From a virus: 64,000 bases of DNA. Positions 1 through 64,000 of the stretch are shown one piece after another. The stretch lies in IMG/VR virus record IMGVR_UViG_3300044796_000657, positions 186,001 to 250,000 of that record; one strand, written 5' to 3'. A program made the translations under genes and the position numbers. How positions within the stretch are numbered: the stretch's first letter is position 1; every line of letters starts with the position of its first letter. The notes under the pieces are model-generated. The model ran no database searches and had not been told where the DNA came from. It worked only from the letters and a program-made list of their open reading frames with translations.

Positions 1-147
1 GCGACTAAAATTAACACCGGCAAAAGATCAATTTTTCTAATCATTATTAGACATACCAAAAATTCAATTGAACAACTTAGCGATGCTCTTGATGGACTAC
101 ATCAACAACTTGAAGAAGTATCCAGCTTAATGAACCTACCGATATAA
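1..147 (+). CDS. 3' end of an unidentified gene (partial)
   Basis: An open frame runs from the window edge to a TAA at 145-147 and encodes 48 C-terminal residues, so the start lies outside the window. The peptide is hydrophilic with a possible short helix (QQLEEVSSLMNLPI at the C-terminus) and no family I recognise. The stop codon directly abuts a strong intrinsic terminator hairpin, which supports this being a real gene end on the plus strand. Confidence 0.55.
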   Translation, partial: ATKINTGKRSIFLIIIRHTKNSIEQLSDALDGLHQQLEEVSSLMNLPI

Positions 148-150
148 AAA

Positions 151-171
151 AAGCCCGGCTTAGCCGGGCTT
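151..171. terminator. Intrinsic terminator between converging genes
   Basis: A perfect 9-bp stem (AAGCCCGGC / GCCGGGCTT) with a TTA loop is followed by a T-run on the plus side and preceded by an A-run, which reads as a T-run on the minus side. It sits between the plus gene ending at 147 and the minus gene ending at 178, so it can stop transcription from both directions. Confidence 0.9.
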
Positions 172-177
172 TTTGCT

Positions 178-321
178 TTACAGTGATTGTAAACAAACAG
201 TAACCGCTGCCAAATAAGCACCGGCACCTGCTGTACAAAATGCTACACGACGACGACAATCAGGAAAAAAGATTTTCCAAATCGGTGTGTAGGTCGTATT
301 ATTAGTTCTCTTACAAATCAT
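178..321 (-). CDS. Small membrane protein, 47 aa
   Basis: A 47-residue frame starts at an ATG five bases downstream of a near-perfect Shine-Dalgarno (AAGGAGG). The basic N-terminal half (DCRRRV around residues 21-26) is followed by a hydrophobic alanine-rich segment (roughly residues 26-44), which suggests one transmembrane helix with the N-terminus inside. It follows another small membrane-protein gene (349-576) on the same strand. Small paired membrane proteins in phages are often holins, antiholins or spanins, but nothing here proves a lysis role. It ends at the shared terminator at 151-171. Confidence 0.6.
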   Translation of the reverse strand: MICKRTNNTTYTPIWKIFFPDCRRRVAFCTAGAGAYLAAVTVCLQSL

Positions 322-348
322 AAAACCTCCTTGATGACAAGAAGAACC

Positions 349-576
349 TTACTTCTTGTGTTCCATAGCAAGAATCTTTTCGTTTTGCAACGCAATGGTT
401 TGATTCTGCACTTGTACCAATCCATAAGTCCGTTCAAAGCCTACTTTGACACCGAATGCAGCAAGAGCAGCAAATACGCTTTGTACGCCGCCAGAATAAT
501 CGCCACTAACAAACTGATAAACGCTCAATCCAAGCAAACCAACTGCTGGAAGAACAACTTTCCAATCAATAGTCAT
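349..576 (-). CDS. Small membrane protein with coiled-coil tail, 75 aa
   Basis: The 75-residue product has two hydrophobic stretches (about residues 7-24 and 29-45) followed by a polar helix rich in Gln and Glu (about 53-75) that could be a coiled coil. The ATG follows a G-rich Shine-Dalgarno-like run (GGGGGG). It is upstream of the 47-aa membrane protein, and the two form a short minus-strand unit. Topology and size are compatible with a holin-type protein, but I do not recognise a family, so this is inference. Confidence 0.6.
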   Translation of the reverse strand: MTIDWKVVLPAVGLLGLSVYQFVSGDYSGGVQSVFAALAAFGVKVGFERTYGLVQVQNQTIALQNEKILAMEHKK

Positions 577-696
577 AAAAACCCCCCAAAAATGGACACA
601 CTATATATTAGTCTAGTTAACAAGTTCCTTTTTTACTGCTCACACCTTTGGAAATTATACAATTGTAGACTCTCTTAATATTTAAAGGAAAAAGAC

Positions 697-1467
697 ATGG
701 AATATTCGGTAACTTATAAAAAGCTTCAACCTCCCGTGGACATCATTATTCCATTCCACGGACAATATGACCTATTGGGCCAATGCGTAGAATCAATAAT
801 CAAACAAACCTTTGGTCAAATTTATAGCTTAACTCTCGTGGACGACTACTCCGACAATAAAGACTTCTTTACAGACCTTAAAGAACGAAAACTCAAAAAT
901 ACACCCATTCAATTCCTACGACACGATGAACAAAAAGGATTTGGTGCCGCACTCAAAACAGGATTTGACAACACACAAAACGCTTGGGTTTGCTTCCTGC
1001 ACGCCGACTGCAAAATCGTTCGCTCAGATTGGCTCAGCGAACTTATGATAACAATGCAAAGTACCAAAAAAGATGGCGTCAAATTAGTTTCAGCCAAATT
1101 GTCCAATGGCGGTACCGGTGCTTTTGATGCCAATGTCATAGGTAATGTGGACAATAGGCCAGATGTCATTGTTGAAAGTCCTCTTCCAATAGTCTGCACA
1201 CTTGTTAATAGAGAACTTTTCAGTCGCATTGGTGGATTCATCAAGCCGTATCCATATTTCGGATATGAAGACGAGGAATTATTTTGGCGAATGAAGATCA
1301 AAAAATTCAAACAAGCAGTGAGTGGAAAATCTTTTGTAGAACATGCAGGCGGCATTACTGCTCAACAACTCATGAAAGATCACAAAATAGCTGAGACAGT
1401 TAATCTCAATAAAGAAAAATTCAAGACGGACATTGTTAAGTTTGCCAAAGAAAACAATTATAAATGA
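697..1467 (+). CDS. Family 2 glycosyltransferase
   Basis: A GT-A fold glycosyltransferase that would transfer a sugar from a nucleotide sugar to a glycan acceptor. The N-terminus has the GT2 pattern VDIIIPFHGQ (residues 14-23). An Asp pair (LVDD, 47-50) and a DxD-like segment (LHADC, 101-105) would bind nucleotide and metal, GYEDEELFWR (190-199) matches the catalytic ED motif, and a His follows near 217. A Shine-Dalgarno AAAGGAA precedes the ATG. The stop overlaps the next gene by four bases, so it is the first gene of a four-gene sugar cassette. The acceptor is unknown; virion or host surface glycan is the likely target. Confidence 0.85.
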   Translation: MEYSVTYKKLQPPVDIIIPFHGQYDLLGQCVESIIKQTFGQIYSLTLVDDYSDNKDFFTDLKERKLKNTPIQFLRHDEQKGFGAALKTGFDNTQNAWVCFLHADCKIVRSDWLSELMITMQSTKKDGVKLVSAKLSNGGTGAFDANVIGNVDNRPDVIVESPLPIVCTLVNRELFSRIGGFIKPYPYFGYEDEELFWRMKIKKFKQAVSGKSFVEHAGGITAQQLMKDHKIAETVNLNKEKFKTDIVKFAKENNYK

Positions 1468-2354
1468 AAAAAATAGGCTTCATTGTCAGTGTTTACAACA
1501 AGATTGATGACTTGGCTGCACACTTGGAAATTTTCAAGTACTGCCCATTTGATCATGAAGTCATTGTTGTGTATATGATGGACTTGCCATCGGAATATCA
1601 AAAATTAGTAGATCAATTTCATGCTGTCAGAATTGAAGGTGTTGGGCATTATATAGGGCCATTATTAAGTGCCGTAGCCGGTGTCAGAAAAGCCAACGAA
1701 CTCGGATTGGATTATGTCGTTTACCGAAATGCGGATGACTGGCTGTTTAACTACGGATGGGAAAAACAAAACTTTGATACGATGGCCAAGAAACCTTATA
1801 TTTGTGGTGGATACAACTGGATGAATGTCGGTAGCAATCAAGACGTCACCTTAAATCAAGTGTATTTTGATGTACCAAAATTCATGACCACTGCCGATGA
1901 TGCCGAGAAATACTTCTTGAGATCAAGTCGTGGTTTCTTGTGCGAATTCAAAATGGCTAGATGGGTCAGAAAAACATGTCAAGATATGAATGTGGATTTT
2001 TATCGCCTCAAAGGACGAGAACAATATCCCGGTATAGGTTGGGAAAGCAAAGATATAGTTAAAGCTTACGGACAACAGGTACCAATTGGGTTCTGGGAAA
2101 AACTTAACAAAAACAACAGATATTTCAATGAAGAATGGCAACTCATTGGATCTCACGACAATGCATCAAGATTGGAGTATTGGAAGAGGATAAGAAAGTC
2201 AGTACCATATTTCCAAGAACTTGAAAAGGAGCATCACTTCGCAAGATTCTTAGAAACAGCCAAAGTGAATGAAAAGTGGAACGTAACTGTTAAATCAGAA
2301 CCATTGGCAACAAGTGCCAAAAAACCATCTATTTTCAAACGCAAAATATTCTAA
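1464..2354 (+). CDS. Glycosyltransferase-like protein
   Basis: The N-terminus KIGFIVSVYNKIDDL resembles the nucleotide-sugar binding start of GT-A enzymes, and YRNADDW (87-93) could be a DxD-type metal site. The rest, including aromatic-rich segments, is unlike standard GT2 proteins. ATGA overlap with the upstream GT2 and TAATG overlap with the downstream sulfotransferase gene show translational coupling. It may act on the same glycan as its neighbours. The family is only tentatively recognised. Confidence 0.6.
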   Translation: MKKIGFIVSVYNKIDDLAAHLEIFKYCPFDHEVIVVYMMDLPSEYQKLVDQFHAVRIEGVGHYIGPLLSAVAGVRKANELGLDYVVYRNADDWLFNYGWEKQNFDTMAKKPYICGGYNWMNVGSNQDVTLNQVYFDVPKFMTTADDAEKYFLRSSRGFLCEFKMARWVRKTCQDMNVDFYRLKGREQYPGIGWESKDIVKAYGQQVPIGFWEKLNKNNRYFNEEWQLIGSHDNASRLEYWKRIRKSVPYFQELEKEHHFARFLETAKVNEKWNVTVKSEPLATSAKKPSIFKRKIF

Positions 2355-3055
2355 TGTTGCTTCCTTATAACAAAAACAAACTGTGGTTTACAATAGTTGG
2401 TACAGGACGATGTGGAACCGTGTATTTCGCTAAACTCCTGACAGCAATAGGATTGCCGTGTGGTCATGAAAGAATGTTTGGACCTGAGGGGCTAGAACAT
2501 GCTTTGAAATTTAACACAAACAATAGCGATGTATCACAACACTCTGGTCTCGTCAATAAGGGAAATTACTTTGTAGCCGAATCATCATATATGGCAGTTC
2601 CTTATTTGGAGCATAGTATTCTTAATGATACGACGGTTATTCACGCAATTAGAAACCCTATCAAAGTCATTTTATCGTTTCATAATAAATTACAATATTG
2701 GCACTCTGCACACTTGAATCGTTGGGAAACCTTCATCCAAAACTTTGTTGATGTCGGCAATGGCAGTCCATTAGATAAATGTTGTAAATATGTTGTTGAT
2801 TGGAATAAAAACATAGAGCTTTGTCAAAAAAAACGATACCTGCGAATTAAACTAGAAGATGGCACCGAACCACTTTTGAATTTTTTGAAATACAAAAAGC
2901 CAATCAATTTGCCACCAAGCAACACATTTGAAGAGTGGGAACATCGCAAGCCACCACTCGCCCAACCAGCAAATGCCGAAGATGTAATGAATAGTCGCTA
3001 TGGTAACGATGTCAAAAAACTAATGTTAGATTATGGGTACGAACATGAAGTATGA
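2354..3055 (+). CDS. PAPS-dependent sulfotransferase-like protein
   Basis: A P-loop-type fold with GTGRCGT (residues 16-22), matching the 5'-phosphosulfate binding loop of sulfotransferases, and RNPIKVILS (100-108), matching the 3'-phosphate binding RNPxxxxxS motif. Members transfer sulfate from PAPS to hydroxyl groups of sugars or lipids. It sits between a glycosyltransferase and UDP-galactopyranose mutase, so sulfation of a phage-directed glycan is plausible. The start overlaps the previous stop (TAATG). The next gene starts inside its last codons. Confidence 0.75.
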   Translation: MLLPYNKNKLWFTIVGTGRCGTVYFAKLLTAIGLPCGHERMFGPEGLEHALKFNTNNSDVSQHSGLVNKGNYFVAESSYMAVPYLEHSILNDTTVIHAIRNPIKVILSFHNKLQYWHSAHLNRWETFIQNFVDVGNGSPLDKCCKYVVDWNKNIELCQKKRYLRIKLEDGTEPLLNFLKYKKPINLPPSNTFEEWEHRKPPLAQPANAEDVMNSRYGNDVKKLMLDYGYEHEV

Positions 3056-4121
3056 TTTTTTGATTGTTGGTTCGGGAATCTTCGGAGCGGTCTTTTCTCA
3101 GCAAGTTCGTGAAAAAGGATACACCGCTCTTATCATCGAAAAGTCTGCACACATAGCGGGAAATTGTTACACCAAGAAGGTTGAAGGCATTGACGTTCAT
3201 GTTCATGGGCCTCATATCTTCAATACTAATAGCGAAAGAATATGGGACTATGCCAACAAGTTCTCAAAATTCAAACAATATACACACAGAGTAAAAGCTA
3301 ATTACGAAGGGCATCTTTACTCCATTCCCATTAATATGATGACCCTTCATCAAATTTACGGCGTCACGACCCCCGCCGAGGGTGCCGAAGTCCTGAATAA
3401 AGTTAAAATTCCAATTAACAATCCAACCAACCTTGAAGATTGGTGTTTGTCACAGATTGGCAAAGAACTGTACGAATTACTTATTAAAGGTTATACCCAA
3501 AAACAGTGGGGTAGAAATTGTCGTGATCTACCAACAGGTATCATTCGCCGATTGCCAATCAGATTAACTTATGATGACAAGTACCATGAATCGCTTTATA
3601 CAGGTCAACCGGAAAATGGATATACAGAATGGATTCAGAATATCATTGGCGATTGTCCTGTCGAAATAGGCACAGATTTTTTTAAGTTAAATTGGGCAAA
3701 ATACGCATCTAAGTTGGTTTACAGTGGCCCCATTGACGAATTTTACGATTACCACTTTGGAAAACTCGAATATCGCACTTTGAGATTTGAAGAAAAGGTA
3801 CTCAATGGTGATTATCAAGGCATGGCTCAAATGAACTACACAAACGTCGAAGTGCCATATACTCGCATTACTGAACATAAGCATTTCAATTTTAAGAACC
3901 AACCAAAAACAGTGGTGACGTTTGAATACCCCTCTGAGTGGCAACAAGGCTCTCAGCCATATTACCCAATAGGTGATGAAAAAAACAATGCCGTCTATGC
4001 GAAATATCATTCGCTGATTGACCACAAAACCATTATAGGCGGAAGGCTTGGATCGTATCGCTATATGGATATGGATGCCGTTATAGCATCAGCGATAAAA
4101 AAATCCGAAGAATTTAGTTGA
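3045..4121 (+). CDS. glf: UDP-galactopyranose mutase
   Basis: A flavoenzyme that isomerises UDP-galactopyranose to UDP-galactofuranose, the donor for galactofuranose in surface glycans. The start chosen (MKYDFLIVGSGIFG) places the FAD-binding GxGxxG at residues 9-14, as in E. coli Glf; an earlier in-frame ATG at 3033 would add four residues. HIAGNCYT, HGPHIFNTN and GYTQKQWG match conserved Glf segments. About 358 aa is the normal length. It overlaps the end of the sulfotransferase gene and closes the plus-strand sugar cassette. A Glf gene in a phage suggests galactofuranose-containing decoration of virion or host. Confidence 0.93.
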   Translation: MKYDFLIVGSGIFGAVFSQQVREKGYTALIIEKSAHIAGNCYTKKVEGIDVHVHGPHIFNTNSERIWDYANKFSKFKQYTHRVKANYEGHLYSIPINMMTLHQIYGVTTPAEGAEVLNKVKIPINNPTNLEDWCLSQIGKELYELLIKGYTQKQWGRNCRDLPTGIIRRLPIRLTYDDKYHESLYTGQPENGYTEWIQNIIGDCPVEIGTDFFKLNWAKYASKLVYSGPIDEFYDYHFGKLEYRTLRFEEKVLNGDYQGMAQMNYTNVEVPYTRITEHKHFNFKNQPKTVVTFEYPSEWQQGSQPYYPIGDEKNNAVYAKYHSLIDHKTIIGGRLGSYRYMDMDAVIASAIKKSEEFS

Positions 4122-4146
4122 CGTTTCCGATTTGAGGCTATATCAT
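4118..4146 (+). promoter_or_regulatory. Sigma-70-like promoter of the GC-rich cassette
   Basis: TTGACG at 4118-4123 and TATCAT at 4141-4146 are separated by 17 bp, a near-consensus housekeeping promoter. It overlaps the stop codon of glf and drives the gene at 4219 through a roughly 65-base leader containing a small GC-rich dyad (ACCGG...CCGG). This suggests the cassette is transcribed by host sigma factor, independent of the phage programme. Confidence 0.65.
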
Positions 4147-4218
4147 CTACTTCGTTGGCAAGATTGCCGACTGCGACCGGTCGAGGATACCGGCGAAATT
4201 TCTTCAAGGAGAGACAGA

Positions 4219-4545
4219 ATGAAACGCTTTTTCACGTTGGCATTGGTGGCTTTCGCCGCAATCGTCGGGGCATCGGACGCCAAGGCTTTCGGCCTTCGGG
4301 GCAAGTGTAGCGGCAGCAAGTGCGGCACGACCTGTAGCAAGCCCGCAACCACCTGTAGCAGCGCCAGCGGTTGTTCCAGTGGTGTTCAAGTCGCCTCGTA
4401 CACGACCGCTTCCTACACAACTTCCGCCCCGACCGCCATGCCCACGGCAAGCACGACCAACCTGCAGCCCAACACCGTGTACATCACGGACGCCAACGGC
4501 AAGCTCATGATCGCCCCGGCGAACATGCAAAAAACCACCAAGTAA
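4219..4545 (+). CDS. Secreted Cys-rich small protein, likely host-derived
   Basis: A 108-aa product. The start at 4219 follows AAGGAGAGACAG. An N-terminal signal peptide (KR, then a hydrophobic stretch to about residue 17, cleavage near ASDAKA) is followed by a Cys-rich repeat-like segment (CSGSKCGTTCSKPATTCSS) and a Thr/Ser/Ala-rich tail. Base composition is clearly more GC-rich than the flanking genes. With its own promoter and terminator it looks like a recently acquired cassette. Similar small Cys/Gly/Ser-rich exported proteins are known to me mainly from Planctomycetes. Function is unknown; it might act at the host envelope. Confidence 0.75.
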   Translation: MKRFFTLALVAFAAIVGASDAKAFGLRGKCSGSKCGTTCSKPATTCSSASGCSSGVQVASYTTASYTTSAPTAMPTASTTNLQPNTVYITDANGKLMIAPANMQKTTK

Positions 4546-4566
4546 CCCTCGGTGGCTTCCAATGAC

Positions 4567-4593
4567 AAAACGGCCCGGAAATCCGGGCCGTTT
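4567..4593. terminator. Intrinsic terminator, bidirectional
   Basis: A GC-rich stem AAACGGCCCGG / CCGGGCCGTTT with a four-base loop. It lies between the plus gene ending at 4545 and the minus gene ending at 4598, and has T-rich sequence on both sides. It closes the GC-rich cassette and serves the converging minus-strand operon. Confidence 0.9.
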
Positions 4594-4597
4594 CTAT

Positions 4598-7570
4598 TTA
4601 ATGAGTAACAGAAACACGGAACTTCAAAATCTCTTGTCCACACTTCAATCGCACATGATGATCGCCAACCTTGGTAGCCTTGAACCGGAAAGAGTCAAAA
4701 TCCGTTTGTGAGGAACCAAAGAAGTCTACCCCGGTATCAAACTCCCCTATCGTCCAACGACTTATCAATCGTGTATCATCACCGGCGTACCTTATCTTCG
4801 GCCTAACTCTTGCTTGGAATTCACACCCCAATTTAACATCCACTACGCTATCGTTGTCAACATCAAAGCATTTATTGTTCATTTTGATGGGAATAAGCGT
4901 AGCCGTTTCCACAGCAGGCAACTTCACGTAAATGTACAGACGACGACGAACCCGATGGGTGTTGTCCTCCATCCCATTATCGCTAGGCACATGGATCTTA
5001 TTATAGGTTTCGTACAATAAGGTGGCTACTTGAATAGCCGGTGATGCCGTCACCTGTGATATTTGCTTCAGGGTTTCGGTCAAATCGCCATTAAAAGTTG
5101 CTGCCAACGGCTTGAAGAACATACAACCTTTAAGGTGTGTCGGTTGATCTTTAACAAACCACGGCCTCATACGATCAAGACACGGTGAATCCTTCAGCTT
5201 CCGCCACAACTCCAAAGGTATAGAGTTTTCTACCAATCTCAACGACCAGTCATTAGGCCAATTCTTGTCAACGGGTGGCCCCTTAATGTAGAGTGTTGAA
5301 GTTTCATCAAGAACTATACACTCTTCATGCTTCCAAGTAGGAAGGAATTCATACTTACTACCCGCCGCTTCATGCCGTACGATGGAAGAAACCAATCTCT
5401 GCGGTGAGATAGGTTGATAAATCGGCTCTACGGTTTCACCCTTCTTGACATGCAACATGATGACTTTGGTGCCACCGCTACATGTGATTTGTATAGCGCC
5501 AGCCGGATATGTTCCCGGTTCATCTGGCAACTCACCCATCTTAATCTTGAAACGAGCTTCTTGACGATATTTAACTGTTGACAATTGCCAAATCTTATTA
5601 ACGTCCAAGATCGGCTTGATTTCACCAACCTGCAAGGGCGTAATAGTCCATAATTCCCCGGCAACTTTCTCTTTAACAGCGCCTTCAAAGGCATCAGCCG
5701 GTTCCGACAAGCGGATAATAACATTTTGCTCAGGCAAGATAGTCACATCTTGCATGTGAATTGGATTGTACAAAATTACGTCTTCACTACTCGCCACTGT
5801 CGTAGTCATCGGGGTGGAAGGGGATGAAGTTCCCGAAGCTTTTGTATGGAATAATGGGCGGGTAACACTCGTTGTTGCAGACTTTTTTTTAGACATATCA
5901 ATGCCATAGTAGTCGTGATCATAGTTGTAAATGCTCACCGCTTTATGCAACTTAACTTCCGACAACTTCTTTGTAAAAGCGTGGCCTTCCAATGTCGCCA
6001 AAGGAATTTCTTCGATGACGACCTTGGACTTTTTGGGCATACTGTAATAACCGATGCCTTGCTTCCAATGATTGCCGCCATGCGAAGACGAAGCAGTAGT
6101 CGCACCAGAATAAACCGAATAGGTGGACGTAGAGGAGGTAGAGGTTGAAATTGGCTTCAAGTACTCTACTTCTTTTGTGAACCAAAAGGCAATACGTCTT
6201 TGACTCTGCTCTAAATTCTTTTTAGGTGGATACGTAAGACGATACGAACCAATCGCCCTTTGAGCAGCATCCAAACTTAAGTTTGCAGTGATGCTGAACC
6301 TTTGGAAGAGGTGACCGTGCTTGGTAATCGGTGTGAGAGTACCGACATTAAGATATTTATCTTGAATGTGTCCGGCATCATAAACGATTTCCCAACGAGC
6401 ATCTTCCGGCTCATCGGGCCAATAGACATGGGGAACCGCTATCTCAAAAGTGTGATTGTTGAGACCGTTGTGAAAATCAATGCTTTCATGTAAAGCAGGG
6501 TTCGTCATCGAACTCTTAGCATTATCTTTAAAGCGTTCCAATGCTTTGTTGCGCAACGCCACCGGATCAGACAATTCCATTACCGGCTCCTCAATGATGT
6601 TGTCACGCTTGCCATGAAGTGACAGCATAACAATCATCGGGCGAGTAATCAACTGGTTACCACGCCGACCCGTAAATATCATACGTGAAATGGCATAAGT
6701 GCCACTCTTGATACCTTGCGCAGTTCTTTGACTTGCCTTAGAAAATGAAAACCAAAAATGATGCTCACGAACCGGAGTCGGCTTCGGGCGAATTTCGGCC
6801 CTTATTTCTTCGGATAGGTTGAAGTTAAGTGGCGGATTATGACGACGCAAAATTGTTTGCCCGCCAATAACACCACCATCACTTTGATCCTTATCAATCC
6901 AATAGTGTCCCGCTTGAACAAGGAAGACACCTTTCCCGTCAATCTCATGATCTTCCATGACCACGCTCCACTGATCGGGCGATTCAGTTACGCCTTCAGG
7001 AGCAGGTTCCCAATCTTCACAAAACACAACTTCCAATGTGCGGTGAGGCTCAATTTTGATAACATTGGTATTGGGGTTGATGACAGTTAATACGTCTGGC
7101 CGGGCTGTGCTTCTGCCCGGTGGCGTAGTATACAACATGACCGCTCCACCCGACAACGAGCAGATGGCTTTTTGAGGATGTTCATTCCCTTTTAATTCGT
7201 AATGGATTTCACCCAAACATATTTCTGAAACACTAATCCATGATTCAATATCATAGATTTGGGCAAATTCATAAACTTCTTGATTTTTCTTATTAAAAGA
7301 TTTCCCAATTAGTGTTAAGTATGGCGAAGTGGTGGTGAAATCCCAATACGCACCTTCGCTAACATTGCTGGCACTTCTGGGGTTATCCAGAACAATGCGC
7401 AATCCTTGGCGTGGAAAAAGACGTACAGTATGCGCAACCCCCGGATTCACGACCCGTTGAGGATTCGCCGTCTTCTTCTTGGCGGATTTCTTTTTCCGAA
7501 TTTTCATTGGCATCGCTGTCGCCGTTAAGAGTGCGAGGTTAAATAGAAATTCAAAAGTTTTGTCTGTCAT
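4598..7570 (-). CDS. Large multidomain beta-rich protein, probable virion component
   Basis: 990 aa, unrecognised. The start at 7570 (MTDKTFEF) overlaps the upstream stop as ATGA; an ATG at 7582 would add four residues. After a short hydrophobic segment and a basic stretch (RKKKSAKKK), the protein seems built of several beta-sandwich-like units. Each has a hydrophobic strand, an Asn/Asp-Pro turn and a conserved Trp (for example VLDNPRSASN...AYWDF, and the ELWTITPLQVG unit further on). A low-complexity Ser/Thr linker lies near the middle. It is paired with another large gene (7567-8688). Surface-exposed or adhesin-like virion protein is my inference. The W-containing strands faintly resemble chagasin-like domains, but I would not assign that. 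Confidence 0.55.
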   Translation of the reverse strand: MTDKTFEFLFNLALLTATAMPMKIRKKKSAKKKTANPQRVVNPGVAHTVRLFPRQGLRIVLDNPRSASNVSEGAYWDFTTTSPYLTLIGKSFNKKNQEVYEFAQIYDIESWISVSEICLGEIHYELKGNEHPQKAICSLSGGAVMLYTTPPGRSTARPDVLTVINPNTNVIKIEPHRTLEVVFCEDWEPAPEGVTESPDQWSVVMEDHEIDGKGVFLVQAGHYWIDKDQSDGGVIGGQTILRRHNPPLNFNLSEEIRAEIRPKPTPVREHHFWFSFSKASQRTAQGIKSGTYAISRMIFTGRRGNQLITRPMIVMLSLHGKRDNIIEEPVMELSDPVALRNKALERFKDNAKSSMTNPALHESIDFHNGLNNHTFEIAVPHVYWPDEPEDARWEIVYDAGHIQDKYLNVGTLTPITKHGHLFQRFSITANLSLDAAQRAIGSYRLTYPPKKNLEQSQRRIAFWFTKEVEYLKPISTSTSSTSTYSVYSGATTASSSHGGNHWKQGIGYYSMPKKSKVVIEEIPLATLEGHAFTKKLSEVKLHKAVSIYNYDHDYYGIDMSKKKSATTSVTRPLFHTKASGTSSPSTPMTTTVASSEDVILYNPIHMQDVTILPEQNVIIRLSEPADAFEGAVKEKVAGELWTITPLQVGEIKPILDVNKIWQLSTVKYRQEARFKIKMGELPDEPGTYPAGAIQITCSGGTKVIMLHVKKGETVEPIYQPISPQRLVSSIVRHEAAGSKYEFLPTWKHEECIVLDETSTLYIKGPPVDKNWPNDWSLRLVENSIPLELWRKLKDSPCLDRMRPWFVKDQPTHLKGCMFFKPLAATFNGDLTETLKQISQVTASPAIQVATLLYETYNKIHVPSDNGMEDNTHRVRRRLYIYVKLPAVETATLIPIKMNNKCFDVDNDSVVDVKLGCEFQARVRPKIRYAGDDTRLISRWTIGEFDTGVDFFGSSQTDFDSFRFKATKVGDHHVRLKCGQEILKFRVSVTH

Positions 7571-8688
7571 GACAAAACCCAAGAACTATCCCCTTTTGTC
7601 AGATAAAAGAAGGGACGACGTTTATCAATCTCAAATCTTCTTTCAAAGTATTCATTTGTTTGATTTGTGTGTACGAGACGAGCCGATAGGTTGTCCGTTA
7701 TCACAATCGGGTGGTACTGATTTTTAGAAAGACGAATGACAAAACCGTCAATGCTCGATGAACAAATCATCGTGTCGCCAACCGGATTCATCAAAATCGG
7801 TCGTCTCGGATCTTTTTCCACCATCGGAATCGTTACGATTTGCTCTGTCGTCTTTTTCTTAGACTTCGTTTTGATGATAATATCTTCAGCCGCTACAGGT
7901 GGCTTTGAGCAATTCAAAAGATGGCAAGATTTCCCAAAATCTGCTCTCTTGTCTTGAATAAGTTTAACACAAGTGTTGTGTACCGGCGGTTTGATAATGA
8001 CTTCCGTACGATCAGTTTCCGTCACTAAGCAGAGCTGCTGCTTGGCAAGCATCGGAATGAAAGTATGTTTGAGCGTAGGCTTAACCGTCAATAATGGCGG
8101 TGATGGCCAATGCAAAGGATGTGTTGGGTGATGAATACAAACAGTAATCAAATCACCCTGTTTGTACATGCTGCCTTTGTGCTTGATAGTCTTAGGCAGA
8201 CAATAAAACTGGATGTAGCACGCAATAGGTTTGGCCGATGGCGATAACTGAATCCGGTGACAAGAGGTAATACGTTGGAATTTTTTGCCGCTAGGATGTC
8301 TTTCGGTTTTAATTAATTCGCAAGTGGCAATTTCTTGACTTGCGAACGGCAACCAAACTTCGTCAGCAATTGGCTCTTGCCCATTGATGAGTACTTGCGA
8401 CTCCATAATGAGGTTAAAGCAATTTGGTTCAAAGTAAAGGGATTCATCAGGGGTGGTATAGAAAACGTTCGGCCAACTCTCAAACTTGTCTTCTGTACGG
8501 ACGACTCTCTTGAGCGGCGAAACTCGTACGTTGGCCATTAGATCGCAATCCATTTCATGGATTTCAACCTTAGATCGAGATGCCTTTTTAAGTGCCTCAT
8601 CGCCTACGACAACGCTACTGTAGCCATTGTGGTGATGATGAGCCATACCGTAGAATGGTGCACTTGCTCGTGCCACTGCCGTTATCAT
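7567..8688 (-). CDS. Unknown protein, probable partner of the 990-aa protein
   Basis: 373 aa from an ATG at 8688 preceded by GGAG six bases upstream; an ATG at 8700 overlapping the previous stop is possible. There is a His run near the N-terminus (MAHHHHNGY), scattered Cys residues, and beta-rich sequence with paired strands. A Lys/Thr-rich segment (KTKSKKKTTEQ) separates two halves. The stop overlaps the start of the 990-aa gene. I recognise no family. Tight coupling suggests the two products act together, perhaps in the virion. Confidence 0.5.
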   Translation of the reverse strand: MITAVARASAPFYGMAHHHHNGYSSVVVGDEALKKASRSKVEIHEMDCDLMANVRVSPLKRVVRTEDKFESWPNVFYTTPDESLYFEPNCFNLIMESQVLINGQEPIADEVWLPFASQEIATCELIKTERHPSGKKFQRITSCHRIQLSPSAKPIACYIQFYCLPKTIKHKGSMYKQGDLITVCIHHPTHPLHWPSPPLLTVKPTLKHTFIPMLAKQQLCLVTETDRTEVIIKPPVHNTCVKLIQDKRADFGKSCHLLNCSKPPVAAEDIIIKTKSKKKTTEQIVTIPMVEKDPRRPILMNPVGDTMICSSSIDGFVIRLSKNQYHPIVITDNLSARLVHTNQTNEYFERRFEIDKRRPFFYLTKGDSSWVLS

Positions 8689-8699
8689 AAGACACTCCA

Positions 8700-9320
8700 T
8701 TAATTTGCGACTTCGACTGCCATATCGTTGACGATCTTGGCCAGCCAATCAGCATAATTCTTTTGTTCGATAGCGCCTTTGATATTTTTCCAATAAACGA
8801 ACACTCGTTCGTATTTTTCCCGCAAGTAGTCTTCTACGTCTTTGATCGCAGCAAGCTTGTCAGTTAATGGCGTTTCATCGGAAACCGCCCGATAAACCGT
8901 ATCTTGCATGCGAAACGGCATAAAATGAGCAATCCACGAATCATAGTTGGTAATAAAAATTTCCCAAGCTACCAATATCGCATCTTGACTCGTAACTGCA
9001 TGGTAAAGACCTGCGTGCTTCTTAGACCATTCAATCAAGCCGGGTTCGTACCCTTCCCACTCCCACGTATACTCCTGAATCATCTTACTCTGCTGAGAGA
9101 AATGATTCATATCCGAAGTAGCGTAAAGTGAGGGATTGGCACTAACCACAAAATTGTATTTGGTTGGATGTTGCCCATCTACAATGGAAGCAACGTTAAC
9201 GTGCAGCCAACCCCATTCCGACTTGCCCTTTGCACGCAAAATCAAATTGGCTCTGTCTACGTATTGAACGAGAGGTGCCTTAACCTTTTTCCGCTTCCAA
9301 TATTCTTCGTGTAAGTTCAT
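8700..9320 (-). CDS. Unknown protein, 206 aa
   Basis: The start follows AAGGTGACGC. The protein is soluble, Trp- and Tyr-rich (HEEYWKRKK, EYTWEWEGYE, WSKKHAGLYH) and has a helical C-terminal third. No family recognised. Its start overlaps the stop of the 74-aa gene upstream (ATGA) and it leads into the large structural-type genes, so it belongs to the same minus-strand operon. Confidence 0.5.
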   Translation of the reverse strand: MNLHEEYWKRKKVKAPLVQYVDRANLILRAKGKSEWGWLHVNVASIVDGQHPTKYNFVVSANPSLYATSDMNHFSQQSKMIQEYTWEWEGYEPGLIEWSKKHAGLYHAVTSQDAILVAWEIFITNYDSWIAHFMPFRMQDTVYRAVSDETPLTDKLAAIKDVEDYLREKYERVFVYWKNIKGAIEQKNYADWLAKIVNDMAVEVAN

Positions 9321-9541
9321 GCGTCACCTTTTCTCTGGCAAGTTTTCCATCGGCGAGCAGAATAATCCCACTCAACCGGATAAGCCTTTGGGAACGTATC
9401 CAAAATATCAAACAAATCGCCCGGCGTTCTTGCTTTTTCCATAGATCGCAGAAACATCACCGAATGAATGCTTGGATATTTTTCCTTTAACTTTTGTATC
9501 ACACGTGCTTCCATAATATCGTGTGCCGATTCACTAATCAA
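9317..9541 (-). CDS. Unknown small protein with TTG start
   Basis: 74 aa. No ATG is available at the N-terminus: a TTG at 9541 follows a good Shine-Dalgarno (GAGGT, four bases away), while the internal ATG at 9514 has none. The product is mainly helical and charged, ending in WKTCQRKGDA. Four-base overlap with the downstream gene. Function unknown. Confidence 0.45.
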   Translation of the reverse strand: MISESAHDIMEARVIQKLKEKYPSIHSVMFLRSMEKARTPGDLFDILDTFPKAYPVEWDYSARRWKTCQRKGDA

Positions 9542-9548
9542 TGTTACC

Positions 9549-9764
9549 TCAATTCCTAGATGGATTGGTGTACGTCATGAGCATTGGCTCTACCTTGACT
9601 ACCTTGTTCTGTTGAGCAGTCCAGAGAGCAAAATCTCCATACATCAGGCCATCGTAATAACCGTTCTTTAGAAAATTATCAAAAAGGCTATTCTTTTTCT
9701 TTTTGGGATAAGTCAATTCAATGACTTCAGCCTCACAGCAAGGCGAAGAGTTCATGGGATTCAT
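9549..9764 (-). CDS. Unknown small protein overlapping the sigma gene
   Basis: 71 aa from the ATG at 9764, which lies inside the 3' end of the sigma gene (stop at 9733), giving a 32-base overlap in a different frame. An ATG at 9755 is an alternative start. The N-terminus carries a Cys pair (SSPCCEAE), then a basic patch (YPKKKKNS). No family recognised. Overlap implies translation coupled to the sigma factor. Confidence 0.45.
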   Translation of the reverse strand: MNPMNSSPCCEAEVIELTYPKKKKNSLFDNFLKNGYYDGLMYGDFALWTAQQNKVVKVEPMLMTYTNPSRN

Positions 9765-10254
9765 ATGACTCACGAATAAGGGTTTCTGATTTAGTTAAAA
9801 TTTGACTGAGGCGACTTTTGCCCCACTTACCGGCTTGTAAGATTTCCGATATTTCATCTAAAGTGTACCCATCACGATAATACAGTACGAAAACCTTGCG
9901 AGCGAAATCGTCTAATGGACTCGTAATGGTATCATAAAACACTTCGCAATTACGAGAAGTGATTGCTTTGTCATGATTTTCATTAAGCTCTACGACGGTC
10001 AAACGACTGTGGATTTTTCCCCATCGTAAGTCCCTGTCTAGGTCTGCCATTTCGCCGACGATACATCGTGATGCGTACGTCTCAAAAGATTTGCCTTGAT
10101 CTTGATATCGATTAGCCGCTTGGACTAAACCCAAGTTACCTGCGGCCTTCAATTCATCACGATCCATATTGTTGAATGGGGGTCTCCGAATATTCGCATG
10201 AAGAACAGTGGAGACTAAATTTAAATGCTTGAGTACTAATTCGTTTGGTTGCAT
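9733..10254 (-). CDS. RNA polymerase sigma factor, sigma-70 family
   Basis: 173 aa. Residues 33-75 match sigma region 2 (DELKAAGNLGLVQAANRY, then SFETYASRCIVGEM), the part that binds core polymerase and the -10 element. Residues about 125-160 contain a region 4-like helix-turn-helix (TLDEISEILQ...KSRLSQIL) for -35 contacts. Region 1 and most of region 3 are absent, as in compact alternative or phage sigma factors. It would redirect host RNA polymerase to phage promoters, probably late ones. It is preceded by a TATATAA box about 40 bases upstream of the ATG, so it may have its own promoter. Confidence 0.85.
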   Translation of the reverse strand: MQPNELVLKHLNLVSTVLHANIRRPPFNNMDRDELKAAGNLGLVQAANRYQDQGKSFETYASRCIVGEMADLDRDLRWGKIHSRLTVVELNENHDKAITSRNCEVFYDTITSPLDDFARKVFVLYYRDGYTLDEISEILQAGKWGKSRLSQILTKSETLIRESYESHELFALL

Positions 10255-10308
10255 ATTGACACAGTTAAAAGTTAATGGAAGTAATTGTAGTTATATAGCA
10301 ACTACCCA

Positions 10309-11385
10309 TTAGTAATCGTTATCTTCGTACGCTGACCAATAATCACTCTTAACTGGCGTAGTTCGCTTTTTGAGTGATCGCTTCTTTTTCAGCGACTCTT
10401 TGAGCTTCTCTACGTCTTCTTTGAGCTTGGACTTCGTTTCTTCCACCCTGTCTTCGGGGCAAGGCGGGATAAGAAACGAAAGCATCTTTTCCGTTTCAGT
10501 TCTCAATACCTTGTTCGTACCATACTTAATGATACGCTCTAGGAACCAAGTTTTGGTTTCGTAAAGACCTTTACTGAGTATGAAGAACGGTTCTTCATTA
10601 TGAAGTCCTAAGCCAGTTAACATCTCTTTGAGATTTTGGTAAGGAGTTATGTTGCCGGGGAAAGGCATGGTGCGACAAGTATTCGCAAAGTGAATAAACA
10701 TGCGTGCCCAATTCTTAATTTCCTTGGAATCCAAAGTGCCTTCTGGCAATCGCAATTCAACCGTTTTCTTAGAGGCACCACTGTGTACATAGTTGCCCAT
10801 GTTCAGTGATACCCGACGTTCGCTGTTTTCAAGCGATAGCGGTCTGACTTTACTCCAGAATGTATCAACGTTTTTTGCCTGCACAGCCGATACAGGCTTG
10901 AGATCATTCAACAGGCGACAGTAAACGTTATTACGGCGACCCTTGGGCAAAATCTCAATCAGCAGCCTCTCCATCTTCATCCAGTTGGCCATCAAAGTTG
11001 CGGCCTGCGAAGTATTGAAGTCGGCGATTTCAACGTGGATGTGATAGCCACAGTTATCATTAACTTGTGCGCCATTCTTTTTGAGAGTATCGCCCATGTT
11101 AGCCAACTTAATCAAATCGGCGGCACCGGACGCTTTATAGGAAGCGACTTCCCAACCGCCTTCTTGTGGCTTCGTACCACAACTGCGGTCAAACTTTACG
11201 TGCCAATAATCATTGCCAGAATCTTGCTGGTAATGATTCGTACCCATGACATGATGCTTGGAGTCCGTCAATCGGACGACCTGTACAAGTTCGTCAAGGG
11301 TTTTGCTTTTGATCACCTCAAGCTCAATACCAAAGCATCGCTTCGTGTTGAACTTGACATACTGGACAGGAAGCATTTCAGGCAT
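10309..11385 (-). CDS. Amidoligase-family (COOH-NH2 ligase) enzyme
   Basis: 358 aa. The conserved elements of the putative amidoligase family (Amidoligase_2) are present in order: GIELEV near the N-terminus, WHVKFDRSC, a WEVAS segment, NCGYHIHVE with the paired His, and VELRLPEGT. Members are ATP-dependent, glutamine-synthetase-like enzymes that join carboxyl and amino groups and are thought to modify peptides or cell-wall components. The Lys-rich C-terminal tail (about residues 300-350) looks like an added coil. In a phage it might modify peptidoglycan, a protein or a small molecule. The substrate cannot be read from sequence. Confidence 0.8.
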   Translation of the reverse strand: MPEMLPVQYVKFNTKRCFGIELEVIKSKTLDELVQVVRLTDSKHHVMGTNHYQQDSGNDYWHVKFDRSCGTKPQEGGWEVASYKASGAADLIKLANMGDTLKKNGAQVNDNCGYHIHVEIADFNTSQAATLMANWMKMERLLIEILPKGRRNNVYCRLLNDLKPVSAVQAKNVDTFWSKVRPLSLENSERRVSLNMGNYVHSGASKKTVELRLPEGTLDSKEIKNWARMFIHFANTCRTMPFPGNITPYQNLKEMLTGLGLHNEEPFFILSKGLYETKTWFLERIIKYGTNKVLRTETEKMLSFLIPPCPEDRVEETKSKLKEDVEKLKESLKKKRSLKKRTTPVKSDYWSAYEDNDY

Positions 11386-11399
11386 ATCGCACCATTAGG

Positions 11400-11669
11400 T
11401 TAACCGTTACTCCACCAAGATTTATCAGTTCCTCCACCCTTAGTACCTCTCGCAAAATTGACGAAATATTGCATCAACTTGCGTATGTCATTTTGGGCTT
11501 CGGCTGATTTCTCCTCTAGGTCGGACATTTGCTCGCTCAGCACCTGCATTGAAGCACTCAACAGAGTTTGAGCCTTCACCACCGCTGAGAATTTGACCAA
11601 AAGAGCTACTTGGACAAGTAGAATAAGCGAACCGAAACCGATTATCAATCCAACAAGCAATTCATTCAT
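11400..11669 (-). CDS. Single-pass membrane protein with coiled coil, 89 aa
   Basis: Starts at the ATG at 11669, just after the upstream stop. A strongly hydrophobic segment spans about residues 4-27 (LLVGLIIGFGSLILLVQVA), followed by a long amphipathic, Gln/Glu-rich helix (SEQMSDLEEKSAEAQNDI) and a Gly-rich C-terminus. The architecture suits an anchored phage protein such as an antiholin or spanin-like factor, but no family is recognised. Confidence 0.55.
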   Translation of the reverse strand: MNELLVGLIIGFGSLILLVQVALLVKFSAVVKAQTLLSASMQVLSEQMSDLEEKSAEAQNDIRKLMQYFVNFARGTKGGGTDKSWWSNG

Positions 11670-11670
11670 T

Positions 11671-12804
11671 TTATGTGTCTCCCATCGTGGCAACGTAAGC
11701 CGCCGTATTATCTTCCATCAATTGCTTCAAGTTGCCGGTACTTTGCGATGTGATTACGAAAGCCAAACGTAAGTTTCTAAAAAACTTAGCCTCATCCTCA
11801 ATCGTAGTAGCAGTCGCCAAAGTTGTAGCCCCATGAGTAGAAACGAAAGTTAATTTACCAAAGCTGTCATTACGACAAACTACATCCGATGAAAAAGATG
11901 CTGACAAACGAGACATGAATCGCTGATTGGTACGCTTAACGAACACAAAAACCGAAAAATCCCAATTTGCATTATTATCGCACGCAAACTTAAAATTCAA
12001 ATCCCAACTCTCTCTACCACTTACTATAGGGGAATTCCCCGAAAGATGCAAATTACCAATCCAACCATTATCCCTATCAGAAAATGTTAATTTGACATAA
12101 TCGCCATCAGCAACGCCAATTAATGATAGTTTATTCAAATTCAGAAAGCGATTCAAGTCTGGTATGACATTAAGATTGTGCTTACATTCTAATATCAATG
12201 AAATTGGGGAACTACAACACGGCACCACCTTTCCGCCAACTAAATATGCCAATGGTGTTTGTGGCGTTATAGATGTCACCATCTCAGAGATCGTTTCACC
12301 TTCAAGATAATCATCTACTAAAACATCATCAAATACGTCGCCTTCATTATCGGACACAATCAGTGATTGCCCATCTGTTTCTATAGTACCAGAAATAGCA
12401 AAAACAAAATCGGATCTATTTTGAATGCGACCTACAAAATGTTTGCCACGATTTGGAACCGATGTATCGCCGTAAGACAACAAAATAGGATCTTGTTGAA
12501 CAGGCACTTTAACGGCAGCAATCGTTTTTGTCTTTTTAGATTTGCAGCCTTTTGGCAACTTGACTTCAATAACTGCCGATGGATCAATATTACTACCACC
12601 ACTAACAGGTTTCAGAAATTTCAAAACCTTCTTGATTGAAAAATTGTACTTCTTTGCTGTCAAGATTGAGCAAAGCTCATCAAGATCGCACGCCTGCAAA
12701 GTAACCGATACGTATCCATTATCACCGATACCTTGCACTTCATAATAATGAGGTTGGCATTCTTTGATGTCGTAACGGAACGATCTACCAGAGATAAATT
12801 TCAA
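11671..12804 (-). CDS. Unknown protein, 377 aa, TTG start
   Basis: The frame opens with TTG at 12804, six bases after a clear TAGGAG Shine-Dalgarno, and no nearby ATG competes. The N-terminal part has strand-rich segments (SFRYDIKEC, VSVTLQACD). The middle is rich in Asp/Glu (VSDNEGDVFDDVLVDDYLEGE). The C-terminal half looks like a beta-sandwich (LTFSDRDNGWIGNLHLSG). Possibly a virion protein. No family recognised. Confidence 0.5.
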   Translation of the reverse strand: MKFISGRSFRYDIKECQPHYYEVQGIGDNGYVSVTLQACDLDELCSILTAKKYNFSIKKVLKFLKPVSGGSNIDPSAVIEVKLPKGCKSKKTKTIAAVKVPVQQDPILLSYGDTSVPNRGKHFVGRIQNRSDFVFAISGTIETDGQSLIVSDNEGDVFDDVLVDDYLEGETISEMVTSITPQTPLAYLVGGKVVPCCSSPISLILECKHNLNVIPDLNRFLNLNKLSLIGVADGDYVKLTFSDRDNGWIGNLHLSGNSPIVSGRESWDLNFKFACDNNANWDFSVFVFVKRTNQRFMSRLSASFSSDVVCRNDSFGKLTFVSTHGATTLATATTIEDEAKFFRNLRLAFVITSQSTGNLKQLMEDNTAAYVATMGDT

Positions 12805-12819
12805 GTTTTACTCCTAGAC

Positions 12820-13272
12820 TCAAGAATTCCTAATGACTTTTTTGATAAAATTCGTCCATTCAGGATGACTGTGAATTACCATAGGAAACTTAATGAAATG
12901 ATTGGCATAAGCATGGCACCAAAGTTCCTCTGGCGGCTCATCTTTCTTCTTATCTTTTGTCTTACTGCAGAGAGCTTCCCACTCTTTTTGAGCTGGCTTA
13001 CCTTTAATAATAAACTCCCAAACCAAGTGCCCAATTTCATGAAATAAGGCAAATTCACGCCCATAATTCCACGGACTGCTAACCCGGATGGATTTCTTTT
13101 TTGGGTGAATGATGATTTCGCCAACATGGGCGCCATCACCTTTAAGTGTGTGCGTAGGTTCGAGATTTAACTCAAATCCATGAGCTAGTTTTTGGTGTGC
13201 AAGCGGCAGCTTTTCAAGTGCCTGTTCGACATCTTTTTTTTCGTTCTCGATGAATTGTTTGAATCGTTCCAC
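12820..13272 (-). CDS. HExxH metallopeptidase, ImmA/IrrE-like
   Basis: 150 aa with a GTG start at 13272. FALFHEIGHLVWE holds the zinc-binding HExxH, and EELWCHAYANHF, about 40 residues later, resembles the E...AN.FA signature of ImmA/IrrE peptidases. These proteases cleave repressors or regulators in other systems. The gene stands alone at the divergence point with phoH, next to a TATATAA box, so it is probably separately regulated. Family assignment is by motif only; other gluzincin families remain possible. Confidence 0.65.
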   Translation of the reverse strand: MERFKQFIENEKKDVEQALEKLPLAHQKLAHGFELNLEPTHTLKGDGAHVGEIIIHPKKKSIRVSSPWNYGREFALFHEIGHLVWEFIIKGKPAQKEWEALCSKTKDKKKDEPPEELWCHAYANHFIKFPMVIHSHPEWTNFIKKVIRNS

Positions 13273-13365
13273 TCCTTATATATTTGCGGCGATTATTTTC
13301 ACCGCATTCAATTCTACATACTTTTGCTTCTTTCGCCTTTTACACACACGTTAAGGGGACCACCC

Positions 13366-14034
13366 ATGCCACGAAAATTCGATAAAGCTGGCAAGACCGT
13401 CAATTCCAATAAACCTAAACTCTTACAATTGGATTTACCCGATGAACAAAAAAGAGCACTTGAGCTCTATCAGGAAAATGACATCATTTTCCTCGTCGGA
13501 CCGGCCGGTACTGGTAAAACATTCTTGTCAATGGCTTTTGCCGTTCAAGACATTCTTTCACAAGTACGTGAAAAAATCATCATTAGTCGTCCAGTCGTAG
13601 AGGCCGGTGAAAACTTGGGTTTCTTGCCCGGCGACTTGGATGAAAAAATTTACCCTTACATGCTTCCGCTCTATGACTGTTTAGAGAAATTGTGCGGCAA
13701 AGATACCCCTAACCGGAGATTTGTTGAAGATCGTTATGAATTAGCACCGCTCGCCTTCATGCGAGGTCGTACGTTTGATGAATCTATCTGTATTCTTGAC
13801 GAAGCACAAAACTGCTCCAAATCTCAATTGAAATTATTTTTGACTCGTTTGGGCAAATTCAGCAAAATGATTGTCACTGGTGACCCTACACAAAATGACC
13901 TTGGCTATGGCAAGTCTGGGCTTCAGGAAGTCCTAGATAAACTCGAAGGCGTTCCCGGTATTGGTATTCACTACTTTACCGAAGAGGCCATTGTCAGACA
14001 CCCATTGGTTGCACAAATCGTGAAGCGCATTTGA
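13366..14034 (+). CDS. phoH: PhoH-like ATPase
   Basis: 222 aa from the ATG at 13366, preceded by AAGGGGACC. Walker A is GPAGTGKT, Walker B is ICILDEAQN, and TGDPTQ plus a conserved RGRTF segment complete the PhoH signature. PhoH proteins are predicted ATPases, often linked to RNA metabolism or nuclease partners, and are very common in large phages. It is divergent from the metallopeptidase gene and begins the 13-16 kb plus-strand group. Confidence 0.9.
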   Translation: MPRKFDKAGKTVNSNKPKLLQLDLPDEQKRALELYQENDIIFLVGPAGTGKTFLSMAFAVQDILSQVREKIIISRPVVEAGENLGFLPGDLDEKIYPYMLPLYDCLEKLCGKDTPNRRFVEDRYELAPLAFMRGRTFDESICILDEAQNCSKSQLKLFLTRLGKFSKMIVTGDPTQNDLGYGKSGLQEVLDKLEGVPGIGIHYFTEEAIVRHPLVAQIVKRI

Positions 14035-14055
14035 CAAACCTAATCCGAAAAACAA

Positions 14056-14083
14056 ATCCCGGTATGAATATCTATACCGGGAT
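14056..14083 (+). other. Perfect hairpin between phoH and the next gene
   Basis: A 10-bp perfect inverted repeat ATCCCGGTAT / ATACCGGGAT with an eight-base loop lies just upstream of the GGAGG of the gene at 14103. No T-run follows, so it is more likely an mRNA-stabilising, processing or translation-control element, or a palindromic protein-binding site, than a terminator. Confidence 0.6.
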
Positions 14084-14102
14084 AGTTAACGGAGGAAATC
14101 AA

Positions 14103-14447
14103 ATGCCCAAGAATGCCAAGTGTCATCATGGACAACACCATGAAAAATGTTCATCGAACGTCAAATGCTTAATCCAAGTTTTGGAAGCATTAGTTGGCGA
14201 TAGCGATTGCCAATCCAACCATCACGAAGTTGAAGGTTGTATTACCTTAAATCAAGGTCATCACGAAATCACCGTCACAACTGACGAGTGCCCAGAACGT
14301 GTATTCTTGTCGGTTTTACCGATCAGTACACCAGTTTGTGTTGGCGACATTGATATGGTAGGCTATTCGCTCACACCAGAAGGTTTTATTTTGTATGCCG
14401 ACATTAAGTCAGCAGTGGCCGAAGTTTGCTACATCGTTCAAGGTTGA
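14103..14447 (+). CDS. Unknown His/Cys-rich small protein
   Basis: 114 aa. The start is fixed by GGAGGAAATCAA immediately upstream. The N-terminus is rich in His and Cys (KCHHGQHHEKC), suggesting metal binding. The rest is strand-rich (ITVTTDECPERVFLSVLP). A strong Shine-Dalgarno and isolation between two hairpins suggest high or separate expression, possibly as a structural protein. No family recognised. Confidence 0.55.
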   Translation: MPKNAKCHHGQHHEKCSSNVKCLIQVLEALVGDSDCQSNHHEVEGCITLNQGHHEITVTTDECPERVFLSVLPISTPVCVGDIDMVGYSLTPEGFILYADIKSAVAEVCYIVQG

Positions 14448-14484
14448 ATTCAGTAAAATCATACGGTATATTGTAAATTGCTTT

Positions 14485-14512
14485 GGGGTCTAGGAAGAAA
14501 TTTCTTGACCCC
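14485..14512 (+). other. Inverted repeat with internal palindrome
   Basis: GGGGTC / GACCCC arms enclose the perfect palindrome AAGAAATTTCTT. It lies between the genes ending at 14447 and starting at 14532. There is no clear T-run, so I treat it as a possible weak terminator or regulatory stem. Confidence 0.4.
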
Positions 14513-14531
14513 TCGTTCATTAAGGGCAATT

Positions 14532-15197
14532 ATGAAAATACCATCTTGGGAAGAAGTTAATATTCCCCGCTTAGTAGTTAGCCAAGTTAAACAACTAAAG
14601 CCCAGCGCCATTGCCGACGCCTTGGTTCATCAACTCGTCTATCACAACACAAAGAAATTGTGTGTTTCATATCCCTGCGATAGCTGCGGACATATCCATT
14701 CCCCAACAAAGGCTACGGACGAAGTGAGTCAATGTCCGGCGTGCCAATCTAAGCGTGTACGCTGCGTCCAGTCGCTTAAGTTCACTTCGGGGACAAAACT
14801 ACCCCTTTACACCAGAAGGGGTTCTTATCTGGCAAATCTGCTCAGACAAATGACTGTGAACTTTAACCAGTATTTTTTAAATAAAGTCACCACCCCATAC
14901 GATGATTTACTTGATGACGAAGGTGATTTTGGTATTGTCAAAATGAAAACTGAAACCGAACAAGAACCTGCCGAACGCAATATGAATTGGGAATGGCACG
15001 ACGGTGAATTTGTTGTTTGGTTTGCTGGTGGTGAGGCAGCAAGCGACGAATTGCCAAGAATGGCAATTGCTAAAGCCGCTTTGCTATGCCCTTATTTGTG
15101 GGATATGAATTACGACTGGAAAGAACGCAAAAGAAGTGATAAAGTGGATGATCGCTTCATAGTGCCTTTGCTGAGTCATCTTTTGCCCCGGAATTGA
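14532..15197 (+). CDS. Unknown protein with zinc ribbon
   Basis: 221 aa from the ATG at 14532. Residues about 49-76 carry CDSCGH...CPAC, a zinc-ribbon pattern with spacing suited to a structural zinc. The C-terminal half is acidic with a Trp-rich stretch (MNWEWHDGEFVVWF). Next to another Cys-containing unknown (15199). Nucleic-acid binding is possible. No family recognised. Confidence 0.5.
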   Translation: MKIPSWEEVNIPRLVVSQVKQLKPSAIADALVHQLVYHNTKKLCVSYPCDSCGHIHSPTKATDEVSQCPACQSKRVRCVQSLKFTSGTKLPLYTRRGSYLANLLRQMTVNFNQYFLNKVTTPYDDLLDDEGDFGIVKMKTETEQEPAERNMNWEWHDGEFVVWFAGGEAASDELPRMAIAKAALLCPYLWDMNYDWKERKRSDKVDDRFIVPLLSHLLPRN

Positions 15198-15198
15198 T

Positions 15199-15729
15199 AT
15201 GCCAAATTTGTTAGTTGAATATCTAAAAAGACATAAGTACGAATACGTTCCCTTGTGTCATAACGGCGTATGCTTTTTTGACGGCGGCTCTCCTCGTAAT
15301 CACGCCATTGCGCTTACGAGTTTGGCTTGTCGCTCATTTTCGACATGCACAGACTGTGATAGAGAAATCGCCAAATCAACTATCATCGTAGAAATGTTTA
15401 CGATGGGCTACAATGGCTCATTTGCACAAGTGTTTCACAAACACATGCCACAAAACACCGACTTGACCGCTTTAGTTAACAAATACGCTCTTTATGACGA
15501 TAAGCCACTCAAACCGATCTACGCAAAATCCCAAAAGGAATTAGAGGTTTGGCTGTGGAAGTTCCTCATAAGAGACTTAGCTTACAAACCCAAAGAAACA
15601 AAGCCAGAAATGCTAGACTTGGAACCTATAGCATGGGCGGCTTTCAAAAACCCCAAACTCTATGCCAGCTACTACATGGCATACGAAGCCTTTTTGGTTA
15701 ACCGAAAGTATCTTTTGCTTGATGCTTGA
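15199..15729 (+). CDS. Unknown protein, 176 aa
   Basis: Starts two bases after the previous stop. Several Cys residues in the first third (CHNGVCFFDGG, ACRSFSTCTDCDRE) may bind metal. The rest is Tyr-rich and helical. I recognise no family. Co-directional with the zinc-ribbon gene and the methyltransferase downstream. Confidence 0.5.
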   Translation: MPNLLVEYLKRHKYEYVPLCHNGVCFFDGGSPRNHAIALTSLACRSFSTCTDCDREIAKSTIIVEMFTMGYNGSFAQVFHKHMPQNTDLTALVNKYALYDDKPLKPIYAKSQKELEVWLWKFLIRDLAYKPKETKPEMLDLEPIAWAAFKNPKLYASYYMAYEAFLVNRKYLLLDA

Positions 15730-15741
15730 CTCTTATAAGAT

Positions 15742-16308
15742 ATGAGTAGCACCAAAGTAAAAGATCGCCAAGGTACACATCTTGATTTTTATGAAACCCC
15801 AAGTCGGGTCGTATACGGACTCTTAGAATACTTAAATTTGGATAACGTCACCAAAGCCCTCGAACCATCTGCTGGTCGGGGGGCTATTATTCGTGCCGTA
15901 CAAGATCACTACGCTTCATTAAGTTTTAATGCCATAGAAATTCAAGAACAATTCAAATCACATCTCGATCCAATAGCTAAAACTACAATCGGAAACTTCT
16001 TATTACAAGAACCAGAACCCTTCGATCTCATATTGGCAAATCCTCCATTTTCACAAGCCGAAGAATTCATCAAACACGCATACAAATTCTTGTCACCAAA
16101 TGGACAAATGGCATTCCTATTACGGTTGCCATTCTTGGGAAGTGTAAAACGAAGTGCCCTATTTAAACAACTAAAACCAACACAAGTGTTGGTTTTATCT
16201 CAGCGTCCAAAATTCGGCGGCACTAATATTGATAGCTGTGATTATGCTTGGTTTGTATGGAGCAACCCTTGCTCTACTGTGACGACACTTGACTGGATTC
16301 TCAAATAA
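15742..16308 (+). CDS. DNA N6-adenine methyltransferase-like protein
   Basis: 188 aa class I SAM-dependent methyltransferase. DFYETPSRVV near the N-terminus and the SAM-binding ALEPSAGRGAI precede the catalytic ANPPF motif. The size and short form match small phage-encoded NPPF enzymes that may be DNA methylases or degenerate relatives. A TATAAG-like box lies directly before the ATG without a Shine-Dalgarno. Related in layout to the gene at 22699-23307. Confidence 0.75.
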   Translation: MSSTKVKDRQGTHLDFYETPSRVVYGLLEYLNLDNVTKALEPSAGRGAIIRAVQDHYASLSFNAIEIQEQFKSHLDPIAKTTIGNFLLQEPEPFDLILANPPFSQAEEFIKHAYKFLSPNGQMAFLLRLPFLGSVKRSALFKQLKPTQVLVLSQRPKFGGTNIDSCDYAWFVWSNPCSTVTTLDWILK

Positions 16309-16618
16309 TTCTTTGAGCAGCTTTGGTTGACAATTTTCGCAACATATCCGAAGTCTCTTTTAACGCATCTAACGATTTCAAAAGATCCTTATCGGTGGCC
16401 TTCAACCTCAATAGATTATGGTGCGGGCCATCGTAATGCTGTTTGATAAACTCAAAATCTGTTTTGATTTTACTCAATTCCGCTTTGATTTGATCGGCAA
16501 TATTTCTAATATTGCTTTCGCTTTGAAGTAAGATCGTAGCGCAATATTGAAGATGCCAATTAATGATGTAATCGCCTTCTTCGGGCGTTGCTGGCAGTGG
16601 TGTGTGTGAGGAAGACAT
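16301..16618 (-). CDS. Unknown helical protein, 105 aa
   Basis: Mostly helical and charged (SNIRNIADQIKAELSKIKTD), consistent with a coiled coil. It converges with the methyltransferase gene (8-base overlap). The ATG is preceded by TAAATA and four bases, with no Shine-Dalgarno, as seen at several other genes here. Function unknown. Confidence 0.45.
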   Translation of the reverse strand: MSSSHTPLPATPEEGDYIINWHLQYCATILLQSESNIRNIADQIKAELSKIKTDFEFIKQHYDGPHHNLLRLKATDKDLLKSLDALKETSDMLRKLSTKAAQRII

Positions 16619-16625
16619 ACTCTAT

Positions 16626-17429
16626 TTACCAGTTCAGGACAGTAAAATTTCTCAAATCCGTTGCCGACTCTAATGCTTCAGTACCTCGCAACATCTGAAC
16701 GAACTTATTTGGGTTTTTTGACAAATACTTATAAGCATTCTGCCCTAGCTCGTAATGACTGCCTGCTACTTTTTTCCAGTAATTTTCACTTCTGAAAAAG
16801 GGCATCCGACTTCCGCCTCCATGATGATAAAAAGTATCACCATAAATAGCACCAAGAATAGGATGGAAATTAACGAAGTTCGTACGAATCAAAGGGAAAT
16901 AAATCTTCTTACCATTATCCTCTTGAACAAAGCCTGTTCCTATATCCTTTGTCTTGCCACCACCAATCGACTTGATTTCATTTTCTTTCAACCGCTTGAA
17001 ATCCCACCATTCATTATGAATACACTCACCTTTGATGAATAAGGCACTAGGATGGGGAAACAGGTCTAAATTCTCTGTACGGATTGGAGCAGCGTATCCA
17101 TAGCCTTCTGTAATCTTATCCAAATGAGCAAGCCAACCACCCTTAACTGGAAAGCAATCGCTGTCTAACAATAAGTAGTTCTTATACTTTCTCTCACGAA
17201 ATACGTCCATTGCCCTATTGAACATTGCCGGTAAGGCTTGAAGCAAATCACCTTCGTACTCGCCTAAAACTTCAATTCCTGAAAAGGGTTCGGTCGTTTC
17301 TACTTCATGCAAACAAACAGCAAAGTCGTAGTTTGTCGTGAACTTATCCAGCATTTTTTGCTGAATAGAGAACCACTCAAGCGAAGCATCCTCTCCATAA
17401 GTAGATATAACTAAAAGATCACGCATCAT
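16626..17429 (-). CDS. Glycosyltransferase-like protein (GT-A type)
   Basis: 267 aa. NYLLLDSDCFPV carries a DxD-type metal-binding motif in the position expected for GT-A enzymes, and a late HHGGGSR segment may supply a His ligand. The N-terminus RDLLVISTYGEDASLEWF is consistent with a Rossmann-like nucleotide site. Start is ATG at 17429 or 17426, overlapping the previous stop. It sits beside a GT2 gene, so both may modify the same glycan. Confidence 0.6.
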   Translation of the reverse strand: MMRDLLVISTYGEDASLEWFSIQQKMLDKFTTNYDFAVCLHEVETTEPFSGIEVLGEYEGDLLQALPAMFNRAMDVFRERKYKNYLLLDSDCFPVKGGWLAHLDKITEGYGYAAPIRTENLDLFPHPSALFIKGECIHNEWWDFKRLKENEIKSIGGGKTKDIGTGFVQEDNGKKIYFPLIRTNFVNFHPILGAIYGDTFYHHGGGSRMPFFRSENYWKKVAGSHYELGQNAYKYLSKNPNKFVQMLRGTEALESATDLRNFTVLNW

Positions 17430-17959
17430 TAAAATCCTAGTTTATCTAACTCTAAACAAATTTCATCACAATCTTCTTTTCTCAAATAGTCTGCCATCGA
17501 ATATTTACTACCAATTCCATTAAGTGATGTCCCTACAAATAACCCTGCTTTGCGATTGACGATCCAAAAACGATCATGAAAAAAATTACTTTTTTTCACA
17601 AACAAAGAAGCGGTTGGACATTCCTCTTTAAATTTCTTTTCATACTGATTGAAAAGTGAATTATTGACATCACCAGTAACAAAAGTTACACTTTTTAACT
17701 TAGACCAATAAGCAGTCATTAACATCAGACTTTCAATGTAATCCGCCGCATGTCTTTCTGGAAAAATATAACGATCAATGATGGTAAGATCTTGAATATT
17801 TTCGGACTTTTTAATAAGCATTCTTCTGATAAGCGACAACGCTTCATTTGGCCTTCTTGGCAGAATACTTCGATATTCCGCTATAGATAAACATTCAGTC
17901 AACCCTTTATCCATAACCATATCATAAAAATCAATTCGTTTATTATAATCATTTTCCAT
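17429..17959 (-). CDS. Unknown protein, possibly phospholipase D-like fold
   Basis: 176 aa with a good Shine-Dalgarno (GAGGAAAATAG). The C-terminal part HDRFWIVN...FVGTSLNGIGSK resembles the H-x-R/K...GTxSxNG pattern of phospholipase D-like domains, with Arg in place of the usual Lys. The rest is unrecognised. It is sandwiched between two glycosyltransferase genes. I would keep this assignment tentative. Confidence 0.4.
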   Translation of the reverse strand: MENDYNKRIDFYDMVMDKGLTECLSIAEYRSILPRRPNEALSLIRRMLIKKSENIQDLTIIDRYIFPERHAADYIESLMLMTAYWSKLKSVTFVTGDVNNSLFNQYEKKFKEECPTASLFVKKSNFFHDRFWIVNRKAGLFVGTSLNGIGSKYSMADYLRKEDCDEICLELDKLGF

Positions 17960-17968
17960 CTATTTTCC

Positions 17969-18727
17969 TCACTTAACCTTTTGAATAACTCTGTTTTGTT
18001 GATCCCGAATCAAACTAGGAATAACGGCCATTGCTTTTTCGTTGAATTTTTCAAGGTCATTCAAATCCATAGCAAAAGTTTCATAATGTTTAACAAGAGT
18101 GTTCTTGATAACTTGCGGCTTATAATTTTGGTAATTCGCCGTTATTGTATACATGAATGGGCCACCGACCTGTTCGAGTTTTTCATCAAACGGGCCACAA
18201 TCCTGCCAACATTCACGGGTTGTTAACATGCACCACTCTTCAACGTACTCAACTTGTGTTTCCTTACCCTCAATATCTTCCATACCATAAGAACTCATGG
18301 ATACACCAACAAGTCCAGCATCTTCAGAATCAGATACACTAATCAGAATATCGATCCAACCCGGATTCAAAATAACAATATCGTGATGTAGGAAAATCAA
18401 ATACTTGGAAGCAGGATCAGCAGCTTTGGCACCAAGATTGACGCTTTTCGTCCACCACATTCTCGACTGATTGCGGATCACTTTACAATCTTGGGTTTCA
18501 AGATCGGAAATGAAATCCTTGGCATCTACACTTTCAGAAGCATCATCAACAACAATAATTTCATAGTTGGTATTGAGACTGACTGCCGCTATTGACTGTA
18601 AGCAAAGGTTGAGAAACGCTGGCTTATCACGATGTACGACAATAATAGAAACCTTTTCATCAGTCATATTATTGAGTTGAAACTTAAGATTGGGTTCAGG
18701 AGCTTTGTCAAAGGGTTTCTTATTCAT
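17969..18727 (-). CDS. Family 2 glycosyltransferase
   Basis: 252 aa. KVSIIVVHRDKPAFLNLCL, EIIVVDDAS and FLHHDIVILNPGW match the GT2 nucleotide-sugar and metal-binding segments. A short N-terminal extension (about 25 residues) precedes the catalytic domain. The start overlaps the stop of the 67-aa gene upstream by one base. It groups with the GT-like gene at 16626 and would extend a surface glycan. Confidence 0.85.
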   Translation of the reverse strand: MNKKPFDKAPEPNLKFQLNNMTDEKVSIIVVHRDKPAFLNLCLQSIAAVSLNTNYEIIVVDDASESVDAKDFISDLETQDCKVIRNQSRMWWTKSVNLGAKAADPASKYLIFLHHDIVILNPGWIDILISVSDSEDAGLVGVSMSSYGMEDIEGKETQVEYVEEWCMLTTRECWQDCGPFDEKLEQVGGPFMYTITANYQNYKPQVIKNTLVKHYETFAMDLNDLEKFNEKAMAVIPSLIRDQQNRVIQKVK

Positions 18728-18930
18728 TATTCACCGTCCAATTCAACTTCGTGGATCGCACGTTCGCAGAAAAAGTTAACGTTATTGACCTTTTCATTCC
18801 ACACAGTAGGATGAGCCTTCATATACGCTTCGGCTTTTTCCTTAGTACTAAAAGCAGCTTCTGAGGTGGCGATACTCATCTCGCCAAGCTCATGAAGCCC
18901 TGATTTGATTACAACATAAATTTTAGCCAT
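18727..18930 (-). CDS. Unknown small protein, 67 aa
   Basis: Start supported by AGAGGTTTT before the ATG. The mix of strand and helix (AKIYVVIKSG, STKEKAEAYMKAHP, ERAIHEVELDGE) reads like a small compact alpha/beta protein. Similar short proteins occur in large phages. No function can be given. Confidence 0.5.
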   Translation of the reverse strand: MAKIYVVIKSGLHELGEMSIATSEAAFSTKEKAEAYMKAHPTVWNEKVNNVNFFCERAIHEVELDGE

Positions 18931-18938
18931 AAAACCTC

Positions 18939-19925
18939 TTAATCTGTACTACCAAAGCCCCCATGCCCACGATCCGAGTTGCCTAAATTTTTGCTTTCTT
19001 CAAACGGTAAATGAATAGGCGATTGTCTAGGCACCAACTGAAGACACTTCCAAGGGAAATCAGGCATAGGAGCATCTGATAGCTTCATCATAGTAGCCTG
19101 TATGCCGCCTATGTAACTTCTATCACAAATACCTACACCTTGCAGGAAGACCCAACCCTTATCAGGTAAACTTGATCTACCAGCAATATCAAAAGCCTGT
19201 CCCATTGATGGCTTAACTGCCAATTCCGTTTTGGCCTTATAAACTTCGGCACCAAATGGTGTCGTATAAAGCTTCGTCATTTCAACAACATGCAGATCGT
19301 ATCCTGAATCGGTTACCCGCACTTTATGTGGTGATACCGCTTTGGGGCTTAATTTATGATAGTAAAATTTTCTATTTCTCAATTCAGTATCATTGGATCT
19401 CTCTTCTGGTCTGTTTAACATATCCAAGAAAAATCCAATCTTATCCGAATCTTTGAATACGGTATGAGCAGCTATGTTGCCCATAACATCAAGAGCCTTA
19501 TAGCCATTCGTTATCATCTTTTCAGCATTAGGAATACCCCATTGCTCTTCAAGAACTACGCCCACATCTTTTTGTGGAACCCGTACGAAAAACTGGCTTC
19601 TATCAAAGTCGCCATATCCTTCAAAGTATCCAGCCGCAAAAATTGGTTTCATCGGCGCCGTTAATGTTGGCATGTACTTTTTGGACGCAGTTACTCCGTT
19701 AGCAATCAAAAACTCTACAATTTTTTTGTCTTCAATGATGAGTGTCAAGGCATTAGAGTTCTTTTTGACCTTATTTTGATTGTAAATGCGATAAGAAATA
19801 TCTTCCATCGCTCTTACACTGATCCACTTTTTGGTCAATATCAAACCGGGAGTATATGCCTTAAAATCAGAAAATCCAAAACCGAGAAGGTAATGGAGTT
19901 CTGTAGCTGTTAGTATTTGTCCCAT
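18939..19925 (-). CDS. dut: dUTPase with N-terminal LAGLIDADG-like domain
   Basis: 328 aa, about twice the usual trimeric dUTPase length. The C-terminal part (about 187-328) has all five dUTPase motifs: SGYDLH (207-212), GRSSL (249-253), GVGICDRSYIGG (263-274), QLV (296-298) and RGHGGFGSTD (319-328). It hydrolyses dUTP to dUMP and PPi, limiting uracil in DNA. The first ~180 residues contain YLLGFGFSDF and FAAGYFEGYGDF, spaced like the two LAGLIDADG helices of homing endonucleases, with only partial acidic residues. A Shine-Dalgarno (AAGGAAG) precedes the start. The fusion is unusual. The N-terminal domain may be a decayed homing endonuclease or a DNA-binding relic. Confidence 0.85.
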   Translation of the reverse strand: MGQILTATELHYLLGFGFSDFKAYTPGLILTKKWISVRAMEDISYRIYNQNKVKKNSNALTLIIEDKKIVEFLIANGVTASKKYMPTLTAPMKPIFAAGYFEGYGDFDRSQFFVRVPQKDVGVVLEEQWGIPNAEKMITNGYKALDVMGNIAAHTVFKDSDKIGFFLDMLNRPEERSNDTELRNRKFYYHKLSPKAVSPHKVRVTDSGYDLHVVEMTKLYTTPFGAEVYKAKTELAVKPSMGQAFDIAGRSSLPDKGWVFLQGVGICDRSYIGGIQATMMKLSDAPMPDFPWKCLQLVPRQSPIHLPFEESKNLGNSDRGHGGFGSTD

Positions 19926-19926
19926 C

Positions 19927-20139
19927 TTACTTCCTTACAGATTCAATATAATGATTAACGTTTTTGATAAAATGATTGTAGGTACCGGGTGGCATCTTGC
20001 GAACCTTTTGAATGACCAAAACTTTGATAGACTCATCCAAATCAAGAGACGTTATGAATTCCAATAGTTTATCAAATGTAGGAATAATATCAAGATCAAG
20101 AGACTTGGGCCGAGAAAATATCAAAGATTGGATTGTCAT
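19927..20139 (-). CDS. Unknown small helical protein, 70 aa
   Basis: Starts at the head of the minus-strand unit that leads into dut, divergent from the gene at 20165, with 25 bases between the starts. Two amphipathic helices are suggested (PTFDKLLEFITSLDLD, TYNHFIKNVNHYIESVRK). No Shine-Dalgarno is clear. No family recognised. Confidence 0.45.
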   Translation of the reverse strand: MTIQSLIFSRPKSLDLDIIPTFDKLLEFITSLDLDESIKVLVIQKVRKMPPGTYNHFIKNVNHYIESVRK

Positions 20140-20164
20140 TTGGAGCTTTCATAGTAAATAACAT

Positions 20165-20587
20165 ATGAACATGAGTTTTAGAGAATTCGTTAACCCCGGT
20201 GCTTTTCAAGATACTTCAAAAGTCGGAATCGATAATCACTTTTTTGGTATTGGTAAAAGTGACCTTCCAACCCCCACACTTGACTTGCCTACCAAAACTA
20301 TAGCAAGCAAAGTTCGCCGCATTAACTATACCGAAAATCCCATTTCTATCAACTTACAAGACGGTACGACTTGGAACGTAACAAAGAAACAGTGGGATTA
20401 TCTAGTAGCCATCGGCAAGACACCCAAAGTCAACAGTAGCATCCAAATAGAAATGTATCTGGATGGTACCATCAAATCGCTAGATGTATTTGGTGGTGAT
20501 CCGGGGCGAAGTCAACCAGCACCCCTAGCCCAACAAAGCGGAAAACCCGGCGTCAAAAACGTCAATCCTAAACGTGGCCCCTTTTAA
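20165..20587 (+). CDS. Unknown protein, 140 aa
   Basis: Starts after TAAATA and four bases with no Shine-Dalgarno; ATG at 20171 is an alternative. The central segment ([26 protein letters not shown]) looks like a small beta-barrel, and the C-terminus is Pro/Gly/Gln-rich. It converges with dnaJ (4-base overlap). Function unknown. Confidence 0.45.
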
Positions 20588-21588
20588 CGTTCACAACTTT
20601 CATAAAACGTCTTCATGTTTGGCGTGAGATTTTCCTTCTCCCACTCATAAAGATCATCCACCAATTTCTTGTACGCCAATTCCACATCATCAGGATTGAC
20701 AACATCGGCTACAACTTCAATGTTCATATCGCCCGTTCTACCAGACTGCGGATTAGCAAAACCCTTACCAGCAACCTTAAGCAAAGTTCCAGATTTTGTC
20801 AGAGGAGCAATGTTAACTTCAATAGTGCCATTAAGCGTAGGAACGGCCAATTTACCGCCCTTAACTAAAACGGAATATTGAACCGGAACCTTACAGAACA
20901 AATCATCCTTATGCCGCATAAACCTTTCATGCGGATTGACACGAACACTCACAAACAAACTACCTGCCTGTTTACCGAATGTATTACCGCCTCCAATGAC
21001 CCTCATGGTCATTTGATCTTGGGTACCCTTGGGGAAATCCACTGTCATTGGACTTTCTGACCGATGGTAACCTTTGCCTGAGCATGGCTTACATTCTTTG
21101 ACTGATCGTTTTCCTGTACCCTTACAATTTGTGCAAGGCATCGTAATGGTCATGTTGCCTTGCCGTTGATTTCTTCTTCCTTGACCAGCACAAAATAAGC
21201 ACGTTTGAGACTCGGCAGAACCACTTCCCTTACAATCGCTACATTCTGTCATTTTTGGCACATTCAATGTCTTAGTGCATCCATCAGCAGCTTCCCAGAA
21301 ATCCAAAGGTGTTTCCATATGGATGTCGTATTGGGTATTCTGTCTTTGGTGTCCAAAATTGAACATTTGTGAAAAAACATCACTGAACAAGTCCTGATAA
21401 TCCCCTTGATCAGAGGGGTTAGTCAAAGATTCATAAGCATTTGTAATTTCTTTGAACTTAATTTCTGCTTCAGGATCGCCCGGATTCCTATCGGGGTGAT
21501 ACTGCATGGCGAGTTTGCGGTACGCTTTTTTGACTTCGTCTTCGGAAGCACTTGCATTAATACCTAAAATTTCATACGGATTTTTCAT
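20584..21588 (-). CDS. dnaJ: DnaJ-type co-chaperone
   Basis: 334 aa. Residues 1-60 form a J domain with HPD at 31-33, which stimulates DnaK ATPase. Four CxxCxGxG repeats ([32 protein letters not shown]) make the zinc-finger domain, followed by the peptide-binding C-terminal domains. The Gly/Phe linker is short, about 10-20 residues with FNFGHQ. It would recruit host DnaK for virion protein folding or replication remodelling. A full-length class A DnaJ is uncommon in phages. It overlaps the 75-aa gene upstream. Confidence 0.93.
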
Positions 21589-21799
21589 TCAGCACCACGT
21601 AAGATGTATAGCCTTCTTGAACAGTCATTTCACCCATTGTTGGCGCAACGTTGTGTGGCCAATCTTCACCCTTTTTGCGAAACGTTAACACTAACTCGCC
21701 ATCGCTATTTTTGACGATGCCGCATTCGGTTCCTTCAACTAGCAGAACCTTAACTTTATGCCAAATATTTTCATGTAATTCAATATTTTCATTGTCCAT
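21572..21799 (-). CDS. Unknown small protein, 75 aa
   Basis: The start follows GGAGAGTTATC. The product reads as a small beta-rich domain ([43 protein letters not shown]). It lies between glpX and dnaJ and overlaps both, so expression is coupled. No family recognised. Confidence 0.45.
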
Positions 21800-22718
21800 G
21801 ATAACTCTCCACGTGTTTAATACTCTTGGTTTCTGACTCCATCAAAATAGAATGTGTTACAATATGCTTACCATCTATTCTGACCCCACGCAACAAGCTT
21901 CCGTTAGTGATGCCTGTTGCCGCAAACATAACCCGACCTTTAGCCAAATCTTCTTTGTCATACACCTTGTCATCCACTGGCTTATAGTTCTTGTCGTCTA
22001 CCAATCTGCCGATGAACTCACCGCCCAAGCACTTCAACGCTGCGGCTGTAATGACGCCCTCTGGGGCACCACCTACGCCAATAAACAAATCAATACCGGA
22101 TTGAGGCATCGCTACAGCAATTGCGCCACTAACATCACAATCCTGAATGAAGCGTATTCGACAGCCGAGACTCCGCATTTTACCAGCCAAAGCTTCATGC
22201 CTTGGTCGATCTAACATACAAACAGTCAATTGCGCTTTGCCAGTGCGATACTTAACTTTCTCCACTAACGAGGGGTAGCTATCTTCAAAGTTGACATGTA
22301 AATCCGCTGCTGCATATTTGGATGCTGCTACAGCTATTTTTTCCATGTAAAACTCTTCGATTGGCATTAGGTTTCCCTTTTCTCCAATTGCAATCACCGA
22401 CATCGCCTCATAACCACCCTTGGCCGTCGGAGTTGTACCTTCAACTGGATCAACAGCAATTTCATAAGTGTTCATGGTTTTTTGCAGTAATTCAGCGTAT
22501 TTTCCAACTTGTTCACCCTTATACAATCCTACCGAACCATCCTTAATGCCTTCGCCTATAACAATTTCTGCCCCAAAAATAATGTTGTTGAGTCTTTTTC
22601 GCATGGCATCGGTTGCCACTTGATCAATTTTAATCTTATCGCCCGATCCCACCAGCCTCGAAGCAGCAACAGCCGCCGCTTCAGTAGCTTCAACGATTTC
22701 AAACAATAAATGCTTCAT
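21789..22718 (-). CDS. glpX: Class II fructose-1,6-bisphosphatase (GlpX)
   Basis: 309 aa, near the usual GlpX length. It hydrolyses fructose-1,6-bisphosphate to fructose-6-phosphate and Pi using divalent metal. Conserved metal and substrate motifs are present in order: DQVATDAMR, VIGEGIKD, DPVEGTTPTAKG and GVGGAPEGV, so the active site looks intact. The start follows GGAGATTATCA. It overlaps a methyltransferase gene upstream (20 bases) and the 75-aa gene downstream. As an auxiliary metabolic gene it would steer carbon toward gluconeogenesis or the pentose phosphate route, feeding nucleotide or sugar-nucleotide synthesis. Confidence 0.93.
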   Translation of the reverse strand: MKHLLFEIVEATEAAAVAASRLVGSGDKIKIDQVATDAMRKRLNNIIFGAEIVIGEGIKDGSVGLYKGEQVGKYAELLQKTMNTYEIAVDPVEGTTPTAKGGYEAMSVIAIGEKGNLMPIEEFYMEKIAVAASKYAAADLHVNFEDSYPSLVEKVKYRTGKAQLTVCMLDRPRHEALAGKMRSLGCRIRFIQDCDVSGAIAVAMPQSGIDLFIGVGGAPEGVITAAALKCLGGEFIGRLVDDKNYKPVDDKVYDKEDLAKGRVMFAATGITNGSLLRGVRIDGKHIVTHSILMESETKSIKHVESYHGQ

Positions 22719-23307
22719 TGATAATCTCCATGTCTTTTTTAGTCGGTCTTTCCAATAAGTCGTATTTGGTTTCTTGGCCTTTTGTCCAACTCAACCATAC
22801 CGTCCATTGAACTTCCATCGTTGGTGCACTTCCTCTGGAAGTGTCAAAGTTAGGACGCCAAGTTAACGGCAAGATATAACTCGGTGGAAACTCTCTGAAT
22901 AATGGTATGCGTGTTTTAGCGTGCCAGTATTGCGATTTAAGCAACATCGCCACAAACGACACCTCTTCATTCAAGGCTTTCCTAATGAATGCCCCACTGT
23001 GGGCGAATGGCGGATTTGTTATAATGGCATATTGATTATTGGGAAACGGCTCTGCCTTCAAGTAATCAACACCACCACGCCCGTAAACGCCTTCGGTGCG
23101 AATGTCAGTCGATTCAACCGTGTACCCTAAAGCTTCTAGAGTTTTAGCCATCATGCCATTACCGGCAGCACATTCCCAAACATTAACACCCATAGGAAGT
23201 TTCACATACTTCATAAGGGCTACAGTTACATCAGGAGGTGTTGGATAAAAATCATGGGCACGACGACTTTCATATCCCCCGCCATGCAACTGTAAATCGT
23301 TTTTCAT
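22699..23307 (-). CDS. DNA N6-adenine methyltransferase-like protein
   Basis: 202 aa. DFYPTPPDVTVAL and the SAM-binding WECAAGNGMMAK are followed by ITNPPF, the catalytic motif of amino-methyltransferases. The order matches the gene at 15742 (DFYETP...NPPF), although the two share little else by eye. Coupled to glpX and to the deaminase gene upstream by overlaps. Likely modifies phage DNA or protects it from host restriction. Substrate not determinable. Confidence 0.75.
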   Translation of the reverse strand: MKNDLQLHGGGYESRRAHDFYPTPPDVTVALMKYVKLPMGVNVWECAAGNGMMAKTLEALGYTVESTDIRTEGVYGRGGVDYLKAEPFPNNQYAIITNPPFAHSGAFIRKALNEEVSFVAMLLKSQYWHAKTRIPLFREFPPSYILPLTWRPNFDTSRGSAPTMEVQWTVWLSWTKGQETKYDLLERPTKKDMEIINEAFIV

Positions 23308-23795
23308 TCGTCAATTTTATCTTCTAAAGATACTTTGAGTGATTCTCGCAAAGATGGGGAAGCAATAGTATAACATTCTTCCGCTAATACTCCACCCATA
23401 TATTTCAAATCTACGTCTTCTAAATTCAATTTTTTGGCAGTAACGAAACCTTGAACGTGATCGTAGGCACCAAAGATAATTTCTTGAATACCAGCGTTTA
23501 TAGCGGCGGCTGCACACATCGCACATGGTTCAGAAGTAACATACAACGTGCCTTCTTTCAAAGAGCGACGATGTGTCATTGCTGCTTTTCTAATGACATT
23601 AATTTCAGCATGACAAGTCGGATCTGATTCCATCAAAATACTTTGACCTTCGGCAATGACCTTGTTAGGAAACACCAAAACAGCACCACGGGCTTGCTCG
23701 CCTTGTGATTTCGCTGAATCCGCTGCTTCAATAGCCAATTTCATATGACGAAAATCGCCATTTGACTTTTTGCTCGTTACATAATCTTTAAACAT
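23304..23795 (-). CDS. Zinc-dependent nucleoside/nucleobase deaminase
   Basis: 163 aa of the cytidine/deoxycytidylate deaminase superfamily. CHAEINVI supplies the catalytic Glu and a zinc ligand, and PCAMCAAA gives the paired Cys. Sequence around the active site (TSEPCAMCAAAAINAGI) resembles guanine deaminase and tRNA adenosine deaminase-type members more than dCMP deaminase, which is encoded separately at 40934. Start supported by AGGGAAG. Substrate uncertain. Confidence 0.8.
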   Translation of the reverse strand: MFKDYVTSKKSNGDFRHMKLAIEAADSAKSQGEQARGAVLVFPNKVIAEGQSILMESDPTCHAEINVIRKAAMTHRRSLKEGTLYVTSEPCAMCAAAAINAGIQEIIFGAYDHVQGFVTAKKLNLEDVDLKYMGGVLAEECYTIASPSLRESLKVSLEDKIDE

Positions 23796-23836
23796 ATACT
23801 TCCCTCTTAAAGTTAAAGTAGTAGGCTAAATACCGT

Positions 23837-24232
23837 ATGAGTGAGAAAATACACAAATGCGGTATCACCAAAGAAAAGGGATACCTTTACTTCGTAGATG
23901 GCAGCGGAAATGTTGCCAAAGTAAAAAGGGGCGAGAGCAATAAAACAATCGTTTGTAAAAACGATGGTGAGTTTTCTCGTGAAGATGGCTGGATTTATTT
24001 CGTTGACAAGCAGGGTGATGTCAGTCGTTCTAAAATGAAATCATTCAAAGAATATGCTGAATTGAAAGACGAAGCAGCTGATCAACTATTTGTTGAAAAG
24101 AATTGGATTGCGGGAGCCATTAATCCAGACCATAAAGGATTTTGTACTCCGATGTCCAAGCCAACGTGTACCCCACACCGTAAGGCGTTAGCAAAGAGAT
24201 TCAAAGGCGGCGATTTACACCACGGAGCCTAA
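23837..24232 (+). CDS. Unknown protein with GYLYFVD/GWIYFVD repeats
   Basis: 131 aa. Two copies of a short motif, GYLYFVDGSGNV (15-26) and GWIYFVDKQGDV (about 51-62), suggest tandem beta-hairpin units. The 65-aa protein at 38233-38430 carries the related GWVHFFDEHGNS. The C-terminal half has Cys/His (FCTPMSKPTCTPHRK). The ATG follows TAAATA plus four bases with no Shine-Dalgarno. Its stop overlaps the downstream metallopeptidase gene. Function unknown. Confidence 0.5.
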   Translation: MSEKIHKCGITKEKGYLYFVDGSGNVAKVKRGESNKTIVCKNDGEFSREDGWIYFVDKQGDVSRSKMKSFKEYAELKDEAADQLFVEKNWIAGAINPDHKGFCTPMSKPTCTPHRKALAKRFKGGDLHHGA

Positions 24233-24819
24233 TGAAATTTAAGATTTGGTTAGAGACTACTGGTTCCTCAATACGCAGAAAATTACAGACCGCAATTGCT
24301 TCCTACCTCGGTCGGTCGTTTGCGGTCAAATCATTTAAAGTCGATCCCAATCACGGTGAAAACGAATCGGGATTATTTGGGAAGTCAGATGGTATTCGCC
24401 AAGATAACGGCGACATCATTGTTAAAGATATGAAATCCGGCATTCACGAACTTTTACATCAAGCCGGATTTATGCCTATCGGAATTGGTGAATTTTTGAA
24501 TGAAGGTATAACCCAACTGGTTACTGAAGATATAGCCAAGCAGAACAAACTGCCTATATCTCATTCTTACAGAGAGAATACTGAATATGTACGAAAATAT
24601 GTGCTTCCTGCTACCGGGCTTGATCTGCCTACTTTGGCTAGGCAATATGCGAAGAGTCAAAACAAAGGTAAGTTAATTGTCGATCTGATTTGGGCAAAAA
24701 ATCAAGGCAAGTTCAATAACACGGAAGATTGGGGAACCGATCCCTATTCTTCGATGTTGAGAACGTTGCCTTTTATTATCGGACCATATAACAGCCATCT
24801 CAATTTTATCACGAGATAG
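24232..24819 (+). CDS. HExxH zinc metallopeptidase-like protein
   Basis: 195 aa. GIHELLHQAGF contains the HExxH zinc motif, and FLNEGITQLVTED, about 25 residues on, supplies a Glu as a third ligand, a gluzincin-like layout. The rest is unrecognised. Start overlaps the preceding stop, so the two plus-strand genes are co-translated. A role in virion protein processing, lysis or host regulator cleavage is possible. Confidence 0.6.
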   Translation: MKFKIWLETTGSSIRRKLQTAIASYLGRSFAVKSFKVDPNHGENESGLFGKSDGIRQDNGDIIVKDMKSGIHELLHQAGFMPIGIGEFLNEGITQLVTEDIAKQNKLPISHSYRENTEYVRKYVLPATGLDLPTLARQYAKSQNKGKLIVDLIWAKNQGKFNNTEDWGTDPYSSMLRTLPFIIGPYNSHLNFITR

Positions 24820-25294
24820 ATTTAGAAATCATCCACGGCATTTTCATGAGTCCATCTCTCGGATCACGACTCCTCAATACACCGGGATTGTCTGGACAAC
24901 TTGGATCACGTACCAATAAAGGCAAATCAAATTTTGTCCCTTTGTATCCAAACGGATTCCCAACCCTTCTTATTAACATTGATGTCTTGGTTTTGACTTT
25001 ATAGGACTCTTGAAGCTTGCTAACAATTTCTGGAATTTCCAAATTCTTCAACTTGTCAGCTTCGGCTTGCGATGAAAGACGAGTAAATCTAGGTTTTTTA
25101 GCATCGAAACGGTGAGGAATTCCGTGAGGAATTGACGCACATTCCAACCCCTTAACAAATGCTGGTAAACCTTCACTATCCCATTGGCACTCCGCTCTAC
25201 AAATAATGAGGTAATCCTCCAAAGTCGCCACTTCCCTAACACGGAAAACGGACGATCTTTGGAGTTTGAGATAAATCTCTAGAATCGTTTCCAT
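24809..25294 (-). CDS. Unknown protein, 161 aa
   Basis: Charged soluble protein (RSSVFRVREVATLEDYLI, KLQESYKVKTKTSMLIRRVG) with a Pro/Asp-rich C-terminal part (RDPSCPDNPGVLRSRDPRDG). It converges with the metallopeptidase gene and follows the ADP-ribosylglycohydrolase gene by one base, so it may be co-expressed. No family recognised. Confidence 0.45.
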   Translation of the reverse strand: METILEIYLKLQRSSVFRVREVATLEDYLIICRAECQWDSEGLPAFVKGLECASIPHGIPHRFDAKKPRFTRLSSQAEADKLKNLEIPEIVSKLQESYKVKTKTSMLIRRVGNPFGYKGTKFDLPLLVRDPSCPDNPGVLRSRDPRDGLMKMPWMISKSIS

Positions 25295-25295
25295 G

Positions 25296-26144
25296 TTATG
25301 CCCATTTTTTTGCCATTAACTTCTGATCAAGCTGGACAAGATAATCATGTCCATATTTGCCGTTTTCCAAATTTTCAACAAGGTGCGAAGGCAAATCTTT
25401 GATATAGTCATTAGCGTGCGCCGCACAACCCAAAGCGATTGTCGCCACAGTATCTACGTCGCCGCCGAAATCCACACAAACTCTTAACAGTTCGGATAAG
25501 CGATTACATTTTACGACTGCGGTAATGGCTGCTCGCACGCTCATCCAGCCTTTTGGGCCAACCTCGCCAATGTACGGAACGTTCCAATCACCCGGAACAT
25601 ACGTGGATAAAAACTCCCCAATGTGCTTTTTACTGCCGAGTTGGTGGTAGAAATAATGACTCATCAGCGCTGCTGCTTGCGCTGCCCAAATACCGTCATC
25701 TGTATCGTGAGTAATGCGTGCTTGAATAGCACAGTGGTGTACAACCTTGGAACGTTGTGGGTACATACCCAACGGAACCGCTCGCATCGCAGCACCACTC
25801 TTATCGCTCTTATTGTTACCCTTCAAACGATCAAGAAGCTCTTGACCGTTTTCAACTTCCGTTAAAAGTCCATAGAAACCACTTGCGTATCCTTCCCGTG
25901 GATCACGCTTGAAAACTGCGACAAACTTATCCGCCAAATCCAATGGCGTAAATCGGTCGTATTCCAGCATTGCTTCAGCGATTGCGATACTCATTTGAGC
26001 ATCGTCTGTATAGCAACCGGGTTTGATTTTATGCTTGGGATGCGCAGTGTACTGCTTGAGGTTATTGAATTCATCAATGTGCTTTGGCTTGACGTATTCA
26101 AATCCTGCACCATAGGCATCGCCAACACTTAATTCTACCAACAT
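25296..26144 (-). CDS. ADP-ribosylglycohydrolase (DraG/ARH family)
   Basis: 282 aa. GDAYGAGFE near the N-terminus, CYTDDAQMS, and DFGGDVDTVATIALG near the C-terminus are the conserved metal- and ADP-ribose-binding segments of the family. These enzymes remove ADP-ribose from proteins or nucleic acids. Start supported by AGAGGATGATCTC. A phage enzyme could reverse host defensive ADP-ribosylation or undo modification of polymerase. No ADP-ribosyltransferase is visible in the window. Confidence 0.88.
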   Translation of the reverse strand: MLVELSVGDAYGAGFEYVKPKHIDEFNNLKQYTAHPKHKIKPGCYTDDAQMSIAIAEAMLEYDRFTPLDLADKFVAVFKRDPREGYASGFYGLLTEVENGQELLDRLKGNNKSDKSGAAMRAVPLGMYPQRSKVVHHCAIQARITHDTDDGIWAAQAAALMSHYFYHQLGSKKHIGEFLSTYVPGDWNVPYIGEVGPKGWMSVRAAITAVVKCNRLSELLRVCVDFGGDVDTVATIALGCAAHANDYIKDLPSHLVENLENGKYGHDYLVQLDQKLMAKKWA

Positions 26145-26148
26145 GAGA

Positions 26149-26352
26149 TCATCCTCTTGAGGGTTTTTTGCCCGTATGTTTTCGTTGCTGTTGCTTCAAA
26201 CATTCAGCATGATACGCAACAGGAAATCCGTCGGTATCCAAATCAGTAGGGTGCAAAGAATACTTTTTACCCATCTTTAATTCAAAGCCGCATTTGCCGC
26301 AATTGCGATGCCGATGTTTACAGTGTTTGGTAATGACGTATTCAGGACTCAT
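26149..26352 (-). CDS. Small zinc-finger-like protein, 67 aa
   Basis: KHRHRNCGKCGFELKMG and AYHAECLKQ give a C-x2-C...H-x3-C pattern typical of a small zinc-binding domain. The tail is basic (QQQRKHTGKKPSRG). Start preceded by GAGGATTATTAACC. It lies just upstream of the ADP-ribosylglycohydrolase gene on the same strand. Nucleic-acid binding is possible. Confidence 0.5.
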   Translation of the reverse strand: MSPEYVITKHCKHRHRNCGKCGFELKMGKKYSLHPTDLDTDGFPVAYHAECLKQQQRKHTGKKPSRG

Positions 26353-26354
26353 GG

Positions 26355-26597
26355 TTAATAATCCTCATCATCGTCGTCGTCGTCGTCATCGTCAAATACG
26401 TTATCATCATCGTCAAACACTTTGTCGTCGTCGTCGTCGTCTTCATCATCATCGAATTCATCATCATCATCGTCATCAAACTCATCGTCATCGTCGTCGT
26501 CATCATCAAATTCATCATCGTCGTCTTCAAATTCATCATCGTCATTCCAATCATCATCGTCTTCAAAGTCGTTGTCATTGGATTTATTAATTGGCAT
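26355..26597 (-). CDS. Poly-aspartate acidic protein, 80 aa
   Basis: About 60 residues are Asp-rich with interspersed Glu, Phe, Trp and Asn in a loose repeat (DDDDEFDDDDD, DDWNDDDEFED), from a GAT/GAC-rich low-complexity tract. The start has a strong Shine-Dalgarno (AAAGGAG, eight bases before the ATG), which argues it is translated. Such extreme acidity suggests DNA mimicry, metal or cation binding, or interaction with basic proteins. No family recognised. Confidence 0.6.
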   Translation of the reverse strand: MPINKSNDNDFEDDDDWNDDDEFEDDDDEFDDDDDDDDEFDDDDDDEFDDDEDDDDDDKVFDDDDNVFDDDDDDDDDEDY

Positions 26598-26611
26598 ATT
26601 TTTGTCTCCTT

Positions 26612-26722
26612 TTACCCAAGATAGTGAGGTAATTGATAAAAAGAAACCCCGTTATGCTTTGGAGGCATAACGGGGTGGTCGTCTTCAACGGGAGGATAAA
26701 CCTCTGCAATGATTTTTTTCAT
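26612..26722 (-). CDS. Possible 36-aa small ORF spanning a terminator hairpin
   Basis: An ATG-started frame (MKKIIAEVYPPVEDDH...) ends just before the poly-Asp gene. Its coding sequence contains the perfect terminator hairpin at 26646-26676, and no good Shine-Dalgarno precedes it, so it may be spurious or a regulatory leader peptide. Listed with low confidence. Confidence 0.2.
   Translation of the reverse strand: MKKIIAEVYPPVEDDHPVMPPKHNGVSFYQLPHYLG
26646..26676 (-). terminator. Strong intrinsic terminator/attenuator
   Basis: A 12-bp perfect stem (ACCCCGTTATGC / GCATAACGGGGT) with a seven-base loop, followed on the minus strand by TTTCTTTTT. It lies between the gene at 26826-27080 and the poly-Asp gene, so it could end transcription of the former or attenuate read-through into the latter. 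Confidence 0.8.
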
Positions 26723-26825
26723 TCATCCAAGCGATCAGGCAAACACGGTTTAACCCGTGGATATTTCAACTGCCTGTATAATCGCTTATGCGGATAATTT
26801 ACTTAAAATCTGTAGCAAGCCGTTA

Positions 26826-27080
26826 TTAGCCACGACCAAGGCGTTTGCTAATGCTGCGGATGTTGGACTCGACACGGCTACCATCAGCACCGGTAGCGAC
26901 TCTGGATTGTACATAGTTGTTCAATCGGCGGGTTGCTGCGGCCTTTTCACCGGCAGTTGAGGCATCGCAAATCGATTGTGCGATTTCGGTTGCCGTCCAG
27001 CTCTTTGGGCAAACTTTGGTGCATGCCTTTTTGCTGGTGGTTGTGGTTCTGCTGACATTCTTACTTCTACTTTTCGTCAT
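26826..27080 (-). CDS. Unknown small basic protein, 84 aa
   Basis: Start at 27080 supported by CAGGAG eight bases upstream. The sequence is basic, Ser/Thr/Ala-rich with Cys residues (KKACTKVCPKSW) and a helical C-terminal half (AGEKAAATRRLNNYVQSR). The C-terminus (SNIRSISKRLGRG) is rich in Arg. Could be a DNA- or RNA-binding accessory protein. No family recognised. Confidence 0.5.
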   Translation of the reverse strand: MTKSRSKNVSRTTTTSKKACTKVCPKSWTATEIAQSICDASTAGEKAAATRRLNNYVQSRVATGADGSRVESNIRSISKRLGRG

Positions 27081-27143
27081 CTGAAACTCCTGATAGCTGC
27101 TTCTAGCAGCATGATAAAAAAATAACAAACTTAAGTACTGTTT

Positions 27144-28010
27144 TCAAGGTTTTCTGTAGGCAGACACGATTTGATTGGGTCGCCACGGTTTACGAAGAAA
27201 AACACTACCTAAAACAAATGCATCCGCACCGTTTTTTTCACGAATACGAACGTCTTCAATCGTCATGATGCCCCCACCACTCATGATGGGAGCCTTGACA
27301 CCAGCGGCCTTAACTTTTTGAAGTGCTTCAATAGCAAAGTTTCGGATAGGCTCGCCGGAAACACCACCAACCAACTTAAACTTGTTCAACGGACTCTTTT
27401 TGCCGGGGAACACTAAGGGGAAAGGTACTGTGTTAATGAGTTCGAAGGCCGAAACCGTCCCGTCCAACTCTTTACATATACTAACATAATCATCCGCAAA
27501 AGACAACTTCACTATTACTGGATGTGAAGTATTTTTTTCAACGGCGGCAATAGTTTCGCAAATAAACTCCACTGCGTTAGAACGTGTGACATTCGGGCAA
27601 CTCACATTGACTTGAATGCCCTTAATGCCAACACATTTATCAAGCTGTTGAGCCATCGTTACTGCTTCTTCTACCGACTTTGGCATGATGGAAACCAGAA
27701 CGTTATATCCCTTATCCATCACCAATTTGTACTTAGCATCAATCCACCATTTAAGGCCGGGATTTGTCAAACCAATGGCATTGACCGCCCCGCCGGGAAT
27801 GAGTTGTACGCATCGCCACGGACACCACATATTCAGATTACCAACAGTTGGTTCCAATGTCAAGGTCTTTGTGATGATAGTTAATTTAGTAGGGTCAATA
27901 ATACCCAACCACCTTAACGGATGTTCCCACCACCAACCTTGTCCATCGAATGCCAAAGCACCAGATGCGCAAGCGAAATCAATCTTGTGTCCGTTTGATA
28001 ATTCAATCAT
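27144..28010 (-). CDS. Dihydroorotate dehydrogenase-like FMN enzyme
   Basis: 288 aa from an ATG at 28010 that overlaps the upstream stop as TAATG. VNVSCPNV contains the class 1 active-site Cys segment, VIVKLS the FMN/substrate Lys segment, and KLVGGVSGEPI plus MSGGGIMTIEDV the FMN-phosphate loops of the family. The reaction would be dihydroorotate to orotate in pyrimidine synthesis. Unusual insertions rich in Trp (GQGWWWEHPLRW) lie near the N-terminus, so substrate identity is not certain and dihydropyrimidine-type relatives are possible. Confidence 0.7.
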   Translation of the reverse strand: MIELSNGHKIDFACASGALAFDGQGWWWEHPLRWLGIIDPTKLTIITKTLTLEPTVGNLNMWCPWRCVQLIPGGAVNAIGLTNPGLKWWIDAKYKLVMDKGYNVLVSIMPKSVEEAVTMAQQLDKCVGIKGIQVNVSCPNVTRSNAVEFICETIAAVEKNTSHPVIVKLSFADDYVSICKELDGTVSAFELINTVPFPLVFPGKKSPLNKFKLVGGVSGEPIRNFAIEALQKVKAAGVKAPIMSGGGIMTIEDVRIREKNGADAFVLGSVFLRKPWRPNQIVSAYRKP

Positions 28011-28657
28011 TAGTAATCCCAACTTGACGATAAGTAAGAACTCGATACACGTGAACTTGAACATTTCAAAGTGCTAAATGTGTACGATTCCCGCTTCTTG
28101 ATAATATCTTGATAGCACTTTGAGGTAAAATGCTTTTGCAAAAGATTAACAAATAAAAGCACACTTGGTTCAGTCGTTGTGCATTCAACCAATTCGGGTG
28201 CACTTTGACTTCGCTTCTTACACTCACCACGAATTACGTACATTCTTGCCTTTAAAGCCATTCTTTGATAACGAGGATCACCACCGGGGACATTGTCAAC
28301 AGCCGCATGAGCACCCTTGTATGTAGAAAAAGAAAAGCCCGGAAAGACCCATGCGTGACCTTCGCTGCTTTTGAAGACAGCGTAGCCCAAAAGCTTCTTT
28401 TTGAGATAGTTAATAGTTAACTCAAAATCTTCTTGACTATCACAATCAATCATCGGAATTGTTCGTCCGCCGATTTGACACTGAATTATCAAAAAATGGT
28501 TTTCAGGTTTTCTACCAGAAACAGTGCGATAAAAACTACGAAGAGCATCGTCGCCAACGCCTATAAGGGACAATGAGCGTCCATTTGTATATTCGTTGGC
28601 GAAACGATACTCATCGTGGAAAATCAATTCCTTGTTTTCATTTAACCAATACTTCAT
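28010..28657 (-). CDS. Unknown protein, possibly archaeo-eukaryotic primase-like
   Basis: 215 aa. IPMIDCDSQEDFEL resembles the hDhD motif I of archaeo-eukaryotic primases, and VFKSSEGHAWVF the s-x-H motif II, with plausible spacing of about 35 residues. A third acidic motif is not clear. The C-terminal end is Ser-rich. The start follows GAGGCGAC. It is coupled to the dihydroorotate dehydrogenase-like gene. Treat the primase idea as a hypothesis. Confidence 0.4.
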   Translation of the reverse strand: MKYWLNENKELIFHDEYRFANEYTNGRSLSLIGVGDDALRSFYRTVSGRKPENHFLIIQCQIGGRTIPMIDCDSQEDFELTINYLKKKLLGYAVFKSSEGHAWVFPGFSFSTYKGAHAAVDNVPGGDPRYQRMALKARMYVIRGECKKRSQSAPELVECTTTEPSVLLFVNLLQKHFTSKCYQDIIKKRESYTFSTLKCSSSRVSSSYLSSSWDY

Positions 28658-28663
28658 GTCGCC

Positions 28664-29347
28664 TCACTTGGCCGCTTTGCGGAGGGGGAGTTTGGATTTG
28701 GGATCGAACTTGGCTCGCAGTTGTTCGTACAACAATTTTTGCTGTGGTTCGGGCATCGGATCGAAAGTCTTCTTGAGTCGCAGGAACAAAGCTGCCTTGC
28801 GAAGAGCGACCTGTTCGGGCGACTTGTGGAAGAGATCGGGGCAAATCGCCTTGAAAAGCAACTTGCGATCTTCCCGACTGAGCATGTAGTACTTCTTGGC
28901 CGCACCGAACAAACTACCGGCTTCCAAGCCCGTACCTTTCGCCGCTTTCATGGCGACTTGTTCCGCTTTGCGATGGGCGCCTTCGTTGTCTTGTGCGATG
29001 ATGCCGAGCAAAGCGAACCGACGGCCTTCACTCTTGCTGAATACGTCGTTAACGTGGCACTTGACCGTATGCGTCAACTCGCCGGTCGGCAAGGTGATAC
29101 GGATGGTCGTACTGTGTTGTACGACTTCTTTGGCGGGCATCATAACAGGAACCATGACAGGCTTCCCATCTTTGCCCGTTTCACCGCTGGCAGTCATCAC
29201 AGGTTCGCCGGGAGCATAGGTGATTTTGTTACCGGTGCGAATTTGCTTGCCCGGCAACAGCAAGGGCTTGTCTGCGCCCAGCTTAACCTGTTTGGTTTCG
29301 TGTTTCACGCCAACAAGGGCGTCACCACCTGAAAGTTTGATCTTCAT
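28664..29347 (-). CDS. GC-rich unknown protein, 227 aa
   Basis: Higher GC than neighbours. The N-terminal half is beta-rich and Gly/Lys-rich (KIKLSGGDALVGVKHETK), the C-terminal half basic and helical with Lys/Arg clusters (PEQVALRKAALFLRLKKTFD, ending LPLRKAAK). Start follows AAGGAAATGGGCA. It may be a nucleoid- or RNA-binding protein, or a gene from the host, like the GC-rich cassette at 4219. Family not recognised. Confidence 0.5.
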   Translation of the reverse strand: MKIKLSGGDALVGVKHETKQVKLGADKPLLLPGKQIRTGNKITYAPGEPVMTASGETGKDGKPVMVPVMMPAKEVVQHSTTIRITLPTGELTHTVKCHVNDVFSKSEGRRFALLGIIAQDNEGAHRKAEQVAMKAAKGTGLEAGSLFGAAKKYYMLSREDRKLLFKAICPDLFHKSPEQVALRKAALFLRLKKTFDPMPEPQQKLLYEQLRAKFDPKSKLPLRKAAK

Positions 29348-29409
29348 TGCCCATTTCCTTGTGGAACGATTGAAGGTGAGTAACTCTCGACAATATACCA
29401 GCTTTCACA

Positions 29410-30150
29410 ATGAAACGCAATACATATTTTATGCCATGCAACAAAAATCACACAAATTGTAAATTTGATTCGTACGGAATGGGCATCATGCCTGAGTGCT
29501 GTAAGAGCCACTTAATTGAAACAATATTCTACACGACTTGGCTACTCAATCTTTACGAAATTAAACATTGGGCTGATTATGGAACGCTTTTAGGTGCTGT
29601 TAGGGGTGGGGGATTTATCCCTTGGGATTCTGATGGGGATTTCGGCGTTATGGCAAGCAGCAAAAATCAAATACTGAGCTTGGAGCAAAAAATCAAACGG
29701 GATGGATTTCATTTACATGTCTCTAGCAAAAACGTTATTCAAATAGTTTATAGCAAAAACAATTGGTCATATGTTGAATTGTGGTTAAATAGATTAGACA
29801 GCGCAAGAACTTATAAGGTCAAAAAAGTCAGCAATGAAATGCCGCCCCATTATTCACCTATTGATCTATCTCCTATTCGTAATCAATCATTGATATGCAA
29901 ATCAGGCGGGCCGGGGACTCAATGGGATCATACTTCGGATTTTCCATATTGGTTCGTAGAAGAAACAGATAAAGTTAAGTTTGAAGGAAAATATCTGCCT
30001 TCGCCAAAAATGCCAGAACACTTTTTGGATATGCGGTTTGGGCACTGGCAAGACCCTGTACGAAAATCGGTAGCGTATTTCGGGGGCAATGCCCTATCCA
30101 TGAGAGAAAGCCTCAAAAAAGTCAATCAATTGAAATCAATGCGAGGATAA
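29410..30150 (+). CDS. LicD-family phosphotransferase
   Basis: 246 aa. HWADYGTLLGAVRGGGFIPW followed by DSDGDFG is the LicD nucleotidyltransferase-fold active-site signature with the catalytic Asp residues. LicD enzymes transfer phosphocholine or related phospho-alcohols from CDP-activated donors to surface glycans. It converges with a cytidylyltransferase gene (25-base overlap) and a PhnW-like gene, so it could attach phosphonate or phosphocholine groups. First residues before GIMPECC are uncertain. Confidence 0.85.
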   Translation: MKRNTYFMPCNKNHTNCKFDSYGMGIMPECCKSHLIETIFYTTWLLNLYEIKHWADYGTLLGAVRGGGFIPWDSDGDFGVMASSKNQILSLEQKIKRDGFHLHVSSKNVIQIVYSKNNWSYVELWLNRLDSARTYKVKKVSNEMPPHYSPIDLSPIRNQSLICKSGGPGTQWDHTSDFPYWFVEETDKVKFEGKYLPSPKMPEHFLDMRFGHWQDPVRKSVAYFGGNALSMRESLKKVNQLKSMRG

Positions 30151-30800
30151 ACGTAATTGATGGCATATTCCAATTGTTCTTGATCGTCAATTTCTGTAAA
30201 AACGCCCGGAGCATTGAGAATGAAAAACTTATCACCCAAAGTTTCATAAGCATAATCATAATGCTCTTTTGGATTCTTTTTCAAAATGCAATACGACTTA
30301 ACAATAAGACGAGCAAATGTATCGGCGCTCAATTTAGAAATGCCTACAGCAATATTCTGATTAGGCGGCAATTTCTTTGACATATGAATCAAATTGCCGT
30401 CAGAATCCACTTCGGCAAATACGGCATCTTTAGGATCGCCCTTACCAAACAAAACAACATTAGGAGCAGGGCATTCAATAATAGCATCAAGCATGATCGG
30501 ATCGTAGAGAATGTCCGATTCCAGAATCAAAACATCACTCCTAATATCACCCATTTGTCTCAAAGTATGAAGACTGCCAGTTGTTTCATAAACATCATTT
30601 TGTCTGGTTTCAAATCCGAGAGCTTGATAATAACGAGCACCATATCCCGTTCCAATAATGGGACAAATCCCCCTTTTCAATAATGCTTTAATAGAATAAG
30701 AAATCAATGAATTGCCATAAAGGTTAATAAAACCTTTAGGCCGATTCAGATTCAAACGACTACCTGTTCCAGCAGCCAAAATAAGTGCATGTTTAACCAT
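30126..30800 (-). CDS. Sugar/alcohol-phosphate cytidylyltransferase (LicC/PntC-like)
   Basis: 224 aa. The N-terminal LILAAGTGSRL...PKGF is the nucleotide-binding signature of the NTP-transferase family, and ILESDILYD holds the metal-binding Asp. The size and form fit phosphocholine or 2-aminoethylphosphonate cytidylyltransferases. Being coupled to a PhnW-like aminotransferase favours CMP-aminoethylphosphonate as product, but CDP-choline is possible. Start overlaps the stop of the next gene upstream. Confidence 0.75.
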   Translation of the reverse strand: MVKHALILAAGTGSRLNLNRPKGFINLYGNSLISYSIKALLKRGICPIIGTGYGARYYQALGFETRQNDVYETTGSLHTLRQMGDIRSDVLILESDILYDPIMLDAIIECPAPNVVLFGKGDPKDAVFAEVDSDGNLIHMSKKLPPNQNIAVGISKLSADTFARLIVKSYCILKKNPKEHYDYAYETLGDKFFILNAPGVFTEIDDQEQLEYAINYVYPRIDFN

Positions 30801-31698
30801 TGGCGATTTTTCTCAATATCGTATTCAATTCATGATACACATGATTACTAGAATAATTGAAACAACTGATTTGAATACAATCTTTCATGTATGTTTCATT
30901 TTGATAAACAAAGAATCCTTCATTGGCCAAAGCATCCTTAACATTCAACCTCAACGTCACCACTGGTGATATGCTTTCATTGACAATATACTTCTCTAAG
31001 CCTTTAGTTAAAGTTTCAGCATTCAATGAAACCATTGCTCTGAATTTATCTAAATCAAAAATTTTCAATGATTGCAAAAGAGAGAAAAACTGAGGCATCA
31101 AAGATGTGTGCGGTGTTTCACCTTTTTTGGCATACTCAATATACTTAGACAGATTGAGATAATCGGAGCGACAAAACAAAGCAGGAAGATCATTATAAAG
31201 CACAATGCCCATCGCAGGCAAGCCGGATAATTGTTTAGAAGAACTGACAATTAGAAAATCTGCTTGTGGAATCGGATAATACGGAAAAGCAGAAACCGCA
31301 TCAACAATTAACTTACCATCAAATTTGAAATTAGTCAAATCATTATAATAACTGTTACTTGTCTCAAACTGAACAACGAAACAAACATCACGCTTTTCCA
31401 CCTTGGCTAAATCGTCATAAATCTTAACATTCTTGCTGTAATAAGAAGCTGTAATTGCTGCTCGACGACCAAATTCGCCATTAACGACAACGGCAACCGT
31501 TGTATCTTCGGCAAGTGTTGAAGATAAGACGGTTTCTACGGCGGAAGATGCACTTCCTTGCGTAAAAATCACATTTTTATAACCCGATAAATTCAAGAGA
31601 AGCAATGCCGTTTGCTTATAAACATCACGAAATTCATCACTTCTGTGGCTGAATTCTATCGTCTCACTTGGTACCGGGCCGGGGGATAGGAGTTTCAT
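30793..31698 (-). CDS. PhnW-like class V aminotransferase
   Basis: 301 aa. LLSPGPVPSET and SHRSDEF match the start of 2-aminoethylphosphonate:pyruvate aminotransferase and related class V enzymes, and SSSKQLSGLPAMG contains the likely PLP Lys. PhnW interconverts phosphonoacetaldehyde and aminoethylphosphonate. In the synthetic direction it would supply a phosphonate for the cytidylyltransferase and LicD encoded next door. Shorter than typical PhnW (about 360 aa), so the activity is inferred. Confidence 0.7.
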   Translation of the reverse strand: MKLLSPGPVPSETIEFSHRSDEFRDVYKQTALLLLNLSGYKNVIFTQGSASSAVETVLSSTLAEDTTVAVVVNGEFGRRAAITASYYSKNVKIYDDLAKVEKRDVCFVVQFETSNSYYNDLTNFKFDGKLIVDAVSAFPYYPIPQADFLIVSSSKQLSGLPAMGIVLYNDLPALFCRSDYLNLSKYIEYAKKGETPHTSLMPQFFSLLQSLKIFDLDKFRAMVSLNAETLTKGLEKYIVNESISPVVTLRLNVKDALANEGFFVYQNETYMKDCIQISCFNYSSNHVYHELNTILRKIANG

Positions 31699-32378
31699 TT
31701 GGATAGACGTACATTGAACCTATAAGGGTAACATGGCAACGGATGAGGCATAATATCTAATCTCAACCCCGATTTCTTGGCATAATCCTCAAAAAACTCA
31801 TGACTCAAATAAAGATGATCGAGTCCTGCATACAGTACGTCATAATCCTTGCCGACATTTTCACGCCTCGTTTTTTCCGCTAATGGCTTCTTCAATTCAT
31901 CGTTAATGTCAACAATTCCAACAATCTTATTAGCTTTGGCAACCATGACATCAAGCACTTGCGTTGCGTATTCCTTACTAGGAAAATACACACAGCAACC
32001 TACTGCCAGTACAACATCATATTTGGGTTCAGTAGGAATTGCTATCGCTTCGACTGCTGAAAGGTCGTCAGACTTAATGATTTGTTTGGCGTGTTCAATC
32101 AGTGCTTCGCAATAATCGGCACCACCAACGCTCTTGGCTATATCTTGGATGTTGTACAAGAAAGAACCAGCACCACAACCAATTTCAAAAACAGACTTCG
32201 TATCGTCTATTTCATAGGTCATAATGATGGATTTGATAAAATTTAACCAAGCTGCTAAGTCGGTTTTAGCAACTTTCGATTCGTATCCGCTGGCAGTGAA
32301 TAAGGCTTGTAATAAACTAGCTGGTGGCAAAGATAGACTCTTGCCCCGCCTGTCCCATACTTCTTTCCACTTGTTCAT
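31695..32378 (-). CDS. SAM-dependent methyltransferase
   Basis: 227 aa from the ATG at 32378, inside the end of the 138-aa gene. SVFEIGCGAGSFL is the SAM-binding motif I and VVLAVGCCVYFP a plausible motif II. The N-terminus (WKEVWDRRG) resembles small-molecule or sugar methyltransferases. It overlaps the PhnW-like gene by four bases, so it may N- or O-methylate the same decoration. Substrate unknown. Confidence 0.75.
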   Translation of the reverse strand: MNKWKEVWDRRGKSLSLPPASLLQALFTASGYESKVAKTDLAAWLNFIKSIIMTYEIDDTKSVFEIGCGAGSFLYNIQDIAKSVGGADYCEALIEHAKQIIKSDDLSAVEAIAIPTEPKYDVVLAVGCCVYFPSKEYATQVLDVMVAKANKIVGIVDINDELKKPLAEKTRRENVGKDYDVLYAGLDHLYLSHEFFEDYAKKSGLRLDIMPHPLPCYPYRFNVRLSK

Positions 32379-32733
32379 ATACTTCTTTCGCAAAGTTGTC
32401 TTGGCATTTTTTGTTATAAGCTAGAATCGTTTCAAGGGAATTTCCTAATATTTCGCCAAAATCATCTTTAGTGACTTCGACTCCTCTAATACGTGCTCTT
32501 TGTTCTTCAGCAGAACGAAAGCCACTTTCCTTTAACATATCGACAGCTTCGTCAAATATATCTTCAGGAAAAATTTCCATGCCATGTTCTTGGAATTTTT
32601 TCAAACACCTCTTAGCTGCTGGCTCCATGAAAGCCTGTAATAAGGTTTGAATAGATGTGCTGATTACTGGCCCTTCTAGTAAAACGTCCTTTTCGTCTTC
32701 CGGGCCGTAAAATGATAATCTGTATATAGACAT
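32317..32733 (-). CDS. Unknown helical protein, 138 aa
   Basis: The Shine-Dalgarno GGGGAGG lies inside a terminator-like hairpin. The product is helical and acidic (FPEDIFDEAVDMLKESGF, VEVTKDDFGEILGNSLETI). Its 3' end overlaps the methyltransferase start by about 60 bases in another frame. No family recognised. Confidence 0.5.
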   Translation of the reverse strand: MSIYRLSFYGPEDEKDVLLEGPVISTSIQTLLQAFMEPAAKRCLKKFQEHGMEIFPEDIFDEAVDMLKESGFRSAEEQRARIRGVEVTKDDFGEILGNSLETILAYNKKCQDNFAKEVYEQVERSMGQAGQESIFATS

Positions 32734-32759
32734 AAAAAACCTCCCCGTTGAAGGGAGGT
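32734..32759 (-). terminator. Terminator hairpin containing a Shine-Dalgarno
   Basis: On the minus strand ACCTCCC / GGGAGGT (7 bp, seven-base loop) is followed by TTTTT, then the ATG of the gene starting at 32733. The 3' arm is also that gene's ribosome-binding site. It can end transcription from the DHH gene upstream and also sequester the Shine-Dalgarno. Confidence 0.75.
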
Positions 32760-32784
32760 CACCAAAGGAAAATGAATGTCAAAA

Positions 32785-33663
32785 TTAGAATAGCGATCTT
32801 TCAGCAAGAAACCCTGCCGATTGAGCATGTCCACCACCACCATGATGTAAAGCTATTTTAGAAACATCAACACCCTTTTTATTGGAACGCAATGAGTAGG
32901 AATACTTGCCATCCTCTCGCTGAAACCAAACAACACCAAAGGGTCTATTATCCGCCAACATACACCCAACATCCGAATTCATAACACTACTATTAACTGC
33001 TAAAACTCGGTAGCCATCCAATTCAACTTCTCTTGCATATCGCACCATGTCGGATGCCATCTGCTCTTGAAATCTCAAAATTGAACAACCTTCTTTTTTA
33101 ACATCACTCAACTTGCGATGAGATAATTCGTCCCAAGTTTCAAAATCAAATGGATAAGAAGAAATGACAGCGTTAACACATCTCGTATCTGCCAATTCGT
33201 GTTTGCCCAAGTCTCTATCTTGGACATATTGTACCAGCCAAGGCATTGAGCCATCAAAAGATCGGTCACTTTGACGACAATTATTGAAGTAGCACCAAGT
33301 CATCCCACTACCGCTTTTGTTCATATTGAAATAACAATATGGCAAACCGGCAAGATCGGCTTCGGCAGTGATATGGTGATCCAAAACAGTTAATGTTTTA
33401 GATTGTTCGTACATAGATTGTAAAATCTTGCGTTTGTACGAAAAGTCCAAAATGTAAGTTTCACGGCCTTTTGTATCTGGCGGTGATTCCCCAAATTGAG
33501 CAAAGATGATGTTAGCATCTGGAAAAACCTTTTGGGCTACCCATGCCGCACAAAATCCATCTGTGCATCTACCGTGTGTTATCACGGTTACATTACTAGG
33601 AGGGTCTTCGGGTTCCGTAATAATGTCTTTGGGATTAGAAATCACAACTTCTAAAACGCTCAT
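32785..33663 (-). CDS. DHH/DHHA1 family phosphoesterase
   Basis: 292 aa. THGRCTDGFCAAW and the LDHHITA motif form the DHH active site with metal-binding Asp and His, and GGGGHAQSAGF is the DHHA1 substrate-binding motif. Members such as NrnA degrade nano-RNA, pAp or cyclic-dinucleotide-derived linear dinucleotides. In a phage it could recycle oligonucleotides or remove signalling nucleotides used in defence. Start follows AAAGGTTT and overlaps the downstream hexapeptide gene. Confidence 0.85.
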   Translation of the reverse strand: MSVLEVVISNPKDIITEPEDPPSNVTVITHGRCTDGFCAAWVAQKVFPDANIIFAQFGESPPDTKGRETYILDFSYKRKILQSMYEQSKTLTVLDHHITAEADLAGLPYCYFNMNKSGSGMTWCYFNNCRQSDRSFDGSMPWLVQYVQDRDLGKHELADTRCVNAVISSYPFDFETWDELSHRKLSDVKKEGCSILRFQEQMASDMVRYAREVELDGYRVLAVNSSVMNSDVGCMLADNRPFGVVWFQREDGKYSYSLRSNKKGVDVSKIALHHGGGGHAQSAGFLAERSLF

Positions 33664-34325
33664 AAACCTTTAGCGAACTGGTAAACAGCCCGCCCCTTAT
33701 GACGTTTAGCATCCCACTGATTTTCCAACGTAGCATAAAAGCCCGTTTCGGTAATCGGTGAATTCCCTTCAAGCGGTAAGCCCCACTTGCGGATAGCATA
33801 AACGTTAACACTCAAGTCTTTTTTGGGAATGTATTTTGCCAAAGGTGGCACATCTTTTACAACCATCGCATTGCCAGCAATCATTGCATATTGACCAATG
33901 GTCGTAAATTGATGCGTCACAGCCGCTACACCAACGGTAGCGCCTTCCATAACTCTTGTCCAACCGGACAATATCGTACCAATTGAGAGAACAGCTTTTT
34001 GCTCTACGATACAATCGTGAGCAATATGGCATCTTCCCATAATATACACATCATCCATCACCTCTGTCAATCCCGCTGTCGGGAGGGTGATAACACTTAA
34101 TTCTCTAATAATCACACGTTCGCCAATACGTACAATTCCCGTACATTCGTTTTGTTGTTCGTATTTCTCTGTACTATGCTCTGGCGGCTGTCCTATAATG
34201 ACATGCGTACCAACAATCGTATCATCACCAATCTCGCATTGAGAAATGGTTGAATAAGCACCAATTCTCACGTTTTTACCCAAACGCACAGTTTCCCAAT
34301 CAATGATAGCAGTTGGATGTATCAC
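33660..34325 (-). CDS. Left-handed beta-helix (hexapeptide) acyltransferase-like protein, GTG start
   Basis: 221 aa. Repeating hexapeptides such as IGAYSTISQCEIGDD and VIIGQPPEHS, and NVRIGAY, give an LpxA-like left-handed beta-helix. GTG at 34325 follows GAAGGCAAGCT. Members transfer acetyl or acyl groups to sugars. Next to a GT2 and a methyltransferase gene, so a sugar-modifying role is likely. The catalytic His cannot be fixed by eye. Confidence 0.8.
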   Translation of the reverse strand: MIHPTAIIDWETVRLGKNVRIGAYSTISQCEIGDDTIVGTHVIIGQPPEHSTEKYEQQNECTGIVRIGERVIIRELSVITLPTAGLTEVMDDVYIMGRCHIAHDCIVEQKAVLSIGTILSGWTRVMEGATVGVAAVTHQFTTIGQYAMIAGNAMVVKDVPPLAKYIPKKDLSVNVYAIRKWGLPLEGNSPITETGFYATLENQWDAKRHKGRAVYQFAKGL

Positions 34326-34900
34326 AGCTTGCCTTCTGCTAAATCTTGGTACAATTTATTAGTTTTAGCCCAAGCGGTCGCATCACGATAGTGAATATTG
34401 AAGTGCTGAATTTGAAGATCGCAATGCTGACTCTTTTTGAAGTTAACGCATTGTTCGTGAACCCGACCTGAATACCTAACGTGTTTTCTCATCAACCGGT
34501 ACTGCGAGTCCCCGTTCGGACAAGGAACCCATTCACGGGTCATCTCTAAATCAAACCAGTGAAGTCTGGACATTGTCCAAGTGTCAACGCCTTGAGCATT
34601 ACCTTGGTGACATAAATCTCGCAATCGTGCAGCGTGTGCGGGCAACATAATTTCATCTGAGTCAATGGTCAAAAGCCACTGACTTTTGACACGATCTATT
34701 AACCCATTTCTCATACTGCCGAAATCGGTAAATTTGAATGTGAATGGATTATAACCAGCTTCACGTAGCCATTTTTCGGTGCCGTCATTGGTTTTATCAT
34801 CAATACCAATGACGTAATCATCAACATGACCCTTTATGCTCGCAAGACATTTTTTGAGTGGCTCTAATTCGTTACAAGTTAAAATACAAGCTGTTAGCAT
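34322..34900 (-). CDS. Family 2 glycosyltransferase
   Basis: 192 aa. LTACILTCNE, VIGIDDKTNDGT and LTIDSDEIMLP match GT2 nucleotide-sugar and DxD segments; it is close to the minimal GT2 size. Later His/Tyr residues (FNIHYRDA) may contact the acceptor. Overlaps the hexapeptide protein gene. Part of the 29-36 kb surface-sugar block. Confidence 0.85.
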   Translation of the reverse strand: MLTACILTCNELEPLKKCLASIKGHVDDYVIGIDDKTNDGTEKWLREAGYNPFTFKFTDFGSMRNGLIDRVKSQWLLTIDSDEIMLPAHAARLRDLCHQGNAQGVDTWTMSRLHWFDLEMTREWVPCPNGDSQYRLMRKHVRYSGRVHEQCVNFKKSQHCDLQIQHFNIHYRDATAWAKTNKLYQDLAEGKL

Positions 34901-34908
34901 AAAATAAC

Positions 34909-35655
34909 TTAGTTAGTTCTCCTGTCATTCATAACAAAAAGCTTCCGATCACGCAAAGCTGTCGTATAAATATTTTCATCAGGAAGTTGTTCAATATCCA
35001 TTTCACAAGTCCAAGCAAATTCTTGAAGTGCCATGAAGTTTGGAATGAAAAAAGAACCCGCACCAACATGTTTAACGTATTGTTGGCCTCTGTATACAGT
35101 AGTGTGCCGTTCTGGTCTATCGCTGGCTACTTCTAAAATAGGCTTCTCAATGTTTATTCTAGTTAAGGGTGTTTCGATGAGAATTTGGCCACCCGGTGAC
35201 AGCAATTGGGTCATCTTTCTAAAATGACCCAATACATCTTCGGCGTGATATAAAACACCAAAATACAAAATTACATCATACTTTTTATCTTCGCCAAGAT
35301 TCAAAAAGTTATCAACTACAATGTCCAATTCAACGTTCCATTCAGCATTTGCCAAAAGGAGTCTATTCGGAAAATGGCCAATACACATTTCGAGGGGATT
35401 GATTGATGTGACAGACTTTGCGCCTGCGAGCATTGAACCTATTGAGAAAAACCCATCATTAGCACCAATATCTAAAACTTTTTTGTCTTTGACATTAACG
35501 CCAACTCGCCGAAATGCTTCCCACATTTTTTGTTCACGATTACGGTCATGATTAGCCCCCATAATCCTACTACCGTCTGGTAGTGGCATATTATGGAACC
35601 ACATGCCTTTATCAACAAGTTTTCCGTCCCAAGCATAATCAAAAAATGACTTCAT
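34909..35655 (-). CDS. SAM methyltransferase, CmoB/DUF1698-like
   Basis: 248 aa. WFHNMPLPDG, VLDIGANDGFFS (SAM motif I) and LYFGVLYHAEDVLGHF resemble CmoB-type tRNA U34 carboxymethyltransferases and relatives that act on sugars. The ATG has no Shine-Dalgarno but a TATATA box six bases upstream. Given the neighbouring glycosyltransferases, a sugar methyltransferase is as likely as a tRNA-modifying enzyme. Confidence 0.75.
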   Translation of the reverse strand: MKSFFDYAWDGKLVDKGMWFHNMPLPDGSRIMGANHDRNREQKMWEAFRRVGVNVKDKKVLDIGANDGFFSIGSMLAGAKSVTSINPLEMCIGHFPNRLLLANAEWNVELDIVVDNFLNLGEDKKYDVILYFGVLYHAEDVLGHFRKMTQLLSPGGQILIETPLTRINIEKPILEVASDRPERHTTVYRGQQYVKHVGAGSFFIPNFMALQEFAWTCEMDIEQLPDENIYTTALRDRKLFVMNDRRTN

Positions 35656-35714
35656 AACATGTATATAAGGCCGCTACTAGGCTTTCTTGTACACAATGTT
35701 TGCCGTCTGATCGA

Positions 35715-36167
35715 TCACCGCCGCACAAGACCGCTATAAGTATCGTAGTACTGTGCACCTTCTGAGTACGCTATTTCTAATTCATTGATGACTTCTTGGT
35801 AATAAACGCCATCCCGATAACCACTCAGATACAAATGACGCAAAGTTGCCATGTTTGGATAGTGATTTGGGAACAAGAGATAGCGGTTATCTTTCTTGCT
35901 ATTGGCAAATCCATCCACAAAACCATCAACCCACTGAACCGTTGTTTGTAGCTCTTTGGCAATTTGATAGTTAATGTAATCTTCTATCTTTTGCCCTAAG
36001 ATGATGGTTTCAAGTGGATGACAAATCTTCTCTTTTCCTACTGGCGAATAACATCCTGCTTTAGCCTGTAGCTTCATGAACTTGCTGATGCTATAGCCGT
36101 GACTCATGGCCATATCAACACTGTGGTCAAGTTTGTCTTTGAGGACTTTTTTCATCTTTTTTTTCAC
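35715..36167 (-). CDS. Unknown protein, 150 aa, GTG start
   Basis: A GTG at 36167, seven bases after AAGGG and just downstream of the previous stop, is preferred over the ATG at 36155. Lys-rich N-terminus (KKKMKKVLKDKLD) and Tyr/Asn-rich C-terminal half (NDELEIAYSEGAQYY-like). The last gene of the unit with the 412-aa protein. No family recognised. Confidence 0.45.
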   Translation of the reverse strand: MKKKMKKVLKDKLDHSVDMAMSHGYSISKFMKLQAKAGCYSPVGKEKICHPLETIILGQKIEDYINYQIAKELQTTVQWVDGFVDGFANSKKDNRYLLFPNHYPNMATLRHLYLSGYRDGVYYQEVINELEIAYSEGAQYYDTYSGLVRR

Positions 36168-36177
36168 AAGAATACCC

Positions 36178-37416
36178 TTATCGCCACATGGAAACAAAGT
36201 AACACTTACCGTCTCGCTCACCGACGACAATAGGGAATACGATATTGTTGTCTACCAACATCGTATCAAGGAAAGTTGAAGCGGTAACAGCGTTGTCAAA
36301 TTCGTGTACGACACCTTTAGCATCGGTAATCGTCCAATGGTCAACATCTTTATTCGGACGAATAAAGGAATTGTTGACGTTAATGCTTGGCACCAAAACC
36401 CACAGATAATCGAAGAAGGGATGACCACCAAGAGAGTCAAACTCTTCAACCTTATCGATAATCTTTTGTGTACTTGGCGGAATGCTGCCAAAAACAGGCA
36501 AAGGATACATGCGAGACTGGTAGAAGAAGTTCGATGACCCACCAATCAGCGGGGCAAACTTGGTGTTCAAAATTAAGGTCTTCTTGATCGCTTCGGCTTT
36601 CGGATCATCCGAAGCTGCCTCATCGGACTTTTTGTCTGCCCAGAATTTGAAGTTGTCAAAATACTTGGACGGTACGATGATGTTGCCAGAGTCACTCCAT
36701 CGGAACCCGTGCATACGAGCCAAGGTTACAGATGCTTCATCGGGACGAATCCGATAGAAACCACAATAAGCCGACATGGACTCTTGAAGCGACTTCATTC
36801 GCTTTCCAAAAGTACCGGCTAATTCAGCCATGCCGATGTTGGCAAATTTATTTTGCTTCTTTTCCAACTCTGCCATCTCTTCATTGCTAGATGTTGAAAA
36901 TCTGGCAAACCGATTGAAGTTAATGGGTTGTGAGAAAAAGGCATTCTCGCCCGTGGTGAAGAGGGACTTCAACCCGATGTTGTGAGGATTTTTCTTGACC
37001 GCTCGTTGATCCTTGCGTTCAACGACATTGGCCAAAAGGCGTGTACGAGGCTGTTGAATGGCCCGAAGCAAAGTCTTGCTTTCCGTCCATTTGTCTAATT
37101 CGCCTTCTCGATTAACTTTTCCATCTTCCGCAGCCTCGGCGCAGAATTTGAAAACTTCGAGTGCGCATTTCGGCAAACTTTCAACGAAAACCTCAAGATC
37201 GGGATGCTTGAGATCAACTCTGCTGGCAAACTTTTTAAGCTTGCGACCAGTGTCACCGAGACTAGCCTTAACGGTTTCGTCAGAAGTCTCGGCAATCTTG
37301 CTGAGGAATTTAACCCAACTAGGGATACTGCAAACTGCCTTTTCTTGGCAGTCGAATATCGCCTCAACCTTCGATTGGGTACTTTTAACCTGATCCAGAA
37401 GTTCGGCAGTCGCCAT
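36178..37416 (-). CDS. Unknown protein, 412 aa
   Basis: Start supported by GGAGAATACACATG. The N-terminal half is helical and charged; the C-terminal half is more beta-rich with Phe/Pro segments (PLPVFGSIPPSTQ) and a short conserved-looking GFRWSDSGNIIVP. It is more GC-rich than average here. It may be a structural protein, but nothing proves it. Confidence 0.5.
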   Translation of the reverse strand: MATAELLDQVKSTQSKVEAIFDCQEKAVCSIPSWVKFLSKIAETSDETVKASLGDTGRKLKKFASRVDLKHPDLEVFVESLPKCALEVFKFCAEAAEDGKVNREGELDKWTESKTLLRAIQQPRTRLLANVVERKDQRAVKKNPHNIGLKSLFTTGENAFFSQPINFNRFARFSTSSNEEMAELEKKQNKFANIGMAELAGTFGKRMKSLQESMSAYCGFYRIRPDEASVTLARMHGFRWSDSGNIIVPSKYFDNFKFWADKKSDEAASDDPKAEAIKKTLILNTKFAPLIGGSSNFFYQSRMYPLPVFGSIPPSTQKIIDKVEEFDSLGGHPFFDYLWVLVPSINVNNSFIRPNKDVDHWTITDAKGVVHEFDNAVTASTFLDTMLVDNNIVFPIVVGERDGKCYFVSMWR

Positions 37417-37466
37417 GTGTATTCTCCGGGTACGAACTTACATTCTACCCATGACAATGAAAAGAA

Positions 37467-37991
37467 TCAATCTTTAGAAGTTTTAGGAACTAATCTTACG
37501 GAAAGCCTAGTACCTTCAAACTTTGGAGGTGATACGGTTGTACCAACATCTTGAATGGATGCTAAAATCTTATTCATGATAATGAAGCCACGATCTTTGT
37601 GCTGCATTTCACGACTTCTGAAAACGATGTTAACCGATACAGGATGCTTGTCATTCAAAAACTTCTTCAGTTGATTGATTTTGACTTCAACATCATTATC
37701 ACCGGAAACAGGTCGTAACCGAATTTCCTTCGGTGCGACATTCTTAGAATTGTTTTGTTGCTCTTTCTTCTTCTTCTTTTCTTCGTACTGAAATCGCTTG
37801 TAGTCCATGATTTCGCATACAGGTATGTCGCCAGCGGACACTTCCACTAGATCCATATCGTTAGACCACGCCAAGTCCCAAGCCTTGTACGTTGGCATGA
37901 TCCCTAAGTGTTCACCGTCTCGTTTTACCCGTACAGTGGGTGCGGTGATGTAGCGGTTTACCCGTGTCATCCGTTTGTTGAAAATCGTCAT
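37467..37991 (-). CDS. infC: Translation initiation factor IF-3
   Basis: 174 aa, close to bacterial IF-3 (about 180). N-terminal domain: NRYITAPTVRV, HLGIMPTYKAW, DLVEVS, CEIMDYKRFQYEEKKKKKEQ, including the linker region. C-terminal domain: APKEIRLRPVSGDNDVEVK, VNIVFRSREMQHKDRG, SPPKFEGTRLSV. IF-3 binds the 30S subunit, blocks 50S joining and proofreads start codon and initiator tRNA. Start is ATG at 37991 with GGAG only one base upstream, so regulation of initiation is atypical. Host infC starts with rare ATU in E. coli; here it is ATG. It suggests phage-controlled initiation. Confidence 0.93.
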   Translation of the reverse strand: MTIFNKRMTRVNRYITAPTVRVKRDGEHLGIMPTYKAWDLAWSNDMDLVEVSAGDIPVCEIMDYKRFQYEEKKKKKEQQNNSKNVAPKEIRLRPVSGDNDVEVKINQLKKFLNDKHPVSVNIVFRSREMQHKDRGFIIMNKILASIQDVGTTVSPPKFEGTRLSVRLVPKTSKD

Positions 37992-38032
37992 TCTCCAATA
38001 GTACTTGTTTTAAAATGGGACAAGAAACAACC

Positions 38033-38233
38033 CTATAATCCAAAGCACTCTTCAACACTATCCGGATCGATTACATCAGGAATATAATCCTTCACAGAAA
38101 AATATTCCTTTGGATGCATTCTCTCTAAATCAGTCAAAATCTTCTTTAACTTTTTCTCGTCGGTGAAAACGACCACGACTTCATCGCTTTCGTTTTCTTG
38201 ACCGGGAGCCATCGTCACATAAATCGCTTTCAT
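38033..38233 (-). CDS. Unknown small acidic protein, 66 aa
   Basis: ATG at 38233 overlaps the upstream stop. Strand-helix composition (AIYVTMAPGQENESDE, VVVVFTDEKKLKKIL, PDSVEECFGL). No family recognised. Coupled to the GWVHFFD-motif gene. Confidence 0.45.
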   Translation of the reverse strand: MKAIYVTMAPGQENESDEVVVVFTDEKKLKKILTDLERMHPKEYFSVKDYIPDVIDPDSVEECFGL

Positions 38234-38430
38234 CAAAAAATCTGCTTTCCAGTTAGTTTCAAAATAATTTCAGGATCGACAACTGAATTGCCGTGTTCAT
38301 CAAAAAAATGAACCCATCCATCTTCCGTGAGTCTTTCCCCACGATGATACCGCTTAATTGTATCGGCATCAATCTCGGCATTCATTTCTCTAATTGCCGT
38401 ATCTGACAACTCTTGACGTATGTCTCTCAA
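38233..38430 (-). CDS. Small protein with GWVHFFD motif, 65 aa
   Basis: The segment GWVHFFDEHGNSVVD shares the GWxxFxDxxGxV pattern with the two repeats of the protein at 23837-24232. The rest is helical (IREMNAEIDADTIKRYHRG). It ends two bases before the ThDP gene's stop, on the same strand. Function unknown; a short conserved beta-hairpin interaction module is likely. Confidence 0.45.
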   Translation of the reverse strand: MRDIRQELSDTAIREMNAEIDADTIKRYHRGERLTEDGWVHFFDEHGNSVVDPEIILKLTGKQIF

Positions 38431-38431
38431 A

Positions 38432-40066
38432 TCAAACCTTCTTTGCTAGTTTGCTGAACATACGGCTCAGAGCGGGCGTAAAATCCCCACGCTCTATAAC
38501 GGTGTTAATGATGAACGGCTCTTTGCATACAAGGGCTTGCGACAAAGCAGCATCCAACTCATCTTCAGTAGTTGCCTTGGCACCCTTACCACCACCGACC
38601 AACAACGGCATATTTTCAAAATTCCAATTTTGGATGTCGTTGAATGAACCCTCCAAGAGAATTCTTTCGGTGCCATATCCACCATTGTTGAGAACGATCA
38701 CAATTGGATTCATCTTACGACGAACCAAAGTGCTGAATTCCTGTCCTGTCATTTGGAAGGCACCATCACCCACCAATACAATTGGCCGCATCTTTGGATT
38801 GGCCAATTGAGCACCTAACGCAGCAGGCACAGCAAATCCCATACTGGTATAGAATGCTGACGCCAAAAACTGATTGTGGCCGTGTACAGTGACATCCAAG
38901 GCACCGAACAAGCTATCACCAACATCAGCGATAACAGTCATATCTTCGGTCAAGATAGCGTTAACTTTCTCCATCAACCGGTCGGCCTTGAGAGTAACGC
39001 CGCACTTGGCTTCCCATTTTTCGGTATACGCCGGGCCGGGCATCTTGACGCTTTCACGCCGTTGGAATTTGTGCTTACACAATCCGTCAACGAAGTCGCC
39101 AAACTGCACGTTGGCATACGTGTGGTTTCTCACCTGCATGGTTTGACTGGTTGCGTTGATCGTATTGCGACGTTTGTGACGCAGTGGCAAGAATCCGAGA
39201 TTCATATCCGTCATCATCACGCCCAACATAATCACGCAATCGCTCTTGGCGAAGAAGTCAACCACTTCTGGACGACTTGTACTTTCGCTGTACACACCCA
39301 ACGACATTGGATGCCGCTCACCAATACACGACTTGCCCAAGATGTCCGTAGCGATTGGAATGCCGGTTTGTTCGGCAAATTTCATTAACTTTTGACCCAA
39401 ACCAAATCGGGCAACTTCAACGCCTGCCCAAATCACCGGGTTTTTGGCATTGGTGATCCAGTTAATCGTATCCGACAAAATTTCCTGTAGGTTCTCTTGA
39501 TCGGAAGATATATTGGAAGGAGTGCCTACTGTGTAAGCATCGTACGTAATTGGCTTTTCAACCATATCACGGGGTAACTCGATGTATACCGGTTGCTTGT
39601 AGTGTTTGGCTGCTTCGAGAACTCTGTCGATTTCAAAAGCCGCTCGACTTGGATCACGAAGTACCGTATTGGCACAAGTGATGTTCTCAAAAATTTCATG
39701 CTGGCATTCAAAACTGCGTACCATATGGTGAAGTAAAACGTCACCATTACGCTCTTTCATACCCGGTGATCCGGAAATCACGACCACAGGACTCTTTTCG
39801 GCGAATGCACCACCAATAGCATTGATAAGGCTAAATCCACCGACGCAATATGTCACACAAACCGCTGACATACCACCATTGTTAACACGGGCATAACCAT
39901 CAGCAGCAAAGCCAGCATTAGCTTCATTGGTAGTACCAACTAACTCTATGTTGCTCTTTTCAACGTACTTATTGAAAGCCAATGAATAGTCGCCGGGAAC
40001 ATTCAGCATGTGATTGACGCCGTTACTCTTTAACCGCTCAATCAAAAATTGGGCCACGTTAGGCAT
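38432..40066 (-). CDS. ThDP-dependent 2-keto acid decarboxylase (PDC/IPDC-like)
   Basis: 544 aa, the full three-domain length. N-terminal PYR domain: NEANAGFAADGYAR with the activating Glu, CVGGFSLINAIGGAFAEKSP, and the LLHHMV paired His of pyruvate/indolepyruvate decarboxylases. Middle domain about 190-330. C-terminal PP domain: VLVGDGAFQMTGQE...NNGGYGTE, the GDG-NN ThDP/Mg motif. It would decarboxylate a 2-keto acid such as pyruvate or indole-3-pyruvate to an aldehyde. Full length and HH dyad argue against phosphonopyruvate decarboxylase, which is shorter. An unexpected activity for a phage. Confidence 0.85.
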   Translation of the reverse strand: MPNVAQFLIERLKSNGVNHMLNVPGDYSLAFNKYVEKSNIELVGTTNEANAGFAADGYARVNNGGMSAVCVTYCVGGFSLINAIGGAFAEKSPVVVISGSPGMKERNGDVLLHHMVRSFECQHEIFENITCANTVLRDPSRAAFEIDRVLEAAKHYKQPVYIELPRDMVEKPITYDAYTVGTPSNISSDQENLQEILSDTINWITNAKNPVIWAGVEVARFGLGQKLMKFAEQTGIPIATDILGKSCIGERHPMSLGVYSESTSRPEVVDFFAKSDCVIMLGVMMTDMNLGFLPLRHKRRNTINATSQTMQVRNHTYANVQFGDFVDGLCKHKFQRRESVKMPGPAYTEKWEAKCGVTLKADRLMEKVNAILTEDMTVIADVGDSLFGALDVTVHGHNQFLASAFYTSMGFAVPAALGAQLANPKMRPIVLVGDGAFQMTGQEFSTLVRRKMNPIVIVLNNGGYGTERILLEGSFNDIQNWNFENMPLLVGGGKGAKATTEDELDAALSQALVCKEPFIINTVIERGDFTPALSRMFSKLAKKV

Positions 40067-40102
40067 TTTGCACCATTCTCTATTGGAGCCAAAAACTTTT
40101 AT

Positions 40103-40930
40103 TTATTGAACCACTTCACTTGTGGGGCTATCTACAATTTGGATCAAAAACCCATCGGAATCCATAGGAAATCGGCGAACCCACTCTACGCCTGCACCTA
40201 TATCGCAACCACTAACAGTAGGAATAAAACTTGGAATTGCGCTCGGTGTGATTGTAATCGTACTAGGACTTCCCACACAACTTTTCAAAGGCATCACACC
40301 CCAAAACATCATACTACTTTCCGACTGCATCTTCAATAACTTAAACTCCATCCAATAACAACCCGGCAAACAAGTATCCGCTGGAAGCCAATTGTAGATC
40401 AATTGCGAGTCCATAACGACATCTTTCTGTACAGTTCCATCTAATTGAGGAATGTCTTCTAAGATGGTCGATGTTTCGGCAACCCCATTCAAAATGCGAA
40501 ACACTTTGAAGGATTGGCCTTTTTTGTAGGTACCAGCACTTGTGCCATTGTACCCACGTTGTACTTGTACTAAGTGTAGATTTTCATCAAAACCGAGAAC
40601 GAGTAATTGTTCGGGATTACGAATTCGATCTACTACAATTATATCGCCGACGTTGACTTGATAAAAGCCAACATTGTCAGCAAAACCAAAATAGGTATCT
40701 GTAGATGATACCGCTTTCTTCATTTTTCCTTTAGCCCACATGGAAACTTCGGCAATGGTATCCGTTAAGTCCAGTGGACCATTACAATCATTTACTGATA
40801 CACGGAAAGGCGGGAGGGTGTCATGCCTCTTAATTTGAAAATCAGGGCACACACCCGGAGGACACCCGAACACATCGGGGCATATTGATTGGGTGGGGCA
40901 GCATTGTCTAGTGTTTGATCCGCAACTCAT
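40103..40930 (-). CDS. Unknown protein, Cys-rich N-terminus, probable structural
   Basis: 275 aa. The first 30 residues hold many Cys (MSCGSNTRQCCPTQSICPD), then a beta-rich body with VQRGYNGTSAGTYKKGQSFKV and ILEDIPQLDGTVQKDVVM. Long beta-hairpin sequence is typical of virion proteins. ATG preceded by TAAATA plus four bases, no Shine-Dalgarno. No family recognised. Confidence 0.5.
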   Translation of the reverse strand: MSCGSNTRQCCPTQSICPDVFGCPPGVCPDFQIKRHDTLPPFRVSVNDCNGPLDLTDTIAEVSMWAKGKMKKAVSSTDTYFGFADNVGFYQVNVGDIIVVDRIRNPEQLLVLGFDENLHLVQVQRGYNGTSAGTYKKGQSFKVFRILNGVAETSTILEDIPQLDGTVQKDVVMDSQLIYNWLPADTCLPGCYWMEFKLLKMQSESSMMFWGVMPLKSCVGSPSTITITPSAIPSFIPTVSGCDIGAGVEWVRRFPMDSDGFLIQIVDSPTSEVVQ

Positions 40931-40933
40931 GCT

Positions 40934-41491
40934 TTATTTAGGTGTCCATATATCCTTTTCAAACAAACCTTTTTCTTCCATCCAATTAACTCGCTCTTTT
41001 ACCCAAAGCAAAGAACCAGTAAATTTTTCAACTACAATACCAGCTCGTTTAGCAATGTCTTCACCGTAACGAAAATGGTTTTTGTCAACCATCTTCAATG
41101 CTAATGGCCCCCAAACCACCCGCTTGATGCCCTTGTCGGCAATCTCCAACATACATCGCATACAAGGATGGCCCGTCACATACATCGTACAACCTTCTAA
41201 TCCATTGATAGAAATCGCACGTGAATGTCTGATGGCATTCTCTTCGGCATGTTTGATATAAGGATACTTGCCTAAATCATCTGGATTTTTTGGATCGGGT
41301 CTTGACCAATCAATCTCTTTGTCATTGATAGCTCTAGGAATGCCGTTCATGCCAAAGCCCAAAGGCACATTATTGGCATCAATAACAGCAGCGCCGGTTT
41401 GACTATTTGGATCTTTGGAACGACCGGAATATTGATAAAGAAGCCCGATATAGAACGAATCCCAATCGGGCACTGAACGAGGTGGTGTCAT
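40934..41491 (-). CDS. dCMP deaminase
   Basis: 185 aa. Zinc-binding motif HAEENAI and GHPCMRCMLEI match deoxycytidylate deaminases, and SKDPNSQTGA is the usual N-terminal segment. It converts dCMP to dUMP, the dTMP precursor, complementing dUTPase in this window. Start overlaps the stop of the 316-aa gene upstream. Separate from the second deaminase at 23304. Confidence 0.88.
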   Translation of the reverse strand: MTPPRSVPDWDSFYIGLLYQYSGRSKDPNSQTGAAVIDANNVPLGFGMNGIPRAINDKEIDWSRPDPKNPDDLGKYPYIKHAEENAIRHSRAISINGLEGCTMYVTGHPCMRCMLEIADKGIKRVVWGPLALKMVDKNHFRYGEDIAKRAGIVVEKFTGSLLWVKERVNWMEEKGLFEKDIWTPK

Positions 41492-42438
41492 ATTGTCATC
41501 TGTAGGTAAGAAATTTCGTAAGCATCACTCGGATAATCTTGGCGAGTCTTTAACAAAAGTCCCCGCTGATCGGGCGTCAAAGACTTCTCTATCACTTTTT
41601 CAGGAATAGGGATTTGAGACGACCAATTCCCCACATGTGGCATCATAATCCTAAAGCCGAAGGGAACAGTTCCCAAGTTAATGAACGTTACGCAAGATGC
41701 GATAAATGAATCACTTGAAGCCTCTCTGGCATATCCACCATAAGCAGTACCGCCCTGACACTTGATTTTACACAAGACGTTCTTGGTATCATCCTTGCTT
41801 TTAACCACAGCGTAAATTAACGTACGTTCGGCGTCACGAACAATTTTGATACTTTCACGAATGGTCTCAAAGACTTGTTGATCAGATGCATTGCGTGCGG
41901 TATCGCTATCGATTTCCGGCAAAATTTCGCCACGCTCTTGTTCTTCAATCTTTGCCGATGGTGGGAGATAAGCACCGCCCGAATAAGCGACCTTCGGAAG
42001 AGCCTTACCTACACTATGACTCCCTTGAAAGTTATAGCTTGGGAGCGATCCTTGTGTCCGTTGGTAAGTTCCGCCCGATTGAATTTCAGCTCGTTGGTAA
42101 GTTTTGAAAGTTCCGCCCGATGTTTCAGACTCCTCTAATACTTCCTTAACTGTTTTTCCAGACTTTAACAACGGCTCAGGCGCAACACCAAGAGTTGCCG
42201 TTTTTGATTGGACTTCACCGGTTGGGTATGCCGGATCAACTTCACCATATGTCATCAAATCGTCGTAAGCACGATAAGATGCCTTTTGTGGCGGCTCTTC
42301 GCTCATGAGGTTTTCTAATTCGTCCAACTCACGATTTTTACTTTTGACGTACTCTTCATATTGCACCAACGACAAATCTTTTGCTACTTTTTCCGCTGTC
42401 AGCTTTATCGATCTAATTTTGGTTTTGGTTTTTTTCAT
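41488..42438 (-). CDS. Unknown protein, 316 aa
   Basis: Basic N-terminus (KKTKTKIRSIKL), then a low-complexity Ser/Gly/Thr/Pro-rich middle with repeats such as GGTFKTYQRAEIQSGGTYQR, and a more ordered C-terminal half. The intrinsically disordered middle suggests a scaffold or virion linker. Start follows AGAGAACAC. No family recognised. Confidence 0.45.
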   Translation of the reverse strand: MKKTKTKIRSIKLTAEKVAKDLSLVQYEEYVKSKNRELDELENLMSEEPPQKASYRAYDDLMTYGEVDPAYPTGEVQSKTATLGVAPEPLLKSGKTVKEVLEESETSGGTFKTYQRAEIQSGGTYQRTQGSLPSYNFQGSHSVGKALPKVAYSGGAYLPPSAKIEEQERGEILPEIDSDTARNASDQQVFETIRESIKIVRDAERTLIYAVVKSKDDTKNVLCKIKCQGGTAYGGYAREASSDSFIASCVTFINLGTVPFGFRIMMPHVGNWSSQIPIPEKVIEKSLTPDQRGLLLKTRQDYPSDAYEISYLQMTI

Positions 42439-42453
42439 TGTGTTCTCTAAAAA

Positions 42454-42789
42454 TTAACATTCGTCAAATTTGTACTTGCCATCTTTGATAGCAATCAAAG
42501 TGTCGACATCGTAATCATCCGTAGCTTTTTTTTCGGCTTTTGTCAAAGACTGAATTCGGTTTAGCAAATATCGCAATCTAGCATTGGAGCAGACTAGGCC
42601 GGTGTGATCTACGAATTGGTCACAATAATCACCGTTACTGAGTATACCAACCATATGACCAAATTCAAGGTAGTATTTGGCGAAACAGGCCGGAAGTTCC
42701 GTACGAAAGTAATGAGACAGATAAGATAATTCCGATGAAAATTTAGGACTCATGAAATCGCCACGAATTATTTTAGCATCATCTGTCAT
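42454..42789 (-). CDS. Unknown small protein, 111 aa
   Basis: Soluble, aromatic-rich (YLSHYFRTELPACFAKYYLEFG, DYCDQFVDHTG). Lies between the RNA ligase and the 316-aa protein; the start is preceded by AGGAACAGAATACCA. Coupled to the ligase gene by a four-base overlap. Function unknown. Confidence 0.45.
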   Translation of the reverse strand: MTDDAKIIRGDFMSPKFSSELSYLSHYFRTELPACFAKYYLEFGHMVGILSNGDYCDQFVDHTGLVCSNARLRYLLNRIQSLTKAEKKATDDYDVDTLIAIKDGKYKFDEC

Positions 42790-43769
42790 TGGTATTCTGT
42801 TCCTTTTCTACGCTGAAGATAAGCGGGGTTAATCTTCTTGAGAATGACCCGACCTATGTAATTGTTCCATCGCTCTTGTGTAGGACGAACAACCACGCCT
42901 TCCCGCATATGATCGCCCTGAAAAGCTTGGCCTTGTGACATTGCGGCCAATAATTCTTGGTCAAACGGCCCTCTGTAAATTAGAGGTGCTGTCGGCAAAT
43001 CCATATCTTGACAAAAGGAATTAAAGACATCGTAATTCACGTAAGTGTTATTAAAAGAAATATCAAACAATCTTAATTGTATTTCAGATGATCCATACTT
43101 CAAATCCTGTACTGGGCCGAATACCTCACCGAATAAAATCCACACGCCAGACGGCAGCTTTTCTCGCATTTTCTTTTCAATATCATTCTTGATAGCCGCA
43201 CGCCAATAGATGACACTTTCACTGTACGTCTTACAGTTATGATGACTGCCTACGTAAAATTTTCCATCAATCAGAGCGGCACGCCAATTTGTACCATGAA
43301 TTTTTTCAGTCATAACAACTTCTTCGCCCGGCTCTAAAACCTTACTGTAGTTGTTAAAATTCTGAATGTTGGTGTAATGATGGAAGAGTTCTGGTTCGGA
43401 TAGATTTTGCCCCCGCAAACTCAATGGAATTGGCTGTTGATATTTAACTACGCCAAAATGCTCCGTTAAGTCCGTACCTTCTTCCCAACCACCATCATTT
43501 GGCATAATCAAGCCACATGATGTGATACCACGCAATTTAACCACCTTAACTCTTTGCTTGCTCAACATGGACGTAATGTCCCACTTGTTGCTCAAGCCCA
43601 AAGGCAAGACGCTGTCTATTGGGAAATACAAAACCGTGTCCCCGACTTTGTACTTATCCTTTTGAACTACACATGTCCAATTGTTAACTGTTGCAACCGC
43701 AAGTTTGTCAGCATTGGGATGTGGTTCAATGTTTGTTATTTTAACGACTTCGACTTTTAATGTACTCAT
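42786..43769 (-). CDS. RNA ligase, Deinococcus Rnl-like
   Basis: 327 aa. The nucleotidyltransferase motif I VMTEKIHGTNWRA provides the adenylated Lys, and EGVVVRP and LKKI match motifs IV and V. The first ~110 residues (VEVVKITNIEPHPNADKLAVATV, VGDTVLYFP) look like an OB-fold domain, as in Deinococcus RNA ligase-type enzymes that seal RNA nicks. Start preceded by AGAAGGT. It may repair tRNAs cut by host defences and could cooperate with the Ro60 homologue. Confidence 0.85.
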   Translation of the reverse strand: MSTLKVEVVKITNIEPHPNADKLAVATVNNWTCVVQKDKYKVGDTVLYFPIDSVLPLGLSNKWDITSMLSKQRVKVVKLRGITSCGLIMPNDGGWEEGTDLTEHFGVVKYQQPIPLSLRGQNLSEPELFHHYTNIQNFNNYSKVLEPGEEVVMTEKIHGTNWRAALIDGKFYVGSHHNCKTYSESVIYWRAAIKNDIEKKMREKLPSGVWILFGEVFGPVQDLKYGSSEIQLRLFDISFNNTYVNYDVFNSFCQDMDLPTAPLIYRGPFDQELLAAMSQGQAFQGDHMREGVVVRPTQERWNNYIGRVILKKINPAYLQRRKGTEYQ

Positions 43770-43849
43770 TACCTTCTAGGTTAAATCATCCCCCTGTCAC
43801 CTACTGCAAATACGTAACACTCCAAGGACTCTAATCCTACCTTTAATAA

Positions 43850-44185
43850 TTATCGCAAATTTGTTGTTAGATTTGGGCCAATGAGAGTTGGCGGTTCGAA
43901 TACCGTCCAACCATTACCCTTGTTGGTATAGCAAAATAAATCAATTTCAGGCGATTTGCGTATGACTGTTTTTGCATACCGAATAAAAAAGTCTTGCACA
44001 TCTTCAAAGAACATGATGTCTAAATTGCGTTTAACTGGTTGCTGGCATAGAAGAATAATTGTAGCCCACGGTGGCAACTTGATCGACAAAGATTCTAAGT
44101 GCTGGAAAACTTCTATCGGCTCTTTGTCGATGATTCCCAAAATGGAAATATCAATTTCATTTAACTTTATCCGGCTTTTACGCAT
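43850..44185 (-). CDS. Unknown protein, 111 aa
   Basis: Alpha/beta-looking sequence (ISILGIIDKEPIEVFQHL, WATIILLCQQPVKR) with a possible Rossmann-like strand order. Overlaps the 133-aa gene by 19 bases. Start has no strong Shine-Dalgarno. No family recognised. Confidence 0.45.
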   Translation of the reverse strand: MRKSRIKLNEIDISILGIIDKEPIEVFQHLESLSIKLPPWATIILLCQQPVKRNLDIMFFEDVQDFFIRYAKTVIRKSPEIDLFCYTNKGNGWTVFEPPTLIGPNLTTNLR

Positions 44186-44568
44186 AGTGTCTTGTCTTTG
44201 AATTCGTATTGTTTATCAACGAGGTACCGCCATTCGCAGCCCTCAACCAATTCCAAATACAACAAGATCAATCCACCAATCATTTCTTGTTGTAAGTTTT
44301 TTTCCTCACACATATGAATGATTTTGGGTATCAGTCTTTCGCCCATCCTCGGACGATATTTGCTTTTTGCCAATTTATTAACACGACCCAATGCTTCATG
44401 TGCAATATCTACACTCTGAGTGAGTTTGATATTTAGTAATTTAACGTTCTCTGGATCTTTGATCGCATAGTTGGGGATAGGCCCACCACAGTAAAAATGC
44501 TCGTTTTCGAACATTCTTTCCACAGCATCCGATTCGGTAATGGCGACAGATAGTTTTTGCTCTTCCAT
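44167..44568 (-). CDS. Unknown protein, 133 aa
   Basis: Start supported by AGGGGAAA. Mostly helical (LNIKLTQSVDIAHEALGRVN, EEKNLQQEMIGGLILLYLEL). Located between the S21 group and the RNA ligase group. Function unknown. Confidence 0.45.
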   Translation of the reverse strand: MEEQKLSVAITESDAVERMFENEHFYCGGPIPNYAIKDPENVKLLNIKLTQSVDIAHEALGRVNKLAKSKYRPRMGERLIPKIIHMCEEKNLQQEMIGGLILLYLELVEGCEWRYLVDKQYEFKDKTLCVKAG

Positions 44569-44622
44569 GACATTTCCCCTGATGAAAAAAGAGTATAAAC
44601 TTTCCTCTAGTCGCTTTCAATG

Positions 44623-44919
44623 TCACATATCGATTTCGCCTTCATCGATCAAAAAAGTCGGCATGTCTTTGTCGAGTTGCTCTACGACCATATAATCGTC
44701 GCTTAAACGAAGAGCTAATTTGCCGATTTTTTCCCCGTCTTCTAATATCCCTTCCAAAACATCCGTCAAATCACGATTGAGTATCGGATAACAACGCTGC
44801 AAATGGTCGAAATCACGTGAACACGCTTGAAATTTGCAAAATTTCTCCGCTAATTTTAAACGTGCTTCTGAAAACACATGACGAGGAATAACCACTCGTA
44901 CTCGTTTAGGGTGTGCCAT
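44623..44919 (-). CDS. Unknown protein, 98 aa
   Basis: Start chosen at 44919 (MAHPKRVRVVIPRH), preceded by AGGGG about 10 bases upstream; ATG at 44928 is a weaker choice. Basic N-terminus and acidic helical C-terminus (VLEGILEDGEKIGKLAL). Overlaps the preceding 95-aa gene. No family recognised. Confidence 0.45.
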   Translation of the reverse strand: MAHPKRVRVVIPRHVFSEARLKLAEKFCKFQACSRDFDHLQRCYPILNRDLTDVLEGILEDGEKIGKLALRLSDDYMVVEQLDKDMPTFLIDEGEIDM

Positions 44920-45193
44920 CCAAATCATACCCCTGCATTTTGAGTTTGAGCAACCTGTACCCACCACAGTTGTTGCCCAGAGGCATACCCATACTGTATG
45001 GATCGACCCCTCTATCTTTGTGTTTCTTGATGAATTCGTCAACCTCAATATCTATTTCAGGTTTCTGTTGGCGAACCATTTTTAGACAATAAAATTTTCC
45101 GATAAGTGATTCATCTTCCGCCAAATAACGACATTGCGACGATCCACTGCCAAGCATGCAAATATCTTTGACTTGCTTCAAACTTAAAGCCAT
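44906..45193 (-). CDS. Unknown small protein, 95 aa
   Basis: Start supported by AAGGTTGGATC. Segments CMLGSGSSQCRYLAEDES and NNCGGYRLLKLKMQGYD include Cys residues. No family recognised. In the operon downstream of bS21. Confidence 0.45.
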   Translation of the reverse strand: MALSLKQVKDICMLGSGSSQCRYLAEDESLIGKFYCLKMVRQQKPEIDIEVDEFIKKHKDRGVDPYSMGMPLGNNCGGYRLLKLKMQGYDLDGTP

Positions 45194-45206
45194 GATCCAA
45201 CCTTAA

Positions 45207-45455
45207 TTATTCTGGATAAAAATGACGTAATATTCCAACCGCACGCCCGGATAGCCAATCATGCAACTTATCTTCATTGTCAGTCAAAAGTTCAACTGGA
45301 ATAAGAAGTGCTACACCTTTTACGTCGTCAAGACCTAAGCCGGTTTGGTCAACTAAAGAATTCAATACAGCCGATTTGGTTGTAGACTTTTGTTTAGCAA
45401 CTTTACCTAAAAGTTCGTCCGTTCGTTTGTTTACATATATCTGATTTTTGGGCAT
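45207..45455 (-). CDS. Ribbon-helix-helix-like regulator, 82 aa
   Basis: Start follows a strong AAAGGAGGT. QIYVNKRTDELLGKVAKQKS followed by TTKSAVLNSLVDQ fits a ribbon-helix-helix strand and two helices. Directly downstream of bS21, so it may regulate this operon. Assignment is from pattern only. Confidence 0.5.
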   Translation of the reverse strand: MPKNQIYVNKRTDELLGKVAKQKSTTKSAVLNSLVDQTGLGLDDVKGVALLIPVELLTDNEDKLHDWLSGRAVGILRHFYPE

Positions 45456-45476
45456 CTTTCAATACCTCCTTTGTAA

Positions 45477-45764
45477 TTAATATTTGCCGAAACCCTTTTT
45501 GTCCTTCTTTTCCTTTTTCTCCTTGGCGTCTTCCTTGGCCTTCAATTCGGCTTCCATCGGCGCACGCTGCTTCGCCATTCTCTTACGACGACGAATATCA
45601 CAAGGTCGTACAAAGAATTCATGATCCCTATACGCTTGCGTTACACCAGCATCATTACAAGCCCTCTTCAAAGCTCGCAACAAACTCTGAATTGCCTTAT
45701 CACGCTCTTGCCTTCCGGCTCCCAATGGCAACCGGCGGGCTTCAACTCTAACGTTAATAGACAT
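45477..45764 (-). CDS. rpsU: Ribosomal protein bS21
   Basis: 95 aa (E. coli S21 is 71). Start fixed at 45764 by AGGAGTTTGTTG. LLRALKRACNDAGV, DHEFFVRPCDIRRRKRMAKQ match the helix and basic core of bS21, and the extra C-terminus (KEDAKEKKEKKDKKGFGKY) is a Lys/Glu tail. S21 sits on the 30S platform next to the anti-Shine-Dalgarno and aids mRNA selection. Its Shine-Dalgarno overlaps the stop of the upstream GT-B-like gene. With phage IF-3 it suggests control of initiation. Phage-encoded S21 is known from huge phages. Confidence 0.88.
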   Translation of the reverse strand: MSINVRVEARRLPLGAGRQERDKAIQSLLRALKRACNDAGVTQAYRDHEFFVRPCDIRRRKRMAKQRAPMEAELKAKEDAKEKKEKKDKKGFGKY

Positions 45765-45774
45765 CAACAAACTC

Positions 45775-46836
45775 CTAATCGATTTTTGATAAATTGAACA
45801 ATCGGATGCCAAACTTCTTCGCTTTTCGCTCACGCACAAGACCATAAGGCGCAGGCAATGACGAAGGTAAAGTGGAAGGTAATTCGTCCCTATCAACCTT
45901 GGTTAACAAAGACTCAAGTTTAGTAATTACACCACTAATGACATTCGCATAATCGTTCCCTTCTATCATAGTTGCAAAGGAAAAAATATACGAATGCGGT
46001 AATTGATGCCCAACTAAATCATCTACTTCATAATCTTTGCAAGCGTTATATGTTTGTCTTTCAGTAACACAAACATAAGGAGCACGGGCCAATAAAGCCA
46101 ATCTACTATCCGCCGCAAACAAATCCACCAAACACCCAGAACGAATAATACTCAATTCGTCAGATGCTTTCAAGTTCGCAAAAATAGCACACCCAGTAAC
46201 GCTCGGCGATATATCATAAGTCCCTGCGTTTTGTAATATCACCGGATTATAACCCTCAGCAACCAATCTAGCTGCCAAAGCAACATACAACTGCCTGTTT
46301 ACCGTTTGTCTAATAAATCTTCCTTGTCGATTTACAATCACCGTTCGATTTGGAATAACGATAACACGATTATCACCCATTTTGGCAGCATACTCGGTTT
46401 TTACCTGTGGTATACTCGGCAAATAATTCGTAACAGATTGAAACTTCTGAAAAAACTTTGAAGTTAATCCAAAATCATAATATTCGTCCATTGATGTCAT
46501 TGTATCAGCGTATTTATTCAATTGCTTTTCCACGCAATTTGCCGCCTCACATTGACCCCACCCAATACTCTTATTGGCAATTTCATTACAAAGACTCTGA
46601 TTATTCAAACTCCAATATTCGTGCGCCAAAGGAAATAATCCGCCACGACCAGCAGGACCGGCAATAATTAAGTTAACATCACTCTTCAAATGATGATAAA
46701 GAAATACAGACAAAGCAAATTCATGCCTGCGGTCAGCAGTCAATGGCAAAATGAGAAACTTATCCGAAACCCGATCAGAATAAACCTCTCTGGTAAACCC
46801 CGTCTTGTCAGCAATACGTTCAATAAAATCTTTCAC
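45775..46836 (-). CDS. GT-B-like glycosyltransferase, GTG start
   Basis: 353 aa from GTG at 46836, preceded by GGGGGAAAGA; a longer frame from 46872 lacks a Shine-Dalgarno. A Rossmann-like layout (FLILPLTADRRHEFALSV, DVNLIIAGPAG), a central linker, and YNPVILQNAG and NVISGVITKLE segments. It resembles its neighbour at 46833-47948 in having an HEYW/DEYW element and similar domain order, so both may be ADP-heptose- or GT9-like enzymes. The stop overlaps the bS21 ribosome-binding site. Confidence 0.5.
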   Translation of the reverse strand: MKDFIERIADKTGFTREVYSDRVSDKFLILPLTADRRHEFALSVFLYHHLKSDVNLIIAGPAGRGGLFPLAHEYWSLNNQSLCNEIANKSIGWGQCEAANCVEKQLNKYADTMTSMDEYYDFGLTSKFFQKFQSVTNYLPSIPQVKTEYAAKMGDNRVIVIPNRTVIVNRQGRFIRQTVNRQLYVALAARLVAEGYNPVILQNAGTYDISPSVTGCAIFANLKASDELSIIRSGCLVDLFAADSRLALLARAPYVCVTERQTYNACKDYEVDDLVGHQLPHSYIFSFATMIEGNDYANVISGVITKLESLLTKVDRDELPSTLPSSLPAPYGLVRERKAKKFGIRLFNLSKID

Positions 46837-47948
46837 TCTTTCCCCCAATGCTTTTTGTCTACCATATCCCAATTTTCCGAATAGTTACCATTCTCTATCT
46901 CACGAACCGCTCGCCGCACAAGAGGAAATGCCGTATTGTGGTCGTTGGCAATGTCATTGAAATGGGATAAAACCAACTTCTTTTCGCCACGTGTACACAA
47001 TTCTAATCTCAATCCTTCGTGCCCCGCTCCAATAATCTGATCCGGGCTTTCAAAAATGATGAAAGGCACTCCTACCAAACCCGCCAATCGTGTTGAAGCA
47101 GTCCAAAATTGTATGGTGAATTTAAGATGCGAAACCAAACCCAGAGTACACTCCAAATCATTCGCTTCCGGCATAGAACTAAAATCTAAAATACGAGGAA
47201 ACGGGCAAGGATGAATAGATGTTTTTTCCCCTAGCCATACAGGATGATAACCCATATCCTCTAAAAGATATATCAAACGCTCATAAAACACAGGTGGTAA
47301 ATTTCTGCCGTAACAGTCACGATTGCGGGCTGTGATGCCTACCGAATTGGGTTGCAGATATTTACCCATCAACGCTTTCTTTGCATCAGAAACGTGCGGC
47401 CAAACGGCTTTTTTCTTGGCTTTTTCAATATTATCAAACAATCCCGGTGACCAATAAGTCGCATGGCAAAACCGGCAAACTTGTGCTTCTTTAATTTGCT
47501 TGATAGCTTTGCCACATGATGGACACACAGTTAACTTCGGATACACGGCAATATTGCCCATTTCACCAGCACCCAACAAATACCCAACTTCGGACATTTT
47601 CTGTTCAATCCTAGTTAAGTTTTTTGAATGATGATGAAATGCCCGACAATATTTTCGCAACCACATATGCTCTTCATTGATCTCCCAATATTCGTCCACT
47701 AAATGACGATACAGAAAATCTCTGCCCTTCCAACCAATGGCAATACTGTATTTGCCCCTTAAGTGCCGCAACAATATCGGGATACAATATACGCTTCCCA
47801 ATATCTCGGTACCGAACTCCGAAAAACAAGAAAATACGACGGTGTCTTTTTTATCCGGTCTGGTTCGGACGTTAAATTTATTAACGGTGAAATTGACCTC
47901 TTCAATCGTCTCTTCTGCCTCAGATTTAGAGGTAATAATTCTTCTCAC
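46833..47948 (-). CDS. GT-B-like glycosyltransferase with zinc ribbon, GTG start
   Basis: 371 aa. GTG at 47948. CPSCGKAIK...CRFCH forms a zinc ribbon inserted around residues 138-160, which is unusual for glycosyltransferases. HEGLRLELCTRGEK and GVPFIIFESPDQ near the C-terminus suit the nucleotide-sugar binding half of GT-B enzymes. Overlaps the downstream relative by four bases. Function inferred from layout only. Confidence 0.5.
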   Translation of the reverse strand: MRRIITSKSEAEETIEEVNFTVNKFNVRTRPDKKDTVVFSCFSEFGTEILGSVYCIPILLRHLRGKYSIAIGWKGRDFLYRHLVDEYWEINEEHMWLRKYCRAFHHHSKNLTRIEQKMSEVGYLLGAGEMGNIAVYPKLTVCPSCGKAIKQIKEAQVCRFCHATYWSPGLFDNIEKAKKKAVWPHVSDAKKALMGKYLQPNSVGITARNRDCYGRNLPPVFYERLIYLLEDMGYHPVWLGEKTSIHPCPFPRILDFSSMPEANDLECTLGLVSHLKFTIQFWTASTRLAGLVGVPFIIFESPDQIIGAGHEGLRLELCTRGEKKLVLSHFNDIANDHNTAFPLVRRAVREIENGNYSENWDMVDKKHWGKE

Positions 47949-47966
47949 AAATGCCTACCTACTGGT

Positions 47967-48212
47967 ATGAAATATATGCTTTTCTGTCAACACTGCTCTA
48001 ATAAAGTCTTTACCGATGGAAAAGACTTAGATTATCTTTACCAAGTACCTTTATCAGCAATTCCAAAAAGAGCGGATGGTAAAGATAAATCGCTTTTTGA
48101 GCAAAGAAAAAAGATCAAATGTCCTGAATGTGGCTACATTTTCACGATTGTTAAACTCAAACCAGATGAAGTAGTATCGCCCAAAGAAGAAAAAGAAATA
48201 GAAATACCTTAA
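47967..48212 (+). CDS. Small zinc-ribbon protein, 81 aa
   Basis: Start at 47967, divergent from the GT-B gene. LFCQHCSNKVF and IKCPECGYIFTIV give two CxxC pairs of a zinc ribbon, flanking a charged loop. The acidic C-terminus ends EEKEIEIP. May bind nucleic acid or a partner. Followed at once by the papain-like protease gene. Confidence 0.6.
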   Translation: MKYMLFCQHCSNKVFTDGKDLDYLYQVPLSAIPKRADGKDKSLFEQRKKIKCPECGYIFTIVKLKPDEVVSPKEEKEIEIP

Positions 48213-48216
48213 AAAT

Positions 48217-48996
48217 ATGGCACAAAAACGAAGACAGCGAAATGTAGTACAAAAAAATGGACTTGGATGGTTAAGAGACTTGCCGGATGCAAGAGACCAT
48301 TATTACGAACCCCCAAAAATGCTGGACATTCCCTCCAGCGTTGACCTCCGATCCAATTTCCCCAAAGTTTACGCACAGGGCAATGTAGGGTCATGTACGG
48401 CCCAAGCGTTGGCGGCTGTACTTCAATTCGATGAAGCCAAACAAAAGCAGTCGCAGGATACGGCACCATCAAGATTGTTCGTTTATTATAATGAACGTTT
48501 ACTGATGAATACAACCGAATCGGATAGCGGCGCATCAATGAGGATCGGCATCAAGAGCCTATCTGAATATGGCTATTGTCGTGAGGATATTTGGCCGTAC
48601 GATCTAAATAAATGGCGTTCCAAGCCCAATCGCACTGCTTACAGATTGGCTCTGGCACACAAAATCAAAGAGTACGCAAGAGTCGGACAGGATATTAACC
48701 AACTCAAAACAACGCTCGCTGCCGGAAATCCATTCGTTTTTGGATTTACAGCCTATCAGAGCTTTGAGTCCGATGAAGTGAAAAAGAACGGGATCTTACC
48801 AATGCCTCACAACGAAAAAGTTGTAGGTGGTCATGCCGTTGTAGCTGTCGGCTACGATGATGCCGATCAAACCTTCCTTATCAGAAATTCTTGGGGTGAA
48901 GACTGGGGCATTGAAGGATATTTCAAAATTCCATACGCCTACTTAACTGATCCCAACCTTGCTGCTGATTTTTGGATCATTTCACAGATACCTTGA
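48217..48996 (+). CDS. Papain-like (C1A) cysteine protease
   Basis: 259 aa. GNVGSCTAQALAAV carries the catalytic Cys, GGHAVVAVGYDD the catalytic His, and RNSWGEDWGIEGYF the Asn, in the order and context of family C1A. No signal peptide; a short propeptide-like N-terminus (about 30 residues) precedes LRSNF. A cysteine protease might mature virion proteins or inactivate host factors. Uncommon in phages. Confidence 0.85.
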   Translation: MAQKRRQRNVVQKNGLGWLRDLPDARDHYYEPPKMLDIPSSVDLRSNFPKVYAQGNVGSCTAQALAAVLQFDEAKQKQSQDTAPSRLFVYYNERLLMNTTESDSGASMRIGIKSLSEYGYCREDIWPYDLNKWRSKPNRTAYRLALAHKIKEYARVGQDINQLKTTLAAGNPFVFGFTAYQSFESDEVKKNGILPMPHNEKVVGGHAVVAVGYDDADQTFLIRNSWGEDWGIEGYFKIPYAYLTDPNLAADFWIISQIP

Positions 48997-49046
48997 AAAT
49001 TTTCTAACTTATGTCATTATGTCACAATAACTTAACAAAGGATCAT

Positions 49047-49391
49047 ATGACCAAAACCATGATTGTCGACATTGACGGCACCCTAGTATTACAAACTGAA
49101 AATTACCTTGAACAAAAAGATCAAGTCATTGCTGGAACGTTAGAAAAGCTGAAAGAGTGGGAAAAGAAAAACTACCGGCTCATATTAATTACCGGTAGAA
49201 AAGAAGGATCTAGGCGAGTGACGATGAAGATGCTTGACGACTTGGGAATCCACTACGATCAACTGATTATGGGAGTGGGAATCGGGCCTAGAGTCTTGAT
49301 CAATGACGTTAAGCCCGAATTCCCCGATATGGTTATGGCTGAGGCGTACAATCTAAAGAGAAACGCAGGCATCACAACCATTAACACTTAA
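49047..49391 (+). CDS. HAD-family phosphatase
   Basis: 114 aa from the ATG at 49047 after AAAGGATCAT. MIVDIDGTLV carries the DxDGT nucleophile motif, ILITGR the second motif, and LINDVKPE the acidic motif with Asp. A minimal HAD phosphatase with no cap domain. It could act on nucleotides or sugar phosphates. Converges with the minus gene at 49388. Confidence 0.75.
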   Translation: MTKTMIVDIDGTLVLQTENYLEQKDQVIAGTLEKLKEWEKKNYRLILITGRKEGSRRVTMKMLDDLGIHYDQLIMGVGIGPRVLINDVKPEFPDMVMAEAYNLKRNAGITTINT

Positions 49392-50197
49392 TATCCATAA
49401 ACTTCTTTTTTGGCCTGTGTCCAAAATTCAAGGTCACGACCATGTTGCCAACCCGATTGTACCCACAATTCCTTGGCTCGCTCTTTGACGGACTGCTCAT
49501 TGGGGCGATTCAAAATGTGTTCCAAAACATAATGATAATTACTCTGAGGGTTGCTTTGAGAAGTAAAAGGTGTAAACGTTAACACCCAACCTTTACGACG
49601 TACACCATTTGGTGGTGTTAGCCATGTATCGCCACCAAGAAATCTTTGAGCGGCATTCCACGTAGAAGTTGCATGAAAATACTTACACTGGTGCAGTGTT
49701 TCCCGATGCCCTCTGCCCGATTGAGTCAATGACGCTTTGAGTGCACAGGTCAAAAAGGCGTGTCTAATGGGCTGTGCTTTCCAAAACGGCCCCGGCTCAA
49801 CCTGCAAAATATTATAACCAGTACTACCCTTGGGACGATAGTTTTCCTGATAATGGAACCTAGTTTTATCTTTAACGCCAATCGTATCTTCTACCCAACC
49901 CACCATATCCATGATAGGATCAGGGTTAATGACAACAAAGTAATAACGATTTTTGGTGTCTGGTTCGTAGAATTTTTGATCATCGTCGGCGTAAGAGTGA
50001 AAAGTTTCACGACAAGCAATCCAAGTTAACGCCTTGTTTGCTTTGTCGTACTTACCAAAGTCCCCATAGTGAGGCTTGTAAAGTCCGGCAGGTTCATGAA
50101 TTTGAAAATGTGGTGCGCCCATAGGCTTACTCCTTGGCTCGATGACGCTTTCTTTTTTGCGTCTCTTTAATTTATTTAAGATCCTAAACATCATCAT
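49388..50197 (-). CDS. Unknown protein with DUF2934-like C-terminus
   Basis: 269 aa. The C-terminus VKERAKELWVQSGWQHGRDLEFW resembles the short DUF2934 helical pair found in many bacteria. The rest is aromatic-rich (YYFVVINPDPIMDMVGWVE). Three adjacent Met codons make the start uncertain (50197, 50194 or 50191). Function unknown. Confidence 0.5.
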   Translation of the reverse strand: MMMFRILNKLKRRKKESVIEPRSKPMGAPHFQIHEPAGLYKPHYGDFGKYDKANKALTWIACRETFHSYADDDQKFYEPDTKNRYYFVVINPDPIMDMVGWVEDTIGVKDKTRFHYQENYRPKGSTGYNILQVEPGPFWKAQPIRHAFLTCALKASLTQSGRGHRETLHQCKYFHATSTWNAAQRFLGGDTWLTPPNGVRRKGWVLTFTPFTSQSNPQSNYHYVLEHILNRPNEQSVKERAKELWVQSGWQHGRDLEFWTQAKKEVYGY

Positions 50198-50283
50198 TCC
50201 TTCATCCAGAAGACTGATTTAATACAGTTTAACACATTTCTTCGCCTTTACAATCCTAGAAAATACGTTATTATAAAGCTCAT

Positions 50284-52785
50284 ATGACAAGACAACAATT
50301 ATTCGATTTGTGCCTCGATGGCCTCAAACAAAGAAACATTACAACCGATGATTATAAAAATAGGTTCTCTGCCGAATGGAAAGAAATCACATCAATGGGC
50401 GAAGACAAATACTTCGCTGAGTTAATAGAAAACAAAACCAAGTTCAAGGAAAATGAAAACAACCTCATCATACCATATCTCTTGGGAATAGTTAACGATT
50501 TCGACATAGACAAACAAGCCAAATTCATCTACGGTGAATGGCCAGATATTGATATTGACTATATTGACGGTGTTCGTGAATACCTCAAAGAAGATTATGC
50601 TAAGAAAGCGTTCGGTGAACAATACGTTTGCAACATTGCCAACTACAACACGTTCGGCATGAAATCAGCCCTGAAAGACATGGCAAGATTATTCAGTCTA
50701 CCTCACGAAGAGGTTGATGCCGTAACGAAAAACATGAAGGATAAGGATGAAGACGGCAAAATATTAACGTGGGATCAAGCTGTCGAAATCTACGACGAGT
50801 TTCGTGAGTATTGCGAAAAGAATCCAGAAGTCGCCGAAGCCGCCAAACAGCTAGTCGGTCGTATTCGTGGTCAAGGCCAACACGCTTCCGGACTGGTTGT
50901 TTCCCGTGTTCCAATTCACGAACATATTCCATTGATTCGTGGTAAAGAAGGTTCGGTAGCAGCAGCTTGGCCAGAAGGACAAAGTAGCAGCGATTTGAGC
51001 ATCGTGGGTTTCATTAAGTTCGACTTCTTGGGACTAGATGGTAATCAAAAGATCGCAAGTGCTTGTAAGATGGCCTGCTTGGAAAAAGAAGAGTACGAAA
51101 AGTGGCAAGACAAAGAAAGTGATCTATACCAAACGTCTACCAAAGTTCTCAGTGCTGTACAAGGCGTGACTGTATGTGCTCTTCCCGGTGAAAATCAACC
51201 TTCGTGGTCCGACACTTCTTATCTTGAAGACAAGAAGTGCTTGGAAATGGCTAACCGTGGAGACCTAAGAATGGTATTCCAATTCGACGGTTCTGCGGGC
51301 ATTCGTAATATGGCGAAAGAGGGTGGCGTTGACAAGTTCGATGACCTTGTAGCTTATACCTCTCTATTCCGTCCCGGCCCTATGAAACTCGGTGCCCACG
51401 AACAATACATTAAACGTAAAAGAGGAACAGAGGAATGGTCAGTGCATCCGCTACTGGCAGAAGGCCCGGCCAATCTTCAATCCACGTATGGTGTACACGT
51501 ATACCAAGAGCAAATCTCACGGGTTCTCCACACGGTAGGTAAGATTCCACTCGGCGACTGTGAAACTGTACGTAAGGCTATCTCAAAGAAGAAAATTGAG
51601 AAGTTCCAAAAATACAAGGATATGTTCATTGCCAATGGACAAATCACCTTGGGGGCGACGATTGAAGAACTGGAACACTTGTGGGCACTCCTAGAGGCGT
51701 TCGCTGGTTACGGTTTCAATCAATCACACGCAGTAGGTTATTGTTACATATCTTCAAGAATGCTTTGGCTCAAATGCCATTTGCCGAAACAATTCTTTGC
51801 TTCGATGTTAACTCACACCAAAACCAGCAGTCAAAAAGACTATGACAAACTGAAAGAATACAAACGGGAATCAGAACGCAACAAGGTCAAAATAGAAAGA
51901 CTCCACCTCAACAAGTCCAAAAACGAATTCGTCGCAGATGACAAGTACGTCTATTGGGGATTCTGCAAGATCAAGGGTATTGGTGAAGATGCCGCCAAGA
52001 GAATTGAAGAACTTCAACCATTCGCTGGTATTGAAGACTTCCTTACACGATACGGTACAGATGCCAAAGTTGTTCAACCGCTCATTGCTTTGGGATGTTT
52101 CCAAGAAGCCGATCCATTAACTTTGGCAACCTTCTATGAAGCATACAAAGATTACGACAAAAAAGAAAATGACCGAAACAAACGCTTCCTGAAAAACAAG
52201 GAAAAACTTGAAGCCGAAATTACAGAAGCAACTGATGCCGACAAAATCAAACTAGAAAAGAAACTCGCAACCTGTATTGCCAACAAGTATAAAAAAGACG
52301 ACTTTGCGGAACGTCCAACATTGACCAACTTTAATCACGACTTCAAGATTAAAGCCGACTTCCTTGAAATACTCAAAGACAAAACAGGGGAAGCCGCTGA
52401 AGTTGCTTATTACGGTTTTGTTTGGCAGCACCCGATTGAAAAACTGACTAACTATCAAGGTTTGACCATTGCCCAATTCATCGAAGAAGGCGAAAAGCAC
52501 GGACAGATCGAAGTCCTGCTGAAAGAAGTCAAACAAGTACAAGGCCCGAAAGCAACATACTACAGCGTCCAATTTGAAGATTCAGCATACATGAAACGGA
52601 AGATGACGTTATGGCAAAACGACTACGAAAGGTTCAAGGATGAATTTGTGGTCGGCAACTATGTTAGATTGCATGTAGACGCCCCAAAGCCTCCATATCC
52701 AACCTACGGACTTCACCAATTCCCCGGCGGAAAATGGAAAATGCCTAAAAAAGAAAGCGATTATCGAGTCGTTAGCTTGACCTAA
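50284..52785 (+). CDS. DNA polymerase III alpha-like polymerase without PHP domain
   Basis: 833 aa family C polymerase. PDIDIDY (87-93) holds two catalytic Asp, and KFDFLGLDG near residue 247 supplies the third. GQGQHASGLVVSR, MVFQFDGSAGIRNM, LFRPGPM and FAGYGFNQSHAVGY match further DnaE palm and thumb segments. The usual N-terminal PHP domain (about 270 residues) is missing. The C-terminal part is short, with no clear OB/tau domain. The ATG follows TATAAA plus six bases with no Shine-Dalgarno. Probably the phage replicative polymerase. Confidence 0.9.
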   Translation: MTRQQLFDLCLDGLKQRNITTDDYKNRFSAEWKEITSMGEDKYFAELIENKTKFKENENNLIIPYLLGIVNDFDIDKQAKFIYGEWPDIDIDYIDGVREYLKEDYAKKAFGEQYVCNIANYNTFGMKSALKDMARLFSLPHEEVDAVTKNMKDKDEDGKILTWDQAVEIYDEFREYCEKNPEVAEAAKQLVGRIRGQGQHASGLVVSRVPIHEHIPLIRGKEGSVAAAWPEGQSSSDLSIVGFIKFDFLGLDGNQKIASACKMACLEKEEYEKWQDKESDLYQTSTKVLSAVQGVTVCALPGENQPSWSDTSYLEDKKCLEMANRGDLRMVFQFDGSAGIRNMAKEGGVDKFDDLVAYTSLFRPGPMKLGAHEQYIKRKRGTEEWSVHPLLAEGPANLQSTYGVHVYQEQISRVLHTVGKIPLGDCETVRKAISKKKIEKFQKYKDMFIANGQITLGATIEELEHLWALLEAFAGYGFNQSHAVGYCYISSRMLWLKCHLPKQFFASMLTHTKTSSQKDYDKLKEYKRESERNKVKIERLHLNKSKNEFVADDKYVYWGFCKIKGIGEDAAKRIEELQPFAGIEDFLTRYGTDAKVVQPLIALGCFQEADPLTLATFYEAYKDYDKKENDRNKRFLKNKEKLEAEITEATDADKIKLEKKLATCIANKYKKDDFAERPTLTNFNHDFKIKADFLEILKDKTGEAAEVAYYGFVWQHPIEKLTNYQGLTIAQFIEEGEKHGQIEVLLKEVKQVQGPKATYYSVQFEDSAYMKRKMTLWQNDYERFKDEFVVGNYVRLHVDAPKPPYPTYGLHQFPGGKWKMPKKESDYRVVSLT

Positions 52786-52828
52786 CCAAATGGGTCACCT
52801 GTCATTGAGCGCAAGCACCACCAAACCA

Positions 52829-52858
52829 TTGAGTGATGAAAAACGGTCTCTATATAAT
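52829..52858 (+). promoter_or_regulatory. Promoter of the 111-aa structural-type gene
   Basis: TTGAGT at 52829-52834 and TATAAT at 52853-52858 with an 18-bp spacer, followed by a leader with GGAGATACTCAT before the ATG at 52902. Near-consensus -10 supports strong expression, possibly by host sigma-70 or a phage sigma with similar preference. Confidence 0.6.
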
Positions 52859-52901
52859 GGTGATTAGATGATTTCTAAAACAATTAAATGGAGATACTCA
52901 T

Positions 52902-53237
52902 ATGGCAACTGCCTCTTCTGTTACTGGTGTTGGTCAAGGTTCAGCCGATAAGGCGGGCCAAAAGGGTTCCGAACATCTCTACGTTGGCGTAGAAAAATTG
53001 ATCGGTGTCCGTGTCGTTGTCGCTGGTACGATTACTCTTGCTTCTACAACTGGCACTGTAACGTTCCCAACAGTTCTCAGTGGCGTAGCTGCTGACTACA
53101 TCGCAATCTGCAACGGTGCTCACTTGACTTACGGTACTTCCTTGACCACTGCTGGCTTCACGGTCAATGGTACTTCAGCTGACGTTATCAGCTACATCGT
53201 AGTTCGTGTAAACAACGCCACTGTAACCGTCAACTAA
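52902..53237 (+). CDS. Small beta-rich protein, likely abundant virion component
   Basis: 111 aa. Gly/Thr/Ser/Val-rich, mostly beta (VRVVVAGTITLASTTGTVTF), with a flexible N-terminus (MATASSVTGVGQGSADKAGQ). The strong promoter, Shine-Dalgarno (GGAGATACTCAT) and following terminator suggest a monocistronic, highly expressed gene such as a capsid decoration or fibre protein. Codons are richer in GC than neighbours. No family recognised. Confidence 0.6.
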   Translation: MATASSVTGVGQGSADKAGQKGSEHLYVGVEKLIGVRVVVAGTITLASTTGTVTFPTVLSGVAADYIAICNGAHLTYGTSLTTAGFTVNGTSADVISYIVVRVNNATVTVN

Positions 53238-53258
53238 GGTTGATTGAAACAACGAAAA

Positions 53259-53286
53259 AACTCGGCTTTTATGCCGGGTTTTTTAT
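53259..53286 (+). terminator. Intrinsic terminator
   Basis: Stem AACTCGGC / GCCGGGTT with a six-base loop, followed by TTTTT at 53281-53285. It ends the 111-aa gene and also faces the converging minus gene ending at 53287. Confidence 0.85.
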
Positions 53287-53709
53287 TTAACTAGCACTCC
53301 ATATGCCTCTACAATGTATTGTCATTCTTTTGAGTGATTTCCACAAATAATCACCTATGAATAATGGTAGCATAATCGCTATCGCTAAAGCAGATCGCCC
53401 TAAGTAGACAATCCCCCCAATTCCATCACAAATAAAGTCACAAGCCCTCTCCGTAAAAGATGGTTTGTAAACTTCGTAATGTACATCATAATTGTCATAC
53501 CAATCATAATTGACAGAACTAGCAGCTTGTTGAAAGCCCCGTGGTGTAATAAATGTGGGGGCTAATTGAAAGTTTGGCGAACGTCTAGGTAGCAATGATG
53601 CTAAATAATCATCATCATGTGAAACACCACCACGACTAATGCCATCATATTTCGGCATTCGCTTAGACCTTGGCATGACCACTTCTATCAACTCATCATC
53701 ATCATTCAT
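53287..53709 (-). CDS. Unknown protein with C-terminal membrane segment, 140 aa
   Basis: Acidic N-terminus (MNDDDELIEVV), Arg-rich middle (MPRSKRMPK, LPRRSPNF) and a hydrophobic helix near the C-terminus (GRSALAIAIMLPLFIGDYL). Start follows GGAGAAATTATT and overlaps the upstream stop by four bases. Could be a membrane-associated virion or lysis protein. No family recognised. Confidence 0.5.
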   Translation of the reverse strand: MNDDDELIEVVMPRSKRMPKYDGISRGGVSHDDDYLASLLPRRSPNFQLAPTFITPRGFQQAASSVNYDWYDNYDVHYEVYKPSFTERACDFICDGIGGIVYLGRSALAIAIMLPLFIGDYLWKSLKRMTIHCRGIWSAS

Positions 53710-54851
53710 AATAATTTCTCCACTTTATGACCCATCACCCATTCGCCTTCTTGATTCTTTTTATTCCTTGGTACCATCGGCTTGTTGGGCGTTAATTTTG
53801 TTGGTTGGCACTGTCCCTTCACCTTCATACTTTGTTCCATCCTAACTTTTCGCTTTCGCATCTTAAACGAATTGATGATACCATGTACCTCTTCGTCTGA
53901 CAACTTCATAAAATCGTCAGTCTTGCTCAATAGCTCTTCCAAGTCCCCCAATCCCGCTTCAATGACATCCTTATCTTCTTCAATGGGCGGAACATCCTTC
54001 CAAAAATCTGCTGGCAAAATTGGCTCAACGTAGTCAGCTTTGGGACGATGATCTACCACTTGAGGCTTTTTGTCCCAATGAGGCAGTTTGGTTGGATCAT
54101 CCAAATATGAATTAACAACATCCAAGCCTTCCCGCTTGGCGATATTGCTCAGTACCTTGTACTTGTTATCAAAAAACTCTTTACCATCTTCGCAATGGAA
54201 GACCCTTGTACACATCTTCTCCCACTTCTGTTCCAAATTACCTTGACGTTTTGCACGAGTGTTCTGCTCTTCTTCCGACATTTCTTTGATGTCGTATTTG
54301 ATATTCTTGGGAACGATAGTAAACGTAGCTACCGGATCGCCCTTCTTGAAAATTAACTTACATCCGGGCAATGGTGCTTTGAATACTATAAAAAACACTT
54401 CGGGCCACCAATCCATTTCCAACAAACCGGGAATTGCTATTGGTGTGCTACCATTTTTGTCGGCGTAAATTCTTGGGTGAGGCTGTACCATCAATCCATA
54501 ACCGAGCTGCGTCTTAATATCGATCATGGAAACAAAACCGAAATGCCAAGGAGCAAATGCCCCAAAAGGTTCCCAAGCATCGCCTGATCCTTTTGGCTTT
54601 TCTTTTGTAAAATCACCAAAAAAATGACACTTGCCATTTTCGTCACATGTTACTTCACAAGTAGTTTCCCAAGGATATATCAACTCTAAACCGTATGTTG
54701 TCGCATCTGAGAACGGCTTACAATGCCATGCTTGAGGCTTTTTCCAAGTATTATCACCCGCCCATCCACCAATATCCAACTTGGTACGACGAGGTGGTTG
54801 GCCGATATGCCATGTTCGATACTCTACGGGAATTACTGTTGGTTCTGTCAT
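53706..54851 (-). CDS. Unknown protein, 381 aa
   Basis: The N-terminal half is Trp/Pro-rich (YRTWHIGQPPRR, DWWPEVFFIVF) and beta-like, with GAFAPWHFGFV and GLMVQPHPRI segments recalling JmjC/cupin-type barrels by shape only. The C-terminal half is acidic helical then basic (KPMVPRNKKNQ). Not assigned. Start has no clear Shine-Dalgarno. Confidence 0.45.
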   Translation of the reverse strand: MTEPTVIPVEYRTWHIGQPPRRTKLDIGGWAGDNTWKKPQAWHCKPFSDATTYGLELIYPWETTCEVTCDENGKCHFFGDFTKEKPKGSGDAWEPFGAFAPWHFGFVSMIDIKTQLGYGLMVQPHPRIYADKNGSTPIAIPGLLEMDWWPEVFFIVFKAPLPGCKLIFKKGDPVATFTIVPKNIKYDIKEMSEEEQNTRAKRQGNLEQKWEKMCTRVFHCEDGKEFFDNKYKVLSNIAKREGLDVVNSYLDDPTKLPHWDKKPQVVDHRPKADYVEPILPADFWKDVPPIEEDKDVIEAGLGDLEELLSKTDDFMKLSDEEVHGIINSFKMRKRKVRMEQSMKVKGQCQPTKLTPNKPMVPRNKKNQEGEWVMGHKVEKLL

Positions 54852-54933
54852 GATAACTCGAAAAATGTTTGTAAAAATATTGCCTACATTCTAATTAATA
54901 TAGTTACGATAATAATTTCAACAGGAGATGATG

Positions 54934-55122
54934 ATGAAGGGTATTATAGTTTTTAACGTCGATGTCGGACAAGCCTCATTAGACACAATTGATAGAATTC
55001 TTAAACTTAAAAAAGAAGAATACAAAGAACTGGCCGCAAAACTAGCGGAAGAGAAATACGAAATGTTAATCATTACAAATCGTACAGGTCATAACCATAT
55101 AGACAAAATTGATTTGAATTAA
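54934..55122 (+). CDS. Unknown small protein, 62 aa
   Basis: Three ATGs in tandem (54928, 54931, 54934) follow AGGAG; the third gives a six-base spacing. MKGIIVFNVDVGQ then a charged helix (KKEEYKELAAKLAEEKYEML) and a short strand. Followed by a strong terminator, so it is a single-gene transcript. Confidence 0.55.
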   Translation: MKGIIVFNVDVGQASLDTIDRILKLKKEEYKELAAKLAEEKYEMLIITNRTGHNHIDKIDLN

Positions 55123-55130
55123 ATACCAAA

Positions 55131-55153
55131 AAAGCCAAGCAATGCTTGGCTTT
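55131..55153. terminator. Bidirectional intrinsic terminator
   Basis: Stem AAAGCCAAGC / GCTTGGCTTT with a three-base loop, A-run before and T-run after. It separates the plus gene ending at 55122 and the minus gene ending at 55156. Confidence 0.9.
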
Positions 55154-55155
55154 TT

Positions 55156-55644
55156 TTATTTATCGGACATCATGCCGGAACCTGCCCCGTATTCATTCAC
55201 TTTTTTTTTAGCAGTAAAATCAGCCAATTGTTTTTTCGCAAATTCTACAACATCACTAACATGATTACACGCAGCAATTGCTGTAGGGGAATTTCTTTTT
55301 TTAGCAGCTTCTTTTTGTATTTTTTGTAATTCCTGTTTAGAAGTTTCAACTTTCTTTTTAGCTTCTTCAAATTTCTTTTGCTGGAACTCTGCTTCTTTTT
55401 TCTTCATTTCGTCTGGCGTTAACTGAATTTCATTAACGACATAGAAACCTTCACGGGGATATTTGGCCGGTGAATAATAGCCATCATGCCTAATGTTTTG
55501 CAAAGAACAAACCTTAATGTTCCTGTCTTCCAATTTGGCATTCTTGCGGGCATTAATGTACCCCTGACTGTAAGCCTCTGCTTCAGCATAAAAAACAAAA
55601 GGCCCACCCAAATAAACGTATCGTAATTGCTTTGGCACGATCAT
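55156..55644 (-). CDS. Unknown protein with coiled coil, 162 aa
   Basis: N-terminal globular part (LRYVYLGGPFVFYAEAEAYS) with Tyr-rich content, then a Lys/Glu/Gln-rich coiled coil (KKKEAEFQQKKFEEAKKKVE). Start at 55644 with AGAGAG upstream. It is the next gene after the structured RNA region. No family recognised. Confidence 0.5.
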   Translation of the reverse strand: MIVPKQLRYVYLGGPFVFYAEAEAYSQGYINARKNAKLEDRNIKVCSLQNIRHDGYYSPAKYPREGFYVVNEIQLTPDEMKKKEAEFQQKKFEEAKKKVETSKQELQKIQKEAAKKRNSPTAIAACNHVSDVVEFAKKQLADFTAKKKVNEYGAGSGMMSDK

Positions 55645-55659
55645 TCTCTCTGGGTGGAC

Positions 55660-55874
55660 ATTAAAAAAAATCTCGTTTATGGTATTTCACCACGACCGGC
55701 GTTGACACTTAACTCTATCTAACCCAGACAGACTACACAGATAATAACCCATTGCTGTGAGGCCGATAGAGAAGTATCCGGTTTACTCATAGCCCACTCA
55801 TCTCTAATGATGAGCTAACGAGACCATCATCCACTATCCGTTCCGATAACCGGCAAGAGTCGTGGATGAAAATT
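55660..55874 (-). other. Non-coding region with several hairpins
   Basis: No coding frame is supported. Stems seen: CTCTATC (55713-55719) with GATAGAG (55765-55771), enclosing CACAG (55736-55740) with CTGTG (55755-55759), and a hairpin CTCATC/GATGAG (55797-55814). It continues the structured region that begins next to the TROVE gene. The transcribed strand is not proven; minus would match the TROVE operon. Confidence 0.45.
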
Positions 55875-55949
55875 TCACGAAAACGGCGAAAGGTTAATGT
55901 GAGGGTAACATTTAGCAGATGTACTCACATCGAGATCCGTAATTCGTGA
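55875..55949 (-). ncRNA. Nested hairpin in candidate Y-like RNA locus
   Basis: Stacked stems close in order: TCACGAA/TTCGTGA (55875-55881 with 55943-55949), ACGG/CCGT, ATGTGAG/CTCACAT (55897-55903 with 55924-55930) and ACAT/ATGT with a seven-base loop. An internal loop carries GGCGAAAGG on the plus strand, similar to the conserved GNCGAA element reported for bacterial Y RNAs. The pairing is symmetrical, so the strand must be found by expression data. The minus strand is preferred for operon continuity. Confidence 0.45.
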
Positions 55950-55978
55950 TTCAAAAAGGGTTCAAAGCCCTTCGTGAC

Positions 55979-56043
55979 TGAATGATGGAATTGAACCATC
56001 CTATCTTGTGGGTATAAACCACTGACGCCCCCGTGGCAATTCA
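55979..56043 (-). ncRNA. tRNA-like cloverleaf, candidate Y-RNA module
   Basis: Read on the minus strand from 56043: 5-bp acceptor-like stem TGAAT/ATTCA, a 3-bp D-like stem GCC/GGC, anticodon-like stem GTGG/CCAC with 7-base loop TTTATAC, a short variable region, then T-arm GATGG TTCAATT CCATC with a canonical TTCRANY loop that abuts the acceptor stem as in tRNA. The acceptor is two pairs short of a normal tRNA and D-arm is small, so it is not a standard tRNA. It lies 11 bases past the TROVE stop. Bacterial YrlA RNAs carry such tRNA mimics next to Ro60 genes. Confidence 0.5.
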
Positions 56044-56053
56044 TACCCATATA

Positions 56054-57667
56054 TTACTCTTCATCACCTTCATCTTCAATAGAAGATTTTCGCAGGTGTT
56101 TACCGTCTAAATCAATCTTCACAATCTCGCCCACAACATGGTCGGCATCCATATTGCCATCAACGAATTGCTTAACCAACTTGAAGACGTTGTCACTAAA
56201 CCCGCCAAGGTTCAGAACATCCTTCATTTCCTGTACTTGCGTAGTGGCGTACGGTGCTACGTCGATACAAACCAACTTCGCCTTCGGATTACGCTGCTTC
56301 CAACGCTTCCATTCGGCTTGGAATTGACTCTCACCCTTCAATCTCTTACCGTACCGATCCGTATTCAACGATTCACACCAAGATTGATTGTCCGATACGC
56401 AGATCAGCAAATCGCCAACCCTGTTCGCATCGTTCAACAACTTAAGTGGCGCCCAACAAGCCGTACCACCATCCGCAATCTTACCGATTGCCGACGCATT
56501 CGCCATCACAGATTGCTCCGGATCGACATTGAATGGTACAACATGCTTTTGGAAGAACATCATTTCAGCGTTCGGATTGTTTCTCTTGAAACAAGACGCA
56601 ATCAGCGCAGCCACATCCACACAACGAGTTACCGTTGAAGCCGATCCACGACCGCCCGTCACTGGGTACGTCATGGACTTGGAAACATCGGTAAAGACGT
56701 ACGCAGGAACGCTATCCTTGTAATGCGTCTCAAACGACGGAATGTTGCGAGTAGCAATCTCCATCGCCCGTTCCAAACCATCCCGCAACTCGACAGGCAC
56801 ACCAACGGTATTTTGGTACGCCGTCATAATCTGATACGGAAATACGGAAGCCTTTTTGATCGACACAGGATCAGCCAAGCGGTTTGCAAGCAATTCAACC
56901 ATCCCCGGCACGTTAAACACACCTTGTCGTTGAAGAGTTGCCAGATTACGGAGCAACCAGAACCAGCTCGCCTTTTGAGCGATTTCGGCCCATTGATCGG
57001 TGCCTAACTTTTTGGCAGTATACATACGGAAATCCGTCTTCGGCATTTCCTTAGTTTCGCCCTTCTTCCACGCTTCGTAAACCTTAACCGATTCCGGCAA
57101 CGCATCATGGTTAAATGGTCGGTCAACCATCATACCATAAAGGGCGGAACGAGTCTTATCCAATGGGCGTGGGTGAATGTTCTTCAAGATCGTCTTGAGA
57201 GAAGGCGTACCGACGCTCTGTTGCCAGATTTCCGTAGGCGTACGGCTATTCAACCAATTAACCATTAACTCTTTTGGAACGGTTCCAAAAGACTTACGAC
57301 CGGTCTTGCCAGATCGAATGATTTGGTAGAAATTGCGGAACATCGTGCCATCGTTAATGACACGTACGAAAGTCTTACGAAGCAGCTTCGTTTCCTTGCG
57401 TGCAGCTAATACAGCGCATAACAAGGCCGGAACATCCTTCATAAAGTACAATTCACGGCTGAACACGGCACACTGCGCCACGAATTCAGGCTCCACAATC
57501 ATTGCGGCATTTTGAATTTGATCTAGCTGTTTCTTGGCACTCACGTAAAGCGTGTTGCCGAGACATGAAGTCGTGCTGAGTAAAGCAAGGGTTTGCTTGG
57601 GCGTTAATTGATACGCTACACCACCAGCCTCATTGAAAGAATCCAAAGAACTAAATAACTTATTCAT
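56054..57667 (-). CDS. TROVE-domain protein, Ro60/Rsr homologue
   Basis: 537 aa. The N-terminal ~330 residues are helical repeat sequence typical of TROVE (NTLYVSAKKQLDQIQNAAM, REDLYFMKDVPALLCAVLA-like start). The C-terminal von Willebrand A-like domain has the MIDAS DVSKSM near residue 335-340 plus GGTACWAP. Ro60 is a ring that binds misfolded RNAs and Y RNAs and, in bacteria, teams with PNPase. Start follows AAGGAAAAATTTAA. The tRNA-like fold lies directly downstream. An RNA-surveillance protein in a phage is unusual. Confidence 0.9.
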   Translation of the reverse strand: MNKLFSSLDSFNEAGGVAYQLTPKQTLALLSTTSCLGNTLYVSAKKQLDQIQNAAMIVEPEFVAQCAVFSRELYFMKDVPALLCAVLAARKETKLLRKTFVRVINDGTMFRNFYQIIRSGKTGRKSFGTVPKELMVNWLNSRTPTEIWQQSVGTPSLKTILKNIHPRPLDKTRSALYGMMVDRPFNHDALPESVKVYEAWKKGETKEMPKTDFRMYTAKKLGTDQWAEIAQKASWFWLLRNLATLQRQGVFNVPGMVELLANRLADPVSIKKASVFPYQIMTAYQNTVGVPVELRDGLERAMEIATRNIPSFETHYKDSVPAYVFTDVSKSMTYPVTGGRGSASTVTRCVDVAALIASCFKRNNPNAEMMFFQKHVVPFNVDPEQSVMANASAIGKIADGGTACWAPLKLLNDANRVGDLLICVSDNQSWCESLNTDRYGKRLKGESQFQAEWKRWKQRNPKAKLVCIDVAPYATTQVQEMKDVLNLGGFSDNVFKLVKQFVDGNMDADHVVGEIVKIDLDGKHLRKSSIEDEGDEE

Positions 57668-58118
57668 TTAAATTTTTCCTTATTGGTATGGTGTAGTTTC
57701 TACTATCCCAAGTTCTCTTGAGGTGACAGTTAGAACATCTAACTTCACATTTTTTGATTTCCTCACACAATTTTTCAATATTAACTTTTTTACTGTATGC
57801 CAATTCACTCAAACCGGCTTTTTTATCACCTCTCACATGATCAAACTGTAAGACTCTAGGATCTTTTTCACCACAATCAACACAAGGATGAGACTCTTTA
57901 TACTCCCAAAGAAATTGACGATTTAAGTCTCTTCTTTGTTCGGCCCACTGTTTGGAACGAATATAATAATTGCCTTGATCTTTGTTTTTCCGATAAGAGT
58001 TCCTATGGTATTCGTTGGCACATTCTTTACACGAATTCAAAAGTCCATCTTTGGAAGCCGTATTTTTTGGAAATAAATCGTATGGCTTACTTAATTTACA
58101 CCTAAAACATAATTTCAT
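57660..58118 (-). CDS. HNH endonuclease-like protein with zinc finger
   Basis: 152 aa from ATG at 58118; the earlier TTG is unlikely. An N-terminal CFRCKLSKPYDLF...CKECANEY zinc pair precedes CVDCGEKDP, QFDHVRGD and CSNCHLKRT, which resemble a Cys-rich HNH with zinc site. Start follows AAGGTTTGACATTT. Might be a free-standing homing nuclease. Overlaps the TROVE start by eight bases. Confidence 0.75.
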   Translation of the reverse strand: MKLCFRCKLSKPYDLFPKNTASKDGLLNSCKECANEYHRNSYRKNKDQGNYYIRSKQWAEQRRDLNRQFLWEYKESHPCVDCGEKDPRVLQFDHVRGDKKAGLSELAYSKKVNIEKLCEEIKKCEVRCSNCHLKRTWDSRNYTIPIRKNLNE

Positions 58119-58138
58119 AAATGTCAAACCTTATTCAA

Positions 58139-58684
58139 TCATACCTTATTACCACAAATTTTCAATCGCTCTTTATGATGAACAATTGCATCTGGTAAGG
58201 CAATTTTCTCCTGCTCAAAAACTTTACTAGCTAAAGTCTCCGGCGTATCACCCTCTTCTACCGCAACAATACGCTGTGTAATGATTGGCCCTTGATCGTA
58301 CTGATTCGTGACGTAATGAACAGTGCATCCACTAAACTTAACACCACTCTCAATCGCCGCTTTATGTACATTGATTCCAAACATCCCCTTGCCACCGAAA
58401 GCAGGTAAAAGGGACGGATGAATATTAATTACTTTTCCAGCGTAATCAGGCGGAATTTCAAGCATTTTGAGAAAGCCAGCCAAAACAATTAACTCAACTT
58501 TTTTCTCTCTTGCGAACTTAAAAAACTCTTTTGTTTCACGACAAATAACTGTTGGTATTCCAGCCTTTTCAGCAATAGCCAAACCGGGGCATTCTTTCGT
58601 AGAACCTACCCAAACAATCTTAAAATTCTTATCAATGAGATTAGCTAATGATCTACCTGTGCCGCTAATGAGTACTGCTATCAT
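58139..58684 (-). CDS. purN: Phosphoribosylglycinamide formyltransferase (PurN-like)
   Basis: 181 aa from ATG at 58684, ATGA overlap with the upstream gene. VLISGTGRSLANLI at the N-terminus, GFLKMLEIP, NIHPSLLPAFGGKGMFG (formyl-THF and catalytic His region) and CTVHYVTNQYDQGPII with the Asp match PurN. It transfers formyl to GAR in purine synthesis. Length is slightly below the bacterial enzyme (about 210). Other formyltransferases share the fold, so GAR specificity is inferred. Confidence 0.85.
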   Translation of the reverse strand: MIAVLISGTGRSLANLIDKNFKIVWVGSTKECPGLAIAEKAGIPTVICRETKEFFKFAREKKVELIVLAGFLKMLEIPPDYAGKVINIHPSLLPAFGGKGMFGINVHKAAIESGVKFSGCTVHYVTNQYDQGPIITQRIVAVEEGDTPETLASKVFEQEKIALPDAIVHHKERLKICGNKV

Positions 58685-58998
58685 AATTTTCCCATACAAA
58701 CCCGACAACGCCAACAGGGGTGACTCCACGCTATTGTTTTCTCTGCTGATCTTTTTTGTCGCCACGCCGTTTCATCGGTCAAAATGTCAATAAAAGGTAT
58801 ATCATCAAGGCGTTTTTCAGCTTTGCGATACTTACAGCATTTTTTAGGATTGGTCAACTTAGAATTAACAAAGTAGATGATTTCTGCGTTACGGGTACGA
58901 AGTATCTTATCAGCATCCGCTTCTACCAGTTGGATTTGCGAAGGCTCACAATCCATTGATTCAGGAATGTCTCGTCGCAAGCTTCCGGTAGTTTCCAC
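58681..58998 (-). CDS. Unknown Cys-rich small protein, GTG start
   Basis: 105 aa from GTG at 58998, eight bases after GAGGAG; ATG at 58956 lacks a Shine-Dalgarno. It overlaps the nucleotidyltransferase gene by 76 bases in another frame. KKCCKYRKAEKRL and HPCWRCRVCMGKL could bind zinc. Function unknown. Coupled to purN. Confidence 0.45.
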   Translation of the reverse strand: METTGSLRRDIPESMDCEPSQIQLVEADADKILRTRNAEIIYFVNSKLTNPKKCCKYRKAEKRLDDIPFIDILTDETAWRQKRSAEKTIAWSHPCWRCRVCMGKL

Positions 58999-59672
58999 GG
59001 CTTTAACTCCTCGATAGCAGCGACTCGTTCGTCGACCATTGCTTCGATAGCAGGGAAATCGTACTCATAACGGCGAATTGCCATTAAGAAAGCACGCTCT
59101 TCATTATCTTTCCAAATAACCGGATCACCACCTTGAGCAATCCTCGATGCATCGCCCAACAACCTAAAGATGTGATAAGCAAAGTTTTCAGAACTCTTTT
59201 TAGCCTCGTAGGATCGTCGCAAATGTGACATTTGACCGTCAGCGAATCCTAAGTAATGCTTAACAACTTGTTGCGTGAGAAATTGAGATTTGATTGAGCG
59301 AAGCTCTTCCCATTCAGATGACCACTCAGCATTCTTCTCGGTAAAAAGCATTTCAATGATGGTCGGATTGCCCTTAACTAGAAGTTTGCTGAACTTCAAA
59401 ACTTCATAAAAAGCATGATCAGGGTATTTGCCTTTATCTCGCTTTTTGTCGTCATGACAGACAGAATCCAATTCCGCCGTGTCGTAATTTAATGCCACAA
59501 CATCACGGGTAGGGACAATGTACACGCCCGCATAATCCCGGTCACTTAACAGGTGATGGGTATTGTGGCAGCGACTCCCGGCGAGTTTGCCGAAAATGAC
59601 ACGACCCGGCATAGGGCGGCTTTTCAAAAACTGCCTGTAGCCGGGTTCTTCGTCAGTGAGTAAGTTTTTCAT
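58923..59672 (-). CDS. Nucleotidyltransferase of the DNA polymerase beta superfamily
   Basis: 249 aa from ATG at 59672; the upstream part of the open frame has no start with a Shine-Dalgarno. GSRCHNTHHLLSDRDYAGVYI contains the G-S...D-x-D catalytic triad pattern of predicted nucleotidyltransferases in the COG3541 type. The rest is helical. Related proteins modify tRNA, antitoxins or small molecules. Preceded one base away by the 69-aa gene stop. Confidence 0.75.
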   Translation of the reverse strand: MKNLLTDEEPGYRQFLKSRPMPGRVIFGKLAGSRCHNTHHLLSDRDYAGVYIVPTRDVVALNYDTAELDSVCHDDKKRDKGKYPDHAFYEVLKFSKLLVKGNPTIIEMLFTEKNAEWSSEWEELRSIKSQFLTQQVVKHYLGFADGQMSHLRRSYEAKKSSENFAYHIFRLLGDASRIAQGGDPVIWKDNEERAFLMAIRRYEYDFPAIEAMVDERVAAIEELKPWKLPEACDETFLNQWIVSLRKSNW

Positions 59673-59673
59673 C

Positions 59674-59883
59674 TTAGCCCTGCAGTCCAATGACACGACC
59701 TTCATCGTTTCGCACGACAACCTTGCCGGGCGGATTGTGCTTGGCATCATCATCCGCTGCCTGCACGAGCGTACGACAATGAGCAAGGTTGGACAAAGCC
59801 AATGTCCGCTCTGGTGAGTTGGGGAGAGATCCAATCTCTCCCCGAAGGTTAACAAACAAAGCGGCCATTTTCGTGTTTTTCAT
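59674..59883 (-). CDS. Unknown small protein, 69 aa
   Basis: Start follows AAAGGTGACCA. Helical N-terminal half (MAALFVNLRGEIG, TLALSNLAHCRTLVQAADDD) and short C-terminal strand part (GKVVVRNDEGRVIGL). Immediately upstream of the nucleotidyltransferase gene. Function unknown. Confidence 0.5.
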   Translation of the reverse strand: MKNTKMAALFVNLRGEIGSLPNSPERTLALSNLAHCRTLVQAADDDAKHNPPGKVVVRNDEGRVIGLQG

Positions 59884-59896
59884 TGGTCACCTTTGG

Positions 59897-60436
59897 TTAG
59901 AATGCGGCAACAAACTTTTCACGCTCATCACAAGTCTTGATGGCGTTCTTCAAGTCGATAAACTCTTCACACCAACAACCGTATCGTGCTACATTATCCT
60001 GATATGCCGGAATATCCAAGGGTACTTTTTTCCAACGTGGATTTCCATCGTCATCATACTTGATTTCTTCAGTAAATATAATGCGGCCCCATTTGTCCTT
60101 TGCCGGTTTACCCTCTTTCGTCATTTCAGGCACATACTCAACTTGGCAACAATTCAGAAGCAAATCAATGTACGCTTCTTTTTGAAGGGCGGTTTCCAAA
60201 ATGTCGTTGAAGGCAATATCGCACAACGTTAATTCAAAGTCATAGCTATCGGCCATCCAAATCTGGAATCCGGGGCCGAACTTGGAAACCTTACCCCAAT
60301 TGAATCTGCCTTTGTTGAATGGCTTGCCGTCGTCAAAAGCTACGGCAATGGAAGCACTGTGAAGTCTTGGGAGATGATGTTTGCTTTTAACGTCGTTAAC
60401 TAGATCAAAAATTTCTGGCGGAGCGGGTTTTTTCAT
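59897..60436 (-). CDS. Phage metallopeptidase-like protein lacking HExxH
   Basis: 179 aa. The layout (HLPRLHSASIAVAFDDGKP, DSYDFELTLCDIAFNDILE, then QVEYVPE) resembles the putative phage metallopeptidase domain, but the zinc motif expected after the DFEL segment reads as EAYIDLLLNCCQVEY, without HExxH. The enzyme would be inactive or the resemblance may be superficial. Acidic C-terminal part. Start after GAAGG. Confidence 0.45.
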   Translation of the reverse strand: MKKPAPPEIFDLVNDVKSKHHLPRLHSASIAVAFDDGKPFNKGRFNWGKVSKFGPGFQIWMADSYDFELTLCDIAFNDILETALQKEAYIDLLLNCCQVEYVPEMTKEGKPAKDKWGRIIFTEEIKYDDDGNPRWKKVPLDIPAYQDNVARYGCWCEEFIDLKNAIKTCDEREKFVAAF

Positions 60437-61040
60437 AATTCAAACCTTCTTTATCAAGATCAACAATCCAACCTGCCACGAACTCGGTCGTCACAATACT
60501 TGGAAATGATGTAGGAGTAATAGTACCAGATGTAATATTACAACCCTTCAACTCTTTTTTCAAATGCAAAGATAGGTTATTCAAAGCACACTTACTGACA
60601 CCATAAGCAATCTGCTTATCATATTGCTTAAAAGCACTAGTACTACTGACATTCAAAACTTGTCGATGCTTAATAAGGTTCTTTTCAGGTCTTCGTTTCC
60701 AAAACTTCAAATACAATTCTCTGGTCAACGCATAAGGCCCAACCACATTAACATTGAGAACTTCCAACATTTCTTCCGGCGTCAATTCCTCAATACTCTT
60801 AAGAGCATAAGTGGCTGCGTTGTTAATTAAATAATCTACCTTGCCGTGAACATCCAAAGCTTCTTCGATAATGTCTTCATAATCTCTAGCTACATCACCA
60901 TGAATGATTATATCACATCCGGCTGGTTTAGGGCCAGAACGTGCCACACCAATAATCGCATAATCCTTATGATGATTTTGACAAAAGCTCTTGCCTAAAG
61001 TTCCCGTCACGCCAGTAATCAGTGCCACTCTCTTAGCCAT
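60405..61040 (-). CDS. Short-chain dehydrogenase/reductase
   Basis: 211 aa from ATG at 61040 (MAKRVALITG); the earlier ATG adds six residues. ALITGVTGTLGKSF gives the GxxxGxG NAD(P) loop, LINNAATY the NNAG element, and YGVSKCALNN the catalytic Tyr-x3-Lys with Ser in the NVSSTS segment. A full SDR core, slightly short. Substrate unknown; might reduce a sugar or lipid next to the 2OG oxygenase. Overlaps both neighbours. Confidence 0.85.
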   Translation of the reverse strand: MAKRVALITGVTGTLGKSFCQNHHKDYAIIGVARSGPKPAGCDIIIHGDVARDYEDIIEEALDVHGKVDYLINNAATYALKSIEELTPEEMLEVLNVNVVGPYALTRELYLKFWKRRPEKNLIKHRQVLNVSSTSAFKQYDKQIAYGVSKCALNNLSLHLKKELKGCNITSGTITPTSFPSIVTTEFVAGWIVDLDKEGLNYEKTRSARNF

Positions 61041-61779
61041 TTTTTGGTTCCTGCCCATATTTTTTAGTTGCCCATTTTTCAGGTGAATGGAACCACATAA
61101 CGAGACTGTTACGCTGCATCATACGATTGTTAATAAAACTGTGATATGAAATCGGACTGACTTCAAATGCTACCAGCCGGTTTGATACAGGCGGAATTCG
61201 CTTAACTGGTTCCGTACCTTCTTTGTGATCTGGATAAAAAGCCGTTTCACCACCAAAATCGTCATACCACTTCTGGTTCTGGAAGTAGTACAATACGGCA
61301 ATGCTTCTCACACAATGAACGGCACCTTTGGTTCGTCCACGGTAATTGATTTGCTGTCTATGTGCATTAGTACCATTATCCAACGGTTCTTTGGCAAAAC
61401 TGGCTATGTCGTAATCATTATGAATATACCCGCTCTCACTGTCTGTTCTATGATGGTGAAGCTCGGCAAGAACGTTTTTAGTTAAGTTGTGCTGGAAAAA
61501 CCCATTGATAAACTTTCGCCAATCAGGACTATAGACAATATCACCGTACACTGAATCTGCCTCTGGACAGATGTTGTAGCAATATGCGTCATAATGATCA
61601 AATTTCCAGAATTTACCCGACTGTGACTTCTGTACAAGACTACGTTCTAGGCGTTCATCCAAACCTTTACACATACTCCGATAAACGTCACGTTTAAAGA
61701 CATTATCGATGATGATATGACGAAAAGGTTTTTTGCGGATACGAATACTAATGTCTTCGCTGAGTTGATCTAATAGCAT
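61033..61779 (-). CDS. 2-oxoglutarate/Fe(II) oxygenase
   Basis: 248 aa. GYIHNDYD supplies His and Asp, and YHSFINN the second His of the facial triad, with GGETAFYP and RNSLVMWFH typical of prolyl 4-hydroxylase-like enzymes; an Arg late in the domain would bind 2OG. In phages such enzymes may hydroxylate proteins or nucleic acids. No Shine-Dalgarno; overlapped with SDR gene downstream by eight bases. Confidence 0.8.
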   Translation of the reverse strand: MLLDQLSEDISIRIRKKPFRHIIIDNVFKRDVYRSMCKGLDERLERSLVQKSQSGKFWKFDHYDAYCYNICPEADSVYGDIVYSPDWRKFINGFFQHNLTKNVLAELHHHRTDSESGYIHNDYDIASFAKEPLDNGTNAHRQQINYRGRTKGAVHCVRSIAVLYYFQNQKWYDDFGGETAFYPDHKEGTEPVKRIPPVSNRLVAFEVSPISYHSFINNRMMQRNSLVMWFHSPEKWATKKYGQEPKNG

Positions 61780-61782
61780 GAA

Positions 61783-62862
61783 TTAGGATAGCAACTTTGA
61801 AATCATTTTGTAGACAACATCAAAACTGATTCGCTTTCTACTGTATTCTTTAGTTGAATTTCGGAATGCGGTCAAAAAAATGGAATTATACTGTTCCCGG
61901 TACCACTCTAATTTTGTGTTAAATTTTTCTATAATCTCTAATTGTTGTTCAATAGTAGGTGGATTATCAAATTTAATTTGAGCATAATTCCTAGAAGTGG
62001 ATTTGCCAGCCAAACACGATATGCCATGTTCACGAATATTCATCAATTTGATTCGCCCGCTTTGAGTACCAGTATCTATTGCCCTAAGAAGTATGATATT
62101 CTTTTCAACATCAGGAGAACAATTCATTGTTACCTCTGAATCCAAGGCACCAACATATGCTTTCATAGGTTTATCGCCCACACAGTTTTCCAACGTGTAA
62201 CGACCAATGCCCTTCGGATGATCAATATTAACAAATTCATGAAACGCTTCGCCGAATATCCAACTGTAATTTGCCGATATTTGAAACGAGAAAACCCTAC
62301 CCGATGGCATAAATGTCACTGATACGGTTCTTGTGGGTGTGTATTCAGCTTTTTTGAATGAAAACGCACATACCGTATAATCAGTATCATCAAATACTCG
62401 CTCTTCAAATACCTTACAATCCAAAATGTCGTATTGTTCAAAAAAGATGCTTCTAATTTCGGCGGATGTTTCTGCTGAAAGAAAGTTAACGGGAACGATC
62501 AAAATGCCACCTTCACAACCCATCATGGATCTGATGGAACACTTGTAAAGATCGTCCAAATCATATTTGTCGTATATTGTTTTATCGGGATTTTTATTGC
62601 GTGCCAAATATGGTGGATTGGTTATTATCCACTTCCCTTGATAATCAATGGGATTTAATAAAGAGTCATTTGTTATCCAAGGAAGAGTCGGATCAACATC
62701 ATAACCGGTAACTGTTTGTGCGTTCCATGCCCAAGGCAAAAGATCGCCAGCACCAGCAAAAGGATCGACAACATCCTTCCCCATTAGAAAGTCTTCAAAT
62801 CCCTTCAAAATGTAGTCTTTACGAGTTGTATTAAATTGACCGAGCTGTTTTTTAATTTCCAT
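61783..62862 (-). CDS. DNA N6-adenine methyltransferase
   Basis: 359 aa. QLGQFNTT and VVDPFAGAGDLLPW (SAM motif) precede ITNPPYLARN, the NPPY catalytic motif. The C-terminal ~150 residues may recognise DNA. The layout is like Type I/IIG-type amino-methyltransferases but no restriction subunit is visible. It likely modifies phage DNA. First gene of the unit ending with the oxygenase. Confidence 0.85.
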   Translation of the reverse strand: MEIKKQLGQFNTTRKDYILKGFEDFLMGKDVVDPFAGAGDLLPWAWNAQTVTGYDVDPTLPWITNDSLLNPIDYQGKWIITNPPYLARNKNPDKTIYDKYDLDDLYKCSIRSMMGCEGGILIVPVNFLSAETSAEIRSIFFEQYDILDCKVFEERVFDDTDYTVCAFSFKKAEYTPTRTVSVTFMPSGRVFSFQISANYSWIFGEAFHEFVNIDHPKGIGRYTLENCVGDKPMKAYVGALDSEVTMNCSPDVEKNIILLRAIDTGTQSGRIKLMNIREHGISCLAGKSTSRNYAQIKFDNPPTIEQQLEIIEKFNTKLEWYREQYNSIFLTAFRNSTKEYSRKRISFDVVYKMISKLLS

Positions 62863-62876
62863 ACCATTAAAAAGTA

Positions 62877-62900
62877 ACAGGATCGCAAAAGCGATCCTGT
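62877..62900 (-). terminator. Intrinsic terminator after the tail-fibre-like gene
   Basis: Perfect 10-bp stem ACAGGATCGC / GCGATCCTGT with an AAAA loop, followed on the minus strand by TTACTTTTT. It ends the tail-fibre-like transcript before the methyltransferase gene. Confidence 0.85.
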
Positions 62901-62929
62901 TCGTGATTATTAATTATTTTATCCTGTCT

Positions 62930-64000
62930 TTATCCACCACCACTAGAAACATTCACCACTCCACCATTATTCCAGAGTTGACCGGGATTCACAGGATCAG
63001 AAGTTGGCAAGCCTGAAAACATAACAATGCCGGATGTTGCTGCCACAGAAGCCGCAACCAAATTACCACTGTTATCAACAGTTAGATTAGACATACCAAC
63101 AATAAATGTTGATACCGCAACCTGTGCCCCACTATTTAGACTGCCATCAGTACCAATATTAAGGGCGCCGGATGCAAAACTTGCACTGCCATCGGCGCCT
63201 ATCGTAGCTGCGCCACCACCTACACCCAAACTTCCAGTTGTCGTAATTCCCCAAGTGTCCGTAATACCGGTTGTGTTGATATTGGTGTTAACGTTAATTG
63301 AATAAGGATTTATTGCACCGCTGCTATCAATCGTACAACTTCCATTAGCAAATGAAGCTGTACCGTCTACATTAAGTTGAATATTACCACTACCGATACT
63401 CGTGCCCGCACCGGGAGCAATAGTAAAGGAACCCTCGTCTAACCAAACACTCCCATCACTGTTCAATTGGTGGTAGCCGGATGCAAAACTAGCACTACCA
63501 TCAGCGACTATCGTAGCGGCGCCAGAGCCAAATGAGGCCGAACCATCGGACCCTTGTAGGTGGATATTAAGGTCACCCGATGCATCAAATAGTTGTATAT
63601 CACCATCTTGAGTATAATCAGATCCACCTGATTTTAAGATCGGAGTATAAATAGAAGCAGCGAAATTAATGTCCCCAGATGCACTAATAGATAGTCCACC
63701 ATTAGCAAAACTAGCGGAACCGTCCGGCACCAGCACTACACCATCATCACCAACATTGATGTTCCCAGAGAACGTATTGTCAACATTCTTCAATGGTACG
63801 TTGGCTGATAAAACGCCATCGGGCAAACCGTGACTGCCTGTTAATTGGGCTGCTGGAACACTTGTAAGTCCCGATGCTGCTCCTTGGAATGTTCCAGCTT
63901 GTACAATACCTGTTACGTTCAAAGCTCCCGTTAATGCATTACTTGAAGCATTCTTCAGCGGAACATTTGAACTCAACCTAGCATCAGCTACTGTACCACT
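62930..64000 (-). CDS. Tail-fibre-like repeat protein (partial, 5' end outside window)
   Basis: The frame is open to the window edge. At least five copies of a DG-S/T-ASF-A/G-N/S-G element (for example VPDGSASFANGG and VADGSASFASGY) alternate with beta-rich Gly/Ser/Asn segments, and SSNVPLKN/SANVPLKN repeats lie near the edge. Typical of phage fibre, spike or pyocin-like beta-repeat proteins. The C-terminus ends in NVSSGGG. A tail-fibre role is inferred from repeats, not homology. Confidence 0.75.
   Translation of the reverse strand, partial: SGTVADARLSSNVPLKNASSNALTGALNVTGIVQAGTFQGAASGLTSVPAAQLTGSHGLPDGVLSANVPLKNVDNTFSGNINVGDDGVVLVPDGSASFANGGLSISASGDINFAASIYTPILKSGGSDYTQDGDIQLFDASGDLNIHLQGSDGSASFGSGAATIVADGSASFASGYHQLNSDGSVWLDEGSFTIAPGAGTSIGSGNIQLNVDGTASFANGSCTIDSSGAINPYSINVNTNINTTGITDTWGITTTGSLGVGGGAATIGADGSASFASGALNIGTDGSLNSGAQVAVSTFIVGMSNLTVDNSGNLVAASVAATSGIVMFSGLPTSDPVNPGQLWNNGGVVNVSSGGG

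Follow-up and report, generated by a model that had tools for sequence, protein, structure and literature searches.

A candidate phosphonyl-tailoring cassette in a 430-kb phage genome, and a complete phosphonate operon beside phage head genes in another viral contig

Could a phage attach phosphonate groups to a surface glycan, and where would the precursor come from if the phage does not encode the enzymes that make it? This question is raised by four adjoining genes in a 64,000-nucleotide stretch of viral DNA, hereafter the window, which corresponds to positions 186001-250000 of a 430,229-base IMG/VR virus record. The first-pass annotation had noticed a LicD, a LicC/PntC-like cytidylyltransferase (CyTase), a PhnW-like aminotransferase and a methyltransferase lying together, and had proposed that they activate and transfer 2-aminoethylphosphonate (AEP) or phosphocholine. 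All four genes are indeed found at 29410-32393, and all are intact. The licD gene is on the plus strand and is followed by a minus-strand operon of methyltransferase, aminotransferase and CyTase genes, which overlap at their starts and stops by 8 and 4 bp; licD and the CyTase gene are convergent, with a 25-bp overlap. Upstream of the cassette, in the same orientation as its minus-strand genes, lies a group of overlapping or nearly touching glycan genes (33660-35655), assigned from Pfam/NCBIfam matches. These are possibly acceptor-glycan genes, which would link them to the cassette. The features are:

29410-30150, plus strand, 246 aa: licD, LicD/fukutin-family phosphotransferase
30126-30800, minus strand, 224 aa: PntC-like cytidylyltransferase (CyTase)
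30793-31698, minus strand, 301 aa: class-V PLP aminotransferase, AEP-transaminase-like
31695-32393, minus strand: SAM-dependent methyltransferase, candidate N-methyltransferase of the head group
33660-34325, minus strand: LpxA-like hexapeptide transferase
34322-34900, minus strand: GT2 glycosyltransferase
34909-35655, minus strand: second methyltransferase, in the upstream glycan group

The start of the cassette methyltransferase is more likely the ATG at 32378 than position 32393, because homologues begin there. The window also contains a DNA polymerase gene (50284-52785), and genes for a T4-type terminase, DnaB, UvsX and SSB are located elsewhere in the 430-kb record; the cassette therefore resides in a (tailed) phage genome. 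Its codon use is phage-like and its GC content slightly low. The closest terminase among annotated phages belongs to a 595-kb uncultured phage and shares 42% identity.

The best solved relative of the CyTase is PntC-AEPT (6PD1), matched over the entire CyTase length at E 1e-22, whereas LicC (1JYK) is matched at E 0.01 and is not the closest solved CyTase; the Pfam match is NTP_transf_3 (5e-7). The nucleotidyltransferase signature GxG(T/S)Rx4-8PK, including the catalytic Arg and Lys, is present as GTGSRLNLNRPK, and Arg15 and Lys22 of the phage enzyme align with R15 and K25 of Tde-PntC. Using the catalytic and substrate residue roles described for Tde-PntC (PMC6697681), we found the equivalents of R15, K25, E104 and K153 all conserved. 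Of the two amine-contacting glutamates, Glu104 and Glu196, the phage CyTase has Glu at the first and Asp at the second; Glu196 contacts the AEP amine in Tde-PntC, and LicC has Asp there (PMC6697681). The column equivalent to Glu196 holds Asp in the phage and in two cellular loci, L030 and L031, and Glu in 78.

In the Pnt pathway of Treponema denticola (Tde1415, 6PD1/6PD2; PMC6697681), a CyTase of the same family is fused to a class-V AEP transaminase. The phage cassette is like this system in its CMP-activation logic, in the adjacency of its aminotransferase and CyTase genes, which echoes the fusion, and in having LicD or glycosyltransferase genes nearby. It differs in that the two genes are separate and in reversed order, an extra methyltransferase is present, the aminotransferase is shorter and has Gln for Arg, the CyTase has Asp for Glu196, and the genes for PEP mutase (pepM) and phosphonopyruvate decarboxylase (ppd) are missing.

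To place the CyTase among cellular sequences, 84,980 bacterial and archaeal genomes were scanned with a CyTase alignment. Similarity to the phage sequence served to confirm candidates; 399 loci passed, and the 80 best were retained. Within the fetched stretch, pepM is present in 67 of these best 80 of 399 loci. Since the scanning alignment included the PntC of Treponema and a Roseomonas CyTase linked to pepM, this count is expected to lean somewhat towards pepM loci; the confirmation step, however, relied on the phage sequence. The pepM gene is usually accompanied by ppd, and the CyTase in these loci is often fused to an AEP transaminase; several of the remaining 13 loci are on short contigs or retain ppd. 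A quick-search maximum-likelihood tree groups the phage CyTase with those of L030 and L031 (SH-aLRT 99) and nests it in a 52-row clade (SH-aLRT 99), nearly all loci of which carry pepM. The phage enzyme is distant from the Vibrio and Pseudohalocynthiibacter CyTases that adjoin PEP-utilising kinase and GATase genes, and also stands apart from CyTases fused to HisC-like enzymes.

The methyltransferase (Pfam Methyltransf_12 and _25) is 34-35% identical to Saccharibacillus and Viridibacillus methyltransferases inside pepM operons. Matches at E 1e-8 or better were obtained in 2 of 398 Bacillota genomes, both within pepM clusters: a Saccharibacillus operon with the order pepM-ppd-methyltransferase-PntC/AEPT, and a cluster in which two tandem methyltransferase copies separate pepM from the AEP transaminase gene. 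The Viridibacillus relative is placed between pepM and ppd, so that all three Bacillota lineages found carry their methyltransferase relatives within pepM operons. The methyltransferase therefore ties the cassette to phosphonates independently of the CyTase. It probably N-methylates the amine; N-methyl-AEP has been described as a natural product (PMC10590968).

The LicD assignment is supported by PF04991 (46.8 bits against a gathering cut-off of 22.6, 5e-12) and by a match to human FKRP (6KAJ, E 1e-10). FKRP is also the first structural match (E 1.6e-11) of an AF2 model whose mean confidence is low (62.9). The protein keeps the G-T, R, P-x-D-x-D-x-D (D73, D75, D77) and C-terminal P...L/YG...R positions, and the Asp and C-terminal motifs are also present in the LicDs of pepM loci. 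A licD gene convergent on a PntC gene is likewise found in two Bacteroidota pepM loci (L069 and L084).

The aminotransferase departs from its known relatives. PhnW-AepZ (TIGR03301, 7e-20) is its best curated family, with a score of 71.6 bits that is below the cut-off of 360.8. Its AF2 model (pLDDT 86.6) matches class-V aminotransferases in Foldseek, PntC-AEPT among them, a comparison by which AEP transaminases are not distinguishable from other class-V enzymes. The PLP-binding Lys155 and Asp133 are conserved. The substrate-Arg position, which we take to correspond to R340 of Salmonella PhnW, is Gln276 in the phage enzyme and Arg in all 69 scorable AEP transaminases of the compared loci; within the compared set, Gln is common to the phage, L030 and L031 only. 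In a quick tree, this group falls outside the pepM-linked AEP transaminase clade, on long branches. A plasmid unit of Sulfitobacter also combines an aminotransferase having Gln with a CDP-alcohol phosphotransferase and a CyTase, and no pepM was found across the 38 kb examined. Conversely, two pepM-ppd clusters from the order of L030 and L031 (L128 and L130) have as their sole aminotransferase a divergent class-V protein in fusion with a CyTase of another type. Its Q-[IV]-x-C stretch is aligned with the phage Gln in one alignment and falls in a gapped column in a second. Gln at this position may therefore be compatible with AEP and is not taken to exclude it. The coupled Gln and Asp changes suggest that the head group exceeds plain AEP in size or differs from it, or that the route does without PEP mutase.

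The absence of PEP mutase and phosphonopyruvate decarboxylase, which the first-pass annotation had reported for the window, holds well beyond it: neither pepM nor ppd was found when 430,000 of the 430,229 bases were queried with two models and one protein for PepM, with a Ppd model and with the EDKx5NS motif. These searches returned only a TPP enzyme like indolepyruvate decarboxylase (IPDC) and a nucleotidylyltransferase domain of HldE-like type. The TPP enzyme (38432-40066), the one such enzyme near the cassette, was considered as Ppd and rejected on account of its indolepyruvate-decarboxylase-like character.

The nearest cellular aminotransferase-CyTase pairs, L030 and L031, come from two genomes of one Melainabacteria-type order, in which a close match to the phage aminotransferase occurs in 2 of 53 genomes. 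Like the phage, they have the Gln and Asp changes and no pepM, with 52% identity for the aminotransferase and about 50% for the CyTase. Unlike the phage pair, they are cellular and are followed by a CDP-glycerol glycerophosphotransferase-like gene (PF04464) in place of LicD. No pepM was detectable in these two genomes, where the sole match to the PepM model is of the methylisocitrate-lyase type; three other genomes of that order yielded about 600-1000 bits to a PepM protein query, which gave nothing comparable in these two. Such an absence from two MAGs counts for little.

Other viral sequences show that more of the pathway can be present. A PepM scan of IMG/VR identified 27 contigs with PepM relatives, all with the EDKx5NS motif; ppd adjoins pepM in most of them, usually as two half-length genes, and a LicD-like gene is present in the locus of six. 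A terminase is found in 3 of the 27 records, so not every contig can be taken as viral. Most belong to a second type, in which PepM is fused to another CyTase domain and Ppd is split. One locus of this type (L159) carries a phosphonoacetaldehyde-reductase-like alcohol dehydrogenase, a feature suggestive of hydroxyethylphosphonate rather than AEP. The clearest full-pathway case is an 85.9-kb contig from a metagenome assembly (L176), where pepM, ppd, methyltransferase, CyTase and AEP transaminase genes, in this order, lie immediately ahead of genes for a head maturation protease of T4 type and a major head protein. Both its PepM and Ppd exceed curated cut-offs, its methyltransferase is 32% identical to that of the window, and its CyTase is 33% identical to Tde-PntC. 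With a full operon beside phage head genes, phages appear to carry the complete pathway. This operon and those of Saccharibacillus (L034 and L035) share with the phage cassette the methyltransferase family and the CyTase and transaminase functions, and differ from it in carrying pepM, ppd and an Arg-type transaminase; L176 has the further likeness of being a phage.

Relatives of the aminotransferase and CyTase were not found in single-sequence and profile scans of IMG/VR; the pattern scans were not exhaustive and missed the L176 CyTase, which surfaced via the PepM scan. Among 50,697 phage records, LicD, CyTase and methyltransferase searches returned nothing except two short, weak LicD matches. 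Aminotransferase matches in the annotated phage set were rejected as phage, being bacterial DNA or short unannotated contigs, and PepM matches in annotated phages comprised two short fecal contigs, probably bacterial, and others that match the nucleotidyltransferase part only. Within the collections searched, the cassette in its partial, pepM-less form has no close viral relative.

We propose that the cassette represents a truncated phosphonyl-tailoring (Pnt-like) module that is carried by the phage and works on a host-supplied precursor, a reading to which we assign a probability of roughly 55%. The PLP enzyme would make an amine, AEP or a close analogue, from a host-supplied aldehyde; host supply of aldehyde or amine would be required because the phage is without PEP mutase and phosphonopyruvate decarboxylase. 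The methyltransferase would N-methylate this amine, the PntC-like CyTase would couple it to CMP, and LicD would take the phosphonyl (or phosphoryl) group off its CMP ester and place it on a sugar of a surface glycan, which the neighbouring genes at 33660-35655 (LpxA-like, glycosyltransferase and methyltransferase) may make or alter. The phage might gain by altering the receptor on infected cells (superinfection exclusion) or by decorating its virions. That an amino phosph(on)ate is activated with CMP and then transferred by LicD is well supported, and we hold it with high confidence; that the transferred group is a phosphonate is somewhat favoured, and this would likely be AEP specifically. 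The first-pass proposal accordingly survives in part. Activation and transfer gain from the pepM/ppd-linked families of CyTase and methyltransferase, the PntC-type Glu, the catalytic residues, the LicD Asp motif and L176, while AEP as the substrate is weakened by the missing pepM and ppd, the Gln for Arg, the position of the aminotransferase outside the AEP transaminase clade and the pepM-less L030 and L031. The first-pass annotation had named a lack of phosphonate genes in the rest of the genome as grounds for refutation, and by that rule the 430-kb genome fails; it is the comparative evidence that sustains the phosphonate idea, through host supply.

The main rival is that the Gln-type PLP enzyme converts a common host metabolite into an aminoalkyl phosphate such as phosphoethanolamine or serinol phosphate, that the CyTase turns it into a CDP-amino-alcohol and that LicD transfers it, with no PEP mutase involved. 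This would explain why pepM and ppd are missing from the phage and from L030 and L031, why all three have Gln in the aminotransferase and Asp in the CyTase, and why the Sulfitobacter unit is pepM-less. We nevertheless consider it unlikely, though a serious possibility: the methyltransferase and the CyTase both derive from pepM-linked families, a similar Q-[IV]-x-C occurs in the sole aminotransferase of the L128 and L130 pepM-ppd clusters (on which the alignments disagree), and the absence of pepM from two MAGs is weak evidence. The phosphocholine alternative of the first-pass annotation, taken here as a LicC-type decoration of a glycan with host-derived phosphocholine, fares far worse and is very improbable. 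The cassette does have the CyTase and LicD logic of the lic operon, with the two genes adjoining and a LicC-like Asp at CyTase position 196, and annotation tools label such genes phosphocholine cytidylyltransferase; the CyTase is however much closer to PntC than to LicC, its Glu at position 104 is PntC-type, and the aminotransferase and methyltransferase present in the phage have no role in the Lic pathway.

We give as little credence to a Campylobacter-type phosphoramidate or a modification like that of type A flagellin (an N-methyl-amino-acid phosphate). Related CyTases of Vibrio and Pseudohalocynthiibacter do adjoin PEP-utilising kinase and GATase genes, and a methyltransferase likewise accompanies a phosphodiester-linked group in the C. 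difficile type A cluster, but those CyTases are on a far branch and no glutamine-kinase-like or GATase gene adjoins the phage genes, whose neighbours are aminotransferase, methyltransferase and LicD. Nor is it at all probable that these are degraded or non-functional acquired genes, as the short aminotransferase (301 aa) lacking the usual Arg might imply: the four intact, overlapping frames have phage-typical codon use, the PLP Lys and Asp and the catalytic residues of CyTase and LicD are conserved, and the Gln is common to two cellular orthologues at 52% identity.

L176 independently supports the idea of phage phosphonate tailoring, which looks real and wider than the 430-kb phage genome. The whole pathway in other phage sequences suggests phages re-coating their host or themselves. 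We regard it as an even chance that phages encode phosphonate biosynthesis and tailoring, some having the whole route and the 430-kb phage the activation and transfer half, acting on host phosphonoacetaldehyde, to place C-P surface groups on infected cells or virions. In our full-text literature search, whose coverage was partial, no report of phage phosphonate biosynthesis was found; phnW, counted as catabolic, has been listed among soil-phage genes (PMC10987575). The coupled Gln and Asp changes predict, specifically and testably, an altered head group. In bacteria, phosphonyl tailoring of surfaces is known, with AEP reported on a surface glycoprotein (PMC8861647); for surface phosphonates, an influence on phage attachment and a protective role against phages have both been proposed (PMC8931226). 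If true, phages using the same chemistry would represent the opposite side of this host-phage contest, and would constitute a new phage input of environmental C-P compounds.

Several surface-glycan genes are carried by the phage in addition to those beside the cassette, and the score of its UDP-galactopyranose mutase lies above cut-off. They are listed here together with translation and other genes.

Window 3033-4121 (+) and record 272946-274999, 318303-319472, 98120-99112 and 133301-134347: UDP-galactopyranose mutase, PseC-like aminotransferase, Gfo/Idh oxidoreductase, sulfatase, two GT9 heptosyltransferase-like genes
Window 25296-26144 (-): ADP-ribosylglycohydrolase (1.6e-32)
Window 26355-26597 (-): 80-aa, extremely Asp-rich frame within a low-complexity stretch
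Window 27144-28064 (-): dihydroorotate-dehydrogenase-like gene (1.4e-23)
Window 37467-37991 (-): IF-3-like gene, by eye
Window 38432-40066 (-): phage-encoded TPP enzyme resembling indolepyruvate/phenylpyruvate decarboxylases (TIGR03394, 4.5e-116, a score under the cut-off)
Record 155868-157025 (-), in locus L010: phage-encoded serpin (PF00079, E 6e-96)
Record 253603-254760: tyrosyl-tRNA-synthetase-like protein, by eye
Record 413230-416067: large Ile/Val-type synthetase-like protein, by eye

Two further loci are cellular. A plasmid of Sulfitobacter sp. SK012 (L150, 17600-20415) carries a class-V aminotransferase, a CDP-alcohol phosphotransferase and a cytidylyltransferase as a unit without pepM; its aminotransferase has the same Gln change as that of the window, and the unit is possibly an undescribed lipid head-group pathway. 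In a Bacillota genome (L127, 9522-10927), two methyltransferases of the phage type lie in tandem between pepM and the AEP transaminase, and may N-methylate AEP stepwise.

A complete pepM-ppd-methyltransferase-cytidylyltransferase-AEP transaminase operon is found on IMG/VR contig L176 (IMGVR_UViG_3300046004_001116, 9995-14504), with genes for a T4-type head protease and a major head protein directly downstream. Among L151-L175, many IMG/VR viral contigs encode PepM fused to a CTP-transferase domain, most of these with ppd as two half genes (clearest examples: L158/L159, L165, L169 and L172); LicD lies near the fusion in several, and L159 has an additional phosphonoacetaldehyde-reductase-like ADH. 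This gene content points to a possible hydroxyethylphosphonate route in phages.

Follow-up and report, generated by a model that had tools for sequence, protein, structure and literature searches.

The stretch behind the Ro60 gene of a jumbo phage is best explained as being transcribed on the Ro60 strand and as holding a divergent Y RNA, a reading to which we assign a probability of roughly 0.8. Comparison at the level of sequence and predicted fold supports the assignment of one minus-strand hairpin (55949-55875) to the short Y-RNA-like hairpins that accompany phage Ro60 genes. Our analysis covered positions 186001-250000 of a 430-kb IMG/VR virus record; this 64-kb stretch is referred to as the window, and coordinates are those of the window unless another sequence is named.

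The Ro60 gene and the hairpin behind it

The Ro60 gene product matches the Pfam domains vWA_Ro60 (E = 1.4e-14) and TROVE (E = 7e-7), and its nearest solved structure is Rsr of D. radiodurans (2nvo, E = 1.4e-12). Between its stop codon and the next gene lie 409 nt in which no open reading frame of 50 aa or more was found. The features discussed below are as follows, with their basis in brackets.

56054-57667, minus strand: Ro60 (Rsr) gene, 537 aa, with TROVE and Ro60 vWA domains (Pfam)
55645-56053, minus strand: gene-free stretch of 409 nt between the Ro60 stop codon and the next gene (ORF list; fold z)
56010-56049, minus strand: hairpin of 14 bp immediately after the Ro60 stop codon, competing with the long-range closing helix (fold)
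55984-56000, minus strand: tRNA-type T arm GAUGG-UUCAAUU-CCAUC, a perfect motif (motif search)
55951-55977, minus strand: hairpin UCACGAAGGG/CCCUUUUUGA between the T arm and the Y hairpin (mean pairing probability 0.93)
55875-55949, minus strand: Y RNA hairpin of predicted Ro60-binding type (fold; matches of models R1 and R3; alignment A5)
55885-55893, plus strand: GGCGAAAGG, complement of CCUUUCGCC in the 3' strand of the minus-strand Y hairpin (sequence; model scores)
55827-55869, minus strand: hairpin UCAUCCAC/GUGGAUGA (pairing probability 0.98)
55780-55825, minus strand: hairpin CUCGUUAGCUCAUCAUU/GAUGAGUGGGCUAUGAG (pairing probability 0.91)
55704-55778, minus strand: long hairpin GAUACUU-CUCUAUC/GAUAGAG-AAGUGUC with inner stems (pairing probability 0.92-0.95)
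55681-55702 (3' half) and 56025-56047 (5' half), minus strand: possible closing helix of 5+9+5 bp, 19 bp in all (fold)
55663-55670, minus strand: eight consecutive U downstream of the closing helix, a possible but atypical 3' end (sequence; not scored as a terminator)
55156-55644, minus strand: next gene downstream of the 409-nt stretch (ORF list)

The nested hairpin described by the first-pass annotation lies exactly at 55875-55949. Its stacked stems are 55875-55881/55943-55949 (7 bp) and 55883-55886/55937-55940 (4 bp), which together form an interrupted lower stem (7+4 bp), followed by the upper stems 55896-55903/55924-55931 (7-8 bp) and 55908-55911/55919-55922 (4 bp). Folding gave it z-scores of -3.4 (minus strand) and -2.7 (plus strand). 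On the minus strand, the internal loop carries AUCUC on its 5' side (55936-55932) and AACCUUUCG on its 3' side (55895-55887), while UACAU (55923-55919) stands at the top of the 8-bp upper stem and opens the apical part. The hairpin begins 105 nt downstream of the Ro60 stop codon, and both are on the minus strand. The further stems that had been proposed down to 55713 were also seen, extending to 55704-55713.

Database searches with existing models returned little from this region. No Rfam family matched the stretch; YrlA (RF02553) gave no match there at E up to 10 and none over its cut-off in the phage, and the window RNA did not reach the gathering score of YrlB (RF02565). Within the 64-kb window no real tRNA or tmRNA gene was found. 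A blastn comparison with the Ro60 loci described below yielded nothing for the window stretch apart from a short match to locus L059, no DNA-level homologue of the stretch behind Ro60 was found in phages, and searches of IMG/VR with single proteins (Ro60 and a 162-aa neighbour) recovered no close relative. Since no close homologue was found, the base pairs of the window RNA itself are beyond covariation testing. Neither a promoter nor a clear terminator was found for an RNA behind Ro60.

Y-RNA-like hairpins at phage Ro60 loci

A Ro60 protein profile, built from the proteins of the window, of Mx1, of a wastewater enterobacterial fragment and of a huge phage, retrieved 80 Ro60 loci from IMG/VR. 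The enterobacterial fragment L004, in which Rfam recognises YrlB and YrlA beside Ro60, served as the yardstick for the phage loci. Numerous tRNAs stand beside the phage Ro60 genes, together with non-tRNA modules of a common plan: a lower stem, RAUGC, an upper stem with UACAU at its end, and a returning 3' strand in which UUG precedes the lower stem. Of the occurrences of the pattern RATGC-N4-13-TACA no more than 1.2 kb from Ro60, 67 are on the Ro60 strand and 4 on the opposite one, the phage Y family having itself been gathered partly by the RATGC/TACA pattern. Thirty short modules, with the window left out, were aligned (alignment A2) and made into model R1. The pairs of A2 are formed in 75.9% of cells, compared with 52.4% in shuffled alignments, and covariation reaches 0.641 against 0.212 after shuffling and 0.14-0.26 (maximum 0.261) when the partners are slid. 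Across 73 loci R1 returned 65 matches at E<1, all but two of them on the Ro60 strand (63/65), among them the E. coli-type YrlB of L004 (34.9 bits) and members whose 5' loops depart from RAUGC; on 52 aligned matches covariation was 0.680, against 0.217 when shuffled.

Of 20 whole genomes of Ro60-bearing phages, 19 contain Y-model matches at E ≤ 0.01 (4 of these 20 having supplied sequences to the model), some of them tens of kilobases from Ro60. In two phages, G001 and G018, the matches lie at least 20 kb from the Ro60 gene; hence Y RNAs need not adjoin Ro60. In loci L061 (4539-5715) and L034 (4715-6850), Ro60 is directly followed by an array of some nine or more Y-RNA-like modules, of which some have a T arm and a D arm and others lack them. 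Two phages have tmRNA genes within about 1.2 kb of Ro60 (L054 1869-2252 and L087 4859-5255).

The hallmarks of the short phage Y hairpins are a lower stem, an asymmetric loop with a RAUGC-type element on its 5' side and a ..CUUG-type strand on its 3' side, an 8-bp upper stem, and UACAU. The window hairpin has the lower stem, an asymmetric loop of about 5 nt and 8-9 nt on its two sides, and the 8-bp upper stem, and it conforms to the UACA column that is invariant in alignment A5. Its loop sequences differ from the usual ones: GAUCUC in the 5' loop, with the RAUGC core changed to AUCUC, and CUUUCG before the 3' lower stem, where the family typically has RAUGC and UUG. The 5' loop is variable in other members also (GAAUA, GACUG, GAUGU).

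The best R1 match in the 64 kb is this hairpin (55931-55889, minus strand, 16.1 bits). Model R3, which was rebuilt with a second copy from the same phage and more relatives, again with the window left out, matches 55944-55879 on the minus strand with 19.8 bits over the full model (1-68). It is the only R3 match at E ≤ 10 in the 64 kb; its E-values, which are rough and moderate, are 0.007 in the window and 0.047 in the genome, with 5e-5 obtained in 501 nt. Over the whole 430-kb phage R3 finds just two matches, the window hairpin and the second Y RNA, the latter a member of the R3 training set. As controls, eight jumbo phages were picked, of which three proved to have TROVE matches; in the five without (1.78 Mb) the best match was 17.0 bits for R1 and 15.6 bits for R3. 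One R1 match of 20.4 bits lies in apparent coding sequence of phage G, for which a weak TROVE match was recorded, so that R1 matches of 16-20 bits are unconvincing by score alone. Agrobacterium phage Atu_ph07 and Caulobacter phage CcrColossus have TROVE proteins, yet the Y-RNA model finds nothing in them; their Ro60 partners may be of another type.

The second Y RNA of the phage lies outside the window.

G000:C1:387420-387495 (L102 7420-7495), plus strand: second Y RNA (R1; fold)

R1 matches it at 387424-387491 with 17.4 bits, and it sits directly behind a tRNA-Pro gene in the phage tRNA cluster, approximately 145 kb from Ro60. The two copies fold almost alike, with nearly identical dot-bracket strings and different stem sequences: both have internal loops of 5 nt and 8-9 nt, an upper stem of 8-9 bp and an apical stem of 4 bp with a 7-nt loop. 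The 5' loop of the second copy reads GAAUUUC. A general search by Y-fold descriptor, which required the lower stem to be uninterrupted, picked up the second copy and missed the window copy, because the lower stem of the latter is interrupted. Comparison with phage Ro60 loci supports the initial proposal of a Y-RNA-like structured RNA adjoining Ro60.

Two further structures were noted elsewhere in this phage. A gene at G000:C1:383418-383486 on the plus strand (L102 3418-3486) looks like a tRNA-Ala (UGC) whose D arm is reduced to a 4-bp stem and a 4-nt loop; neither ARAGORN nor Rfam picked it up, and the phage tRNAs listed include no other tRNA-Ala. At G000:C1:423480-423620 (L104 ~1480-1620), a stretch of about 140 nt is structured, with AAGUAGGUAUCCG/CGGAUGCUACUU as its closing pair; it contains a T-arm motif and was not called as a tRNA.

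Alternative readings of the stretch

The first-pass annotation had taken GGCGAAAGG on the plus strand for a GNCGAA-type Y RNA element. The plus strand does fold, with z-scores of -3.28 over 394 nt and -2.73 for the hairpin, but UACAU and the loop elements lie on the minus strand, the Y RNAs of the relatives sit on the Ro60 strand, and the model scores are 3.0-3.5 bits on the plus strand (3.5 with R3) against 16.1-19.8 bits on the minus strand. The element was therefore assigned to the wrong strand, and a Y RNA on the plus strand, which we rejected as a candidate, is scarcely credible. Another reading is that the hairpins arose by chance, or are of the ordinary 3'-UTR kind, protecting the Ro60 mRNA or terminating it but not binding Ro60. 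The density of pairing had been put far above that of neighbouring DNA, and this holds for the stretch as a whole, since 394 nt of it give z-scores of -4.16 (minus) and -3.28 (plus), ranking second and fourth among 202 strand-windows of equal length from part of the window; in 120-nt windows the stretch rises only moderately above background. Folding energy alone is thus weak evidence, as the 120-nt windows hardly stand out, and other 394-nt windows score similarly. Such an origin is nonetheless improbable: sequence and structure fit a Ro60-associated family, in the expected place and on the expected strand, above the background of the 1.78-Mb control, a second copy of the fold exists in the same phage, and a U-tract is absent behind the Y hairpin.

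The divergent Y RNA on the minus strand is compatible with a larger structure, in which 55681-56047 would fold as a single large RNA of about 370 nt: its paired ends would close it, the Y hairpin would be one branch out of seven, and the whole would act as a scaffold for Ro60 and other modules. A multi-module RNA of about 350 nt had been suggested at the outset, and the 19-bp closing helix predicted on the minus strand agrees with it, as do the minus-strand z-score of -4.16, second of 202 windows, the pairing probability of 0.65-0.97 for the closing helix, and the high probability of every branch. The fold with this helix is, however, just 4.4 kcal/mol better than the alternative with the local 14-bp hairpin, other phages have tandem, separately closed Y RNAs of 60-160 nt, and a homologue that would allow covariation of the large RNA to be assessed was not found. 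We regard the scaffold as rather doubtful, and the fuller model of an end-closed phage RNA of about 370 nt that combines the Y hairpin as an internal branch with a T-arm module and the other stems as somewhat less likely again. Bacterial YrlA RNAs have been described as 90-150 nt long (PMC8394870), a size that a Ro60 scaffold of about 370 nt, if true, would far exceed.

The T arm at 55984-56000, the single match to GGTTCRANTCC in the 64-kb window, precedes the Y hairpin by 35 nt on that hairpin's strand; it is perhaps a tRNA-like module in reduced form, perhaps the remnant of a tRNA. With the surrounding hairpin it could be what is left of a tRNA from a former array around Ro60, or such a tRNA with its D arm reduced, and so be unrelated to the Y RNA. 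In many relatives Ro60 lies within tRNA arrays, a tRNA model weakly matches 55979-56043 (14.1 bits, against a cut-off of 29), and a very small D arm is seen in at least one further tRNA-like gene of the phage, that at L102 3418-3486. The acceptor pairing, by contrast, amounts to just 5 bp, a normal D arm is absent, and the segment falls under every tRNA cut-off; YrlA-type RNAs in L051, L057, L059 and L061 likewise give a T-arm module beside short Y hairpins. Inspection of the minus strand by eye revealed no convincing D arm or permuted acceptor stem that would complete a YrlA-type domain. On balance, an origin from a tRNA unrelated to the Y RNA is possible, although we hold it only tentatively.

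Relation to known Y RNAs and putative role

Y RNAs beside phage Ro60 genes are already known, and the window RNA is a divergent further example. A 2014 study by Chen and colleagues reportedly lists likely Y RNAs close to Ro60 for many bacteria and phages. The T arm of YrlA-type RNAs, like their D arm, is enclosed in the Y stem. The window resembles YrlA (RF02553) in having a canonical T arm on the same strand as its Y hairpin, but here the T arm stands outside the Y stem, before the Y hairpin, and a D arm was not found. Like YrlB (RF02565), the window RNA is a short hairpin adjoining the Ro60 gene on the Ro60 strand, with the same loop architecture; unlike YrlB, it is not recognised by the Rfam model, has AUCUC in place of (A)AUGC and has an interrupted lower stem. 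The Y RNA arrays of the IMG/VR phages L059, L061 and L034 answer to the same model and lie on the Ro60 strand, L059 2574-2640 being the closest relative in sequence and sharing the 15-mer CGAUGUGAGUACAUC with the window; in those arrays the RAUGC core is retained and there are often several complete modules, whereas the window has one recognisable module. The likeness to vertebrate and D. radiodurans Y RNAs is one of architecture, namely a lower stem with an asymmetric loop, which in those RNAs is the Ro60 site (PMC4726728). YrlA-kind Y RNAs have been reported from phages (PMC7765460, which cites Sim and Wolin 2018), and a review states that a small subset of jumbo phages has a TROVE protein, which works in cells with a tRNA-like partner (PMC7824862).

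In published work, bacterial Ro60 (Rsr) binds the basal stem of Y RNA; the Y RNA tethers this protein to PNPase, and the resulting complex degrades structured RNA (PMC8394870, PMC8058203). The RNA repair operon of Salmonella includes Ro60 and Y RNAs along with RtcB (PMC7790460). An RtcB homologue is encoded at 416418-417515 in the phage, which also has more than 30 tRNAs. Given these, the Ro60 gene, the two Y RNAs and the published work, control of phage Ro60 in the decay or repair of structured RNA is, by analogy, the likely role of the phage Y RNA. The RNA would be made within, or processed from, the Ro60 transcript, and the phage Ro60 would grip it by its lower stem and asymmetric loop. Once bound, it might, as in bacterial Ro60-Y RNA complexes, gate entry to the Ro60 ring or connect the protein with a nuclease, for example host PNPase. 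The T arm upstream of the hairpin may offer a tRNA-mimicking contact, though a full tRNA-like domain was not found, and the complex of Ro60 and Y RNA would serve the decay or repair of structured RNA, perhaps tRNA, during infection.

Ro60-Y RNA particles are known chiefly from animals and a few bacteria. Divergent Y RNAs escape the standard RNA databases, and the models built here supply concrete RNAs for binding and infection assays.
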